From Clostridiales bacterium (GTDB lineage Bacteria; Bacillota; Clostridia; Oscillospirales; Oscillospiraceae), in assembly GCA_014799505.1 (NCBI GenBank), contig JAAVHV010000007.1, positions 83,798 to 131,254 on the forward strand: DNA of 47,457 bases, in the 5' to 3' direction. Positions 1-47,457 of this stretch are shown one piece after another; the first letter of the stretch is position 1, and each line of letters opens with the position of its first letter. The notes beneath the pieces were generated by a model. That model was not told the origin of the DNA. It worked only from the letters and a program-made list of their open reading frames with translations, and made no database searches. The translations under genes and the position numbers were made by a program.

Positions 1-950
1 CCGCTGGACAGCTGCTCGGCGTGGCTGCTCACCCGCTGCTCCGCCTGGACAATGTTGCCCAACGCGCCGGACACGGCGGCAGTAAAGCGATCCAGCGCCT
101 CCTCAATGGACTGGAAGTCGCCGATGTAACGGATGGACGCGGCTACGTCGAAGTTGCCCTGCGCCAGTTCGTCCATCACCCGATCGATGTCATCCACATA
201 CTCATGGATGCGCTCCATGGACTGCTCCAAAGTCCGGGCCAGCTGCCCAAGCTCGTTTTTGGAGTCATAGTCAAAATTCAGCGTCAGGTTGCCGTCCTGA
301 AGGGGCCGAACCTTCTCGGTGATGAGCAGCATCGGCTTGATGACGTAGTTCATCACATAGATCACCAGGCTGATGAGCGCGATGAGGTTCAGCAGCAGGC
401 ACACGACGGTGGAGCCGTGCATGAGGCCGATGATGCTGCTCATTTTATCGGCATACTCATTGCTGAGAGCCTCGCCCCGTTCTACGACCTGATCCAGCAG
501 GCCCACCAGCTTGGTCAGGTTGGCCTGGATGGTTTCCTGATAATACAGCCGGGCCTCATCGGGATCGTTCGCCAGCAGTTCCAGGGCGGTGCCCGCGGAG
601 GCGTGGAGCTCCTTGTGAAGCGGCTCGATTTGAGCGCGCAGGGCGTTGACCTCGCTGTCGTTCAGATCAATGTCGCCGTACAGCCACTTGCCCAGCACGC
701 AGCCGGTGTGATCCATGCTGCCGGTGAACTCCGTCCCGGCATACAGGGCGTTGCTCAGGTTGGAAGCCCACTTGTAGTGGGCCACCTCCGCCCGCTGGAC
801 TTGATCCAGCATGGACGTGGCCTGGACGCTGAGCTTCTGGGTGCCCTCGATGCGCAGGATGTTGGCGGTGGTCACGCCGCTGAACAGCAGCACGGCGATG
901 ATCGCGCAGATAACCCGGATCATAACGGATCTTCGAATGCTTTTACCCAT
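1..950 (-). CDS. Methyl-accepting chemotaxis protein with extracytoplasmic CZB-like domain (3' part outside window)
   Basis: This is the N-terminal 316 residues of a transmembrane chemoreceptor. The ATG at 950 follows an AAGGAGG ribosome site. A first membrane helix lies at about residues 9-27 and a second at about 180-200. Between them, on the outer face, is a region with the hallmarks of a chemoreceptor zinc-binding (CZB) domain: His58 in AHYKW, Cys84 in GCVLGKWLYG, and His112/His116 in PLHKELH. After the second helix come two HAMP-like segments (KNELGQLARTLE, then a repeat of the pattern near DIDRVMDELAQGNF), which should lead into the coiled-coil signalling domain beyond the window edge. 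The receptor would pass a zinc- or oxidant-linked signal to CheA/CheW. The family call is firm; the zinc role is inferred from the four conserved ligands. Confidence 0.88.
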   Translation of the reverse strand, partial: MGKSIRRSVMIRVICAIIAVLLFSGVTTANILRIEGTQKLSVQATSMLDQVQRAEVAHYKWASNLSNALYAGTEFTGSMDHTGCVLGKWLYGDIDLNDSEVNALRAQIEPLHKELHASAGTALELLANDPDEARLYYQETIQANLTKLVGLLDQVVERGEALSNEYADKMSSIIGLMHGSTVVCLLLNLIALISLVIYVMNYVIKPMLLITEKVRPLQDGNLTLNFDYDSKNELGQLARTLEQSMERIHEYVDDIDRVMDELAQGNFDVAASIRYIGDFQSIEEALDRFTAAVSGALGNIVQAEQRVSSHAEQLSS

Positions 951-984
951 AGTATTAGATCCTCCTTAAAAATATCTTACCTCT

Positions 985-1013
985 ATTATATCGGAGAATT
1001 CTCCCAAACACAA
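985..1013 (-). promoter_or_regulatory. Sigma-A promoter of the chemoreceptor gene, with palindrome in the spacer
   Basis: On the minus strand TTGTGT (1013-1008) is followed after 17 bases by TATAAT (990-985). The spacer contains the perfect 12-base palindrome GGAGAATTCTCC (993-1004), a candidate operator between the -35 and -10 boxes. The start codon lies about 35 bases downstream. Confidence 0.7.
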
Positions 1014-1073
1014 TAGGAAAGTGGAGCGCGGTTTGTTTTTCCAGAAGTGGGGGAGAAATTTGCGCGTCGCCTA

Positions 1074-1102
1074 TTGACTTTCTCGACTGCTCATGCTATT
1101 AT
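1074..1102 (+). promoter_or_regulatory. Sigma-A promoter of the HAAS-padR operon
   Basis: TTGACT (1074-1079), a 17-base spacer and TATTAT (1097-1102) predict transcription from about 1109, giving a leader of about 60 bases before the ATG at 1170. Confidence 0.6.
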
Positions 1103-1113
1103 CATTGCGACAG

Positions 1114-1134
1114 CTACTATAAAATTATCAGTAG
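1114..1134 (+). promoter_or_regulatory. Inverted repeat, candidate PadR operator
   Basis: CTACT and ATAA at 1114-1122 are mirrored by TTAT and AGTAG at 1125-1134, with a single unpaired C. The dyad lies just downstream of the predicted transcription start of the HAAS-padR operon, where a dimeric PadR repressor could bind. Assignment to PadR rests on position only. Confidence 0.4.
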
Positions 1135-1169
1135 AGAAAAATATAATAGTGAAGGGAGAGGATTTCCTG

Positions 1170-1991
1170 ATGAAGAAAGATTACATGGCCCGGCTGGAGC
1201 GGGCCGCCCGGTGGCGGCTCCCGCCCCAGGAGGCCGAGGACGTGATCGCCGACTACCGGGACATCGTGAGCGACCCGCCCCGGACAGAGGAGGAGCTGCG
1301 CCGGGAGGTGGGCGACCCCGAGCAGGTCATCAAGCTGCTGGTGTCCTCGCCCAGGGCGTACCGCATCTGGCAGGCGGCGTTTGCCGTCATGGCCGCCTGC
1401 ATTCTTATGCTGGGTATCAGCCCCACAGGCATCGGGTACCCGATTTGGCGGTTTTTCTTCGACGTTTGGACTGAGTATCCTCTTGGCCCTGTCTTGGCCG
1501 TTCTGGGAGCGGCCACAGCCCTGGTGTGGTTCCGGCGGCAGGACCAAAAGAAGGAACGTCCCCCCAAGGCCATTCGCATCCTGCTGGCGGTGTTCTTGGT
1601 TTATATCGGCGGGATACTGCTGTTCTGCTTGGCAAACACCTTGGATTATGAGGGTTTCTGCGCCATGTTGGGAACCATGGAACCCCTGATTGGTCCCAAA
1701 AATGCCGTGTCTCGGTCCATGTACCTTTGTGAGCTCACCATGATATACACCTGCCCTTTGATTGCCCTGGTCGGCCTGCTTGGGCTGGTGAAGGCCCGGA
1801 CGGGCGACCGCCGGTGGGCGGCGGTGTACGTGCTGGCTCTGACTGCCATACTGACGGCCCTGCTGGTCCTGCACCTGGCGACCAGTCCGATTGTGCCCGA
1901 AATAGCGGAGGATCGGGCCAAACGGATGCTGGTCCGGTGCTCCGTGACCGTTGTCATTGGCCTTATTGGCTCAGGAGTATCCTTATGCTGA
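1170..1991 (+). CDS. HAAS (DUF1700-like) domain membrane protein
   Basis: A 273-residue protein. The first about 65 residues form an acidic helical domain (LERAARWRLPPQEAEDVIADYRDI, then EELRREVGDP) typical of the HAAS signalling domain found beside PadR repressors. About six hydrophobic segments follow (near 70-90, 100-120, 130-150, 185-205, 215-235 and 250-270). The ATG at 1170 is chosen because of the GGGAGAGG site at 1154-1161; the frame is open further upstream but the DNA there is A+T-rich promoter sequence. The gene overlaps padR by 7 bases, so the two are co-translated. By analogy with other PadR-HAAS pairs it probably senses an envelope or membrane condition and tunes the PadR protein; its ligand is unknown. 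Confidence 0.75.
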   Translation: MKKDYMARLERAARWRLPPQEAEDVIADYRDIVSDPPRTEEELRREVGDPEQVIKLLVSSPRAYRIWQAAFAVMAACILMLGISPTGIGYPIWRFFFDVWTEYPLGPVLAVLGAATALVWFRRQDQKKERPPKAIRILLAVFLVYIGGILLFCLANTLDYEGFCAMLGTMEPLIGPKNAVSRSMYLCELTMIYTCPLIALVGLLGLVKARTGDRRWAAVYVLALTAILTALLVLHLATSPIVPEIAEDRAKRMLVRCSVTVVIGLIGSGVSLC

Positions 1992-2296
1992 AAAAAGACC
2001 TTATCGAGCTGTGCCTGCTCCACCTGCTCTCCCAGGGGGATCAGTACGGCTACGAGCTGCTCCGGCGGCTCCACGATGCTTTCCCAGACACCCAGGAGAG
2101 CGCCGTCTACGCCATCCTCCGGGGGCTGTGCCGGGAGGGCTGCTCGGAGCAGTATACGGGCGCGACCTCAGACGGCCCCGCCCGGAAGTACTACCGCCTG
2201 ACGGACAGCGGGACGGCCCGGTACAACGGACTGCTCCATCAGTGGCGCGCCCTTGTGTCGGCGCTGGCGGAATTGGGGATCAACGGGCCGCTTTGA
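1985..2296 (+). CDS. PadR-family transcriptional repressor
   Basis: A 103-residue winged-helix protein of the short PadR type: LKKDLIELCLLHLLSQGDQYGYELLRRLHDAF forms helices 1-2, the YAILRGLCREG stretch is the recognition helix, and PARKYYRLTDSG is the wing. Such dimers repress their own operon until a ligand or partner lifts binding. The ATG at 1985 overlaps the stop of the HAAS gene. Here the HAAS gene comes first and padR second, the reverse of the usual order and of the pair at 38677-40084. No catalytic function is expected. Confidence 0.85.
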   Translation: MLKKDLIELCLLHLLSQGDQYGYELLRRLHDAFPDTQESAVYAILRGLCREGCSEQYTGATSDGPARKYYRLTDSGTARYNGLLHQWRALVSALAELGINGPL

Positions 2297-2302
2297 ATGG
2301 GT

Positions 2303-2344
2303 GCAAAAGGGCGCTTCGCCAGATTTGGCGGAGCGCCCTTTTGC
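2303..2344. terminator. Bidirectional terminator between padR and bcd
   Basis: A perfect 18-base-pair stem (arms 2303-2320 and 2327-2344, loop AGATTT) lies between the convergent stop codons. The stem ends in AAAA/TTTT pairs so it can act on either strand. Confidence 0.75.
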
Positions 2345-2371
2345 AGTGCTATGATAGAAGGGAGGAGAAAT

Positions 2372-3514
<1,143 letters not shown>

Positions 3515-3578
3515 AACGCATTATCCTTTCTTGAATTTATTTTGTGCCCGCCCATCCGGCGGGTATAGGCGGCGTTAA

Positions 3579-4583
3579 TTAACCGCGGGCCTTCTTGATC
3601 TCCTCGGTGAGGACGGGCAGCACCTCAAACAGATTGCCCACCACGCCGTAGTCGGCCACGTCGAAGATGGGGGCGTCGGGATCCTTGTTGATGGCGACCA
3701 CCACGTCGGAGCTGCTCATGCCGGCGATGTGCTGGATGGCGCCGGAGATGCCGCAGGCGATATACAGCTTGGGGCCGACGGTCTTGCCGGTCTGGCCCAC
3801 CTGGTGGGCGTGGGCGATCCAGCCCGCGTCAACCGCCGCGCGGGAAGCGCCGACGGTGGCGCCCAGCTCCTGGGCCAGCGCCTTGATGGTGTCGAAGCCC
3901 TCGGGGCCGCCCACACCGCGTCCGCCGGACACGATGATCTCAGCGCCCTCCAGATCCACGTTCTCGCTGTCCAGCTCTTTGATGATTTCCAGCACCTGGG
4001 TGCGGATCTGGTCGGCGGGCACATGGAGATCCTCTTTCACGATCTCGGCCTTGCCCTCAACGGCGTCGCTCTTCTTGAACACGCCGGGACGGACGGTGCC
4101 GATCTGGGGACGGTGGTTGGGGCAGATGATGGTGGCCATCAGGTTGCCGCCGAAGGCGGGACGGGTCCAGGCCACGTTGCCGGTCTCTTCGTCCACGTCC
4201 AGCGCGGTGCAGTCGGCGGTCAGGCCGGTGTTCAGGCGGCAGGAGACGCGGGGGCCCAGGTCGCGGCCGTTGTTGGTCGCGCCGATCATCATGCTGGTGG
4301 GGCCGTACTTCTCCACCAGGCTCACCAGGGCGATGGCGTAGGCGTCGGTGGTGTAGTGCTTGAACTCGGGGCCGTCCACCACGATGATCTTGTCGGCGCC
4401 GTGCTCATTGGCGGCCTTGACGGCCTCATCCACGCCGCTGCCGATGACGACGGCCACCAGCTGGCCGCCCTGCTTGCCCGCCATCATCTTGCCGGGGGTG
4501 AGCAGCTCGATGCCCACGTTTTTGGCGGTGCCGTCCTCGTTGGTCTCTACAAATACCCACAAATCTTTGGTCTTGGCTTCCAT
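3579..4583 (-). CDS. etfA: Electron transfer flavoprotein subunit alpha
   Basis: A 334-residue EtfA. The C-terminal FAD domain shows GASRAAVDAGW, GQTGKTV, the signature LYIACGISGAIQHIAGM and VVAINKDPDAPIF. The N-terminal part is the alpha/beta domain that packs against EtfB. With EtfB and Bcd it forms the complex that takes two electrons from NADH and splits them between crotonyl-CoA and ferredoxin or flavodoxin. It starts at ATG 4583 after AAGGAGG, 14 bases downstream of etfB. No N-terminal ferredoxin extension is present, unlike some clostridial EtfA proteins. Confidence 0.94.
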   Translation of the reverse strand: MEAKTKDLWVFVETNEDGTAKNVGIELLTPGKMMAGKQGGQLVAVVIGSGVDEAVKAANEHGADKIIVVDGPEFKHYTTDAYAIALVSLVEKYGPTSMMIGATNNGRDLGPRVSCRLNTGLTADCTALDVDEETGNVAWTRPAFGGNLMATIICPNHRPQIGTVRPGVFKKSDAVEGKAEIVKEDLHVPADQIRTQVLEIIKELDSENVDLEGAEIIVSGGRGVGGPEGFDTIKALAQELGATVGASRAAVDAGWIAHAHQVGQTGKTVGPKLYIACGISGAIQHIAGMSSSDVVVAINKDPDAPIFDVADYGVVGNLFEVLPVLTEEIKKARG

Positions 4584-4597
4584 TGTGCTTCCCCTCC

Positions 4598-5401
4598 TTA
4601 AATAATGCTGGCGCCGCTGAGCAGCTCAAACAGCTTTTGGGCGCTGGCGCGGCCGTCCGACTCCTGGATCTTCACGCCGCCGGTCTTGCGCTGGGGCACG
4701 AAGGTCTTTTTCACGTTGGTGGGCGAACCCTTCAGGCCGATGCGGGAGGTGTCGATGTCCGGGAAGGCGTCGTCCCCCAGCACGGGGATCTCCGCCCGGT
4801 TGGCGGCCAGCTTGCGCTTGACGGTGGGATAGCGGGGATCCCACGCGGGCTTGGTGAAGGTGACGAGGCACGGGAATTTCACACCGATGATCTCGACGCC
4901 CTCTTCCACTTCCTTCTTCACCTTCAGCATATCCCCGTCCAGCTCGGCCTCCAGGCCGTAAGTGACCTGGGGATAGCCCAGATGCTCGGCGATCTCGGGC
5001 CCCACCTGAGCGGTGTCGCCGTCGATGGCCTGCTTGCCGCAGAAGATGGCGTCAAACTTGCCCTCCAGCTCCTCGATCTTCTTGACGGCGTTGTACAGGA
5101 TATAGCTGGTGGCCAGGGTATCGGAGCCGCCGAAGGTTCGGCCGGACACCAGGTACGCCTTGTCGGCGGCGATGGACAAACACTCCTTCAGCGCCGCGGT
5201 GGCCTGGGGCGGGCCCATGGACACGACCACGATCTTGGTATCGGGGTTCTTGTCCTTGATGCGGGCGGCAGCCTCCAGGGCGTAGCCGTCGAAGGGGTTG
5301 ACGATGCTGGGCACACCCTCGCGGATCAGGGTGTTCTTGACCGGATCAATTTTGATCTCGGTGGTGTCCGGCACCTGCTTGACACAGACCAATATGTTCA
5401 T
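4598..5401 (-). CDS. etfB: Electron transfer flavoprotein subunit beta
   Basis: A 267-residue EtfB, first gene of the operon. It begins MNILVCVKQVPDT, has NPFDGYALEAA and the conserved FAD loop CGKQAIDGDTAQVGP near residues 120-135, and KRKLAANRAEIPV later, all standard for the bifurcating clostridial type. It supplies the site where NADH electrons are bifurcated. The ATG at 5401 follows a clear AGGAGG. A sigma-A promoter sits about 55 bases upstream, so the operon is probably expressed constitutively at high level. Confidence 0.94.
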   Translation of the reverse strand: MNILVCVKQVPDTTEIKIDPVKNTLIREGVPSIVNPFDGYALEAAARIKDKNPDTKIVVVSMGPPQATAALKECLSIAADKAYLVSGRTFGGSDTLATSYILYNAVKKIEELEGKFDAIFCGKQAIDGDTAQVGPEIAEHLGYPQVTYGLEAELDGDMLKVKKEVEEGVEIIGVKFPCLVTFTKPAWDPRYPTVKRKLAANRAEIPVLGDDAFPDIDTSRIGLKGSPTNVKKTFVPQRKTGGVKIQESDGRASAQKLFELLSGASII

Positions 5402-5454
5402 GTTGCTTCCTCCTATCAGAATTGAGTGCGCTGTGGTATATAAATACAGATTCT

Positions 5455-5483
5455 ATTTTATATAGTTCGGGCTGGGGTGTCAA
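5455..5483 (-). promoter_or_regulatory. Sigma-A promoter of etfB-etfA-bcd
   Basis: Minus strand TTGACA (5483-5478), 17 bases, TAAAAT (5460-5455). The predicted transcript starts about 47 bases before the etfB ATG. Confidence 0.75.
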
Positions 5484-5560
5484 GTGCTTACTCGTTTATT
5501 TTTTGACAAATGAAAAAATGTGCAGAGCGGAGAGGGGGTATAAAAGGAGAAGCCGGCTGG

Positions 5561-5605
5561 AAAACAAAAAGAAGGACGCGCAAAGCGTGTCCTTCTTTTT
5601 GTTTT
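5561..5605. terminator. Long terminator-like hairpin A
   Basis: Arms AAAACAAAAAGAAGGAC (5561-5577) and its complement ending at 5605 flank a short G+C tip with loop AAA. The A and T runs are symmetrical, so it could end transcription in both directions. Confidence 0.6.
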
Positions 5606-5811
5606 GTATTGACGTAAAAGATGCGCCGAACTAACGCTCTGTAAAAGGGAACATAAAAGAGATCGTCATTCGGCTTCGCCGAACGACCGATCCCGGCGGT
5701 CTGCCGACCGCCTTGGTGTCCCAAAAGAAAAGACACCCTTTGGGTGTCTTTTCTTTTGTATTGTGTTGACGAAAAAGATGCATCAAACGAAAAGCCTGCA
5801 AAAAAGGGGAG
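5571..5811. repeat. Diverged tandem repeat, two units
   Basis: Unit 1 (about 5571-5650) and unit 2 (about 5728-5811) share the same build: hairpin ending in TTTTGTATT, then GACG(T/A)AAAAGATGC, then CAAAC/CGAAC, then TGTAAAA/TGCAAAA and GGGA. They are similar but not identical, which suggests an old duplication. Confidence 0.5.
5722..5758. terminator. Terminator-like hairpin B
   Basis: A 17-base-pair stem (5722-5738 with 5742-5758) with A-rich and T-rich ends, G+C core GACACCC/GGGTGTC. Related in layout to hairpin A. Confidence 0.6.
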
Positions 5812-5843
5812 TCGACAAATTCCTACCGAAATTTGTCGACTCC
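5799..5843 (-). terminator. tRNA-Val terminator
   Basis: Downstream of the tRNA on the minus strand, a stem built from GGAGTCGACAAAT and its complement is followed by CCTTTTTT (plus strand A-run 5799-5805). This is a classic intrinsic terminator starting a few bases after the CCA end. Confidence 0.85.
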
Positions 5844-5845
5844 GT

Positions 5846-5922
5846 TGGTGGACGATACAGGACTTGAACCTGTGACCTCCCGCACGTCAAGCGGATGCTC
5901 ATACCAGCTGAGCTAATCGTCC
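5846..5922 (-). tRNA. tRNA-Val (anticodon GAC)
   Basis: A 77-base cloverleaf. Acceptor GGACGAT pairs with ATCGTCC, the D arm is GCTC/GAGC, the anticodon stem TCCGC/GCGGG holds loop TTGACGT (anticodon GAC, reads GUC and GUU), the T arm is ACAGG-TTCAAGT-CCTGT, the discriminator is A and the 3' CCA is encoded. It has its own strong promoter and terminator. Confidence 0.97.
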
Positions 5923-5962
5923 AAATATTTTGTGTTCCGCACCCAACGAGCGGAACAAATAC

Positions 5963-5991
5963 ATTATAGCCATGCCAATGCCGCTTGTCAA
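5963..5991 (-). promoter_or_regulatory. Consensus promoter of tRNA-Val
   Basis: Minus strand TTGACA (5991-5986), exactly 17 bases, TATAAT (5968-5963): a full consensus sigma-A promoter. The leader then carries a small hairpin (TGTTCCGC/GCGGAACA, 5932-5956) before the mature tRNA end at 5922. The -35 box overlaps that of the divergent dehydrogenase promoter. Confidence 0.85.
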
Positions 5992-6013
5992 GAGTTTTTT
6001 TCCATGTTATACT
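5985..6013 (+). promoter_or_regulatory. Sigma-A promoter of the short-chain dehydrogenase
   Basis: TTGTCA (5985-5990), 17 bases, TATACT (6008-6013). The -35 region CTTGTCAAG is a palindrome read by both this promoter and the tRNA promoter on the other strand, so the two probably compete for polymerase. Confidence 0.75.
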
Positions 6014-6044
6014 GAATCCGTGAAAAATATGAGGGGGGATCGAC

Positions 6045-6776
6045 ATGAGATACGCGCTGATCACCGGCGGCTCCCGGGGCATTGGGGCCGCCGCCGCCCG
6101 TCTGTTTGCCCAGAAGGGCTGGGGAGTGGCCGTGGGCTATGACAAGAACGAAGCCAGGGCTCAGGAGCTGGCCCAAGAGCTGTCCCGGCTGGGTGTGCCC
6201 GCTATGGCCGTCCGGGCGGATGTGGCCGATGAGGGACAAGTGCGCCGGATGGTTGACATTGTGTTAGAAAAGTTTTGTCAACTTGACATTTTGGTTTGCT
6301 GTGCCGGTATTTCCCATGGGGGCCTTATCAGTCAAATTGACGGAGAACATTGGCGGCGGTTATTTGCCGTCAACGTGGACGGTGTCCACCACTGCTGCCG
6401 CTCAGTGCTGCCCCATATGCTGGATCGCAAGTCCGGCTCAATCGTCACTGTATCCTCCATGTGGGGGCAGGTAGGGGCCTCCTGCGAGGCGGCATATTCT
6501 GCCACCAAAGGGGCGGTCATCGCCTACACAAAGGCGCTGGCCAAGGAGCTTGGCCCTTCCAATATCCGGGTAAATTGTGTGGCTCCCGGGGTGATTGACA
6601 CCGATATGAATGCCCATCTCTCCCCAGAGGATATGGCCGCCCTGGCGGACGAGACACCACTGGGCCGCATCGGCACGCCAGAGGAGGCCGCCGCCGCCAT
6701 TGCTTTCCTGGCCTCGGATGAGGCGTCCTTCATCACAGGGCAGGTGCTGGCGCCCAACGGTGGATTCGTGATTTAA
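6045..6776 (+). CDS. Short-chain dehydrogenase/reductase (3-oxoacyl-ACP reductase-like)
   Basis: A 243-residue classical SDR with an N-terminal Rossmann fold for NAD(P): TGGSRGIG at residues 7-14 and the CCAG motif in place of NNAG. The catalytic Ser lies in TVSSMWG and the Tyr-Lys pair in YSATKGA. The C-terminal LGRIGTPEEAAAAIAFLASDEASFITGQVLAPNGG is the usual FabG-like ending. It probably reduces a keto group of an acyl chain or small alcohol. It is a stand-alone gene with its own promoter and a good GGGGGG ribosome site, away from any fatty-acid cluster, so fabG identity is not certain. Confidence 0.85.
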   Translation: MRYALITGGSRGIGAAAARLFAQKGWGVAVGYDKNEARAQELAQELSRLGVPAMAVRADVADEGQVRRMVDIVLEKFCQLDILVCCAGISHGGLISQIDGEHWRRLFAVNVDGVHHCCRSVLPHMLDRKSGSIVTVSSMWGQVGASCEAAYSATKGAVIAYTKALAKELGPSNIRVNCVAPGVIDTDMNAHLSPEDMAALADETPLGRIGTPEEAAAAIAFLASDEASFITGQVLAPNGGFVI

Positions 6777-6803
6777 GAACAAATATCCGTCATAATACAA
6801 CAC

Positions 6804-6830
6804 AATGGCCGTCTGCCGCAGACGGTCATT
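6804..6830 (+). terminator. Hairpin after the dehydrogenase gene
   Basis: AATGGCCGTCTGC and its complement (one G-T pair) form a near-perfect stem 27 bases after the stop, followed only by a weak T stretch (GTCATGTTT). It probably separates the dehydrogenase gene from the liv operon promoter. Confidence 0.55.
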
Positions 6831-6844
6831 GTCATGTTTGACGG

Positions 6845-6873
6845 TTGACAGACGCGGTCTGCGAGTATATAAT
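6845..6873 (+). promoter_or_regulatory. Consensus promoter of the liv operon
   Basis: TTGACA (6845-6850), exactly 17 bases, TATAAT (6868-6873), a full consensus. The leader of about 75 bases has a GGGGGCG/TGCCCCC hairpin (about 6886-6906) near the 5' end and then the AGGAGG site of livJ. I see no T-box or known riboswitch in it. Confidence 0.85.
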
Positions 6874-6953
6874 TGTCAACAATCTGGGGGGCGCAATCGT
6901 GCCCCCTTCGATGTTTAGAGATCTGCGGCATATCAATATAGGAGGAAACCAGA

Positions 6954-8207
6954 ATGAAAAAGAAGAATCTTGCGGCTCTGCTCATGGCGGGCGCCATGTG
7001 CTTCAGCCTGCTGGCCGGCTGCTCCGGCAAGGACAGCAATGCCAGCACCCCCGGTACCGATAGTAAGGAAAGCCAGTCCGCCGACAATGAGGGCGGGAAC
7101 GGCGGCGCGGCCACCATCAAGATCGGCGGCGTGGGCCCCCTGACCGGCGGCGCGGCCATCTACGGCAACGCGGCCAAGGGCGGCGCGGAGATCGCCGCCG
7201 AGGAGATCAACGCCCTGGGCGGCATCCAGATCGACCTGCGCTATGAGGACGACGCCCACGACCCCGAGAAGTCCGTCAACGCCTACAATACCCTGAAGGA
7301 CTGGGGTATGCAGGTGTTCCTGGGCTCCGTCACTTCCGGCCCGGGCGCCGCCACCGCCGCTGAGAGCAACGGCGACCACATCTTCTACCTGACCCCGTCC
7401 GCCTCTTCCACCGACGTCATCGGCGGTGTGGCCAACCCCCTGACCGGCTCCGTGGACATCGACCGCCGGGACAACGTGTTCCAGATGTGCTTCGTGGACC
7501 CCAACCAGGGCAGCGCTTCCGCTCAGTACATTAAGGACAACGACCTGGGCAGCGCCATCGCCGTCATCTATAAGAACGACGACATCTACTCCACCGGCAT
7601 CTACAACAGCTTTGCCTCCAAGGCCGCTGAGCTGGGCCTGAACATCGTTTCCACCACCACCTTCACCACGGACAGCCAGACCGACTTCTCCGTGCAGATC
7701 AACGACGCCAAGAACAAGGGTGCGGATCTGGTCTATCTGCCCACCTACTATGACGCCAACGCTCTGATCCTGACCCAGGCCAACGCCGCGGGCTATACGC
7801 CCAAGTACTTCGGCGTGGACGGCATGGACGGCATCCTGTCCGTGGACGGCTTTGACACCTCCCTGGCTGAGGGCGTCATGCTGCTGACCCCCTTCAATGC
7901 CGACTCTGAGGACGAGGCCACCAAGTCCTTTGTCGCCAAGTATCAGGATAAGTACGGCGACGTGCCCAACCAGTTCGCCGCCGACGCCTATGACTGCGTG
8001 TACGCCATTTACGAGGCGCTGAAGGACGAGAACGTCACGGCCGAGACCAGCGCCAGCGATATGTGCGACATCCTCATCAACAAGTTCACCTCCATGACCT
8101 TCAACGGTCTGACCGGTGAGAACATGACCTGGAGCGCCGAAGGCACCGTCACCAAGAGCCCCAAGGGTATGTACATCCAGGACGGCGCTTACGTCGGAAT
8201 GGATTGA
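6954..8207 (+). CDS. livJ: Branched-chain amino-acid ABC transporter substrate-binding lipoprotein
   Basis: A 417-residue type I periplasmic-binding-fold protein (Peripla_BP_6). It begins with a lipoprotein signal MKKKNLAALLMAGAMCFSLLAGC, so Cys23 is lipidated and anchors the protein to the outer face of the membrane, followed by a Ser/Asn/Gly-rich linker. The body starts KIGGVGPLTGGAAIYG. VTSGPGAATAAESNGD and FQMCFVDPNQG are typical ligand-cleft segments. It would capture leucine, isoleucine or valine (or related ligands) and hand them to LivHM. It is first in the livJHMGF operon and has a G+C-rich hairpin downstream that may keep its mRNA more abundant than the rest. Confidence 0.92.
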   Translation: MKKKNLAALLMAGAMCFSLLAGCSGKDSNASTPGTDSKESQSADNEGGNGGAATIKIGGVGPLTGGAAIYGNAAKGGAEIAAEEINALGGIQIDLRYEDDAHDPEKSVNAYNTLKDWGMQVFLGSVTSGPGAATAAESNGDHIFYLTPSASSTDVIGGVANPLTGSVDIDRRDNVFQMCFVDPNQGSASAQYIKDNDLGSAIAVIYKNDDIYSTGIYNSFASKAAELGLNIVSTTTFTTDSQTDFSVQINDAKNKGADLVYLPTYYDANALILTQANAAGYTPKYFGVDGMDGILSVDGFDTSLAEGVMLLTPFNADSEDEATKSFVAKYQDKYGDVPNQFAADAYDCVYAIYEALKDENVTAETSASDMCDILINKFTSMTFNGLTGENMTWSAEGTVTKSPKGMYIQDGAYVGMD

Positions 8208-8223
8208 TTCAACCAGATACCGC

Positions 8224-8258
8224 CCGGGAGGGCTGCCGCATCCCGGCAGCCCTCCCGG
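8224..8258 (+). terminator. Intercistronic hairpin between livJ and livH
   Basis: A perfect 14-base-pair G+C stem (8224-8237 with 8245-8258) with a 7-base loop and no real U-run (CCTTTCC). It more likely stabilises the livJ message or causes partial termination than ends the operon. Confidence 0.6.
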
Positions 8259-8291
8259 CCTTTCCAGAAATAAGAGACGAGGTGAGTACCC

Positions 8292-9176
8292 TTGCTGATC
8301 TTCCTCAACCACTTGATCAACGGCATCAGCCTGGGCAGCGTGTACGCCATCATCGCCCTGGGCTACACCATGGTGTACGGCATCGCCAAGATGCTGAACT
8401 TCGCCCACGGCGACGTCATCATGGTGGGTGCGTACATCTGCTTCTTCGCGATTTCCTCCTTCAATCTGCCCCCGGCTGTGGGGATCCTGCTGGCCATACT
8501 GGTGTGCACCATGCTGGGCATCGTCATCGAGCGGCTGGCCTATAAGCCCCTGCGGCAGGCCACCTCCCTGGCGGTACTCATCACCGCCATCGGTGTCAGC
8601 TACCTGCTGCAAAACGGGGCCCAGCTTTTGTGGACCTCCAACATCAAGATGTTCCCCTCCTTCTTCCCCGGCCAGCCCGTGGAGCTGTTCGGCGGGGAGC
8701 TGAAGATCACGGTGGCCTCCATTGTCACGGTGGCGGTGTGCGTGGTCATCATGCTGGCGCTGACCTGGTTCACCGGCCAAACCAAGGTGGGCAAGGCCAT
8801 GCGGGCCTGCTCCGAGGACAAGGGCGCGGCCCAGCTCATGGGCATTGACGTGAACACCACCATCTCCGTGACCTTTGCCATCGGCTCCGCCCTGGCCGCC
8901 GTCGCGGGTGTGCTGTTCTGCTCCGTCTACCCCAATCTGACCCCCACCACCGGCTCCATGCCGGGCATCAAGGCGTTTACCGCCGCCGTGTTCGGCGGCA
9001 TCGGCTCCATTCCCGGGGCGCTGCTGGGCGGCGTCCTGCTGGGCATGATCGAGATCTTCGCCAGCGCGTACATCTCCACCCAGCTGTCCAACGCCATCGT
9101 GTTCGCGGTACTCATCATCGTGCTGCTGGTGCGGCCTACCGGCCTGCTGGGCAAGCAGGTTCGCGAGAAAGTGTAG
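8292..9176 (+). CDS. livH: Branched-chain amino-acid ABC transporter permease LivH
   Basis: A 294-residue membrane permease of the LivH type with about eight hydrophobic helices. The opening FLNHLINGISLGSVYAIIALGYTMVYGIAKMLNFAHGD is diagnostic (the NFAHG motif). ACSEDKGAAQLMGIDVN is the cytoplasmic loop that contacts the ATPases, and FTAAVFGGIGSIPGALLGGVLLG is the conserved late segment. The start is a TTG at 8292, 5-6 bases after GAGGTGAG. The weak start plus the upstream hairpin fits lower dosage than livJ. Confidence 0.92.
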   Translation: MLIFLNHLINGISLGSVYAIIALGYTMVYGIAKMLNFAHGDVIMVGAYICFFAISSFNLPPAVGILLAILVCTMLGIVIERLAYKPLRQATSLAVLITAIGVSYLLQNGAQLLWTSNIKMFPSFFPGQPVELFGGELKITVASIVTVAVCVVIMLALTWFTGQTKVGKAMRACSEDKGAAQLMGIDVNTTISVTFAIGSALAAVAGVLFCSVYPNLTPTTGSMPGIKAFTAAVFGGIGSIPGALLGGVLLGMIEIFASAYISTQLSNAIVFAVLIIVLLVRPTGLLGKQVREKV

Positions 9177-9186
9177 GGGTGGCCTT

Positions 9187-10239
9187 ATGAAGAAATTTCA
9201 TCTGAGCAAGACCAATCAGGTCAACTTCGCCACCTACGGCATGGTCATCCTCGCGTTTGTCGTGATGCAGCTCATGGGAAGCGCCGGAATGCTGTCCTCC
9301 ACCATCCGGGGCCAGCTGGTGCCCATCTGCGCCTATGTGGTCATGGCGCTGAGCCTGAACCTGACCGTCGGCATCCTGGGCGAGCTGTCCCTGGGCCACG
9401 CCGGATTTATGAGCGTGGGGGCTTTCGCGGGGGCGGTGGCCGCGGCGGCGCTGCCCATCCCCTCCGACGCCTTGCGGCTGGGGGTGGCTATGCTCATCGG
9501 CGCGGTCCTGGCCGGTCTGGTGGGCGTGGTGGTAGGCGTGCCGGTGCTCCGGCTCAACGGCGACTATCTGGCCATTGTCACCCTGGCCTTCGGCCAGATC
9601 ATCAAATCCATCGTGGAGAACCTCTACATTGGCCTGGACGCCAAAGGGCTCCACGCCAGCTTCCTGGAGAACCGGATCACCTTTACCGACGGCGGGAAGA
9701 TGATTCTCAACGGCCCCATGGGAGTCAACGGCATCAATAAAATCTCCACCTTCACCGCCGGGTTCGTCCTGACCATGATCGTGCTGATCGTCATCTTCAA
9801 CCTGGTGAACAGCCGGGCCGGACGGGCCATCATGGCCCTGCGGGACAACCGCATCGCCGCCGAGAGCGTGGGCATCAACGTGACCAAGTACAAGCTGATG
9901 GCCTTCGTTACCTCCGCCGCTATGGCGGGGGCGGCGGGCACCCTGTTTGCTCTGGGACAGAACACCATCACCGCGTCCAAGTTTGACTTCAATATGTCCA
10001 TCCTGATCCTGGTGTTCGTGGTGCTGGGCGGGCAGGGAAAGATGTGGGGCTCCATCCTGGCGGCCACCTTCCTCACTGTCCTCCCCGAGACCCCCATCAT
10101 GCGGGAGCTGAAGGACTACCGGATGCTGGTGTATGCCCTGGTCATGATCCTGGTCATGCTGGCTACCAACAGCGATAAGCTCAAGGCCCTGATGGGCCGC
10201 ATTATCCCCAGACGAAAGGGGGCCGCGGACAATGGCTGA
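9187..10239 (+). CDS. livM: Branched-chain amino-acid ABC transporter permease LivM
   Basis: A 350-residue second permease. The core ALSLNLTVGILGELSLGHAGFMSVGAFAGA and VPVLRLNGDYLAIVTLAFGQI are hallmark LivM segments. RAGRAIMALRDNRIAAESVGINVTKYKLMAFVTSAAMAGAAG forms the ATPase coupling loop, and GGQGKMWGSILAATFLTVLPE is the last conserved region. It pairs with LivH to make the membrane channel. The start ATG at 9187 lies 10 bases after livH, and its end overlaps livG by 8 bases. Confidence 0.93.
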   Translation: MKKFHLSKTNQVNFATYGMVILAFVVMQLMGSAGMLSSTIRGQLVPICAYVVMALSLNLTVGILGELSLGHAGFMSVGAFAGAVAAAALPIPSDALRLGVAMLIGAVLAGLVGVVVGVPVLRLNGDYLAIVTLAFGQIIKSIVENLYIGLDAKGLHASFLENRITFTDGGKMILNGPMGVNGINKISTFTAGFVLTMIVLIVIFNLVNSRAGRAIMALRDNRIAAESVGINVTKYKLMAFVTSAAMAGAAGTLFALGQNTITASKFDFNMSILILVFVVLGGQGKMWGSILAATFLTVLPETPIMRELKDYRMLVYALVMILVMLATNSDKLKALMGRIIPRRKGAADNG

Positions 10240-11080
10240 GAAAAAGCAGTTTGAAAAGGGCAAAATGGTGCCCGTGCCCAGCGTGTCCATCATCCCGGAG
10301 CGGGATCTGGGCAAGGCCCCCATCCTGGAGTGCAGCCACTTAGGCATCGACTTCGGCGGGCTGACCGCCGTCAACGAGTTCAACATCACTGTGGGCCGCA
10401 CCGAGATCGCGGGGCTCATCGGCCCCAACGGCGCGGGCAAGACCACCGTGTTCAATCTGCTCACCAAGGTGTACCACCCCACCCGGGGTACCATCCTGGT
10501 GGATGGGATGGACACCCACGGCAAAACCCCCGCCCAGATCAACCGCATGGGCATCGCCCGCACCTTCCAGAACATCCGGCTGTTCAACAACCTGAGCGTG
10601 GAGGACAACGTGAAGATCGGCCTGCACAACCAGGAGAAATACTCCATGTTCTCCGGCGTCCTCCGGCTGCCCAAATACTGGAAGCGGGAGAAGGCCGCCC
10701 ACGAGCGGGCGCTGGAGCTGCTGTCCATCTTCGATATGCAGGATCTGGCGGACCACCAGGCCGGCTCCCTGCCCTACGGGGCCCAGCGGCGGCTGGAGAT
10801 CGTCCGGGCGCTGGCCACCAATCCGTCCCTGCTGCTGCTGGACGAGCCGGCGGCGGGCATGAACCCCTCCGAGACCGCCGAGCTGATGGAGAACATCGTC
10901 AAGATCCGGGACACCTTCCAGATCGCCATCATGCTCATCGAGCACGATATGAGCCTGGTCATGGGCATTTGCGAGGGCATCTGCGTGCTCAACTTCGGCC
11001 AGATCATCGCCAAGGGAACCGCGGAGGAGATCCAGTCCAACCCCACGGTCATCGAGGCCTATCTGGGCAAGCAGCAGTGA
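10232..11080 (+). CDS. livG: Branched-chain amino-acid ABC transporter ATPase LivG
   Basis: A 282-residue cytoplasmic ATPase. Walker A GPNGAGKT is at residues 64-71, the LivG insertion after IARTFQNIRLFNNLSVEDNVKIG is present, the ABC signature is SLPYGAQRRLEI, and Walker B is LLLLDEPAAGMNP with a later IEHDM switch His. Compared with usual LivG proteins (about 255 residues) it has an N-terminal extension of about 28 charged residues (MAEKKQFEKGKM onward). The gene overlaps livM by 8 bases. It energises transport together with LivF. Confidence 0.94.
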   Translation: MAEKKQFEKGKMVPVPSVSIIPERDLGKAPILECSHLGIDFGGLTAVNEFNITVGRTEIAGLIGPNGAGKTTVFNLLTKVYHPTRGTILVDGMDTHGKTPAQINRMGIARTFQNIRLFNNLSVEDNVKIGLHNQEKYSMFSGVLRLPKYWKREKAAHERALELLSIFDMQDLADHQAGSLPYGAQRRLEIVRALATNPSLLLLDEPAAGMNPSETAELMENIVKIRDTFQIAIMLIEHDMSLVMGICEGICVLNFGQIIAKGTAEEIQSNPTVIEAYLGKQQ

Positions 11081-11094
11081 GGAGGCGTGGTAAA

Positions 11095-11796
11095 ATGCTG
11101 AAAGTCAACGACATCAACGTCTACTACGGCGCCATCCACGCCATCAAAGGTGTATCTTTTGAGGTGAACGACGGCGAGATCGTCACCCTCATCGGCGCCA
11201 ACGGCGCGGGCAAGTCCACCATTCTGAACACGGTGTGCGGTCTGCTCCACTCCCGCACCGGCTCCATCGAGTTCCTAGACAAAAATCTGGCCGCCGTCCC
11301 CGCCCACAAGGTGGTGAAGCTGGGCATGGCCCACGTCCCCGAGGGGCGGCGCATCTTCCAGCAGATGACGGTGGAGGAAAACCTGGAGATGGGGGCGTAC
11401 ACCCAGGCCCGGGCCAGCGTCGATCCCAACCTGGAGCGGGTGTATGAGCAGTTTCCCCGGCTGAAGGAGCGGCGGCGTCAGGTGGCGGGCACCCTGTCCG
11501 GCGGAGAACAGCAGATGCTTGCCATGGGCCGGGGGCTCATGTCCAACCCCAAGCTGCTCATGCTGGACGAGCCGTCCATGGGTCTGGCCCCCATCCTGGT
11601 GGAGCAGATCTTTGACATCGTCCGCCAGCTCCACAAGGCGGGCACCACCATCCTGCTGGTGGAGCAGAATGCCCGGATGGCCCTGTCGGTGGCCGACCGG
11701 GGCTACGTGCTGGAGACGGGCAAGATCGTCGCCACCGGCACGGGAGACGAGCTGCTCCACGACGAGGCGGTCAAGAAGGCATATTTGGGTGGTTAA
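11095..11796 (+). CDS. livF: Branched-chain amino-acid ABC transporter ATPase LivF
   Basis: A 233-residue ATPase, normal LivF length. Walker A GANGAGKST is at residues 34-42, then HVPEGRRIFQQMTVEENLEMGAY, signature LSGGEQQMLAMGR, Walker B LLMLDEPSMGLAP and the switch region LVEQNA. The ATG at 11095 has a GGAGG site 14-10 bases upstream, just after the livG stop. It is the last gene of the operon and is followed by a strong terminator. Confidence 0.95.
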   Translation: MLKVNDINVYYGAIHAIKGVSFEVNDGEIVTLIGANGAGKSTILNTVCGLLHSRTGSIEFLDKNLAAVPAHKVVKLGMAHVPEGRRIFQQMTVEENLEMGAYTQARASVDPNLERVYEQFPRLKERRRQVAGTLSGGEQQMLAMGRGLMSNPKLLMLDEPSMGLAPILVEQIFDIVRQLHKAGTTILLVEQNARMALSVADRGYVLETGKIVATGTGDELLHDEAVKKAYLGG

Positions 11797-11805
11797 AAAA
11801 GTTTT

Positions 11806-11849
11806 GAAAGGGCCTGCGGCTGTATGCCGCAGGCCCTTTCTTGTTTTTA
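11806..11849 (+). terminator. liv operon terminator
   Basis: A perfect 15-base-pair stem (11806-11820 with 11826-11840, loop TGTAT) followed by TTGTTTTTA, directly after the livF stop. Confidence 0.9.
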
Positions 11850-11886
11850 TGCAAGTCAGGCGGGGCTGAGAGCAGGTCGCGTTCTC

Positions 11887-11904
11887 ACCCCTTGCCAAGT
11901 GGGG
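11887..11904 (+). promoter_or_regulatory. Imperfect dyad upstream of the LytTR gene
   Basis: CACCCCTT-GCC-AAGTGGGG forms a dyad with one extra base. Two loosely similar blocks (GTCGCGTT at 11876 and GCGGCATT near 11904) flank it at about one 28-base step. LytTR regulators bind paired sites and often control their own promoter, so this is a candidate autoregulatory site. I could not find a convincing -10/-35 pair here. Confidence 0.3.
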
Positions 11905-11950
11905 CGGCATTGTGTATGCTCAAGATGCAGCTGCAAAAGGAGTGAAGCTT

Positions 11951-12388
11951 ATGAAAGTGACCGTGGAGGAGTGCCCCGGCCTGGAACAGACCGAGGTGAC
12001 TGTCCGCTGTAAGAGGATGGACAGCCAGACGGCCCGGCTGGTGGAGCTGCTTCGGCTGTCCGACGCCCGGCTCACCGGGGAGAAGGACGGCGAAACCTGC
12101 ATCCTGGACGGGGCGGAGGTGCTCTATATCGACACGGTGGATCGGGGCACCTTCCTCTATACCGAGGATGGGGTGTACCAGACCCGTCTGCGCCTGTACG
12201 AGCTGGAGGAACAGCTCATTGGCTGGGATTTCATCCGGGTGAGCAAGTCGGCCATCGTGAATTTTGATCGGGTGAAGTCCCTGCGCCCCGACTTCGGCGG
12301 GCGGATGCGGCTCACCATGTCCAATGGCGAGGTGGTGGTGGCAAATCGCCAGTACGTCCCCGCCATCAAGGCAAAGCTAGGCTTATGA
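11951..12388 (+). CDS. LytTR DNA-binding regulator
   Basis: A 145-residue protein: about 45 N-terminal residues (VTVEECPGLEQTEVTVRCKR) and a LytTR DNA-binding domain (ILDGAEVLYIDTVDRGTFLYTEDGVYQTRLRLYELEEQL, FIRVSKSAIVNFDRVKSLRP, RMRLTMSNGEVVVANRQYVPAIKAKL). There is no receiver domain, so it is not a response regulator but a stand-alone LytTR regulatory-system protein. It is paired with a small membrane protein gene just downstream, which in relatives holds the regulator inactive. The ATG at 11951 follows AAGGAGTG. Confidence 0.88.
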   Translation: MKVTVEECPGLEQTEVTVRCKRMDSQTARLVELLRLSDARLTGEKDGETCILDGAEVLYIDTVDRGTFLYTEDGVYQTRLRLYELEEQLIGWDFIRVSKSAIVNFDRVKSLRPDFGGRMRLTMSNGEVVVANRQYVPAIKAKLGL

Positions 12389-12402
12389 AAGGAGTGTGTC
12401 CC

Positions 12403-12846
12403 ATGAAAAAGTTTTTGCAGATCGTCATCGCCATCAAAGAGAGGGCGTCATTGAGCTACACCGCCGCTATGTTCATTTATATGGTTTTTCTGTGGGTGTT
12501 TAAGCAGGAGGCGGCTCCGCTGTCCATGCTGTTTTCCCTGATGGTCGTGTGCGTGGCGGCGGGAACCATGCAGCTGGTGGCGTTCAGTGACCTGTTGTTC
12601 AAAAAGCTGGCCTACGGCTGGCGGCTGGTGGTCTTCGTGATCCCCTTTGGCGCGGTCCTCACCGCCTTTGCCGTGGGTTTTGGCTGGTTCCCCACAGGGG
12701 ACGTGGGGGCGTGGGTGGAATTCGGTGTGATTTTTATCGTTATTTTCCTGGCGATCACGGCGGGCATTGAGATCTATTACCGCCTGTCCGGACGGAAGTA
12801 CGACGACAAGCTGGACTGGTATCGCAGAAGCAGGGAAAAGGACTGA
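12403..12846 (+). CDS. DUF3021 membrane protein, partner of LytTR regulator
   Basis: A 147-residue protein with four membrane helices (about residues 15-35, 40-62, 72-94 and 105-128) and a charged C-terminal tail (RKYDDKLDWYRRSREKD). This matches DUF3021 proteins, which are encoded beside LytTR regulators in many Firmicutes and are thought to be membrane inhibitors or sensors. The ATG at 12403 is preferred because GGAGTG lies 6 bases upstream; an earlier ATG at 12385 overlaps the LytTR stop but has no ribosome site. Confidence 0.8.
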   Translation: MKKFLQIVIAIKERASLSYTAAMFIYMVFLWVFKQEAAPLSMLFSLMVVCVAAGTMQLVAFSDLLFKKLAYGWRLVVFVIPFGAVLTAFAVGFGWFPTGDVGAWVEFGVIFIVIFLAITAGIEIYYRLSGRKYDDKLDWYRRSREKD

Positions 12847-12873
12847 GGGGAGATCCCGAATGTCCCGGAATAG

Positions 12874-12915
12874 AACAGGCAGGCGCCGCTCCATCGCGGC
12901 GCCTGCTGTTTTTGT
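12874..12915. terminator. Bidirectional terminator between DUF3021 and DHHW genes
   Basis: GCAGGCGCCGC pairs with GCGGCGCCTGC around the loop TCCATC, extended by AACAG/CTGTT with a small bulge and followed by TTTTT. It serves the convergent genes on both sides. Confidence 0.75.
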
Positions 12916-12946
12916 GGGGTATATGGCCTGTCTGCGTTGGGGTATT

Positions 12947-14101
12947 TTACAGCCCCAGCTTGAACAGGTTCTTGTCGGTGTTGAAGTTGTTGGCCGAATA
13001 GAGTACCAGAACCTGGTCGATGCCGTTGTCCGCCACGTACTGCTTCAGCGACATATTGTTATAGCGCAGGTCGAACAGGTGGACTTCCTCAAATTCCTCC
13101 GCCAGGAAGGGGGCCAGGGAATCGGAGTAGGAGTCCCGGACGACCAGCAGCTTCCCGCCCTGGGCGTCCGGGTTTTTGATGACGCACAGGGGCTGGTTGC
13201 CGCCCAGGAAATAGGCGTATTTGTCCTTGACTTCCAGCTTTTCGGGGTGGTACATGGTGCTCTCGATGGGCTGGCCGTTGGGGTAGCCGGTGACGGTGAC
13301 GCGGCCCTTTGTCCCGCCCTCGGGGATCATGGTATAGATGCTGTCCGGCTTGATCCAGCCCGCCCCGGAGGCGGAGTAGGTGGTGCCGTAGAACGCGTCG
13401 GAGCACAAGGCCAGGGGATAATCGTAAATCCCGCCGCTGTCGCCCATGGCCTGCATCAGCGCCAGATAACCCACGTAGGCGCCCATAGTTGTCCAGTGGT
13501 GGTCGGTGCGGTAGAAAGAGCCGTTTTCGCGAGGATCGGAGTTTCCGCAGGTATCCTTCAGCACCCACGTTAAATCAATGAAATTTACATTTTCCCAACA
13601 CAGCTCTTTGGCCTGCTGGATGGTGGAATTGTCGTCCACATTGGGGGCGTTGGCGGGAAGCAGCCCCGACAACACCCAGCTCTTGTCCGGCACCAGGGAG
13701 AAATACACCGGTACGTCCACATTGCCTGCCAGTTTGTTCACAAAGCCCACCCGCTGGGCCAGATCCTCCGGGGAAATGGCGGTGAAGTGGGCGAACAGGG
13801 TCTGGCCATCCGTGCCGAAGTAGACGCTGTTGTTTTCCTGCTTGCCCAGGGCCCGCTCGGACAGGGCCTTGAGCTGGATCCATCCATCCCGCAGGGGGAA
13901 CTGATCGGTGACATAGTCCTCAAAGTCCTCCATGAACTCCCCGGAACGCAGGGTGCTGAGGGTGGGGACCTTGAACTGGGACAGGTAGCGGTTTTCCTGA
14001 TCGGAGAAGTCCCGGTCGGGCAGGATAAAATGGGCGATGCCGAAACCGAAGGTGAACAGGCAGAACAAAACCGTGATAAAAATGGAATATTTTTTGCTCA
14101 T
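12947..14101 (-). CDS. DHHW-family protein (AlgX/AlgJ-like partner of MBOAT)
   Basis: A 384-residue protein with one N-terminal membrane anchor (about residues 7-27) and an extracytoplasmic domain. The signature YRTDHHWTTMGAYVGY (DHHW motif, near residue 206) and the later VVRDSYSDSLAPFL resemble the SGNH-like fold of AlgJ/AlgX proteins that pass acetyl groups to exported glycans. It lies 12 bases after the MBOAT gene, with its AGGAGG site next to that stop. The acceptor (cell-wall polymer or exopolysaccharide) cannot be read from the sequence. Confidence 0.85.
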   Translation of the reverse strand: MSKKYSIFITVLFCLFTFGFGIAHFILPDRDFSDQENRYLSQFKVPTLSTLRSGEFMEDFEDYVTDQFPLRDGWIQLKALSERALGKQENNSVYFGTDGQTLFAHFTAISPEDLAQRVGFVNKLAGNVDVPVYFSLVPDKSWVLSGLLPANAPNVDDNSTIQQAKELCWENVNFIDLTWVLKDTCGNSDPRENGSFYRTDHHWTTMGAYVGYLALMQAMGDSGGIYDYPLALCSDAFYGTTYSASGAGWIKPDSIYTMIPEGGTKGRVTVTGYPNGQPIESTMYHPEKLEVKDKYAYFLGGNQPLCVIKNPDAQGGKLLVVRDSYSDSLAPFLAEEFEEVHLFDLRYNNMSLKQYVADNGIDQVLVLYSANNFNTDKNLFKLGL

Positions 14102-14113
14102 ACCGACACCTCC

Positions 14114-15547
14114 TTAAAATCTGAAGTACAGGAACGGGTTGTAGGTGCCGTCCACCAGATAGGCGGTGGTGAACACCAGACCCGCGATCATCAGCACCGG
14201 GAAGGCGATCTGACGCGCCCGCTCGGGGAGCTTCTTCCAGGTGTGCGCTGCCAGCGGCGTGGCCGCCACCATGGCGATGACCAGAATGGGCAGATAGTTG
14301 CGCAGATAGTAGAGGAACGCGCCGTCCAGCGCCCCCGCCCCAAAGCCGAACATGGCGGCCAGGTACGGCCCCATGGCGGAAAAATCCTCCACGGCGAAGA
14401 TGGCCCAGCCTACCACGGCGATCACCACGCCGTATACGTGGGTCAGCCAAACCGGGGCTTTGTCCAGCCACTTGCCCAGGAACAGCTTTTCAAGCCCAAT
14501 CCACACGAACCAGTATAAGCCCCAAATCAGGAAATTCCAGCTGGCCCCGTGCCAGATGCCGGTGGCCGCCCAGACCACCAGCAGGTTGCACACCATCCGG
14601 CCGCGGCTTACCCGGCTGCCGCCCAGGGGGAAGTAGAGGTACTCCCGGAACCAGCTGCCCAGGGAGATATGCCACCGCCGCCAGAACTCGCTGGCTGACT
14701 TGGAGAGATAGGGGTAGTTGAAGTTTTCCAAAAACTCGAAGCCCAGCATACGGCCCAGGCCGATGGCCATATCGGAGTAGCCGGAGAAGTCGAAGTAGAG
14801 CTGGAGGGAGAAGGCAATGATCCCCAGCCACGCGCCCAGGGTGGTGAGCTGTGCACCCGGGGTGGCGAGGTATACGTCCCACAGAGGGCCCAGGGCGTTG
14901 GCCAGCAGCACCTTCTTGCACGCGCCGACGGTGAAGCGCTGGACGCCGGAGGCGAACTTCTCAAAGGAGTGATCCCGGTGCTCCAGCTGCTCGTCCAGAT
15001 CCTTATACTTAATGATGGGCCCGGCGATGAGCTGGGGGAACAGGGTGACAAAGGTGCCGAAGGTGACGATGTTCTTCTGGCACCGGGCGTCCCCCCGGTA
15101 CACGTCGATGGTGTAGCTCATGGTCTGGAAGGTGTAGAAGGAGATGCCGATGGGCAGGGTGAAGGGGATGGAACCGCCCCCCGGCAGGGGTAGCTTTTCG
15201 ATGACGGGCAGGAAGCCCGCGCCCAGAGCGGCAAGGCTTCCGGCGATAAAGTTCCAATACTTGAAGAAGCCCAGCAGGAGCAGATTGAATACCACGGACG
15301 AGGCCACCGCCGCCCGTGCGCCTTTGTCATTTCCCTTGGCTTTGCAGCGGGTGACGATGCGCCCGTGGCTGTAGTCGATGGCGATGGACAGGAACATGAT
15401 GAGTACATACACCGGCTCGCCCCAGCCGTAGAAAATCAGGTTGACCACCAGCAGCACCAGGTTGCGCCACTTCAGCGGGGAGATGTAGTACAGCGTCAAT
15501 ACGACAGGGAAGTACAGGAACAGAAAAAACGGACTGGAAAAGATCAC
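14114..15547 (-). CDS. MBOAT-family O-acyltransferase (AlgI/DltB-like)
   Basis: A 477-residue polytopic membrane acyltransferase. It begins FSSPFFLFLYFPVVLTLYY and contains YTIDVYRGD, FPQLIAGPIIKYKDL, YFDFSGYSDMAIGLGRMLGF, WRRWHISLGSWFREYLYFPLGG and GIWHGASWNFLIWGLYW, in which the His of WHGA is the conserved catalytic residue. It should move an acyl group across the membrane for O-acylation of a surface glycan, handing over to the DHHW protein. The start is GTG at 15547, 6 bases after GAGGTGAG. Confidence 0.93.
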   Translation of the reverse strand: MIFSSPFFLFLYFPVVLTLYYISPLKWRNLVLLVVNLIFYGWGEPVYVLIMFLSIAIDYSHGRIVTRCKAKGNDKGARAAVASSVVFNLLLLGFFKYWNFIAGSLAALGAGFLPVIEKLPLPGGGSIPFTLPIGISFYTFQTMSYTIDVYRGDARCQKNIVTFGTFVTLFPQLIAGPIIKYKDLDEQLEHRDHSFEKFASGVQRFTVGACKKVLLANALGPLWDVYLATPGAQLTTLGAWLGIIAFSLQLYFDFSGYSDMAIGLGRMLGFEFLENFNYPYLSKSASEFWRRWHISLGSWFREYLYFPLGGSRVSRGRMVCNLLVVWAATGIWHGASWNFLIWGLYWFVWIGLEKLFLGKWLDKAPVWLTHVYGVVIAVVGWAIFAVEDFSAMGPYLAAMFGFGAGALDGAFLYYLRNYLPILVIAMVAATPLAAHTWKKLPERARQIAFPVLMIAGLVFTTAYLVDGTYNPFLYFRF

Positions 15548-15577
15548 GGGCGCTCACCTCACGGGATAAGTTAAGCT

Positions 15578-15599
15578 GCCCCGGCGCAAGCGCCGGGGC
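15578..15599. terminator. Hairpin between lipoprotein and MBOAT genes
   Basis: GCCCCGGCG (15578-15586) pairs perfectly with CGCCGGGGC (15591-15599) around CAAG. Without a good U-run on the minus strand it is more likely an mRNA-stabilising or partial-termination element inside the operon. Confidence 0.5.
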
Positions 15600-15607
15600 A
15601 AGTAAAT

Positions 15608-16357
15608 TTAGAATAAAGCATTGAACAGGGACACAATCTCGTCGCAGTTCTCATGGATGACCATCATAACGTAGTTTCCGTTGGAAACCACCCGGGAATT
15701 GTTGTCCCACATCTCGGTGGGGCCGGGATACCAGGCCCCGCCGGGGCCGTTCCCGTCGCCCACCATATAGTCGATCCGGGCCTGGAAGACCGCCTTTACC
15801 GCGGCCACATCTTCGCTGTTTTTGACCTGCACCAGACCGAATTCGCCGTTGTTCATAGACATCTGGCAGACATAGACCAGACACTGCTGGGTATCAATTC
15901 CGGTCAGGCCGGGATAGAAGCCGTCCAGCAGATCGTCGCTGGCCAGCCCCAGGAAGCCAAACTCATACTGGCTCGTCACGCTCTCATGGAACGCCGCCAG
16001 ATCTACCTGGTCGGCGGGCTCGGGGGTCGGCTCCGGCGTGGGCTCAGGGGTGGGGGTTGGTTCCGGCGTAGGTGTGGGAGCGGGGGTAGGGGCAGGGGTG
16101 GCCGACGGAGCCTCGGAGGGCGCCATGGCGGGCTCCGCAGAGGGTTCTGTGGAGGGCTCCTCGGACGGCTCCGCGCTGGGCTCGGCGGAGGGCTCGGGAA
16201 TGGGCTCCTGGGAAGGGGTTGGAGCGGGCCGGACGGACTCGGTGACCTCCGCCGGCTCGGAGGGGATCACGGTCTCGTTGGAATTGGTGCTGCTGCAGGC
16301 GCACAGCAGGAACAGCGCCATGGCGGCGGACAGGGTCAAAGCAAGGACGCGCTTCAT
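15608..16357 (-). CDS. DUF4358 lipoprotein with long Pro/Glu/Ser/Thr repeat linker
   Basis: A 249-residue protein. The signal MKRVLALTLSAAMALFLLCAC ends in a lipobox with Cys about 21. Residues about 43-115 are a low-complexity linker made of PSAEP, PSEEP, PTPAP and PTPEP repeats. The C-terminal about 130 residues are a DUF4358 domain (DLAAFHESV, GFYPGLTGID, FGLVQVKNSEDVAAVKAVFQARIDYM) that matches the neighbouring gene block by block. The linker is long enough to reach through much of the wall. Function unknown; the context points to envelope glycan modification. Confidence 0.82.
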   Translation of the reverse strand: MKRVLALTLSAAMALFLLCACSSTNSNETVIPSEPAEVTESVRPAPTPSQEPIPEPSAEPSAEPSEEPSTEPSAEPAMAPSEAPSATPAPTPAPTPTPEPTPTPEPTPEPTPEPADQVDLAAFHESVTSQYEFGFLGLASDDLLDGFYPGLTGIDTQQCLVYVCQMSMNNGEFGLVQVKNSEDVAAVKAVFQARIDYMVGDGNGPGGAWYPGPTEMWDNNSRVVSNGNYVMMVIHENCDEIVSLFNALF

Positions 16358-16388
16358 ATCTCTCTACACTCCTTAGTTATCATCAAAC

Positions 16389-16892
16389 TCAGGAAAACAG
16401 GGCGTTGAACTCATTGACAATGGCGTCCGCATCCTCATGGCACACCAACATGACATAGGTGCCGTGATCCACCAACCTGGAGGAGTTGGTCCAGAGCTCG
16501 ACGGTTTCCGGGTAATTCATGCCCTCCTCGGTCATGCCGTCGATGCGGGCCTGGAAGATGCCTTTCACCTTGGCGGCATCCTCGGCGCTTTTGGCCCGAA
16601 CCAGGGCGAACTCGCCGGTGCTGAAGGATACCATGCTCAGATAGATCTCCATCTGCTCCGGATCCAGTTCCTTCAGGCCGGGATAGGAGTTGTCCAGCAT
16701 AATGCCGCCAAACTCCTCGTCAGTGGGGTCTACCCGCTGCACGAAAGCAGCGAACTCGTGGTTCTCCGTCAGAGTCTGGGCAAAGGCGGCCAAATCGACA
16801 TTTTTTTCTTCCTTTTGTTTGCCCCCACAGGCGGACAGCAGGGACAGGCAGAGCACTGCGGCCATGGCCGCACACAACATTTTCTTCATCAT
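16389..16892 (-). CDS. DUF4358 lipoprotein
   Basis: A 167-residue paralogue of the adjacent gene without the repeat linker. Signal MMKKMLCAAMAAVLCLSLLSAC with lipobox Cys22, then the DUF4358 domain: VDLAAFAQTLTENHEFA, DNSYPGLKELDPEQMEIYLS, FALVRAKSAEDAAKVKGIFQARIDGM and a final EDADAIVNEFNALF. The ribosome site AGGAGG lies just upstream; ATG at 16892 or 16889 is equally possible. Such lipoproteins recur beside MBOAT/DHHW genes in Clostridia, but their activity is not established. Confidence 0.82.
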   Translation of the reverse strand: MMKKMLCAAMAAVLCLSLLSACGGKQKEEKNVDLAAFAQTLTENHEFAAFVQRVDPTDEEFGGIMLDNSYPGLKELDPEQMEIYLSMVSFSTGEFALVRAKSAEDAAKVKGIFQARIDGMTEEGMNYPETVELWTNSSRLVDHGTYVMLVCHEDADAIVNEFNALFS

Positions 16893-16938
16893 TTGTTTCC
16901 TCCTTAAACTGTCTGGCGGCGTTTCCGCCGCGCTTTGT

Positions 16939-17556
16939 TCAATGGCTCTCGATGTGGTTCCGGACGCGCTGGGTAATCATATCCAGCGCAACCAGGTTGT
17001 GCCCCCCAGCCAGCACCACCAGGTCGGCATACTGTCGGCTGGGCTGGACAAACTGCTCATGCATGGGTTTGACGGTGGTGAGGTACTGATTGATGACCGA
17101 GTCCAGTGAGCGCCCCCGCTCCTTCACGTCCCGAAGGATGCGGCGGAGAATGCGGACGTCCGCGTCGGTGTCCACAAAGATTTTGATGTCCATCAGCTCC
17201 CGCAGGGCCGGGTCGGCGAAGATCAGGATGCCCTCCACAATGACCACCTTGGTGGGGCGCACCTCCACCGTCTCCTCCGAGCGGTTGTGGATGGAGTAGT
17301 CGTACACCGGGCAGTGGATGGTCTCCCCGGCGGCCAGCCGCTTCAGATCCTCCACCATGAGGGCGGTGTCGAAGGCGTCGGGATGGTCGTAGTTCAGCGC
17401 CGCCCGCTCCTCGTAGGTCATGTCCACGTGCTTTTTATAATAGTTGTCGTGGTAGACCACGGACACGTCGCCCCCGAATGTGTCCCGAAGACGCTTGGTC
17501 AGGGTAGTCTTGCCCGAGCCGGTTCCCCCGGCGATGCCGATGATCATGGTATCCAT
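16939..17556 (-). CDS. udk: Uridine kinase
   Basis: A 205-residue cytoplasmic P-loop kinase that phosphorylates uridine and cytidine to UMP and CMP (pyrimidine salvage). Walker A is GGTGSGKTT at residues 10-18, then VVYHDNYYK, YDHPDAFDTALM, CPVYDYSIHNR, the VVIVEGILIF strand and FVDTDADVRILRRILRDVKERGRSLDSV (lid). It is the first gene on the minus strand before the two DUF4358 lipoproteins, with its own promoter. Its link to the envelope genes may be simple co-transcription or UDP-sugar supply. Confidence 0.94.
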   Translation of the reverse strand: MDTMIIGIAGGTGSGKTTLTKRLRDTFGGDVSVVYHDNYYKKHVDMTYEERAALNYDHPDAFDTALMVEDLKRLAAGETIHCPVYDYSIHNRSEETVEVRPTKVVIVEGILIFADPALRELMDIKIFVDTDADVRILRRILRDVKERGRSLDSVINQYLTTVKPMHEQFVQPSRQYADLVVLAGGHNLVALDMITQRVRNHIESH

Positions 17557-17600
17557 GTGCCGCCCTCTCCTTTATCTGTTCGTACGACCGCGTTGGGGAC

Positions 17601-17629
17601 ATTTTAGCACACGGGAGAAAAAAAGGCAA
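17601..17629 (-). promoter_or_regulatory. Sigma-A promoter of udk and downstream envelope genes
   Basis: Minus strand TTGCCT (17629-17624), 17 bases, TAAAAT (17606-17601), about 40 bases before the udk ATG. Confidence 0.6.
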
Positions 17630-17787
17630 CTCAACTCCGTCTTTTTATGATACCCCGCTCCGGGTCAAAAGGTTGCGCCGGAGGCAAAAAAATCTCCGAG
17701 ACCGCGAAAAATTCAAAAAAATGAGAAGCCCTCGGCAAAGTGACAGCAAAAATGGGTAAAAATTTGACAGTTTCGCCACATTTTCTC

Positions 17788-17816
17788 TTGCTATTTTTTT
17801 GTCAAGCGTCTATAAT
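17788..17816 (+). promoter_or_regulatory. Sigma-A promoter of trmL
   Basis: TTGCTA (17788-17793), 17 bases, TATAAT (17811-17816). Transcription would begin near 17823, which favours the ATG at 17848 over earlier in-frame ATGs. Confidence 0.65.
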
Positions 17817-17847
17817 GTCCATGGTTAGAGAGGATTTGGGAAATAGT

Positions 17848-18345
17848 ATGGTCAATATCGTGTTAGTTGAGCCGGAAATTCCGCAAAACTGCGGCAACAT
17901 CGCCCGTACCTGCGCCGCCACCCGCAGCCGCCTCCATCTGGTGGAGCCCCTGGGCTTTGACATCAGCGAGAAGGCCGTGAAGCGCGCCGGGTTGGATTAC
18001 TGGCCCATGGTGGATCTGACCGTCTACCCCAGCCTGGACGACCTGTTTGCCCGAAACCAGGTGGACGGCCTGTGGCTGGCCACCACCAAGGCTCCCCGGG
18101 ATTACACCCGGGCGGATTTTCGGAACGACTGCTGGCTGTTTTTCGGCAAGGAGACCGCCGGCCTGCCTTCATTCTTCCGGGCGGCTCACGCGGATCGCTG
18201 CATCCGCATCCCCATGCGCGAGGACGCCCGCAGCCTGAACCTGTCCAACTCGGTGGCCATTCTGGCGTATGAGGCCCTGCGTCAGCAGGGGTTTCCGGGA
18301 CTGAGTGGGGTTGGGGAGATGGCAGGAAGCGCGGAGCCGTTGTGA
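17848..18345 (+). CDS. trmL: tRNA (cytidine/uridine-2'-O-)-methyltransferase TrmL
   Basis: A 165-residue SPOUT methyltransferase, close to the about 157 residues usual for TrmL. It methylates the ribose of wobble base 34 in certain leucine tRNAs using S-adenosylmethionine. The trefoil-knot signatures are present: PEIPQNCGNIARTCAAT, WLFFGKETAGLP, and IPMREDARSLNLSNSVAILAYEALRQ. The start at MVNIVLVEPEIPQN is chosen from the family and the promoter position; the ribosome site is weak. It lies 72 bases before pgk, so read-through into glycolysis genes is possible. Confidence 0.9.
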   Translation: MVNIVLVEPEIPQNCGNIARTCAATRSRLHLVEPLGFDISEKAVKRAGLDYWPMVDLTVYPSLDDLFARNQVDGLWLATTKAPRDYTRADFRNDCWLFFGKETAGLPSFFRAAHADRCIRIPMREDARSLNLSNSVAILAYEALRQQGFPGLSGVGEMAGSAEPL

Positions 18346-18417
18346 GCAGGCAAAGCACAACACCACGAAAAACCTAATTCACTTCAAACTGTAAGAAATG
18401 AAAGGAGTTAGATTATC

Positions 18418-19695
18418 ATGAACTACAACAAGAAGACCGTCAAGGACATCGATGTGAAGGGCAAGAAGGTTCTCCTTCGCTGCGACTTCAACGTGCCCCA
18501 GGCCAAGGACGGCAGCGGTGAGATCACCGACGACAAGCGCATCCGCGCCGCCCTGCCCACCATCCAGTATCTGCTGGACCAGGGCGCGGCGGTCATCGCC
18601 TGCTCCCACCTGGGCAAGCCGGAGCCCGACTTTGACAAGTGGGTGAAGAAGCAGACCGAGAAGGGCAAGGACCCCGCCTCCCTCACCCGCGAGAAGTGGG
18701 AAAAGTCCCTGGAAGCGCTGTGCATGGAGCCCGTGGCCAAGCGCCTGGGCGAGCTGCTGGGCAAGGACGTCATCCTGGCCGGCGACATCAACGTGGTGAA
18801 CGACGACGTTCAGGCCAAGGCCGCCGCGCTGAAGCCCGGCGAGATCATGCTGCTCCAGAACACCCGCTACAACAAGGGTGAGACCAAGAACAACCCCGAG
18901 TTTGCCAAGAAGCTGGCCGACCTGGCCGATATTTACGTGTCCGACGCCTTCGGCGCGGTGCACCGCGCCCACGCCTCCACCGCCGGCGTGGCCGACTATC
19001 TGCCCGCCGTCTCCGGCTTCCTGATCCAGAAGGAGCTGGACTTCATCGGCGGCGCCCTGGCCAATCCCAAGCGTCCCCTGGTGGCCATCCTGGGCGGCTC
19101 CAAGGTTTCCTCCAAGATCGGCGTCATTAACAACCTGCTGGAGATCGCCGACACCGTCATCATCGGCGGCGGCATGGCCTACACCTTCTCCGCCGCCCAG
19201 GGCGGCAAGGTGGGCGACTCCCTGCTGGAAGAGGACTGGAAGGACTACGCCAACGACATGGTGAAGAAGGCCGCCGACAAGGGTGTGAAGCTCCTGCTGC
19301 CTGTGGACACCGTGTGCGCCGACGCTTTTGCCCCCGACGCCAAGAGCCAGGTGGTCAAGGCCGGCGAGATCCCTGACGGCTGGCAGGGCCTGGACATCGG
19401 CCCCGAGACCGTGAAGCTGTACTGCGATGCCGTGGCCGACGCGGGTACCGTCATCTGGAACGGCCCCATGGGCGTGTTCGAGTTTGAGAAGTTTGCCGTG
19501 GGCACCAAGGCCGTGGCCGAGGCCCTCTCCAAGACTTCTGCCATCACCATCATCGGCGGCGGCGACAGCGCGGCGGCCGTGCAGCAGCTGGGCTATGCCG
19601 ACAAGATGTCCCACATCTCCACCGGCGGCGGCGCCTCCCTCGAATTCATGGAGGGTAAGGAGCTGCCGGGCGTCGCCTGCCTGCTGGACGCCTGA
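18418..19695 (+). CDS. pgk: Phosphoglycerate kinase
   Basis: A 425-residue glycolytic kinase that makes ATP and 3-phosphoglycerate from 1,3-bisphosphoglycerate. Conserved segments are [85 protein letters not shown] and the nucleotide site GGGDSAAAV. It is about 25-30 residues longer than the common 395-400 owing to an insertion after SHLGKPEPD ([25 protein letters not shown] region, about residues 75-100). It opens the pgk-tpiA-gpmI-eno row; AAAGGAG precedes the ATG. Confidence 0.96.
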
Positions 19696-19751
19696 TCCGG
19701 CTTAACGTACCAACACACCTTTTTCAAATATAAGAAGGGAGTTCCATTCAA

Positions 19752-20525
19752 ATGAATCTGAAGTACCGCAAGACGATCATCGCCGGTAACTGGAAGATGA
19801 ACAAGACCATCACCGAGGCCAAGACCTTCGCCGACGCCATCAAACCCCAGCTGGGCCGCCACAAGTGGTGCGAGGTGGTGCTGTGCGTCCCCGGCGTGAA
19901 CATCCCCGGCATGGTTCGCCTGTTTAAGGACACCCGCGTGGCCATCGGCGGCGAGACCTGCCACTACGAGGCCAGCGGCGCGTTCACCGGCGAGGTCACC
20001 GTGGAGATGCTCAAGGACGTGGGCGCCAAGTATGTCATCATCGGCCACTCCGAGCGCCGGCAGTACTATAACGAGACCGACTTCACCGTCAACAAGAAGG
20101 TTCACGCCGCCCTGGAGGCCGGCCTGCGGCCCATCGTGTGCGTGGGCGAGAGCCTGGAGCAGCGTGAGCTGGGCGTCACCGAGGAGCTGATCTCCTACCA
20201 GGTGAAGGTGGCCCTGGCCGGCCTGAGCGACACCCAGGTTCGCCGCGTGGTCGTTGCCTATGAGCCCATCTGGGCCATCGGCACCGGCAAGACCGCCACC
20301 GCCGAGCAGGCGGGCGCGGTGTGTACCCACATCCGCACCATCATCCGCAAGCAGTACGGCGCCCGCGTGGCCCGCGCCGTCACCATCCAGTACGGCGGCT
20401 CCATGAACGCCAAGAACGCCGCCGAGCTGCTGGCTCAGCCCGACATCGACGGCGGCCTCATCGGCGGCGCTTCCCTGAAGCCCGACGACTTCATGGCCAT
20501 CATTAATGCGGCGAATCAGGAGTAA
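19752..20525 (+). CDS. tpiA: Triosephosphate isomerase
   Basis: A 257-residue TIM barrel interconverting dihydroxyacetone phosphate and glyceraldehyde 3-phosphate. Active-site residues are all present: Asn/Lys in AGNWKMN, the electrophilic His in IIGHSERR, the base Glu in [13 protein letters not shown] and the phosphate loop [10 protein letters not shown] and GGLIGGASL. The usual GAQN motif before CHWE is GGET here ([18 protein letters not shown]), a small departure from the textbook pattern. The gene is 56 bases after pgk. Confidence 0.96.
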
Positions 20526-20677
20526 TTAAGAAGCGTGGAGAAGCGGACAGTGAGGGAGCTTGGACCGGAGTGAGGGTGAGCGGAGGGCGGCGGCGCCGCC
20601 CGCAGACCAACCCGAATCGGAGGGAAAGCGACCGAACGCCCTGGCCGCTTCGCAGCGTGACAATGCGAGGTATGTTA
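20526..20677 (+). repeat. Intergenic G+C-rich element between tpiA and gpmI
   Basis: This 152-base spacer is far longer than neighbouring gaps. It holds a GGCGGC/GCCGCC hairpin and the block CGAATCGGAGGGAAAGCG (20613-20630). A nearly identical block (CGAGTCGGAGGGAAGCCG) lies in the phage spacer at 31074-31091, also after a GGCGGC/GCCGCC hairpin. The start GAAGCGTGGAG also recurs near 37157 and 38419. It looks like a dispersed extragenic repeat. Confidence 0.5.
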
Positions 20678-22201
20678 ATGAAAACTCCAACTACCCTAAT
20701 TATCATGGACGGTTTTGGCCTGTCCTCCTCCACCGCGGCGGGGGACAACGCCATCAAGACCGCCAACACCCCCAACCTGGATCGCATTTTCGCCGAGAAT
20801 CCCTGCTGTAAGCTGTCCGCCTCCGGCATGGACGTGGGTCTGCCCGACGGGCAGATGGGCAACAGCGAGGTGGGCCACACCAACATCGGCGCGGGCCGGG
20901 TGGTGTTCCAGGATCTGCCCAAGATCACCAAGGCCATCCAGGACGGCGATTTCTTCGAGAACCCCGCCTACAAAAACGCCATGCTGGCCGCCAAGGACGC
21001 GGGCAAGGCTGTCCACATCTACGGCCTGATGTCCAATGGCGGTGTCCACAGCCACATCACCCACATCCAGGCGGCGGTGAAAATGGCCCACGACCTGGGC
21101 TGCCCCAAGATTTTCGTCCACTGCTTCATGGACGGCCGCGACGTGCCCCCCACCTCCGGCAAGGGCTTTGTGGCCGAGATGAAGGAGACCTGCGACCAGT
21201 ACGGGGCCCAGATCGCCACCATCTCCGGGCGTTATTACGCCATGGACCGGGATACCAACTGGGATCGTGTGGAGCGCTCCTATAAGGCCATGGTGTACGG
21301 CGAGAGCGACCAGCGCTTCATCGGCGACCCTGTGGGCGCCATGCAGGCCAGCTATGACGCGGGCGTCACCGACGAGTTCGTCATTCCCGTCATCACTGCG
21401 GAAAACGCCGAGATCGGCGAGGGTGACTCCATCATCTTCATGAACTTCCGCCCCGACCGGGCCCGTGAGATCACCCGTACTTTCGTGGATCCCGATTTCA
21501 CCGGGTTTGAGCGCAAAAAGGGCTTCTTCCGGGTAAACTATGTGTGTACCACATCTTACGATGCCTCCATGCCCAACGTGGTCATCGCCTTCCCCAAGGA
21601 GAGCCTGGACAACATCTTCGGCGAGTATATCGCACAGCAGGGTATGACCCAGCTTCGCATCGCTGAGACGGAGAAGTATGCCCATGTTACCTTCTTTTTC
21701 AACGGCGGCGTGGAGACCGTGTTCCCCGGCGAGGATCGGTGCCTGATTCCCTCTCCCAAGGTGGCCACCTATGACCTCCAGCCCCACATGAGCCAGCCCG
21801 AGGTCACCGCCGAGGCCGTCAAGCGCATCGAGAGCGGTGCTTACGACGTGATTATCCTCAACTTCGCCAACTGCGACATGGTGGGCCACACCGGCGTGTT
21901 CGACGCCGCCGTCAAGGCCGCTGAGGCGGTGGATGACGGCGTGGCCCAGGTGGTCGCCGCCACCGCCAAGATGGGCGGCGTGTCCATCATCACCGCCGAC
22001 CACGGAAACGCCGAGCATATGGTGGAGGAGGACGGTTCCCCCTTCACCGCCCACACCACCAACCTGGTGCCCTGCTGCGTGGTGGGCGCGGACGTGAAGC
22101 TGCGGGACGGCCGCCTGGCCGATCTGGCTCCCACCATGCTGGATCTGATGGGCCTGAAGCAGCCCAAGGAAATGACCGGCGAGACCCTGATCGTGAAATA
22201 A
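20678..22201 (+). CDS. gpmI: 2,3-bisphosphoglycerate-independent phosphoglycerate mutase
   Basis: A 507-residue Mn-dependent phosphoglycerate mutase converting 3- to 2-phosphoglycerate. It is an alkaline-phosphatase-fold enzyme: metal Asp in IIMDGFG, catalytic Ser in QMGNSEVGHTNIGAGR, SNGGVHSH, HCFMDGRDVPP, MDRDTNWDRV, NFRPDRAREI, NFANCDMVGHTG and TADHGNAEHM. I chose ATG 20678 because GAGG lies 7 bases upstream and the family starts here; the frame is open about 36 codons further upstream inside the repeat spacer. There is no cofactor-dependent mutase in the window. Confidence 0.95.
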   Translation: MKTPTTLIIMDGFGLSSSTAAGDNAIKTANTPNLDRIFAENPCCKLSASGMDVGLPDGQMGNSEVGHTNIGAGRVVFQDLPKITKAIQDGDFFENPAYKNAMLAAKDAGKAVHIYGLMSNGGVHSHITHIQAAVKMAHDLGCPKIFVHCFMDGRDVPPTSGKGFVAEMKETCDQYGAQIATISGRYYAMDRDTNWDRVERSYKAMVYGESDQRFIGDPVGAMQASYDAGVTDEFVIPVITAENAEIGEGDSIIFMNFRPDRAREITRTFVDPDFTGFERKKGFFRVNYVCTTSYDASMPNVVIAFPKESLDNIFGEYIAQQGMTQLRIAETEKYAHVTFFFNGGVETVFPGEDRCLIPSPKVATYDLQPHMSQPEVTAEAVKRIESGAYDVIILNFANCDMVGHTGVFDAAVKAAEAVDDGVAQVVAATAKMGGVSIITADHGNAEHMVEEDGSPFTAHTTNLVPCCVVGADVKLRDGRLADLAPTMLDLMGLKQPKEMTGETLIVK

Positions 22202-22234
22202 TTCTCCTGTGTTCCACGAGGCGGAAGCCTCTGA

Positions 22235-23575
<1,341 letters not shown>

Positions 23576-23590
23576 AAAAGCATTGTGCAG

Positions 23591-23633
23591 GGCTCCCCAT
23601 CCGCAGCGCGGATGGGGAGCCTTTTATTTTTTT
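23591..23633 (+). terminator. Glycolytic operon terminator after eno
   Basis: A perfect 14-base-pair stem (23591-23604 with 23608-23621, loop AGC) followed by TTTTATTTTTTT. No good sigma-A promoter is visible in the 60 bases between it and the next gene. Confidence 0.92.
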
Positions 23634-23695
23634 GTCTTGCATCGGGACGGGCAACAAAACGGGCGTTCGGGAAGGGCGGCGCAAGGAGGTTTGGA

Positions 23696-24016
23696 ATGGG
23701 TACACAGGAAAAATCAGAGGAGCAGAAAATCAGGCAGGAGCTGGTGGCCTATCTGCGCAAACTGGCGAAGTGGAAAAATAACGATGTGGTGAAGCTGGGT
23801 TTTTTGGAGCCGGAGGACGCGGACCGGGTGGATCAGCTGGATCTCACCGGGGTGGTGGAGCTGAAGCGGAATGCCAACGGCACCTTCGAGGCCAAGTTTG
23901 TGGATAAGGTGCGGGTGCTGGCCATGCTGCGGGAGCTGATGGAGGAGCGCCGGGACGGGAAGCTGAAGGACTTTTTAGATGGATTGTCCGGGCCGGGGGA
24001 CGGCGATGAGGCGTGA
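23696..24016 (+). CDS. Small terminase-like protein (first gene of head-tail cluster)
   Basis: A 106-residue charged helical protein (EEQKIRQELVAYLRKLAKWKNNDVVKLGFL, then VDKVRVLAMLRELMEER). I do not see a classical helix-turn-helix. Position directly before the large terminase, with a 4-base GTGA overlap, makes a small terminase subunit (DNA recognition for packaging) the best guess. The start ATG 23696 follows AAGGAGG by 6 bases. If the DNA-binding part is really reduced, packaging would be unspecific, as in gene transfer agents. Confidence 0.55.
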   Translation: MGTQEKSEEQKIRQELVAYLRKLAKWKNNDVVKLGFLEPEDADRVDQLDLTGVVELKRNANGTFEAKFVDKVRVLAMLRELMEERRDGKLKDFLDGLSGPGDGDEA

Positions 24017-25248
24017 GGCGGCTCCAATTTTCAGCCAAGCAGAGAAAAGTGCTGGAGTGGTGGCGGGAGGAGCGCTATGACGCCATTATCTGCGACGGGG
24101 CGGTGCGCTCCGGCAAGACCTTTGCGCTGAGCGTCTCCTTCTTCCTGTGGGCCATGACGCGCTTCCAGCGGCAGAGGTTCGGACTGTGCGCCACCTCCAT
24201 CAACGGGGCGCGGCGGAATCTGCTCACCCAGGTGCGGCCTGTGCTGGAGGGGCTGGGGTTCCGATGGGAGGAGAAGGTCAGCCGGAACGAGATCACCCTC
24301 CGGGGCGGTGGGCGGGAGAACGTGTTCTACCTCTACGGAGGAGGGGATGAGGGCAGCGCCGCCTCCATCCAGGGGGTGACGCTGGCAGGTGTGCTGCTGG
24401 ACGAGGCGGCGCTGATGCCCCGCTCCTTTGTGGAGCAGGCCTGTGCCCGGTGTTCGGTGAAGGGCGGGAGGATCTGGTTCTCCTGCAACCCTGCCGGACC
24501 GGAACACTGGTTCTATAAAGAGTGGATCTGCAAGGCGGTAGAGAAAAACGCGCTGTATCTGCGCTTTGCCATGGAGGACAACCCGGCCCTATCCCGGTCG
24601 ACCCGGGAGCGCTATGAGCGGATGTTCCGGGGCACCTTCTACCGGCGGTATGTGCTGGGGGAATGGGTGGCGGCGGAAGGGCTGGTGTACGACTTCTTTG
24701 ACGAGGATACCATGCAAACGGCTCCAGAGGGGCCGTTCACCAGGTGGCGGATCTCCTGCGACTATGGGACAAGAAATCCTGCTTCTTTTGGCCTGTGGGG
24801 CGAAAAGGACAGAATCTGGTACAGAGTGGCGGAATATTACTACGACGCCCGGGCGGAGGGACGGCAGAAAACCGACGGGGAGTATGTGAGCGATTTAACC
24901 CGATTGGCGGGGGGACGGTGCATTGAAACGGTCATCGTGGACCCTTCGGCGGCCAGCTTTATCGAGGCACTGAGAAGAGAGGGCTGGACGGTTCAAAAGG
25001 CGGACAACCGGGTGCTGGAGGGGATCCGGCGGACGGCGGAGGCGCTGAAATCCGGCAGGATCGTCATCTGCAAGGGGTGCGAGGCGGCGGCCAGGGAGTT
25101 TTCCATGTACTGCTGGGAGGATGACGGAACCAAAGACCGGGTGAGGAAGGAAAACGACCACGCCATGGACGACATCCGCTACTTTGTGATGAGCCTGGAC
25201 AGCTGCGGCGGAAGCGCGGCCAGGTTTGTGGAGAGAAAGGCGTTTTGA
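24013..25248 (+). CDS. Phage terminase large subunit (PBSX/XtmB-like)
   Basis: A 411-residue DNA-packaging motor. The ATPase has Walker A GAVRSGKT (residues 29-36) and Walker B GVLLDE (127-132), coupling motif FSCNPAGPEHW. The RNase H-like nuclease keeps its acidic residues: CDYGTRNP (Asp251), VIVDPSA (Asp311) and HAMDDIRYF (Asp387/388). All catalytic positions are intact, so the enzyme should still cut and pump DNA. The start GTG at 24013 overlaps the previous stop. Confidence 0.92.
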   Translation: MRRLQFSAKQRKVLEWWREERYDAIICDGAVRSGKTFALSVSFFLWAMTRFQRQRFGLCATSINGARRNLLTQVRPVLEGLGFRWEEKVSRNEITLRGGGRENVFYLYGGGDEGSAASIQGVTLAGVLLDEAALMPRSFVEQACARCSVKGGRIWFSCNPAGPEHWFYKEWICKAVEKNALYLRFAMEDNPALSRSTRERYERMFRGTFYRRYVLGEWVAAEGLVYDFFDEDTMQTAPEGPFTRWRISCDYGTRNPASFGLWGEKDRIWYRVAEYYYDARAEGRQKTDGEYVSDLTRLAGGRCIETVIVDPSAASFIEALRREGWTVQKADNRVLEGIRRTAEALKSGRIVICKGCEAAAREFSMYCWEDDGTKDRVRKENDHAMDDIRYFVMSLDSCGGSAARFVERKAF

Positions 25249-25306
25249 GAGAGAAATACCTCGACAGAGGATTTCTATATACCACATGAATGAGAGGAGA
25301 ATGAAC

Positions 25307-25654
25307 ATGGACATTTGTTTCGAGGGCGTAGGCCAGGTGGCCGCTACCTTTCAGGTGAACGGCGAGGTGCTGCCCGGTATGGCGGTGGCGCTTACCGGCA
25401 GCGGCACGGTGGGGCTGGGCGCTGACGGCGGCCTGCCCTGCGGCGTGGTGCTGGGCGGCACGCGCGGCGGCGCGGCGGCGGTGCAGATCGGCGGCGCGGT
25501 CAGGGCGGCATATACCGGCACCGCCCCCAAGGCGGGCTGGCAGGGGCTGGCCCTGGACGGCAAGGGCGGCGTCAAGACCGCGGCCACGGGCGGACTGAAC
25601 TGCCTGGTGCTGGCGGTGGACGAGGACGAGAAGTCCGTCGTCATCAAACTGTAA
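25307..25654 (+). CDS. Possible capsid decoration protein
   Basis: A 115-residue Gly/Ala/Val-rich beta protein (FQVNGEVLPGMAVALTGSGTVGLGADG, AVQIGGAVRAAYTG, KAGWQGLALDGKGGVKTAATGG). Such short beta-barrel proteins directly before the major capsid gene are often head decoration (cement) proteins. No specific family motif is recognised. ATG 25307 is chosen over 25301 from the AGGAG spacing. It lies 13 bases before the capsid gene. Confidence 0.45.
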   Translation: MDICFEGVGQVAATFQVNGEVLPGMAVALTGSGTVGLGADGGLPCGVVLGGTRGGAAAVQIGGAVRAAYTGTAPKAGWQGLALDGKGGVKTAATGGLNCLVLAVDEDEKSVVIKL

Positions 25655-25667
25655 GGAGGAACTATTT

Positions 25668-26678
25668 ATGGCGCAGAGATTTGACAATTTGAAGCTGGAA
25701 AAGGGGATGTACCACGAGGCGGGCAAGTCCTTTACCCAGGTGCTGGAAAAGCTGGATCCCAGCGAGCAGTACCGGGGCACCGCCCTGGAGGGGCTGGACG
25801 CCTACCAGCGGCAGCTCAAGCGGTTCGACATCCGGGTGAAGGGCGCGGGCTCCGACCTGGTGGACAAGTTCTTCTCCACCAGCCAGTCGGCGGTGCTGTT
25901 CCCCGAGTACATTGCCAGGGCTGTGAAGGTGGGCATGGAGGAGGCCAACATCCTGCCCGACATCACCGCCACCGAGACCCTCATCGAAGGCATGGACTAC
26001 CGCTCCATCACCTCCGTGCCCGAGGACGAGAAACAGCTCAAGCAGGTGGCCGAGGGCGTGGCTATCCCCCAGACCACTGTGCGCACCCGGGACAGCCTGG
26101 TGAAGCTCCACAAGCGAGGCAGGATGCTGGTGGCCTCCTACGAGGCCATCCGGTTCCAGAAGCTGGACCTGTTCTCCGTCACCCTGAGGCAGATCGGCGC
26201 GCAGATCGGCCGGATGCATCTGGAGGACGCGATCCAGGTCATTTTGAACGGCGACGGCAACGATAACGCCGCTCAGGTCAGCGCTGTGGAGACGGCGGGT
26301 ATGCTGACCTATGAGGATCTGCTGGCCTTCTGGAATGAGTTCGAGCCCTATCAGCTCAACACCCTGCTGGTGGGCGCCGACACCATGCCCAAGCTGCTGG
26401 GCATGAGCCAGATGCAGGATGCCGCCGCCGGGCTGGACTTCCACGGCACCGGCAAGCTCATCACCCCCATGGGCGCCAAAGTGCTGCGCACCTCCGCCGT
26501 GCCCCAGGGCAAGATCATCGGCCTGGACAAGAACTACGCCCTGGAGATGGTCAAGGCCGGCGACGTGATGGTGGAATACGACAAGATCATCGACCGCCAG
26601 TTGGAGCGGGCCGCCATCACCACCATCTCCGGCTACGCCAAAATCTTTGAGGACGCCAGCCGGGTGCTGACCGTCTGA
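25668..26678 (+). CDS. Major capsid protein, HK97 fold
   Basis: A 336-residue coat protein. After a short helical N-terminus come the E-loop/P-domain regions (GMDYRSITSVPEDEKQLKQVAEGVAIPQTTV, the long spine helix MLVASYEAIRFQKLDLFSVTLRQIGAQIGRMHLEDAIQVILNG) and an A-domain (LNTLLVGADTMPKLLG, KLITPMGAKVLRTSAVPQGKIIGLDKNYALEMV). This pattern is that of HK97-type capsids of PBSX-like phages. No long scaffolding delta domain is seen at the N-terminus. Oddly the gene comes before portal and protease, not after them. Confidence 0.82.
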   Translation: MAQRFDNLKLEKGMYHEAGKSFTQVLEKLDPSEQYRGTALEGLDAYQRQLKRFDIRVKGAGSDLVDKFFSTSQSAVLFPEYIARAVKVGMEEANILPDITATETLIEGMDYRSITSVPEDEKQLKQVAEGVAIPQTTVRTRDSLVKLHKRGRMLVASYEAIRFQKLDLFSVTLRQIGAQIGRMHLEDAIQVILNGDGNDNAAQVSAVETAGMLTYEDLLAFWNEFEPYQLNTLLVGADTMPKLLGMSQMQDAAAGLDFHGTGKLITPMGAKVLRTSAVPQGKIIGLDKNYALEMVKAGDVMVEYDKIIDRQLERAAITTISGYAKIFEDASRVLTV

Positions 26679-27859
26679 TGAGCGGGAAAAAACGAAACAC
26701 GGAGCGGGGGGCGGCGGCTGCCGCCGCCCAACCCGGGGAGATGGCAGCTGCCGCCGCCCAGCTCCGGGACACGGGCCGGCACCCGTTCACGCAGCTGGAC
26801 GGGTATGTGCCCCTCCATCACGGGGAGATCGCGCTGTACCGGGCTATCCGGGAGGCGGTGCCCGTGGTGGACGCCGCCATCTGTAAGCTGGTGCGGCTGT
26901 GCGGCGGGGTGGCGGTGGCCTGCCGGGACAAACGGGCCCAGGAGGGGCTGGATCGGTTTCTGCGCACCGTGCCCGTGGGTCGGGGACAGCGGGGCATTCA
27001 AGCTTTTTTGGATCAGTATCTGGACTCTATGATTACCTGCGGCCGGGCGGTGGGTGAAATCGTCCCCAGCCGGGCCGGACGGGATATTGCTGCCCTGCTG
27101 TGTGCCGACGTGGGCCGGGTGGAAATCAAAGAGGGGGAAAGCCCTCTGGACTTCGCCCTGTGTGCCCGGGACAGTGATGGGACTGTGCGGGAGCTTCCCC
27201 GGCAGGAACTGCTGCTGTTCACCCCCTTCCAGCCGGAGACCTGCGCGCCCTATGGGGTGTCCATGCTGCGCTCCATGCCCTTTTTGGCAGAGATCTTTGT
27301 GAAAATCTTTGAGGCCATGGGCAAGAACTGGGAACGGATGGGCAACGTGCGATTTACCGTGGTGTGCAAGGGTGAAAACGGCGCGATGGCCCAGGAGCGG
27401 TGCAATGCGGTGGCAAAGGAGTGGGGCGCCGCCATGCAGGCGGGCCGGGACGGCGCGGTGCGGGACTTCGTGTGCGCCGGAGATGTGGAGATCCGCACCA
27501 TCGGGGCGGACAACCAGGTGCTGGACAGCGAGGTGCCCGTGCGGCAGATTTTGGAGCAGTTGGTGGCCAAAACGGGTATCCCGCCCTTCCTGCTGGGGCT
27601 GAGCTGGTCGTCCACCGAGCGGATGAGTTCACAGCAGGCCGACATCATGACCAGCGAGATCGCCGCCATCCGGCGGGGACTGGAACCGGTGGTGGAGCGG
27701 ATTTGCGAGTTCTGGCTGCGGCTGCGGGGGTTTGACGACCATGTGGACATCAACTGGACGGACGTGAATCTTCAGGACGAGGAGTCGGAGGCCAGAGCGG
27801 CGCTGTACCGGGCCCAGGCCAGGGCCATGGAGGAGGAGAATGGAAATGCAGATCAGTAA
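26678..27859 (+). CDS. Phage portal protein
   Basis: A 393-residue portal. After an Ala-rich unstructured start it shows portal-family segments: GEIALYRAIREAVPVVDAAICKLVRLCGGV, a stem-like middle, NWERMGNVRFTVVCKG, EVPVRQILEQLVAKTGIPPFLLGLSWSSTERMSSQQADIMTSEIAAIRRGLEPVVERI. Twelve copies would form the ring through which DNA is pumped by the terminase and to which the tail attaches. Its ATG overlaps the capsid stop (TGATG). Confidence 0.85.
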   Translation: MSGKKRNTERGAAAAAAQPGEMAAAAAQLRDTGRHPFTQLDGYVPLHHGEIALYRAIREAVPVVDAAICKLVRLCGGVAVACRDKRAQEGLDRFLRTVPVGRGQRGIQAFLDQYLDSMITCGRAVGEIVPSRAGRDIAALLCADVGRVEIKEGESPLDFALCARDSDGTVRELPRQELLLFTPFQPETCAPYGVSMLRSMPFLAEIFVKIFEAMGKNWERMGNVRFTVVCKGENGAMAQERCNAVAKEWGAAMQAGRDGAVRDFVCAGDVEIRTIGADNQVLDSEVPVRQILEQLVAKTGIPPFLLGLSWSSTERMSSQQADIMTSEIAAIRRGLEPVVERICEFWLRLRGFDDHVDINWTDVNLQDEESEARAALYRAQARAMEEENGNADQ

Positions 27860-28715
27860 AGACGCGGCGGTGAAGGCCATCGGCGTCCCCGAGGAGGGGG
27901 AGCTGGCACTCATTAACCGCCTCACCCGGCGGGAACTGATGGCGGACGAGGTATATACCTTTGCTCTGCGGCTGTGCGACAACGACATCGACCGGGACTT
28001 TGAGCGGTTTGACGACAGCACGCTGGATCAGCTGGCCCCCATGTTCGTGGGGGTGTCCGGGGTGTTCGACCACCAATGGAGCGCCAAAGGGCAGACCGCC
28101 CGCATTTACCGCGCCGAGGTGGTGGGCGGGGACGGCACCGTCACCACGGACGGGCGGCCCTACCGCTATCTCAAGGGATGGGCCTACCTGATGCGCACCG
28201 ACGAGAATGCCGCCCTCATCGCCGAGATCGACGGCGGCATCAAGCGGGAGGTCAGCGTGGGCTGCGCGGTGGAGAAGGTTTTGTGCTCTGTTTGCGGCGG
28301 CGAGCTGGGCGACTGCCCCCATGAGAAGGGGGAGGAGTACGACGGACAGGTATGCCACGGCGTGCTCACCGGGGCCACAGACGCCTACGAGTGGTCTTTC
28401 GTGGCGGTGCCCGCCCAGCGGAAGGCCGGGGTCATCAAAAGCGCGGGCCGGCGCATGGAGGACGAGGCCCGGCTGGGGCGGAAGTACCTCAAGGGCCTGC
28501 GCCGCGAGATGGTGCGGCTGGCGGGCATCGCCGAGCCGGACGCGGAACACCGGCTGCTGGAAAAGGTGGCGGACCGGCTGGACGAGGAGGAGCTGCTGGG
28601 GCTCATCAAGCTGTACCGGGGAAAGGCGGACAAGCTGCTGGTCGGCGGCGTGCAGCTGAGCTACGGCGAGCAGGCCGTTCCGCCTGAGATCGCCGATGGG
28701 GCCTTCCTCATTTAG
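27846..28715 (+). CDS. Prohead maturation protease (Ser-His type) with zinc-knuckle insert
   Basis: A 289-residue protein (291 if the ATG at 27840 is used). The N-terminal 190 residues match phage prohead proteases: the catalytic His in VFDHQWSAKG (near 76) and Ser in IKREVSVGCA (near 137). Just after the Ser is a Cys/His cluster CSVCGGELGDCPH and then CH about ten residues on, which could bind zinc. The C-terminal about 90 residues are charged helices that may act as scaffold. It overlaps the portal gene by 14 bases; GGAGG favours the second ATG. Confidence 0.78.
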   Translation: MQISKDAAVKAIGVPEEGELALINRLTRRELMADEVYTFALRLCDNDIDRDFERFDDSTLDQLAPMFVGVSGVFDHQWSAKGQTARIYRAEVVGGDGTVTTDGRPYRYLKGWAYLMRTDENAALIAEIDGGIKREVSVGCAVEKVLCSVCGGELGDCPHEKGEEYDGQVCHGVLTGATDAYEWSFVAVPAQRKAGVIKSAGRRMEDEARLGRKYLKGLRREMVRLAGIAEPDAEHRLLEKVADRLDEEELLGLIKLYRGKADKLLVGGVQLSYGEQAVPPEIADGAFLI

Positions 28716-28726
28716 GGGGGCGGACG

Positions 28727-29077
28727 ATGATAGAACAGGTGATGGAGCTGGCGCAGGCGCTGGGAGGCGCGGGGCAGGGCGAGGACGTGCTGCGGACGCT
28801 GTGCGTCAACGCCTGCCAAATGCTGGACCGGCGGCTGAAAGACGGCCTGACGCCGGAGGACTGCGAGGGGGCCTACCCCCTGGCGGCGGCGTGGCTGGCC
28901 ATGGACTGGCTGCGGGGCGGGCAGGGACTGGAAGGGATCACGTCCCTGTCCGCCGGGGACATCTCCGTACGGCGGGACGGGGCGTCGGACGGCGGAAAAC
29001 TGTCTGAGCGGGCCATGGAGCTGATGGCCCCGTTTCTCAGAGACGACGGGTTTGTGTTTCAGGGGGTGAGAGGTTGA
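28727..29077 (+). CDS. Head-tail connector (adaptor) protein
   Basis: A 116-residue helical protein (MIEQVMELAQALGGAGQGEDVLRTLCVNACQMLDRRLKDG, then YPLAAAWLAMDWLRGGQGLEGITSLSAGDISVRRDG) of the size and pattern of gp6-like/YqbG-like adaptors that sit under the portal. It is preceded by GGGGGG and overlaps the next gene by 4 bases. Confidence 0.65.
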   Translation: MIEQVMELAQALGGAGQGEDVLRTLCVNACQMLDRRLKDGLTPEDCEGAYPLAAAWLAMDWLRGGQGLEGITSLSAGDISVRRDGASDGGKLSERAMELMAPFLRDDGFVFQGVRG

Positions 29078-29409
29078 TCGAGGCGTTTGAGTGGGTCATC
29101 AAGACCTATGGGCAGGAGATGGTGTGCCGCCGCGAGGACGGCACGGAGGCAGGCCGGGGCATGGCCATCGTCCAGCCCATGACGAAGGCGGATTGGCAGT
29201 ACACCGCCGGGGCGCTGGGCAGCTACTCCCAGGACAAATTCCTGGGATTGGCGGAGCCGGAAATGCCCCTGGACAAAGTGGGGCCCGGCGGCTGGCTGGA
29301 GTGGGGCGGCGGACGCTATGAGGTGATGACCATCCGGCCCATCTGGGTGGGCGGACAGGTCACCCACCTGTGGCTGGCCCTGCGGCCCTGCCCGGAGAAC
29401 GCGCCATGA
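29074..29409 (+). CDS. Head closure (stopper) protein
   Basis: A 111-residue beta-rich protein with TTG start at 29074. GMAIVQPMTKADWQYTAGALGSYSQDKFLGLAEPEMPLDKV and WGGGRYEVMTIRPIWVGGQVTHLWLALRP resemble the YqbH/XkdH-type stoppers that plug the portal after packaging. The call depends mainly on order between the adaptor and tail-terminator genes. Confidence 0.6.
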   Translation: MIEAFEWVIKTYGQEMVCRREDGTEAGRGMAIVQPMTKADWQYTAGALGSYSQDKFLGLAEPEMPLDKVGPGGWLEWGGGRYEVMTIRPIWVGGQVTHLWLALRPCPENAP

Positions 29410-29906
29410 ACGGGGCGCTGAACGCCCTGCGGGAGGCGGTGGCCCAGCAGCTGCGCCAGGCGGGGGTGAACGCCGTCACCGCCATGGAAAGCCAGCGGGC
29501 CAGCCGGTGGAGAGAGGCTGTGGCAGCGGTGTCGCTGATGAGGGTGGTGTGCGCCCCCGGCGGGTTCAAGGACTACCTGGGGATGCGCCAAGAGCCTAAC
29601 GGAGCCGAGCGGGAGCTCTATGGCCGGGAAGTGGAGCTGACTTTGGCGCTGGACATCTACGCCCCCAGGGACGGAGGCGAGGGCGCCTGCCAGCAGGCGG
29701 CGGAGACGGCAACCGAGACGCTGGTGTGCCAGGGGGCGGCGGGGCTGAATGCCCTGGAGATCCAGACGGGCCGGGTGGAGTTCCTGGAGAGTACGGGGCT
29801 GTACCGCTTGCAGGTCAGCTGCCGGTGCAAGGCGTGGCTGGTGGCCGCGGCGGAAAGCGGCGGCGTGGCCTTTGTGGACTTTGAGGTGAAAGGAAAGATG
29901 AAATGA
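29406..29906 (+). CDS. Tail terminator / tail completion protein
   Basis: A 166-residue protein: an N-terminal helix (ALNALREAVAQQLRQAGVNAVTAME), then beta strands (VELTLALDIYAPRDGG, LYRLQVSCRCKAWLV). Position directly before the sheath gene and length fit XkdJ-like tail terminators, which cap the tube at the head side. ATG 29406 overlaps the preceding stop; ATGA overlap with the next gene too. Confidence 0.55.
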   Translation: MNGALNALREAVAQQLRQAGVNAVTAMESQRASRWREAVAAVSLMRVVCAPGGFKDYLGMRQEPNGAERELYGREVELTLALDIYAPRDGGEGACQQAAETATETLVCQGAAGLNALEIQTGRVEFLESTGLYRLQVSCRCKAWLVAAAESGGVAFVDFEVKGKMK

Positions 29907-30937
29907 GCATAGCGACCAATCATGAGCGGCCGGGAGTGTATTCCTCCTATGAGACATCCAGCCTGACCGCCGCCTCGGTGGGGGGCAGCAAGGTGGCGGT
30001 GGTGGCCGCCGCGCAGGGAGAAAGTGAACAGAGCGTCTATCAGTGGACCAGCTACAGCAAGGCGGAGGGGGACGTGGGCGACTGCGCGCTGAGCCGTCTG
30101 GCCCAGCTGGCCATCCGCAACGGCGCGGGCGTAGTATACGGCGTGCCCGCTGGGGAGGACTATGCCGCCGCCTTTGCCACGGTGGCCGCCATTGAGGACG
30201 CGGCGGTGGTGGTGTGCGACAGCACAGACCTGGCCGTGCAGCAGGCGCTGAAAACCATGGTGCAGGAGTGTTCCGCTGCCCGGAAGGAGCGCATCGCCGT
30301 GGTGGGCGGCGCGGCCGGCGAGACGGCGGCGCAGCTGGTGAAGCGGGCCGAGGGGCTCAACTGCGAGCGGATGGTGCTGGTGGCCCCCGGCGCGGGGGAC
30401 GGCTCCGGCGGCGTCTCCTGCGCCGCGGCAGTGGCGGGAGCCATCGCGGGGAACACCGATCCGGCGCTGCCCCTGGGCGGCGCACAGCTCTATGGGCTGG
30501 ACGGGCTGGAGTGCAGCTACGACGACAACGACATTGACCTGCTGATTCGGGGCGGCGTGACGCCGCTGGAGATGCTGGCGGGATCGTACTACGTGGTGCG
30601 GGGCGTCACCACCAGGACCACCACCGGCGGCGCGGAGGACGCCACATGGCGGGAGCTGACCACCATTCTGGTGGTGGACGAGGTGATCCCCGGTCTGCGC
30701 AATGCCCTGCGCTCCAAGTTCAGCCGCGCGAAAAACACCACCCAGACCCGGGGGGCTATCCGCTCCCAGACGGTGATGGAGCTGGAAAAGCGGGTGAGCC
30801 GGGAGATCATCGACAGCTACGAGGACGTGACGGTGTCCGCCCTGGAGGACGACCCCACGGTATGCCTGGTGGAGTTCGCCTTCACCGTGGCCCACGGGCT
30901 GAACCAGATCTGGCTGTCGGCCCATATTACGGTATAG
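29903..30937 (+). CDS. Contractile tail sheath protein
   Basis: A 344-residue sheath protein, short for the family (often 390-490). It opens RPGVYSSYETSS, the usual sheath start (RPGVY), and ends with the conserved core domain: SREIIDSYEDVTVSALEDDPTVCLVEFAFTVAHGLNQIWLSAHITV. Its presence shows that the particle has a contractile (myovirus-type) tail. The middle region is Ala/Gly-rich. A long G+C-rich spacer follows before the tube gene. Confidence 0.88.
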   Translation: MSIATNHERPGVYSSYETSSLTAASVGGSKVAVVAAAQGESEQSVYQWTSYSKAEGDVGDCALSRLAQLAIRNGAGVVYGVPAGEDYAAAFATVAAIEDAAVVVCDSTDLAVQQALKTMVQECSAARKERIAVVGGAAGETAAQLVKRAEGLNCERMVLVAPGAGDGSGGVSCAAAVAGAIAGNTDPALPLGGAQLYGLDGLECSYDDNDIDLLIRGGVTPLEMLAGSYYVVRGVTTRTTTGGAEDATWRELTTILVVDEVIPGLRNALRSKFSRAKNTTQTRGAIRSQTVMELEKRVSREIIDSYEDVTVSALEDDPTVCLVEFAFTVAHGLNQIWLSAHITV

Positions 30938-31134
30938 CGCCCGAGCCGTCGTGAGCAGCGCGGATGGACTGGAGCCGTGGGCGGGCCGTAGGCCCGCTTA
31001 GGCCTGGGGCGGCAAAGCCGCCTAACGGCGAGGGCGAGAGCCCAAGACCCACGCAGTGGGACTGGGTCTTGCCCGAGTCGGAGGGAAGCCGCGCGTCGCG
31101 AACAGGCGAGGCGTGAATAGAAGGAGGCAATGAA
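30938..31134 (+). repeat. Hairpin-rich spacer between sheath and tube genes
   Basis: A 197-base gap inside an otherwise tightly packed cluster. It contains GCGGGCC/GGCCCGC, GGCGGC/GCCGCC and CAAGACCCA/TGGGTCTTG stems, and the block CGAGTCGGAGGGAAGCCG (31074-31091) almost identical to one between tpiA and gpmI. It looks like the same family of dispersed extragenic repeats. The AAGGAGG for the tube gene follows it. Confidence 0.55.
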
Positions 31135-31548
31135 ATGAGTACAAGTATCAACGCGGGGCTGAGCGCCGCGGGGTTCCCCACCAGCTCGGACATCTGGCTG
31201 GAGCTGGACGGGCAGAAGGTGGCGGTGGTGCAGAGCTACAGCTGTAAGGCCACCCGCAGCTCCTACTCGGTGGAGGCCTTCGGCGAGGAGGAGCCGGTGG
31301 CCACGGTGCAGGGACCCCAGAGTTATGTGATCCAGCTCACCAGGCTGTACGCCACCGACCAGGCCATCGCTGACGGGCTGGACTTTTACAGCCTGAAAAA
31401 CTTCTCCCTGGTCATCTGCAAGCCGGATCGCAAGGTGATCTACTCCGACTGCCAGTGGAGCGAGATTCAGGAGGACGCCAAGCTGGGCCAGACGGTGGCG
31501 GAAAAGCTCACCCTTGTGGCCAAGAGCCGGATGGAGATGGCGGCGTAA
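31135..31548 (+). CDS. Tail tube protein
   Basis: A 137-residue beta-rich protein of XkdM type (DIWLELDGQKVAVVQSYSCKATRSSYSVEAFGEEEPVATVQGPQSYVIQLTRLY, DFYSLKNFSLVICKPDRKVIYSDCQWSEI). Tubes of this type stack as hexamers inside the sheath. Strong AAGGAGG 8 bases before the ATG. The order sheath-tube-chaperone is standard for contractile tails. Confidence 0.8.
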   Translation: MSTSINAGLSAAGFPTSSDIWLELDGQKVAVVQSYSCKATRSSYSVEAFGEEEPVATVQGPQSYVIQLTRLYATDQAIADGLDFYSLKNFSLVICKPDRKVIYSDCQWSEIQEDAKLGQTVAEKLTLVAKSRMEMAA

Positions 31549-31968
31549 ATGGACAGGGCATTTTGGGCCGGACCGGATCGAGTAAAGGTGAAGGAAGGGA
31601 CGCTGCGGCTGCTGTCCGCCCGGGAGGTGCTGGAGGCCCGCCGGGAGGGCGACGCTCTGGCCCAGGATGGCAAGGAGCGGGCGCTGTGCCGCAACGCCTG
31701 CCTCATCGCCCGGGCGCTGGAACGCGGTGGAAAGCCGGTATTTGAGAGCGGCCAGGCGGCGCTGGACGGCCTGCGGGTGGAGGACGTCGCACGGCTGGCT
31801 GACGCCTGGGCGGCGTTTAACCGGGAATACAACCCCTCTCCTTTGGACGGGGAAGAGGAGATCTCGGCGCGAAAAAAAGCCTGGAGCACGCGCGTTATGA
31901 GCGCCTTCAGTGGCGCGTGCTCCGTCTGTTTGGCGCTCTGCCCAGCGAAGATCGGGCGAAACAGATGA
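31549..31968 (+). CDS. Tail assembly chaperone, short form (gpG-like)
   Basis: A 139-residue zero-frame product: KEGTLRLLSAREVLEARREGDALAQDGKERALCRNACLIARALE is typical of XkdN-like chaperones. Codons around residue 108-110 read CGA AAA AAA, a slippery run. Ribosomes that do not shift continue to the stop at 31968 and add 29 residues that look like shadow sequence (STRVMSAFSGACSVCLALCP). The start follows the tube stop directly, so it is probably translationally coupled. Confidence 0.78.
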   Translation: MDRAFWAGPDRVKVKEGTLRLLSAREVLEARREGDALAQDGKERALCRNACLIARALERGGKPVFESGQAALDGLRVEDVARLADAWAAFNREYNPSPLDGEEEISARKKAWSTRVMSAFSGACSVCLALCPAKIGRNR

Positions 31969-32174
31969 CCGACCGGGATTACCTGTGGTGCGCCCTCAAC
32001 CTGGCGCTGGATCAGGAGGAGGAGCTGGCAAGGCTGTGTCCCGACTGCCGGGAGCGGGCGGAGGCGGAACCCTGCCCGGTGTGCGGTGCGCCCAGGGAGA
32101 GCTGGTCGGTGAACAGAGGGTTCGACTGGGCCCGGTATCAGGAGCTGAAGGGGGGCGGGGACGGTGGTCGATAG
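31549..32174 (+). CDS. Tail assembly chaperone, frameshifted long form (gpGT-like)
   Basis: Join of 31549-31878 and 31878-32174 by a -1 ribosomal frameshift, giving 110 + 98 = 208 residues. The shifted part reads SLEHARYERLQWRVLRLFGALP, then DRDYLWCALNLALDQEEELARLCPDC and CPVCGA, a sensible domain with a two-pair Cys cluster. The slippery heptamer A-AAA-AAA and an 11-base-pair stem just downstream are given separately. Such G/GT pairs load the tape measure in most tailed phages. Confidence 0.82.
31872..31923 (+). promoter_or_regulatory. Programmed -1 frameshift signal
   Basis: The heptamer AAAAAAA (31872-31878) stands in frame A-AAA-AAA. Four bases later a perfect 11-base-pair stem begins: GGAGCACGCGC (31883-31893) with GCGCGTGCTCC (31913-31923), 19-base loop. 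An alternative inner pair GCGCC/GGCGC (31901-31905 with 31912-31916) is possible. Confidence 0.88.
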
Positions 32175-32766
32175 GCTGGAGGAGTTGCTGGCACAGATGA
32201 CGGATGAGGATGACGAGGAGCAGGAGGACGCGCTGGCGCTGGCGGCGGAACAGGTGCTTCCCACTGCCCCCGCGCCCGGAAGTGACAGCCGGACGGAGGG
32301 TTCAGAGGATTTGGGGAACCCGCAAGAGCTGGAGCAGGGGGAGCGTAAGGCGGCTTCGATTCCAATGGAGACTGGGGAGCTGTGGGAGAGAATCCCCCGT
32401 ATCGGTGGGGAGCAGACGCCGGAGGATGACAGGCTGGCGTCAATGTATGAAAACCAGCCGACGGCATTGCGCGCCCCGAGGGCCGGGAATGGTCAGACAG
32501 CAGGAGGACTGGGGCCGGCCGCGGTGACGGCGGATGCGGCGGCTGCTCCAGCCCCCGGCGCGGCGGCGGATCGGGGGCTGGAGGAGCTGTACCGCCGGAC
32601 CGCCCAGGCCAGCCGCCCGGCGGCCCAGAGCCTGCCTGTGGAGCAGGCGGGACGGACGCGATCCGCCGAAGAGCCGGGACGCACCGCCGCCCTCACCGTG
32701 GACGAGCTGGATCGGGCGGTGCGCCGGGACAGCCGGCGGTATGACGGGGGCATTACTATTTTCTGA
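32164..32766 (+). CDS. Short acidic, low-complexity protein in the tape-measure position
   Basis: A 200-residue protein from GTG 32164, overlapping the chaperone end by 11 bases. It is rich in Glu, Asp, Ala and Pro (LEELLAQMTDEDDEEQEDALALAAEQ, then AAAPAPGAAADRGLEELYRRTAQ), with no hydrophobic helices. Contractile-tail clusters have a tape measure of 500 to over 1000 residues here. Either this is a minimal tape measure, a remnant, or an unrelated chaperone. I do not recognise the family. Confidence 0.5.
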   Translation: MVDRLEELLAQMTDEDDEEQEDALALAAEQVLPTAPAPGSDSRTEGSEDLGNPQELEQGERKAASIPMETGELWERIPRIGGEQTPEDDRLASMYENQPTALRAPRAGNGQTAGGLGPAAVTADAAAAPAPGAAADRGLEELYRRTAQASRPAAQSLPVEQAGRTRSAEEPGRTAALTVDELDRAVRRDSRRYDGGITIF

Positions 32767-32783
32767 GAAGAGGAGGGAAGCGC

Positions 32784-33353
32784 ATGATCCTTTCCCCCAT
32801 GCGGTTTAAAAATTTTGTGTGGCCCCACAACCCCAGGGTGTATTCCATTACCTTTGAGCGGAAGCTGGCGGCGCATAAGATCCCGTTCGGCAGGCACCGG
32901 ATCCAGAGCCTGGGCCAGACGCGCCGGGTACTGAAGGGAGAGGGGGAGTTCGTGGGTGAAGGGGCCTACGACACCTTCAAGGCGCTGGCCAGCGTGTTCT
33001 ATGAGGAGACGCCGGGGGTGCTGGTTCACCCGGTATGGATGACCACCACGGCGTGGTTCGCTGGACTGGAGCTGCGTCAGGCACCCCGGCGGGACTATGT
33101 GGCCTACTCCTTCGAATTCTGGGAGGTTATTGACGGCACCGGGGACACAAAGCTGACCGTCCGGGCCGTGGAGACTTCCGATCAGAACGCCGGGGACGAA
33201 CAGGCGGGCGAATGGTACACCGTGGTCAGGGGCGATACCCTGTGGGCACTGGCCCGACGGTATGGAGTGGCGCTGAACCGGATCATCGAGCTGAACCCGG
33301 GCATACGCAACCCCAATCTCATCTATCCGGGACAGAAGGTGAGGATAAAATGA
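32784..33353 (+). CDS. LysM-domain baseplate/tail protein (XkdP-like)
   Basis: A 189-residue protein. Residues 1-125 are a tail domain (FVWPHNPRVYSITFERKLAAHKIPFGRH, LRQAPRRDYVAYSFEFWEV). Residues about 144-189 are a LysM domain (YTVVRGDTLWALARRYGVALNRIIELNPGIRNPNLIYPGQKVRIK), which binds N-acetylglucosamine in peptidoglycan. In PBSX the same arrangement is XkdP. It would connect tube end and baseplate. AGGAGGG lies 8 bases before the ATG. Confidence 0.85.
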   Translation: MILSPMRFKNFVWPHNPRVYSITFERKLAAHKIPFGRHRIQSLGQTRRVLKGEGEFVGEGAYDTFKALASVFYEETPGVLVHPVWMTTTAWFAGLELRQAPRRDYVAYSFEFWEVIDGTGDTKLTVRAVETSDQNAGDEQAGEWYTVVRGDTLWALARRYGVALNRIIELNPGIRNPNLIYPGQKVRIK

Positions 33354-34303
33354 TCCAGTGCTGGGTGAGGCTGGGCAACGGCGGAGAGCTGGAGCTGCCC
33401 ACCGCCGTCAGCTGGAAATTCTGCTACGGCACCGACACCCCCTGCGACAGCTTTTTCCTGCGGTGCCTGTGGGAGCGGGGGCAGGAAAAGCAGCTGTCCG
33501 CCGCCTGCCGCTTTTTTGCCGAATGGGAGGGCCAGCGGGTGTTCACCGGGGTGGTGGATGAATTCGCGGTCATCTGCGGCAGGGACGGGCTCTATCTGGA
33601 GCTGTCCGGCCGGGGGATGGCGGCTCTGCTGCTGGACAACGAGGCCATGCCCGCCGAGTACCAGCGGTGCACCCGGGCGGACATCCTCGCGGATCACGTG
33701 GATCCCTACGGCGTGGAGACGGTGGGGGGCGCGGGCCTGCCCGCCGTCAACGGTTTCACCGTAGCCAGCGGGGAGAGCGAGTGGAGCGTTGTTCGGCGGT
33801 TCGCCTGCTACTACGGCGGGATCGTGCCCCGGTTTGACCGGTACGGGCGGCTGGTGCTGGACGCCCCGGCCGATGGAGAGGAGCTGCGCGTTCGGGAGGG
33901 CGACGCGGTGACCGGCTGGGAATACCGGGAGGAGCGCCACGGAGTGCTCAGCCAGGTGGCGGTGCGGCGGCGGACCACCTGGGGCACCCAGTGGGTGTCC
34001 GACCCCGAATTTCTGGCCGAGGGCGGGCGCGCCCGGAAGATCATCACGGTGCCCAACACCACCGGCACCGCCGCCATGCGGTACAGCGCGGACTATCAGC
34101 TCAGAGCCGCCCGCCGGGAGCGGGTGCGGATGAAGATCACCGTGGCCGGAGCGTTTTTGGCCTGGCCCGGGGAGCTGGTGTCGGTGGAGCTGGACGGCTT
34201 TGGTGCCAACGGACAGTACCGGGCGGCCCAGACCGAGGTGTCCTGCGGCAGCGAGGGGCTGACCACCACCCTGGTGCTGGGTGAAGTGGATGCCCTTATT
34301 TAG
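33350..34303 (+). CDS. Baseplate hub protein (XkdQ / gpD-like)
   Basis: A 317-residue protein from ATG 33350 (ATGA overlap). CWVRLGNGGELELPTAVSWKFCYGTDTPCDSFFLRC, GVVDEFAVICGRDGLYLELSGRGMAALLLDNEAMPAEYQRCTRADILADHV and a C-terminal beta part (ITVAGAFLAWPGELVSVELDGFG) resemble the XkdQ family, which forms the hub between tube and spike. No lysozyme or peptidase domain is seen in it. Confidence 0.75.
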   Translation: MIQCWVRLGNGGELELPTAVSWKFCYGTDTPCDSFFLRCLWERGQEKQLSAACRFFAEWEGQRVFTGVVDEFAVICGRDGLYLELSGRGMAALLLDNEAMPAEYQRCTRADILADHVDPYGVETVGGAGLPAVNGFTVASGESEWSVVRRFACYYGGIVPRFDRYGRLVLDAPADGEELRVREGDAVTGWEYREERHGVLSQVAVRRRTTWGTQWVSDPEFLAEGGRARKIITVPNTTGTAAMRYSADYQLRAARRERVRMKITVAGAFLAWPGELVSVELDGFGANGQYRAAQTEVSCGSEGLTTTLVLGEVDALI

Positions 34304-34322
34304 GAGAGTGGAGGATTGATTT

Positions 34323-34736
34323 ATGTGGCTGAGCGGACAGCAGAAGCGGCCCGCCGATGAGGGCGAGGGCCAGACCGGCATCGTCACCATGAGCGGCGGC
34401 GAGACGGCGGTGCTGCTGGACAGGGAGCGGCGGGGGCTGGACATCTATTCCCCGGGGGGCTATACCTGGACGCCCAGGGTGGGCCAGCGGGTGCTGGTCA
34501 TCCAGGGCAGAGGGGAGATCCCCTGCGTGGTGGGAGCCCTGCAGGGCGGCGTGCCCGACCGGGTGGGCATACAGGCGAAGAGCCTTGCCCTGAGCGGGCA
34601 GGCGGTGAGTGTTGCCGCCCAGAGGGGCGCTACGGTCAGTGGAAGTCAGGTGAATTTGAATGGCCAGGTGTACGTCAACGGCGAGAAGCTGGAGGATCTG
34701 ATCCGGCGGATCGTGGCCAGTATGCTGGGGGGTTGA
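34323..34736 (+). CDS. Baseplate spike-like protein (gpV/gp45-like)
   Basis: A 137-residue protein with an OB-fold start (GQTGIVTMSGGETAVLLDRERRGLDIYSPGGYTWTPRVGQRVLVIQGRGEIPCVVGAL) and then a regular beta stretch (KSLALSGQAVSVAAQRGATVSGSQVNLNGQVYVNGEKL), like short gpV-type central spikes. It would form the membrane- or wall-piercing tip. It occupies the XkdR place in PBSX order. Confidence 0.65.
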   Translation: MWLSGQQKRPADEGEGQTGIVTMSGGETAVLLDRERRGLDIYSPGGYTWTPRVGQRVLVIQGRGEIPCVVGALQGGVPDRVGIQAKSLALSGQAVSVAAQRGATVSGSQVNLNGQVYVNGEKLEDLIRRIVASMLGG

Positions 34737-34738
34737 GG

Positions 34739-35089
34739 ATGAGCCTGCTGCTGAAAAACAGGGATTACACCGCCGACGGGAACGGCGGGGTGACCGTTGT
34801 CAAGGACGGGGATGAACTGATCTGCGAGGTGCTGTTCCGGCTCACCGCCCGGCGGGGGAGCTTTCCCTTCCTGCCCGAGCTGGGCAGCCGGATGCACCGG
34901 CTGCGCAGAGAGAAGCCCTCCGCCTGGGACAGCCTGGCCAAACAGTACGCCGTGGAGGCGCTGGCCGATCTCCCGGACGCGGTGGTGACCGGAGCCCAGG
35001 TGAGTCAGGAGGGGGACCGGCTGGCGGTGGCTGTGGAGCTGCTGTGGCAGGGCGACAGCCTGTGGGTGACGGCGCAGTTGGAGGAGTGA
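34739..35089 (+). CDS. Baseplate wedge protein (gp25/XkdS-like)
   Basis: A 116-residue protein: LICEVLFRLTARRGSFPFLPELGSRMHRL and AVEALADLPDAVVTGAQVSQEGDRLAVAVELLWQGDSLWVTAQLEE match the gp25/DUF2634-type wedge that nucleates sheath assembly. ATG 34739 is 3 bases after the spike stop; a TTG at 34733 is an alternative. Confidence 0.75.
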   Translation: MSLLLKNRDYTADGNGGVTVVKDGDELICEVLFRLTARRGSFPFLPELGSRMHRLRREKPSAWDSLAKQYAVEALADLPDAVVTGAQVSQEGDRLAVAVELLWQGDSLWVTAQLEE

Positions 35090-35093
35090 GACA

Positions 35094-36167
35094 TTGATCA
35101 CATTAGAAGAAATCTATCAGGCTCTGGCCGCGGAGTTCCAGGCCCGGACGAGCCAGACCGCCGGGGCCAGCAGCGAGCTGGCGGTGCGGTTTTACGCCGT
35201 GGCCGCCCAGATATACAGCCTGTATGTCCAGGCGGAGTGGACCCGTCGGCAGTGCTTCCCACAGACCGCGGAGGGGGAGGAGCTGGATAAGCACGCCCGG
35301 CTTCGGGGCGTGACCCGGCGGGCGGCCACCCGGTCAGTGGGGACGGTGCGGTTCTACGTAGACCAGGAACGGGAGACGGACACCGAGGTTCCGGCGGGCA
35401 CCGTGTGCATGACCGCGGGCGGGGTGCGCTTTACCACCGACATAGACGGGGTAGTGCCCGCCGGGGAGCTGTACTGTGAAGTGCCTGTGACAGCGGTGGA
35501 TGCCGGAGCGGCGGGCAATGTGGGACAGGGCGCCATCATATATATGGCCCTTCCTCCCACGGGCATCGCGGCCTGCGCCAATCCCTCCTTCCTGTCCAGC
35601 GGACAGGACCAGGAGGGGGATCAGGAGCTGCGGGAGCGGGTGCTGGCAACCTTCCAGCGGCTGGCCAACGGTGCCAACAACGCCTTCTACGAGCAGGCGG
35701 CCATGTCCTTTGACGGGGTGGCGGCGGTGACGGTGCTGCCCCGGAACCGGGGAGTGGGCACTGTGGATCTGGTGCCCGCCGCCTTGGAGGGGGTGCCGGA
35801 TCAGGAACTGCTGGATATCTTGCAGGAGCATTTTGACCGGGTGCGGGAGATCGCCTGCGACGTGAAGGTGATCCCCCCCACGGTGGAGACAGTGGATGTA
35901 TCCGTCAGGTTGTGGGCCAAGGAGGATCGAAGCTTTGACGCCGTGGCCGAGGCGGTGCGGCAGCGGCTGGAGGGCTGGTTCAACGGAGAGCGGCTGGGCA
36001 AAGCCCTGCCCCGCGCCCAGCTCATCTCCCTCATCTACGGCGTGGACGGGGTGGCCAACTGCCAGCTCGAAAAACCGACGGTGGATATTCCGCAGAGCAA
36101 GACCGTTTTGCCGGTGTTGGGGGAGCTGACCATCACCGACGGCGCGGGCGGAGGTGGCGGCGCGTGA
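35094..36167 (+). CDS. Baseplate J-like protein (gpJ/XkdT)
   Basis: A 357-residue wedge protein with TTG start. ITLEEIYQALAAEFQARTSQTAGASSELAVRFYAVAAQIYSLY, GEELDKHARLRGVTRR, GVRFTTDIDGVVPAGELYCEVPVTAVDAGAAGNVGQGAI and DQELRERVLATFQRLANGANNAFYEQAAMSFDGVAAVTVLP are classic baseplate J segments. It ends in a Gly run (GGGGGA) and overlaps the gpI gene by 4 bases. Confidence 0.88.
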   Translation: MITLEEIYQALAAEFQARTSQTAGASSELAVRFYAVAAQIYSLYVQAEWTRRQCFPQTAEGEELDKHARLRGVTRRAATRSVGTVRFYVDQERETDTEVPAGTVCMTAGGVRFTTDIDGVVPAGELYCEVPVTAVDAGAAGNVGQGAIIYMALPPTGIAACANPSFLSSGQDQEGDQELRERVLATFQRLANGANNAFYEQAAMSFDGVAAVTVLPRNRGVGTVDLVPAALEGVPDQELLDILQEHFDRVREIACDVKVIPPTVETVDVSVRLWAKEDRSFDAVAEAVRQRLEGWFNGERLGKALPRAQLISLIYGVDGVANCQLEKPTVDIPQSKTVLPVLGELTITDGAGGGGGA

Positions 36168-36760
36168 CACTGAGGTTTGAGGACTATTTGGTATCGCTGC
36201 TCCGGCCCCTGGGCGTGTACGATCTGCGCACAGGCACCATCAACCGGGGCGAGCTGGCCGCCTACGGCGCGCGGTTGGACGGGGCGGAAGCGGAGCTGGA
36301 CCACACCGCCCGGGAGATGAACCTGACCACGGCGGAGGACTTCGGCCTGGAGCGGATCGAGGCGCTGCTACCCTACCGTCCGGTGTGTGTGACGGCACAG
36401 CAGCGGCGGGAGGCCTTGGCCGCCCTGCTGCGCATCAGCGGCGACAGCTTTACGCCGGAGGCCATCAACGATACTCTGCGGGGCTGCGGCCTCAACGCCA
36501 GGGCGGAGGAGACGGGCAGGCCGGGCTATGTGGACGTGTATTTTCCCGATGTGGCGGGAATACCGGAGGGGTTTGACCAACTGCGGGCCATCATCGAGGA
36601 GATCCTGCCCAGCCACCTGGGGATCACCTACGTGTTCTGGTACAACACCTGGGCCATGGTGGCCGAGTGGCACCCCACCTTTGGGGACGCGGCCGCGTCC
36701 GGCCTGAGCTGGTATGGGCTGGCCATTGAGAACGACGGCTTTGGAAAAGATGAGGAGTGA
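36164..36760 (+). CDS. Phage tail protein gpI/XkdU-like (DUF2313)
   Basis: A 198-residue protein from GTG 36164. LRPLGVYDLRTGTINRGELAAYGARLDGAEAELDHTAREMNLTTAEDFGLERIEALLPYRP is the usual DUF2313 start. In phages it connects the baseplate to tail fibres. Here it is the last gene: a terminator follows 4 bases later, and no fibre, holin or lysin gene is seen. Confidence 0.82.
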   Translation: MTLRFEDYLVSLLRPLGVYDLRTGTINRGELAAYGARLDGAEAELDHTAREMNLTTAEDFGLERIEALLPYRPVCVTAQQRREALAALLRISGDSFTPEAINDTLRGCGLNARAEETGRPGYVDVYFPDVAGIPEGFDQLRAIIEEILPSHLGITYVFWYNTWAMVAEWHPTFGDAAASGLSWYGLAIENDGFGKDEE

Positions 36761-36763
36761 GCC

Positions 36764-36802
36764 TTACCGGCCCCACAGGTGTGGGGCCGGTAAATTTTTT
36801 TG
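36764..36802 (+). terminator. Terminator of the phage-type cluster
   Basis: A perfect 13-base-pair stem (36764-36776 with 36781-36793, loop AGGT) followed by ATTTTTTTG. It closes the cluster right after the last tail gene. Confidence 0.92.
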
Positions 36803-36821
36803 AAAAACTCACAAAAAACTG

Positions 36822-36850
36822 TTGACAAACACCGGGCAGTATAGTACAAT
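36822..36850 (+). promoter_or_regulatory. Sigma-A promoter of the structured RNA
   Basis: TTGACA (36822-36827), 17 bases, TACAAT (36845-36850). Transcript start near 36857. Confidence 0.85.
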
Positions 36851-36856
36851 ACAAAC

Positions 36857-37148
36857 AGAAAGGAAAAGGTGAGTCCAATGTACTAACGTCGAACGCACCA
36901 AGCTCTTTTCGCGATTGGGAGACGCAAAGTGAAGCGAAGTCTCGACTCGTTCCAAACACGCTTGAGTAAGCGACGGAAGCCAGATTCAGTCTGAAGCCCA
37001 CCATTGTTTGAGAAAACAGGAGCAAGTAGTTTCAGGCGGAACCCCAACGCAAGAAATCTGAAGAAAGCGTAGGTATAGGCCCTTGGACAACCAAAACCAG
37101 AAGTAAGCCCCCAGCCGCGAGATAGGACGGCTGGGGGCTTACTGTTTG
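36857..37148 (+). ncRNA. Unassigned structured non-coding RNA, about 290 nucleotides
   Basis: A stand-alone RNA gene bounded by a sigma-A promoter and an intrinsic terminator, without any convincing reading frame, and A-rich compared with the surrounding 60+ percent G+C. A closing stem joins GGT/GTCCAA (36868-36878) to TTGGAC/ACC (37083-37092). Inside are GAGAC/GTCTC (36919-36943), CGCTT-GAGT-AAGCG (36959-36972), TGTTT-GAGA-AAACA (37005-37018) and long pairs CAGATT/AATCTG (36981-36986 with 37055-37060) and CTGAA/TTCAG. It lacks the marks of RNase P RNA, tmRNA, 6S and SRP RNA. The multi-branched shape and size could fit the raiA RNA family, but I cannot confirm this. Confidence 0.75.
37102..37148 (+). 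terminator. Terminator of the structured RNA
   Basis: A 16-base-pair stem AGTAAGCCCCCAGCCG (37102-37117) with its full complement (37128-37143), followed by GTTTGTCC. Confidence 0.88.
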
Positions 37149-37250
37149 TCCAGAAAGAAGCGCGGAGCGTGAGAACATAGGTTGTGCGGAGTGTCCAAAA
37201 ACAGGATTTTCCTTCACGAAAAATTAAAGAGCCCAGTACGGTAAAAAGGC

Positions 37251-37279
37251 TTGCAAAATCAGGAATTGTCTAGTATGAT
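37251..37279 (+). promoter_or_regulatory. Sigma-A promoter of mreB
   Basis: TTGCAA (37251-37256), 17 bases, TATGAT (37274-37279). A 5' leader of about 90 bases contains a short ACCCA/TGGGT hairpin. Confidence 0.75.
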
Positions 37280-37379
37280 TAACAGGTATACCCAGAGTGG
37301 GTCTACTTGACCGTGATTATCCAAAGCGCTTTCGGGGCAGACTTCCAAAAGCGCGGTATATATTACAGGAGTGAAAACT

Positions 37380-38402
37380 ATGTTTGCAAGAGATATCGGC
37401 ATCGACCTGGGCACCGCCAGCGTGCTGGTCTATATCAAGGACAAGGGGATCGTTCTGCGCGAGCCGTCGGTGGTGGCGCTGGACAAGAACACCGGCAAGC
37501 TGCTGAAGGTGGGCACCGAGGCCCAGCAGATGCTGGGCAAGACTCCTGGCAACATCGTGGCCATCCGCCCCCTGCGGGAGGGCGTGATCTCCGACTACGA
37601 CATGACTGAGCGGATGCTCCGGGAGTTTATCCGCAAGGTGGCCCCCGTGCGGGTGTTCAAGCCCCGGGTGGTCATCTGCGTACCCTCCGGCATCACCGAG
37701 GTGGAGGAGCGCGCCGTCATCGACGCGGGCATCCAGGCGGGCGCCCGGCGGGTGTACCTCATCGAGGAGCCCCTGGCCGCCGCCATCGGCGCGGGCGTCG
37801 ATATTACCCAGCCCGACGGCCACATGGTGGTGGACATCGGCGGCGGCACCGCCGACATCGCTGTCATCTCCCTGTCCGGCATCGTGGAGTCCGCGTCCAT
37901 CAAGGTGGTGGGCGACGCGTTCAGCGAGGCGGTGGTCAAGTACATCCGCAAGCGGCACAACGTCCTCATCGGCGACCGCACGGCGGAGGAACTGAAAATG
38001 ACCATCGGCTGCGTGTTCCCCCGGCCGGAGGAGATCTCTATGGAGGTCAAGGGCCGCTGCCTGATGACCGGCCTGCCCCGGGTGTTTTCCGTCACTTCCA
38101 GCGAGATGATCGAGGCGTTCGAGGAGCCCTGCTCCCGCATCCTGGAGGCCATCCACGGCGTGCTGGAGCGCACTCCCCCCGAGCTGGTGGCCGATATTTC
38201 CAGCAACGGCATCATCATGACCGGCGGCGGGTCGCTGGTCTGGGGCTTCGACAAGCTGATCGAGTCCCACACGGGCATTGAGACCTATGTGGCGGACGAG
38301 GCCATCTCCTGCGTGGCCAACGGCACCGGGCGCAGCCTGGACTGGGTGAACGAGATGCAGGATGGCACCATGAATATCTCCCGGAGCCGGCAGATGTCAT
38401 AA
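37380..38402 (+). CDS. mreB: Rod-shape actin MreB/Mbl
   Basis: A 340-residue bacterial actin that forms membrane-bound filaments guiding lateral cell-wall synthesis. IGIDLGTASVLVYIKDKGIVLREPSVVAL is phosphate loop 1, PLREGVISDYDMTERML and CVPSGITEVEERAV follow, DIGGGTADIAVISL is phosphate loop 2, and GIIMTGGGSLVWGFDKLI is the adenosine motif. The ATG at 37380 is 8 bases after AGGAG; a GTG at 37371 is less likely. No mreC or mreD follows, so it is a solitary copy and may be the Mbl/MreBH-type paralogue. Confidence 0.93.
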   Translation: MFARDIGIDLGTASVLVYIKDKGIVLREPSVVALDKNTGKLLKVGTEAQQMLGKTPGNIVAIRPLREGVISDYDMTERMLREFIRKVAPVRVFKPRVVICVPSGITEVEERAVIDAGIQAGARRVYLIEEPLAAAIGAGVDITQPDGHMVVDIGGGTADIAVISLSGIVESASIKVVGDAFSEAVVKYIRKRHNVLIGDRTAEELKMTIGCVFPRPEEISMEVKGRCLMTGLPRVFSVTSSEMIEAFEEPCSRILEAIHGVLERTPPELVADISSNGIIMTGGGSLVWGFDKLIESHTGIETYVADEAISCVANGTGRSLDWVNEMQDGTMNISRSRQMS

Positions 38403-38429
38403 GAAGCGTGACAATAAAGAAGCGCGAGG

Positions 38430-38454
38430 AGCGCCCCCACCGGGGGCGCTTTTT
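38430..38454 (+). terminator. mreB terminator
   Basis: GCGCCCCC (38431-38438) pairs with GGGGGCGC (38442-38449) followed by TTTTT, 28 bases after the stop. Confidence 0.85.
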
Positions 38455-38600
38455 CTGCCCCCGGATGAATGGGGCCCCCGCAAAGCCGGTCTTTGGCTTT
38501 GTGGGGAGAGGAGGAGCAGCGGAATGAGCGAGCTTTGGCCGCAGGGCAAAGCGAGGGATATGAAGCTTGTGACGACGAGGGGCGCTCCGTTTTTTAAGAA
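38455..38600 (+). repeat. Hairpin-rich spacer between mreB and padR
   Basis: No gene is seen. The stretch contains a 12-base-pair stem (CCCCGCAAAGCC with GGCTTTGTGGGG, about 38477-38506) and G-rich sequence with GAGC/AGCGGAATGAGCGAG motifs that recall the tpiA-gpmI spacer. It may be another copy of a dispersed extragenic element. Confidence 0.35.
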
Positions 38601-38623
38601 TTTTTAAAAGTGCCCATGTTGTA

Positions 38624-38653
38624 TTGACAAGGCAATATTATATGAACTATAAT
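38624..38653 (+). promoter_or_regulatory. Sigma-A promoter of padR-HAAS/DUF4097 operon
   Basis: TTGACA (38624-38629), 18 bases, TATAAT (38648-38653). The -10 box is one half of a perfect inverted repeat. Confidence 0.85.
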
Positions 38654-38655
38654 AT
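38635..38655 (+). promoter_or_regulatory. Perfect inverted repeat, candidate PadR operator
   Basis: ATATTATA (38635-38642), 5-base spacer TGAAC, TATAATAT (38648-38655). The site overlaps the -10 box, so a bound PadR dimer would block transcription of its own operon. Confidence 0.65.
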
Positions 38656-38676
38656 GGGACGAAAGGAGGGGGTGAC

Positions 38677-38997
38677 ATGGCTTTCGCAATCAGCCCCCAG
38701 CTGCTGGACGGGTGTGTGTTGGCGGTGCTGTCCCATGGGGACGCGTACGGGTATATCCTCACCCAGCAGGTAAAGACCCGGCTGGATATTTCGGAGTCCA
38801 CCCTCTACCCGGTGCTCCGGCGGCTCCAGCGGGACGGCCTGCTGACGGTGTATGACCGGCCCTACCAGGGCCGCAACCGCCGCTACTACGCCATTACCCC
38901 CGTGGGCCACACCCAGCTGGAACGGCGGCGGGAGGAGTGGCGGCAGTTCCGGGACGGTGTGGAGGAGCTTCTGAAGGAGGATGAGCCAAATGGATAA
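38677..38997 (+). CDS. PadR-family transcriptional repressor
   Basis: A 106-residue winged-helix repressor: ISPQLLDGCVLAVLSHGDAYGYILTQQV, recognition region ISESTLYPVLRRLQRDGLLTVYD and wing GRNRRYYAITPVGHTQLERRREEWRQF. AAAGGAGGGGG precedes the ATG. It overlaps the next gene by 8 bases. Together with the perfect operator over its own promoter it forms a negative feedback loop. Confidence 0.9.
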   Translation: MAFAISPQLLDGCVLAVLSHGDAYGYILTQQVKTRLDISESTLYPVLRRLQRDGLLTVYDRPYQGRNRRYYAITPVGHTQLERRREEWRQFRDGVEELLKEDEPNG

Positions 38998-40084
38998 ACT
39001 TACTTATCTTGCCGAGTTGGCCGAGGGACTGGCCCGCTGGGTGCCCGAGCGGGAGCGGCAGGACATCCTGCGCTACTACGCGGAATATTTCGAGGAGGCC
39101 GGCCCGGAGCGGGAGGCCGAGGTGGTGGCTGAGCTGGGCGACCCCTGGGCACTGTCCAGCCGGCTGGCGGTGGAGGGCGGCTACGTCACCCAGGAGCAGA
39201 CCGAGAGCTGGACGCCCCCCAAGAAGAAAAAATGGCCCTGGGTGCTGGCAATCTGCGCGGTGGTCGTGGTGGCGCTGATCGGCAGCCTCGTGACCGCGCT
39301 GGTGGGGCTGGGCCGCTATCTCACGCGGGACAATGTGGCGCAGACACCGTACCTGGCCCAGGGGACAGGTACTATGATTGTAGAGGAAGATAAGGAGTAT
39401 TCCGGGAACTTCTGGTCCAACGCGGACGGTGACCTGGACGCGTTTGAGAGCATTGACGTGGACATCAGCTTCGGCGACATCTTCGTGTACGAGGGCGATG
39501 ACTACTCCCTGTCGATCTGGCAGGAGGGTGACCTGGGCGGCTATGAGCTGAAGTGGGAGATCAAGGGCGGCGTTTTGAAGATCTGGGACGCGAAATCCGG
39601 CGGCTTTCATATGGACTTTGGCAGCCTGACCGGCAAGCACTCCCTAGATGTGACCATTACCGTGCCGAATGGTATGGTCATGGAGAAGGTCAACGCCAAG
39701 ACTGAGCTGGGGGACGTGTTTCTGAGCGACGTGTACGTGGCGGAAAAGCTGGAGGCCAAGACGGCCCTGGGCGATGTGGAATGCTATGATGTGCACGCGC
39801 CGGAAAAGCTGACCCTGAAGAGCAACCTGGGAGACGTGATCCTGTGCATGGAAGAGCTTTACAGCGGTGTGGACATCGACCTGGAAACCGATCTGGGCCA
39901 GGTGGAGGCCACCTTGGGCTGCTCTGAGCTGGACTGCGAGTACGAGCTGGAGTGCAGCCTGGGCACCGTGACGGTGAACGGACGGAATCAGGGCGACAAG
40001 GCGGAGCGCAAGGGCAGCTATTCCTACAAGCTGGACGCCGAGAGCGACCTGGGCGATGTGAATGTGTATTTTACAGAGGACTGA
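38990..40084 (+). CDS. HAAS-domain membrane protein with DUF4097 beta-repeat domain
   Basis: A 364-residue protein. Residues 1-65 are a HAAS domain (YLAELAEGLARWVPERERQDILRYYAEYFEEAG, VVAELGDPWALSSRL). A membrane helix lies at about residues 83-107 (WPWVLAICAVVVVALIGSLVTALVGL). The outer part is a DUF4097 beta-solenoid with six repeats ending in LGDV-like turns: ELGDVF, ALGDVE, NLGDVI, DLGQVE, SLGTVT, DLGDVN. The outside solenoid could sense an envelope feature and the inside HAAS domain talk to PadR. ATG 38990 fits the AAGGAGG spacing better than 38981. Confidence 0.85.
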   Translation: MDKLTYLAELAEGLARWVPERERQDILRYYAEYFEEAGPEREAEVVAELGDPWALSSRLAVEGGYVTQEQTESWTPPKKKKWPWVLAICAVVVVALIGSLVTALVGLGRYLTRDNVAQTPYLAQGTGTMIVEEDKEYSGNFWSNADGDLDAFESIDVDISFGDIFVYEGDDYSLSIWQEGDLGGYELKWEIKGGVLKIWDAKSGGFHMDFGSLTGKHSLDVTITVPNGMVMEKVNAKTELGDVFLSDVYVAEKLEAKTALGDVECYDVHAPEKLTLKSNLGDVILCMEELYSGVDIDLETDLGQVEATLGCSELDCEYELECSLGTVTVNGRNQGDKAERKGSYSYKLDAESDLGDVNVYFTED

Positions 40085-40112
40085 CACGGTATTTTGCGCT
40101 TTGAAAAGGGAA

Positions 40113-40147
40113 ACGGCCCGGCGGGGTGACCGCCGGGCTGTTTTTTT
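40113..40147 (+). terminator. Terminator after HAAS-DUF4097 gene
   Basis: A G+C stem CGGCCCGGCGG with CCGCCGGGCTG followed by TTTTTTT, 29 bases after the stop. Confidence 0.88.
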
Positions 40148-40193
40148 GTCCGGCACGTCTAAACCGGCGGCGGGCTGATTATAATTTTAGAGG

Positions 40194-40222
40194 TTGCAAT
40201 TTCCTGTGGCACATTATATAAT
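40194..40222 (+). promoter_or_regulatory. Sigma-A promoter of murC
   Basis: TTGCAA (40194-40199), 17 bases, TATAAT (40217-40222), giving a leader of about 50 bases. Confidence 0.75.
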
Positions 40223-40279
40223 AAAGTGCTTTAAAATTTGTAAACGCGCAGGCCGCGTTGGCTATATGAGGGAATGAGT

Positions 40280-41653
40280 ATGGAAGGCAAGAATATCCGC
40301 GACTATTTACAGCCTGGGAAACGGGCCCATCTGGTGGGCATCGGCGGGGTGTCCATGGCGTCGCTGGCGGAGGTGCTGCATGGTGCCGGGGTGAAGGTCA
40401 CCGGCTCCGACCAGCGGGAGAGCGCCACCGTCCTCCATCTGCGCTCGCTGGGCATCCCGGTGGTGATCGGCCATCTGCCTGAGAGCGTGGAGGGCGCGGA
40501 CTGCGTGGTGCGCACCGCCGCCGTCCACGACGAAAACCCGGAAATTGCCGCTGCGCTGGGGGCGGGCATCCCTGTCTTCGAACGGGCCGAGGCATGGGGG
40601 GCCATTATGCGGGACTACAAAAACGCCCTGTGCATCTCGGGCACCCACGGGAAAACCACCACCACCTCCATGTGTACCCACATCTTTATGGCGGCCCAGG
40701 CCGACCCCACGGTGATGATTGGCGGCACCCTGCCGCTTTTGGAGGCGGGCCACCGGGTGGGCCACGGGGACACCATCATTTTGGAGTCCTGCGAGTACTG
40801 CAACTCGTTTTTGGCCTTCTACCCCACGGTGGCGGTGATTTTGAATGTGGAGGCCGACCACCTGGACTTTTTCAAGGATCTGGCCGATGTGGAGCATTCC
40901 TTCCGGGAATTTGCCGACCGGGTGCCGGAAAACGGCCTCATCGTGGCCAACTGCGAGGACGAGAACACCATGTTCACGCTGAAGGGCGAGACAAGGCCCA
41001 TCATGACCTTCGGCATTGACAAGGGGGACGTCCACGCCGCCAACCTGTCCATGGCCCACGGCTTCGGCTTTTTCGACGTGATGTACAAGGGGGAGAAGTA
41101 CGCCCACCTGGAGCTGTCCGTGCCCGGGATGCACAATGTGAAAAACGCGCTGGCCGCCGCCGCCGCCGCCATTGCTCTGCACCTGCCTGGAAAGGCGGTG
41201 GAGGACGGGATGCGGGACTTCCGCCTGCCGGGACGGCGGTTTGAGTATAAGGGGATGTACAACGGCGCGGAGGTGTGCGACGACTACGCCCACCACCCCG
41301 GCGAGCTGGCGGTGCTGTTCGACACCGCCCAGGCGCTGGGCCACAAGCGGGTGATCTGCGCTTTCCAGCCCCACACCTACTCCCGTACCCGCGAGCTGTT
41401 TGACGACTTTGTGGAGGTGCTCAAGCGGCCAGAGGTCACCATCCTGGCGGAGATCTTCGCCGCCCGGGAGGACAACGACATCGGGATCTCCTCCGCCGAC
41501 TTGGCGGCGAAAATCCCGGGCAGCGTGTTCTGCCCCGATTTGAAGGACGTGACGGAAAAGCTCAAGCGTCTGGCCCAGCCGGGGGATCTGATCCTCACCG
41601 TCGGCGCCGGAGACATTTATTTGGCTGGAGAAGCCCTGGTCAAAGAGAAATAA
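40280..41653 (+). CDS. murC: UDP-N-acetylmuramate--L-alanine ligase
   Basis: A 457-residue Mur ligase joining L-Ala to UDP-MurNAc with ATP, the first step of the peptidoglycan stem peptide. The N-terminal Rossmann domain has HLVGIGGVSMASLAEVL (the MurC G-G-x-G-M-S-like motif), the P-loop is SGTHGKTTTTSM, VILNVEADHLDFF is the metal/ADP region, and the C-terminal domain has DDYAHHPGEL and FQPHTYSRT. All marks of MurC are present. ATG 40280 fits the AGGGA site; ATG 40274 is 6 bases upstream. It stands alone, outside a dcw cluster. Confidence 0.94.
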   Translation: MEGKNIRDYLQPGKRAHLVGIGGVSMASLAEVLHGAGVKVTGSDQRESATVLHLRSLGIPVVIGHLPESVEGADCVVRTAAVHDENPEIAAALGAGIPVFERAEAWGAIMRDYKNALCISGTHGKTTTTSMCTHIFMAAQADPTVMIGGTLPLLEAGHRVGHGDTIILESCEYCNSFLAFYPTVAVILNVEADHLDFFKDLADVEHSFREFADRVPENGLIVANCEDENTMFTLKGETRPIMTFGIDKGDVHAANLSMAHGFGFFDVMYKGEKYAHLELSVPGMHNVKNALAAAAAAIALHLPGKAVEDGMRDFRLPGRRFEYKGMYNGAEVCDDYAHHPGELAVLFDTAQALGHKRVICAFQPHTYSRTRELFDDFVEVLKRPEVTILAEIFAAREDNDIGISSADLAAKIPGSVFCPDLKDVTEKLKRLAQPGDLILTVGAGDIYLAGEALVKEK

Positions 41654-41689
41654 AAAACTGCCCGTCTCATGCTGAGACGGGCAGTTTTT
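41653..41689. terminator. Bidirectional terminator between murC and dacA
   Basis: A perfect 17-base-pair stem (41653-41669 with 41673-41689) with AAAAA at one end and TTTTT at the other, between convergent genes. Confidence 0.92.
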
Positions 41690-42821
41690 AACCGTTTTGG
41701 AGGAACAATGAGTCCAGAAACCGCTTGAAAATGCCGCCAAGGCTCAGCCTGGGCACCTCCTGGGCGGCCACCAGGTCGATGACGTCCACCTGCTCGCCGT
41801 CCACCAGGACCTTCAGCTCGCCCAGCTTCTGGCCTGCCTCCACCGGGGCCTCCACGGTTTCACACAGCTCCATCTGGGTGGTGACAGCCCCGGTCTTGCT
41901 CTTCTCCAACAGGATGGAGCATTCGCGGGCCGTGACGGGCTGGACGGTGTCCTGGGTGCCCAGGGACACCGCCACCGGCGGAATGGCCTGGTCGGGGTAG
42001 ACGGGGGTGATGGCGTAGTTGGCAAAGCCGTAGTTCAGCAGGGTTTTGCAGCTCTCAAACCGGTCGTTGGAGGTGGGGGCGTGCATCACCACGGCGATGA
42101 GTTCCATACCGTCCCGCTCCGCCGTGGCGGACAGGCAGTACAGCGCCGTGTCGGTGAAGCCGGTTTTGAGCCCGGTGGCCCCCTCATAGTAGAAGATCAG
42201 CTTGTTTGTGTTGGACAGCTGGAAGGTGCCGTCCCGCAGGGTGTCCATCCAGATGGTGGTGAACTCCCGGATGGACGGGTGGTTCAGGATCAGCTCCCGG
42301 CTCATCAGCGCGATGTCATAGGCGCAGGTCAGGTGGCCCTCGGCGGGCAGGCCGGTGCAGTTTTTGAAGGTGGTGTTTTCCATGCCCAGCTCGGCGGCGC
42401 GCTGGTTCATCCGCTCCACAAAGGCGGTCTCGCTGCCCGCCACGTGCTCGGCCAGGGCCACGGCGCAGTCGTTGGCGGACACCACCGTCACCGCCTTCAC
42501 CATATCCCGGACGGTGAGCTGCTCGTTCTCCTTCAGCCAAATCTGGCTGCCGCCCATGGAGCAGGCGTAGGCGGAGGCGGTGACCATATCGTCCCAGCCC
42601 AGACTGCCGCCGTCAATGGCCTCCATGACCAGCAGCAGGGTCATGATTTTGGTGACGGAGGCGGGCTCATATTGGGTTTTGGAGTCCTGCTCGGAAAGGA
42701 CTGTGCCGGTGGTCTTTTCCATCAGGACGGCGGAGGGGGCGGTGACGCCCGCGGGGGCGGCGTAAGCCGGGACGCTGAGCAGGCATAGCAGCGTCAGCGC
42801 CAGGGCGGTCATTCGTTTCAT
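41688..42821 (-). CDS. dacA: D-alanyl-D-alanine carboxypeptidase (PBP5/DacA-like)
   Basis: A 377-residue low-molecular-weight penicillin-binding protein. It starts with a Sec signal (MKRMTALALTLLCLLSVPAYAAPA). The active site has SxxK in EPASVTKIM (about residues 53-61), SxN in VSANDCAVA and KTG in GLKTGFTD. The C-terminal about 100 residues form the PBP5 beta domain, ending with LSLGGIFKRFLDSLFLQNG, a probable amphipathic membrane anchor. It trims the terminal D-Ala of peptidoglycan and limits cross-linking. The start ATG 42821 follows GAGG; the frame continues upstream without a signal peptide. Confidence 0.93.
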   Translation of the reverse strand: MKRMTALALTLLCLLSVPAYAAPAGVTAPSAVLMEKTTGTVLSEQDSKTQYEPASVTKIMTLLLVMEAIDGGSLGWDDMVTASAYACSMGGSQIWLKENEQLTVRDMVKAVTVVSANDCAVALAEHVAGSETAFVERMNQRAAELGMENTTFKNCTGLPAEGHLTCAYDIALMSRELILNHPSIREFTTIWMDTLRDGTFQLSNTNKLIFYYEGATGLKTGFTDTALYCLSATAERDGMELIAVVMHAPTSNDRFESCKTLLNYGFANYAITPVYPDQAIPPVAVSLGTQDTVQPVTARECSILLEKSKTGAVTTQMELCETVEAPVEAGQKLGELKVLVDGEQVDVIDLVAAQEVPRLSLGGIFKRFLDSLFLQNG

Positions 42822-42916
42822 GGCGTGAACCTCTTTTCCATTTGACTTCTGTGTGCAGGATGTGCAAAAATGGGCAAAATGATACGTGGAAAAACAAGGG
42901 CGGCGTTTTCGGCAGT

Positions 42917-42945
42917 TTGACAGGCCGGACGGGCCATGATAAAAT
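42917..42945 (+). promoter_or_regulatory. Sigma-A promoter of the YfhO-like gene
   Basis: TTGACA (42917-42922), 17 bases, TAAAAT (42940-42945); transcript start near 42952. Confidence 0.75.
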
Positions 42946-42989
42946 GATTGACACTTTGCGGAAGCCTGACGTGGCTTTGAGAGCGCGGC

Positions 42990-45332
42990 TTGTGCCAAAG
43001 AAGGGAGGGGAGCGCGACGGGCAAGACGAAACGGTTGGGGGCGGCGGTGTGCGCCCTGGCTTTTGCCATTCCAGCGGCGGTGATGCTGTGGGTCTGTGCG
43101 TCCCTGGGCATGGCCCCCTGGGGGGACAAGACGATCCTCATCTCCGATATGTCCACCCAGTATGTGGAATTTTTCTGCGCGCTGAAAAACGGCGAGCTGT
43201 TCTTCTCCTGGTCAAAGGCGCTGGGCACGTCTTATATCGGGGTGTTTTCCTATTATGTGTCCAGCCCGCTGTCCCTATTGACCCTGTTTGTGCCAAATGA
43301 GGCCATGCCCATCGGGCTGATGTTCCTCATGGTGCTGAAAATCGGCCTGGCGGGGGTGAGCTTTGCCGTTTTCGCGCAGAAGCGCTTCCCCGGCCATGAC
43401 GGGGCGGCGCTGATCTGCGCGGTGTGCTATGCCCTGATGTCCTATAACGCCGTCTATTCCATCTGCGTCATGTGGCTGGACGGGGTGATCTGGCTGCCAT
43501 TGATCCTGCTGGCGGTGGAGCGGATTTTGGCGGGGCGGAGCGCGGGGCCGCTGATCGCCGCGCTGACGGTGTGCTTTATCTCCACCTGGTATATCTCCTA
43601 CATGGTGGGCATTTTCTGTGCCCTGTACCTGTGCGCCCGGTTGGTTTTCCTCTGGCCCCGTTGGGCGGAGCTGAAAACGATCCTGTTCCGGTTCTTTGGC
43701 GCCGCGGCCTGCGCCCTGGGGCTGACGGCGTGGCTGTGGCTGCCCACCTTCCTGTCCATGTTCACTGGCAAATTCAGCGGCGGAAACGTGGACTACGACG
43801 GACTGCTGGCCTGCGATCCGTTGAAGCTGCTGGGCCAGCTTCAACCGGGACAGTACCAGTCCATCACCTACGGGGCACCGCCCTATGTGTTCTGTGGAAC
43901 GGCGGCGCTGGTGCTGGCGGTCGTGTACTTCTTTCTGCAAAAAATTTCGCCGCGGGAAAAGCTGGCCAACGGCGCTTTGCTGGCGGTGTCCGCCGCGTCC
44001 CTGCTGCTGTCCCCGCTGGACAAGGTGTGGCACCTGTTCCAGCGGCCCAACTGGTTCCCCGCCCGGTACTCCTTTGTGGTCTCGTTCTGCCTGCTGTATT
44101 TGGCGGTCCAGGCCCTGGGGGCGCTGCTGGACTGGCTGGGGAAGTACGGCCCCTGGCTGGAGCGGGGCGGGGCGCTGGCGCTGGCAGTCCTTACGGTGCT
44201 GGAGCTGGGCTTCAACACGAAAACCATCCTGGGCGGGCTGGAGGGGCAGTTCGGCTCCGACTCGTACCAGGTATACCGGGATTACTACACCGCCAACGCC
44301 CAGCTGGTGGAGACGGCAAAGGAGGACGCCGGGTACGAATTTTTCCGCATGGGAGCCGGGTCAGACCGGGGGTTCAACAGCCCGCTGTCTTTTGGTTACC
44401 CCGGCATCACCCACTACAGCAGCCTGTATAACTATGGCGTGAACCAACTGACAAAAAAGCTGGGCTTTGCCCAGACGTGGATGTGGTGCGCTTACTACGG
44501 CTCCACCCCGGTGACCGACGCGCTGTTTGGCGTGAAATACGTCATCAGCGAGGATGATATGCCGCCGGGGTATGAGCCCATCGCCCAAGCGGGGGAGCTG
44601 ACGCTGTGGAAGGACCCGGACGTGCTGCCGCTGGCCTTTGTGGCGGCGGGAGGGGTGCCGGAGCTGGCGGATCACAACTGCTTTGTGCGGCAAAATGCGC
44701 TGATCTCCGGGCTGACGCAGGCCAATACGTCGGTATTTATCCCGGTGGAAACGGTGACGGAGTCGGAGGGTGCGGGGGACACTGTGTTCACTTTTACCGG
44801 CACAGGAAAGCCCATCTACGCCGACCTGTCCGCCTCTGGATTGACGGAGGTGCTGGTGAACGAGGAGCATCTGCTGTGGCTGGGTTCCAGTGAGGCGGCC
44901 AGTGTCCACTACCTGGGCACGCCTGCGGACGGTGAGGAGTGGACGGTCACCGTGCGGCACTCCGGGAGCTGGGCCGGCCGGCTGTGGGAGCTGGACCAGA
45001 GCGCGCTTTACGCCGTTATGGAGCGGCTGGACAATACGGAGATTCTGTCGGTGGAGAAAAACGGCCAGGTGCGGCTCACCGCCCGAAGCGAGGCGGGGGG
45101 CGAGCTGGTCACCACCATCCCCGCCGAAAAGGGCTGGACGGCCTATGTGGACGGTAAAAAGGCGGACACGGGCGTTTGGCTGGAGACGTTCTTGACCGTC
45201 CCCCTGCCCGCCGGGGAGCATGGGGTGGAGCTGCGCTACACCGCCCCGGGGCTGGTCCCCGGCATAGCGCTGGGGGCGCTGTCCCTGGCGGGGCTGGCGC
45301 TGGCCTGCTGGAAAAAACGAAAAGCGGGATAA
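42990..45332 (+). CDS. YfhO-family membrane protein (GT-C fold)
   Basis: A protein of up to 780 residues with about 12 membrane helices over the first 430 residues, a soluble outer domain (about 450-750) and a last helix before WKKRKAG. LISDMSTQYVEFFCALKNGELFFSWSKALGTSYIGVFSYYVSSPLSLL is the diagnostic YfhO loop with the D-x-x-x-Q-Y motif, and FQRPNWFPARYSFV is a later conserved loop. In Bacillus YfhO proteins act in glycosylation of lipoteichoic acid. The start is uncertain: TTG 42990 is the first allowed codon, but the best ribosome site (GGGAGGGG, 43003-43010) points to ACG at 43017. Confidence 0.85.
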   Translation: MCQRREGSATGKTKRLGAAVCALAFAIPAAVMLWVCASLGMAPWGDKTILISDMSTQYVEFFCALKNGELFFSWSKALGTSYIGVFSYYVSSPLSLLTLFVPNEAMPIGLMFLMVLKIGLAGVSFAVFAQKRFPGHDGAALICAVCYALMSYNAVYSICVMWLDGVIWLPLILLAVERILAGRSAGPLIAALTVCFISTWYISYMVGIFCALYLCARLVFLWPRWAELKTILFRFFGAAACALGLTAWLWLPTFLSMFTGKFSGGNVDYDGLLACDPLKLLGQLQPGQYQSITYGAPPYVFCGTAALVLAVVYFFLQKISPREKLANGALLAVSAASLLLSPLDKVWHLFQRPNWFPARYSFVVSFCLLYLAVQALGALLDWLGKYGPWLERGGALALAVLTVLELGFNTKTILGGLEGQFGSDSYQVYRDYYTANAQLVETAKEDAGYEFFRMGAGSDRGFNSPLSFGYPGITHYSSLYNYGVNQLTKKLGFAQTWMWCAYYGSTPVTDALFGVKYVISEDDMPPGYEPIAQAGELTLWKDPDVLPLAFVAAGGVPELADHNCFVRQNALISGLTQANTSVFIPVETVTESEGAGDTVFTFTGTGKPIYADLSASGLTEVLVNEEHLLWLGSSEAASVHYLGTPADGEEWTVTVRHSGSWAGRLWELDQSALYAVMERLDNTEILSVEKNGQVRLTARSEAGGELVTTIPAEKGWTAYVDGKKADTGVWLETFLTVPLPAGEHGVELRYTAPGLVPGIALGALSLAGLALACWKKRKAG

Positions 45333-45363
45333 AAAACGGCCCCCAGCTGTCAGCCGGGGGCCG
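45333..45363 (-). terminator. Terminator between YfhO and CNNM genes
   Basis: CGGCCCCC and GGGGGCCG arms (45337-45344 with 45356-45363). On the minus strand the stem is followed by TTTTTT, so it mainly ends the CNNM transcript, though the plus-strand gene ends at the same hairpin. Confidence 0.75.
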
Positions 45364-45371
45364 AAACGCGT

Positions 45372-46631
45372 TTATTCCTCTTTGTCCTCGGGATCGGGCA
45401 GAACTACCACTTTGATCTCCAGCACCCGGTGGTGCTCGGCGCGGGTGACCGTCACGTCCAGGTTTTCCCACACAAAGTGATCCCCAACTTCCGGCACCCG
45501 GCCCAGCTGCTCCAGCACCCAGCCGGACACCGTGGCCGCGTCGCACTCGCCGGTGAGCTGGAACAGATCGTACAGATCGTCCAGATCGGCGGAGCAGGAG
45601 ATGAGATAGCTGCCGTCGGGCTGTTTGCGGAACTGCTCCACCACCTCGTCGTGCTCGTCCCAGATCTCGCCCACCAGCTCCTCCACGATGTCCTCCATGG
45701 TGAGGATACCCTCGGTGCCGCCGTACTCGTCCACCACCACCGCCATCTGGGTCTTGGTGCGCTGGAACTGGCGCATCAGGTCGTCGATTTTCGTGCCGGA
45801 GGTGATGTGCAGCACCGGGCGGATCAGCGGGGACAGCTGGTCCCGGCCGTGATAGCGGGCGGAGAACAGATCCTTCTGGTGGATCACGCCCACGATGTCG
45901 TCGATGCTCTCATGGTACACAGGCAGGCGGGAGTAGCCCTCGGCGGCAAACACCGCCGCCACATCGGCCAGGGAGAAGTTGTCCTCCACCGCCACCACGT
46001 CCACACGGGGGGTGAGGATGTCACCGGCCTCCAGGTCGTCAAAACGGATGGCGGAGCGGATGAGCTGGCTCTCCTCCCGGTCCAGGCCGCCCTGGTCCTC
46101 CGCCTCCTCCACCATGGTGACAAGCTCCTCGTCGGTAATGCCCTCGTCCTGCTCCTTGTGGAACAGGAGGGTGAGCAGCTTCTTCCACAGGCCGAAGATG
46201 AAGTTCAGCGGGGTGAGAAGGGCCATCAGGAACCGCAGGAAGGGGGCGCAGAACATGGCGAAGGCCTCCGGGGATTCCTTGGCCAGGCTTTTGGGGGAGA
46301 TCTCGCCGAAGATCAGCACCACCACGGTGAGCACGATGGTGGACACCGCAGGGCCGTTCTCCTGTCCCAACAGCTTAATGAACAGCAGGGTGGACAGAGT
46401 GGCCGCCACGTTGTTGACGATGTTGTTGCCGATGAGGATGGTGGACAGCAGCTTGTCGTAGTCCTCTGCCAGGGCCAGGGTCTTTTCCGCCTTTTTGTCG
46501 CCGTTGTCGGCGCGGCTTTTCAGGCGGATGCGGTTGAGGGAGGTGAACGCCGTCTCGGTGGCGGAAAAGTAGCCGGACATGACCACCATGACCACCAGCA
46601 CGGCCAGCAGTATCATACTATCTGGGTCCAT
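45372..46631 (-). CDS. CNNM/CorC-HlyC family membrane protein (hemolysin family)
   Basis: A 419-residue protein. DUF21/CNNM membrane domain at about residues 5-155 (SGYFSATETAFTSLNRIRLKS, STILIGNNIVNNVAATL, IFGEISPKSLAKESPE), then a CBS pair (about 205-325; DILTPRVDVVAVE, YSRLPVYHESIDDIVGVIHQKDLF, AVVVDEYGGTEGILTMEDIVEELVGEI) and a CorC/HlyC C-terminal domain (LEIKVVVLPDPE). This family handles Mg2+ (and in some members Co2+) export. The hemolysin name is historical. It is a single gene between two terminators. Confidence 0.92.
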   Translation of the reverse strand: MDPDSMILLAVLVVMVVMSGYFSATETAFTSLNRIRLKSRADNGDKKAEKTLALAEDYDKLLSTILIGNNIVNNVAATLSTLLFIKLLGQENGPAVSTIVLTVVVLIFGEISPKSLAKESPEAFAMFCAPFLRFLMALLTPLNFIFGLWKKLLTLLFHKEQDEGITDEELVTMVEEAEDQGGLDREESQLIRSAIRFDDLEAGDILTPRVDVVAVEDNFSLADVAAVFAAEGYSRLPVYHESIDDIVGVIHQKDLFSARYHGRDQLSPLIRPVLHITSGTKIDDLMRQFQRTKTQMAVVVDEYGGTEGILTMEDIVEELVGEIWDEHDEVVEQFRKQPDGSYLISCSADLDDLYDLFQLTGECDAATVSGWVLEQLGRVPEVGDHFVWENLDVTVTRAEHHRVLEIKVVVLPDPEDKEE

Positions 46632-46757
46632 ATGGACAAATCAACTCCTAAAATAAGTAAAGATTTACCCCGTGAGAGGTATTGCAAAAATATATACCAT
46701 ACTTTTCGGGAAAAAGCAAGAGGGGATGGCTTTATGCCGGACGATTTCGGCTAAAAG

Positions 46758-46788
46758 AAGCGCCGCCGGAGATTTTCCGGCGGCGCTT
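46758..46788 (-). terminator. thrS terminator
   Basis: AAGCGCCGCCGGA and its perfect complement (46758-46770 with 46776-46788) followed on the minus strand by CTTTTAG, just after the thrS stop. Confidence 0.8.
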
Positions 46789-46801
46789 TGGCGGTTTTGA
46801 C

Positions 46802-47457
46802 TTATTTGATGGCGCGGCTTGTGACCTCTTCACCCAACAGAGCGGCGAAAGCGTCCAGTTCCATGGCGCCCAGATCCTCGCCGGAGCGGTGGCGCGGGGA
46901 GACAGTGCCGTTCTCCATGTCCCGGTCGCCCACCACCAGCATATAGGGCACCTTCTCCAGGGTGGCCTCCCGGATCTTCTTGCCGATCTTCTCGCTGCGG
47001 CCGTCCACCTCACAGCGGAAGCCCTGCGCGTCCAGCTTGGCGGCTACTTCGCGGGCGTACTCCTCCGCCCGGTCGGTGACGGGCAGCACCTTCACCTGCA
47101 CGGGAGCCAGCCACGCCGGGAACGCCCCGGCGAAGTGCTCGGTGATGACGCCGATGAACCGCTCGATGGAGCCCAGCACCACCCGGTGGATCATGACGGG
47201 GCGGTGCTTCTGGCCGTCCTCGCCGGTGTACTCCAGCTCAAAGCGCTCGGGGAGCTGGCTGTCCAACTGGATGGTGCCGCACTGCCAGGTGCGGCCCAGG
47301 GAGTCAGCCAGATGGAAGTCCAGCTTGGGGCCGTAGAACGCGCCGTCACCCTCGTTGATGACGAACTCCTTACCCATGTCGGTGATGGCGGCTTTCAGAA
47401 TGTCCTGGTTGCGTTCCCATTCCTCCACGGTGCCGATGTGATCCTCGGGCATGGTGG
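46802..47457 (-). CDS. thrS: Threonyl-tRNA synthetase (5' part outside window)
   Basis: The C-terminal about 218 residues of the class II enzyme that charges tRNA-Thr. The end of the catalytic core is visible (AFYGPKLDFHLADSLGRTWQCGTIQLD, motif 3 HRVVLGSIERFIGVITEHFAGAFPAWLAP), then the anticodon-binding domain (VKVLPVTDRAEEYAREVAAKLDAQGFRCEVD, KIGKKIREATLEKVPYMLVVGDRDMENGTVSPR). The frame stays open to the window edge, so the TGS/editing domains, and any T-box leader, lie beyond it. Confidence 0.96.
   Translation of the reverse strand, partial: TMPEDHIGTVEEWERNQDILKAAITDMGKEFVINEGDGAFYGPKLDFHLADSLGRTWQCGTIQLDSQLPERFELEYTGEDGQKHRPVMIHRVVLGSIERFIGVITEHFAGAFPAWLAPVQVKVLPVTDRAEEYAREVAAKLDAQGFRCEVDGRSEKIGKKIREATLEKVPYMLVVGDRDMENGTVSPRHRSGEDLGAMELDAFAALLGEEVTSRAIK

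What the first reader, a model, noticed from the sequence alone, without database searches (positions are those of the whole stretch)
23696..36760. Compact head-plus-contractile-tail cluster without phage life-cycle genes: candidate gene-transfer-agent or PBSX-like particle
Thirteen kilobases hold a complete set for a DNA-filled head and contractile tail, with intact terminase motifs, but no integrase, repressor, replication, fibre, holin or lysin gene. The cluster is one co-directional unit between eno and mreB, has host-like G+C, and shows no att repeats. Tail gene order matches PBSX xkdK to xkdU. The size is like the Rhodobacter gene transfer agent cluster. A domesticated particle that packages host DNA would explain the intact genes and missing phage functions. 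Seen: gene set and absences. Inferred: function.
Basis: partly seen in the sequence, partly recalled or inferred. Interest (0 to 1): 0.9.

Follow-up and report, generated by a model that had tools for sequence, protein, structure and literature searches.

The report
Ancient host-kept phage-particle gene cluster
A gut bacterium keeps, next to its cell-shape gene mreB, a complete kit for a small phage-like particle that its relatives have inherited and kept in working order for a very long time, most likely to pass pieces of bacterial DNA between cells.

Summary
Confirmed: 23,696-36,760 holds 19 co-directional genes for a head and contractile tail, between terminator-like hairpins and host genes. 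No integrase, repressor, replication, holin or fibre gene was recognised. It is not a recent prophage remnant. All 51 genome loci with both capsid and portal are collinear. In the genus the cluster lies just upstream of mreB in 17 of 18 loci. The capsid gene occurs in 145 of 400 sampled family genomes and 72 of 394 of the order. Host and cluster distances correlate (r=0.90). Pooled dN/dS is 0.14-0.35, capsid 0.02-0.07. Clean empty sites exist in some congeners; the shared site and derived gene order favour loss.

The terminase is of the PBSX family, with its motifs invariant. The putative small terminase is only 106 aa. The tape-measure slot is tiny. In a second family 16 of 17 usable loci lack the sheath but keep head, motor and baseplate, so head and motor are the conserved core, which favours DNA packaging over a killing tail.

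Best reading: a domesticated, PBSX-derived, gene-transfer-agent-like particle. DNA content and transfer are untested. The nearest published system in function is the Faecalibacterium GTA; homology to it was not tested.

The parts
23589..23623 (+). terminator-like hairpin after eno; upstream boundary
   Evidence: 16-pair stem followed by a T run
23696..24016 (+). g01, putative small terminase subunit, 106 aa
   Evidence: no Pfam or NCBIfam family at E<=0.05 and no PHROG (on the longer ORF); AlphaFold model (pLDDT 72.7, pTM 0.52) matches viral models named terminase small subunit at E 5.7e-5 and 1.6e-4; precedes TerL in its relatives
24013..25248 (+). g02, large terminase, PBSX family
   Evidence: TIGR01547 1.5e-58 above cut-off, PF03237; motifs invariant in 75 sequences
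25301..25654 (+). g03, small virion structural protein
   Evidence: phrog_4588 2e-19; start corrected
25668..26678 (+). g04, major capsid protein
   Evidence: PF25209 4.8e-14, phrog_3922 2.7e-109
26678..27859 (+). g05, portal
   Evidence: phrog_30703 7.7e-160; PF04860 1.7e-7, below its cut-off
27840..28715 (+). g06, at the XkdF place (after portal), function unknown
   Evidence: phrog_16951 7.9e-106, unknown function; weak NF045541 prohead protease/capsid fusion, E 0.012, far below cut-off
28727..29077 (+). g07, head-tail adaptor by position
   Evidence: weak phrog_442/477 E 0.06-0.08
29074..29409 (+). g08, neck protein by position
   Evidence: no family; conserved place
29406..29906 (+). g09, tail completion/terminator by position
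   Evidence: phrog_25177 2.5e-31, unknown function; start corrected
29903..30937 (+). g10, tail sheath
   Evidence: PF17482 1.5e-13, PF04984 3.2e-10, phrog_279 3.5e-44
30938..31134 (.). dispersed GC-rich repeat between sheath and tube genes
   Evidence: 16 matches in own genome including itself
31135..31548 (+). g11, tail tube by position
   Evidence: phrog_27038 6.4e-55, unknown function; follows the sheath
31549..31968 (+). g12, tail assembly chaperone by position, 0-frame product
   Evidence: between tube and tape-measure slot; overlaps a -1 frame; no family
31872..31878 (+). A AAA AAA candidate slippery site for a -1 frameshift; -1 frame open to 32,174
   Evidence: same codon register in 9 of 9 loci printed
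32164..32766 (+). g13, tape-measure-slot protein, 200 aa, low complexity, conserved C-terminal RD(A/S)RR(Y/F)D
   Evidence: slot 397-1617 bp in 61 loci; C-terminus in the five loci printed; dN/dS 0.44-1.10
32784..33353 (+). g14, LysM tail/baseplate protein
   Evidence: PF01476 2.9e-17, PF07157 5.6e-7; phrog_380 'endolysin' 7.7e-20, phrog_184 'baseplate hub' 6e-12
33350..34303 (+). g15, baseplate hub
   Evidence: phrog_177 1.8e-35, PF22255 1.8e-4, below cut-off; start corrected
34323..34736 (+). g16, small baseplate/spike-place protein
   Evidence: phrog_25991 2.1e-14, unknown function
34733..35089 (+). g17, gp46-like baseplate wedge
   Evidence: PF07409 1.9e-5, below cut-off; phrog_180 3.6e-6
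35094..36167 (+). g18, baseplate J
   Evidence: PF04865 2.9e-54, phrog_6 1.8e-73
36164..36760 (+). g19, gp48/XkdU-like; last gene
   Evidence: PF10076 1.6e-5, below cut-off; phrog_521 1.9e-19
36764..36793 (+). terminator-like hairpin; downstream boundary
37371..38402 (+). mreB, the fixed downstream neighbour in the genus (host gene)
   Evidence: PF06723 1.6e-137; 606-1421 bp beyond g19 in 17 of 18 loci

Best explanation
A domesticated, PBSX-derived, gene-transfer-agent-like cluster. SHOWN: one conserved 19-gene unit, inherited with the host and under purifying selection, encodes a packaging motor, portal, capsid, neck, contractile tail and baseplate, with no recognised gene for its own replication or integration. 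INFERRED: when the host switches it on, the terminase, whose putative small subunit is too short to carry the usual extra DNA-binding domain, loads headfuls of host chromosome without choosing the cluster itself. A short tail (tiny tape-measure slot, frameshifted chaperone) and baseplate are added. Lysis and receptor proteins come from elsewhere in the genome. The particles inject bacterial DNA into related cells, and the host keeps the cluster because DNA exchange or repair pays.
For: Collinearity in 51 of 51 genome loci with capsid and portal. Fixed site before mreB in 17 of 18 genus loci. Host/cluster distance correlation r=0.905 over 31 taxa, 0 of 5000 permutations as high. Head-gene tree with 26 of 26 f23 loci in one clade (98.5) and 5 of 5 f26 loci in one clade (89.4). 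Pooled dN/dS 0.144-0.347 in 8 pairs, capsid 0.02-0.07. TerL ATPase and nuclease motifs invariant in 75 sequences. Short TerS. Conserved frameshift site, 9 of 9 printed. In family f23, 16 of 17 loci with capsid and LysM lack a sheath match while head and terminase persist. Random packaging of chromosomal DNA has been reported in Oscillospiraceae without a known locus (PMC12946183, section 9 read).
Against: No particle, packaged DNA or transfer was observed. No lysis or receptor gene was found: holin family PF05105 in 17 of 42 genus genomes with no consistent relation to the cluster; fibre query 1 of 42, a fragment. 11 of 41 congeners lack a TerL match, some with a clean empty site, so the cluster is dispensable. 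255 of 400 family genomes, 139 of 245 good ones, have no capsid match. The four-gene host tree does not recover the genus as one clade (weak nodes, 36 and 61, among those that break it). The site differs between genera. One f2 locus nests inside f1 (97.7), as a transfer or a misbinned contig would. TerS rests on a moderate model, and its best structural match, 124 aa, is itself short and uncharacterised, so a short TerS may not be special to this cluster.
Confidence: 0.68

Rival explanations
1. PBSX-like bacteriocin: particles fill their heads with host DNA but do not inject it; the tail kills related strains, and selection is for killing.
For: TerL is of the PBSX family, the tail families are PBSX-like ([quoted passage not shown]
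Against: A killer would be expected to lose its head before its sheath. In f23 the reverse is seen: 16 of 17 usable loci lack a sheath match and keep capsid and terminase. The capsid is the most constrained cluster protein in the pairs compared. No immunity or receptor gene was recognised in the cluster.
Confidence: 0.17
2. A family of satellite-like or mobile prophages that share a structural module and happen to insert at favoured sites, some of them defective.
For: Empty sites in congeners, different sites in different genera and one relocated copy in G028, one f2 locus inside f1. True prophage-like relatives of the TerL exist (26 of 80 genome loci carry only the TerL).
Against: No integrase or att repeat recognised; co-divergence with the host; one copy per genome in 143 of 145 matching family genomes; identical gene order over about 50% divergence.
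Confidence: 0.08
3. A domesticated particle with another job, such as packaging DNA for storage, phage interference, or delivery of a protein cargo.
For: Function is untested; g03, g06, g13 and g16 are of unknown role; no receptor gene is known.
Against: Intact packaging motor and nuclease motifs and no recognised cargo or toxin family among the cluster proteins (one Ntox30 match of g06 at E 0.19 is chance level).
Confidence: 0.07

Closest known systems
PBSX of Bacillus subtilis (defective phage-like element)
   Same: PBSX-family large terminase (TIGR01547); contractile tail; gene order like xkdE to xkdU in the portal-first genera (PBSX order recalled); a head that PBSX fills with 13.4-kb chromosomal fragments (PMC12946183, passage seen).
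   Different: No regulatory, fibre or lysis genes recognised in the cluster; tape-measure slot of at most 329 aa (PBSX XkdO is over 1,000 aa, recalled); a 106-aa putative TerS; conserved across families of one order.
FpGTA of Faecalibacterium (Borodovich et al. 2026, PMC12946183; abstract, passages, sections 9 and 26 read)
   Same: Same order of gut bacteria; single compact head operon (10.5 kb) led by a TerS without obvious DNA-binding domain; no replication genes; other functions in a second locus.
   Different: FpGTA is podovirus-like; the cluster here has sheath, tube and baseplate in one 13-kb unit. Sequence homology could not be tested.
RcGTA of Rhodobacter capsulatus (recalled)
   Same: Domesticated, vertically inherited structural cluster of similar size; non-specific packaging is proposed here by analogy.
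   Different: RcGTA has a non-contractile tail and is in Alphaproteobacteria; no sequence comparison was made.

Membership tests
Gene transfer agent (viriform) | Phage-derived structural cluster without genes for self-replication or integration | tested here: met
   none recognised among the cluster proteins; eleven flanking proteins are host; no flanking repeat
Gene transfer agent (viriform) | Evolves with the host genome, under purifying selection | tested here: met
   with losses and site changes
Gene transfer agent (viriform) | Packages random pieces of host DNA, at best part of its own genes | not testable with these tools
   indirect only: intact motor, short TerS
Gene transfer agent (viriform) | Transfers DNA to recipient cells | not testable with these tools
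   needs a transfer assay
PBSX-type element | PBSX-family large terminase | tested here: met
   TIGR01547, 199.1 bits, cut-off 105.05
PBSX-type element | PBSX gene order up to xkdU | tested here: inconclusive
   families fit but PBSX itself was not fetched and its order is recalled; in the window genus g03+capsid precede portal+g06
PBSX-type element | Kills related strains by the tail | not testable with these tools
   needs a killing assay
Tailocin | No capsid, portal or terminase | tested here: not met
   all three present
Temperate prophage | Integrase, repressor, replication and lysis genes, att repeats | tested here: not met
   only lysis-labelled match is the LysM protein g14
FpGTA lineage | Sequence homology to FpGTA I proteins | not tested
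   FpGTA sequences not held; a recalled Faecalibacterium 16S probe matched 0 of 394 order genomes, so no Faecalibacterium genome could be recognised

The most novel reading that the evidence does not exclude
One phage capture in an ancestor of several families of this order gave a gene-transfer-agent lineage that has since co-diverged with its hosts. It began as a contractile particle. In a second family (f23) the sheath, and in some loci also the tube, were lost while head, packaging motor and baseplate stayed, giving short-tailed particles. This lineage would be the unidentified source of the random chromosomal packaging reported for gut Oscillospiraceae, and its de-tailed branch could be related to the podovirus-like FpGTA.
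Probability: 0.4. Interest if true: 0.9.

Novelty: new variant of a known kind. Interest (0 to 1): 0.74.

Why it matters
Gene transfer agents outside Alphaproteobacteria are few (PMC12946183, discussion passages). That study found random DNA packaging in Oscillospiraceae but named an operon only in Faecalibacterium. The cluster here is a specific candidate, present in about a third of sampled family genomes (145 of 400) and in named genomes such as Flavonifractor plautii ATCC 29863, Flavonifractor sp. An306 and Oscillibacter valericigenes Sjm18-20, so it can be tested directly. It would give a route of DNA exchange among common gut bacteria, and a natural series in which a contractile particle loses its tail but keeps its head. 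It also shows such clusters sitting in virus catalogues: 24 of 72 IMG/VR loci found by TerL carry the capsid and portal of this cluster, and five unannotated 'Bacteriophage sp.' records carry a 54-65% identical capsid.

Tried and rejected
Recent prophage remnant: rejected on collinearity, dN/dS, distances and trees. TerL alone as a marker: rejected, because 26 of 80 genome loci and 48 of 72 IMG/VR loci carry only the TerL among TerL, capsid, portal and g06; the capsid was used for distribution counts. A first dN/dS script gave ratios above 2 for g15 and, in some pairs, above 1 for g03; I took these for artefacts of wrong starts and redid the count on aligned codons only. Holin PF05105 as a pointer to a second locus: no consistent relation to the cluster. 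Fibre of f23: 1 of 42 genus genomes, a fragment; among the f1 loci held, one match at 2.8e-5, G065. PDB profile and fold searches of TerS gave nothing credible; the viral model library did. Rfam on the spacer before mreB: nothing credible. The RcGTA tape-measure length was sought in passages of one paper and not found.

Rows set aside: sp27, sp19 and sp37 were left out of the spacer alignment, whose output was also cut. The head-gene tree used 58 chosen loci, not all that were held. The Mantel test used the 31 genomes with both data sets; three of them (G004, G007, G013) have only 2 of the 6 cluster genes. The f23 sheath count leaves out 9 of 26 loci in which LysM was not found or not reached. 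TerS: 42 of the sequences went into the model, 53 homologues had been found.
Full report
WHAT IS THERE. The window lies on contig C7 of a 1.86-Mb genome, 65% complete. Between eno and mreB, 19 genes run in one direction from 23,696 to 36,760. Profile searches name a large terminase, a virion structural protein (g03), a capsid protein, a portal, a sheath, a LysM/DNA-circularisation-type tail protein, a baseplate hub, a gp46-like wedge, baseplate J and a gp48-like protein. g06-g09, g11-g13 and g16 are named by position; g01 by position and a structure model. g14 also matches PHROG families labelled endolysin, without a catalytic lysin domain in Pfam. Long GC-rich terminator-like hairpins stand at both ends. 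The eleven flanking proteins scanned are enolase, phosphoglycerate kinase, triosephosphate isomerase, a SpoU methylase, uridine kinase, an MBOAT protein, MreB, PadR, a HAAS/DUF4097 protein, a Mur ligase and YfhO. No direct repeat pairs the edges.

THE CLUSTER IS CONSERVED AS A UNIT. A terminase query brought 80 loci from genome records and 72 from IMG/VR. Of the 80, 54 also carry capsid, portal or g06; 51 carry both capsid and portal, and all 51 are collinear for the other genes detected (13 genes tested, g01 to g18 without the rearranged ones and g13). The other 26 carry only a related terminase among these; L039 and L041 are contig ends too short to tell, the rest look like other phages. Two arrangements of the head genes exist. 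In the window genus g03 and capsid precede portal and g06 (19 of 51 loci; TerL 71-94% identical to the window). Elsewhere portal and g06 come first (32 of 51; TerL 53-70%). The second is the usual phage order (recalled), so the first looks derived.

SITE. In the genus I could see the 3' end of the cluster in 18 loci, the window and 17 congeners. In 17 the next gene is mreB, 606-1421 bp away; in G028 the cluster lies elsewhere. Upstream neighbours vary: eno in the window and its nearest relatives, otherwise an htpG-murA-MBL-fold-rlmH stretch or another host neighbourhood (gene names read by eye). Other genera carry the cluster at other sites. In five loci (Flavonifractor AGMB03687, An306, An82, F. 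plautii, Pseudoflavonifractor P3106) the same two host gene families lie downstream; CE91-St43 shares one of them and An92 neither.

EMPTY SITES. Eleven of 41 congeners have no TerL match. All have mreB, and none shows a cluster gene in the stretch fetched upstream of it, though that stretch was too short to judge in G024 (0.3 kb) and G008 (3.2 kb). In six (G001, G005, G009, G010, G018, G020) the htpG-type neighbourhood runs straight into mreB; in two (G011, G025) the neighbourhood seen upstream of the cluster in sp29, sp30 and sp06 does. The promoter and leader before mreB are shared by carriers and most non-carriers. I favour loss, because both deep carrier lineages of the genus share the site and the derived gene order. 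The four-gene host tree puts non-carriers among carriers, but it does not recover the genus as one clade and has weak nodes there.

DISTRIBUTION. The capsid gene matches in 145 of 400 family genomes, in 106 of 245 of the good ones and in 50 of 106 genera. There is one match per genome except G198 (split over two contigs) and G465 (a full copy and a contig-end fragment); G176 is a fragment and G474 a weak hit. Over the order it matches in 72 of 394: f1 21 of 43, f23 34 of 42, f26 12 of 41, f14 2, f2 1, f7 1 and a weak one in f6 (denominators counted by hand from the genome list).

VERTICAL INHERITANCE. Host distances (pgk, tpi, gpmI, eno) and cluster distances correlate at r=0.905 over 31 taxa, with 0 of 5000 permutations as high (highest permuted r 0.56). 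Within the genus r=0.89, 23 taxa, 0 of 5000. In a tree of four head proteins over 58 chosen loci, all 26 f23 loci form a clade (98.5), all 5 f26 loci form a clade (89.4), and the two are sisters (100). f1 is not one clade under midpoint rooting, and one f2 locus lies inside it (97.7).

SELECTION. In eight close pairs the pooled dN/dS is 0.144-0.347 (13 to 19 genes). Capsid is 0.02-0.07, TerL 0.05-0.21 (7 pairs), sheath 0.10-0.28. The exception is g13, 0.44-1.10; g01, g03 and g16 reach 0.66-0.76 in single pairs. Host genes compared in the same script give 0.01-0.20. TerL stretches GAVRSGKT, DE, CNP, DYG, DP and DHAMD are invariant in 75 sequences (their names as ATPase and nuclease motifs are recalled).

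ANATOMY THAT BEARS ON MECHANISM. (a) g01 is 106 aa; 53 homologues are 95-142 aa, median 106, one over 122 (starts chosen by script). Its AlphaFold model (pLDDT 72.7, pTM 0.52) matches two viral models named terminase small subunit, of 168 and 218 aa, and, best of all, a short uncharacterised one of 124 aa; the RMSDs are large. It seems to lack an extra domain that in longer small terminases usually binds DNA (recalled); the missing part was not mapped. The FpGTA TerS also lacks an obvious DNA-binding domain (PMC12946183, section 9). (b) g12 overlaps a -1 frame; A AAA AAA sits in the same register in 9 of 9 loci printed, as in tail chaperones of tailed phages (recalled). (c) The whole stretch from the tube gene to the LysM gene, which must hold chaperone and tape measure, is 397-1617 bp, median 1210, in 61 loci; the longest ORF in it is 329 aa. 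So the tail should be very short if the tape measure sets its length. The slot protein varies but ends in RD(A/S)RR(Y/F)D in the five loci printed. (d) No fibre, holin or lysin was recognised in the cluster apart from the LysM label above, and the two searches elsewhere in the genus gave no consistent candidate.

TAIL LOSS IN A SECOND FAMILY. Of 26 f23 loci, 17 show both capsid and LysM genes. Sixteen of these have no sheath match at E 1e-3 and only 712-1661 bp between capsid and LysM; G753 has 2,993 bp, with sheath and tube. In 61 window-type loci with sheath the distance is at least 2,939 bp. A tube match remains in 4 of the 16 (L277, L297, L308, L311). A fibre-like gene is found in 14 of the 26 (one of them the query itself) and hflX in 8. 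Terminase, capsid and, in these 17, baseplate genes are the constant parts. A killing device would be expected to keep its sheath, so I favour DNA packaging as the selected function. This is an argument, not a test.

WHAT IS KNOWN. Borodovich et al. 2026 (PMC12946183; abstract, passages, sections 9 and 26 read) report random packaging of chromosomal DNA in Ruminococcaceae (17 of 25 GTA events), Oscillospiraceae (Onthomonas, 3 of 25) and Christensenellaceae (3 of 25). They characterise FpGTA in Faecalibacterium, podovirus-like, with 8.4-8.9 kb of DNA. Of four MAGs that they searched, one (Faecalibacterium) gave a strong candidate operon. My paper searches (open-licence PMC papers, listings only apart from the papers named) showed no description of this cluster. 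I cannot say whether the window genus is Onthomonas. The sheath has only two relatives among 50,697 phage records, both unannotated faecal contigs.

VERDICT. Domestication is well supported. GTA function is the likeliest reading and is untested. It is a new variant of a known kind.

Noticed in passing
36,822-37,143: Candidate non-coding RNA or leader before mreB: TTGACA-17-TACAAT promoter, conserved GAAAGGAAAAGGTGAGTCC stretch, and a 17-pair hairpin at 37,102-37,143; promoter and leader are shared by carriers and most non-carriers of the cluster; no credible Rfam match.
   Followed up: partly
30,938-31,134: Dispersed GC-rich repeat between the sheath and tube genes; 16 matches in the genome including itself.
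   Followed up: partly
20,576-20,670: The stretch before gpmI, translated, matches many dispersed short fragments in this and related genomes: a second repeat-like element of the genus.
   Followed up: no
L279 (G774, family f26): A run of about ten ORFs from a TerS-place gene to a 427-aa protein, with no LysM or baseplate match to the window: similar in ORF number and size to the published FpGTA I operon; identity of the host not established.
   Followed up: partly
L111-L134 (IMG/VR) and GenBank MT835769, MT836604, MT835952, MT835508, MT838993: Clusters of this kind sit in virus catalogues as viral contigs.
   Followed up: partly
L276, L277, L280, L281, L291, L310, L311, L312 (family f23): In eight f23 loci the cluster stands upstream of hflX, in six of them with argG and argH beyond: a second conserved chromosomal site.
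   Followed up: partly
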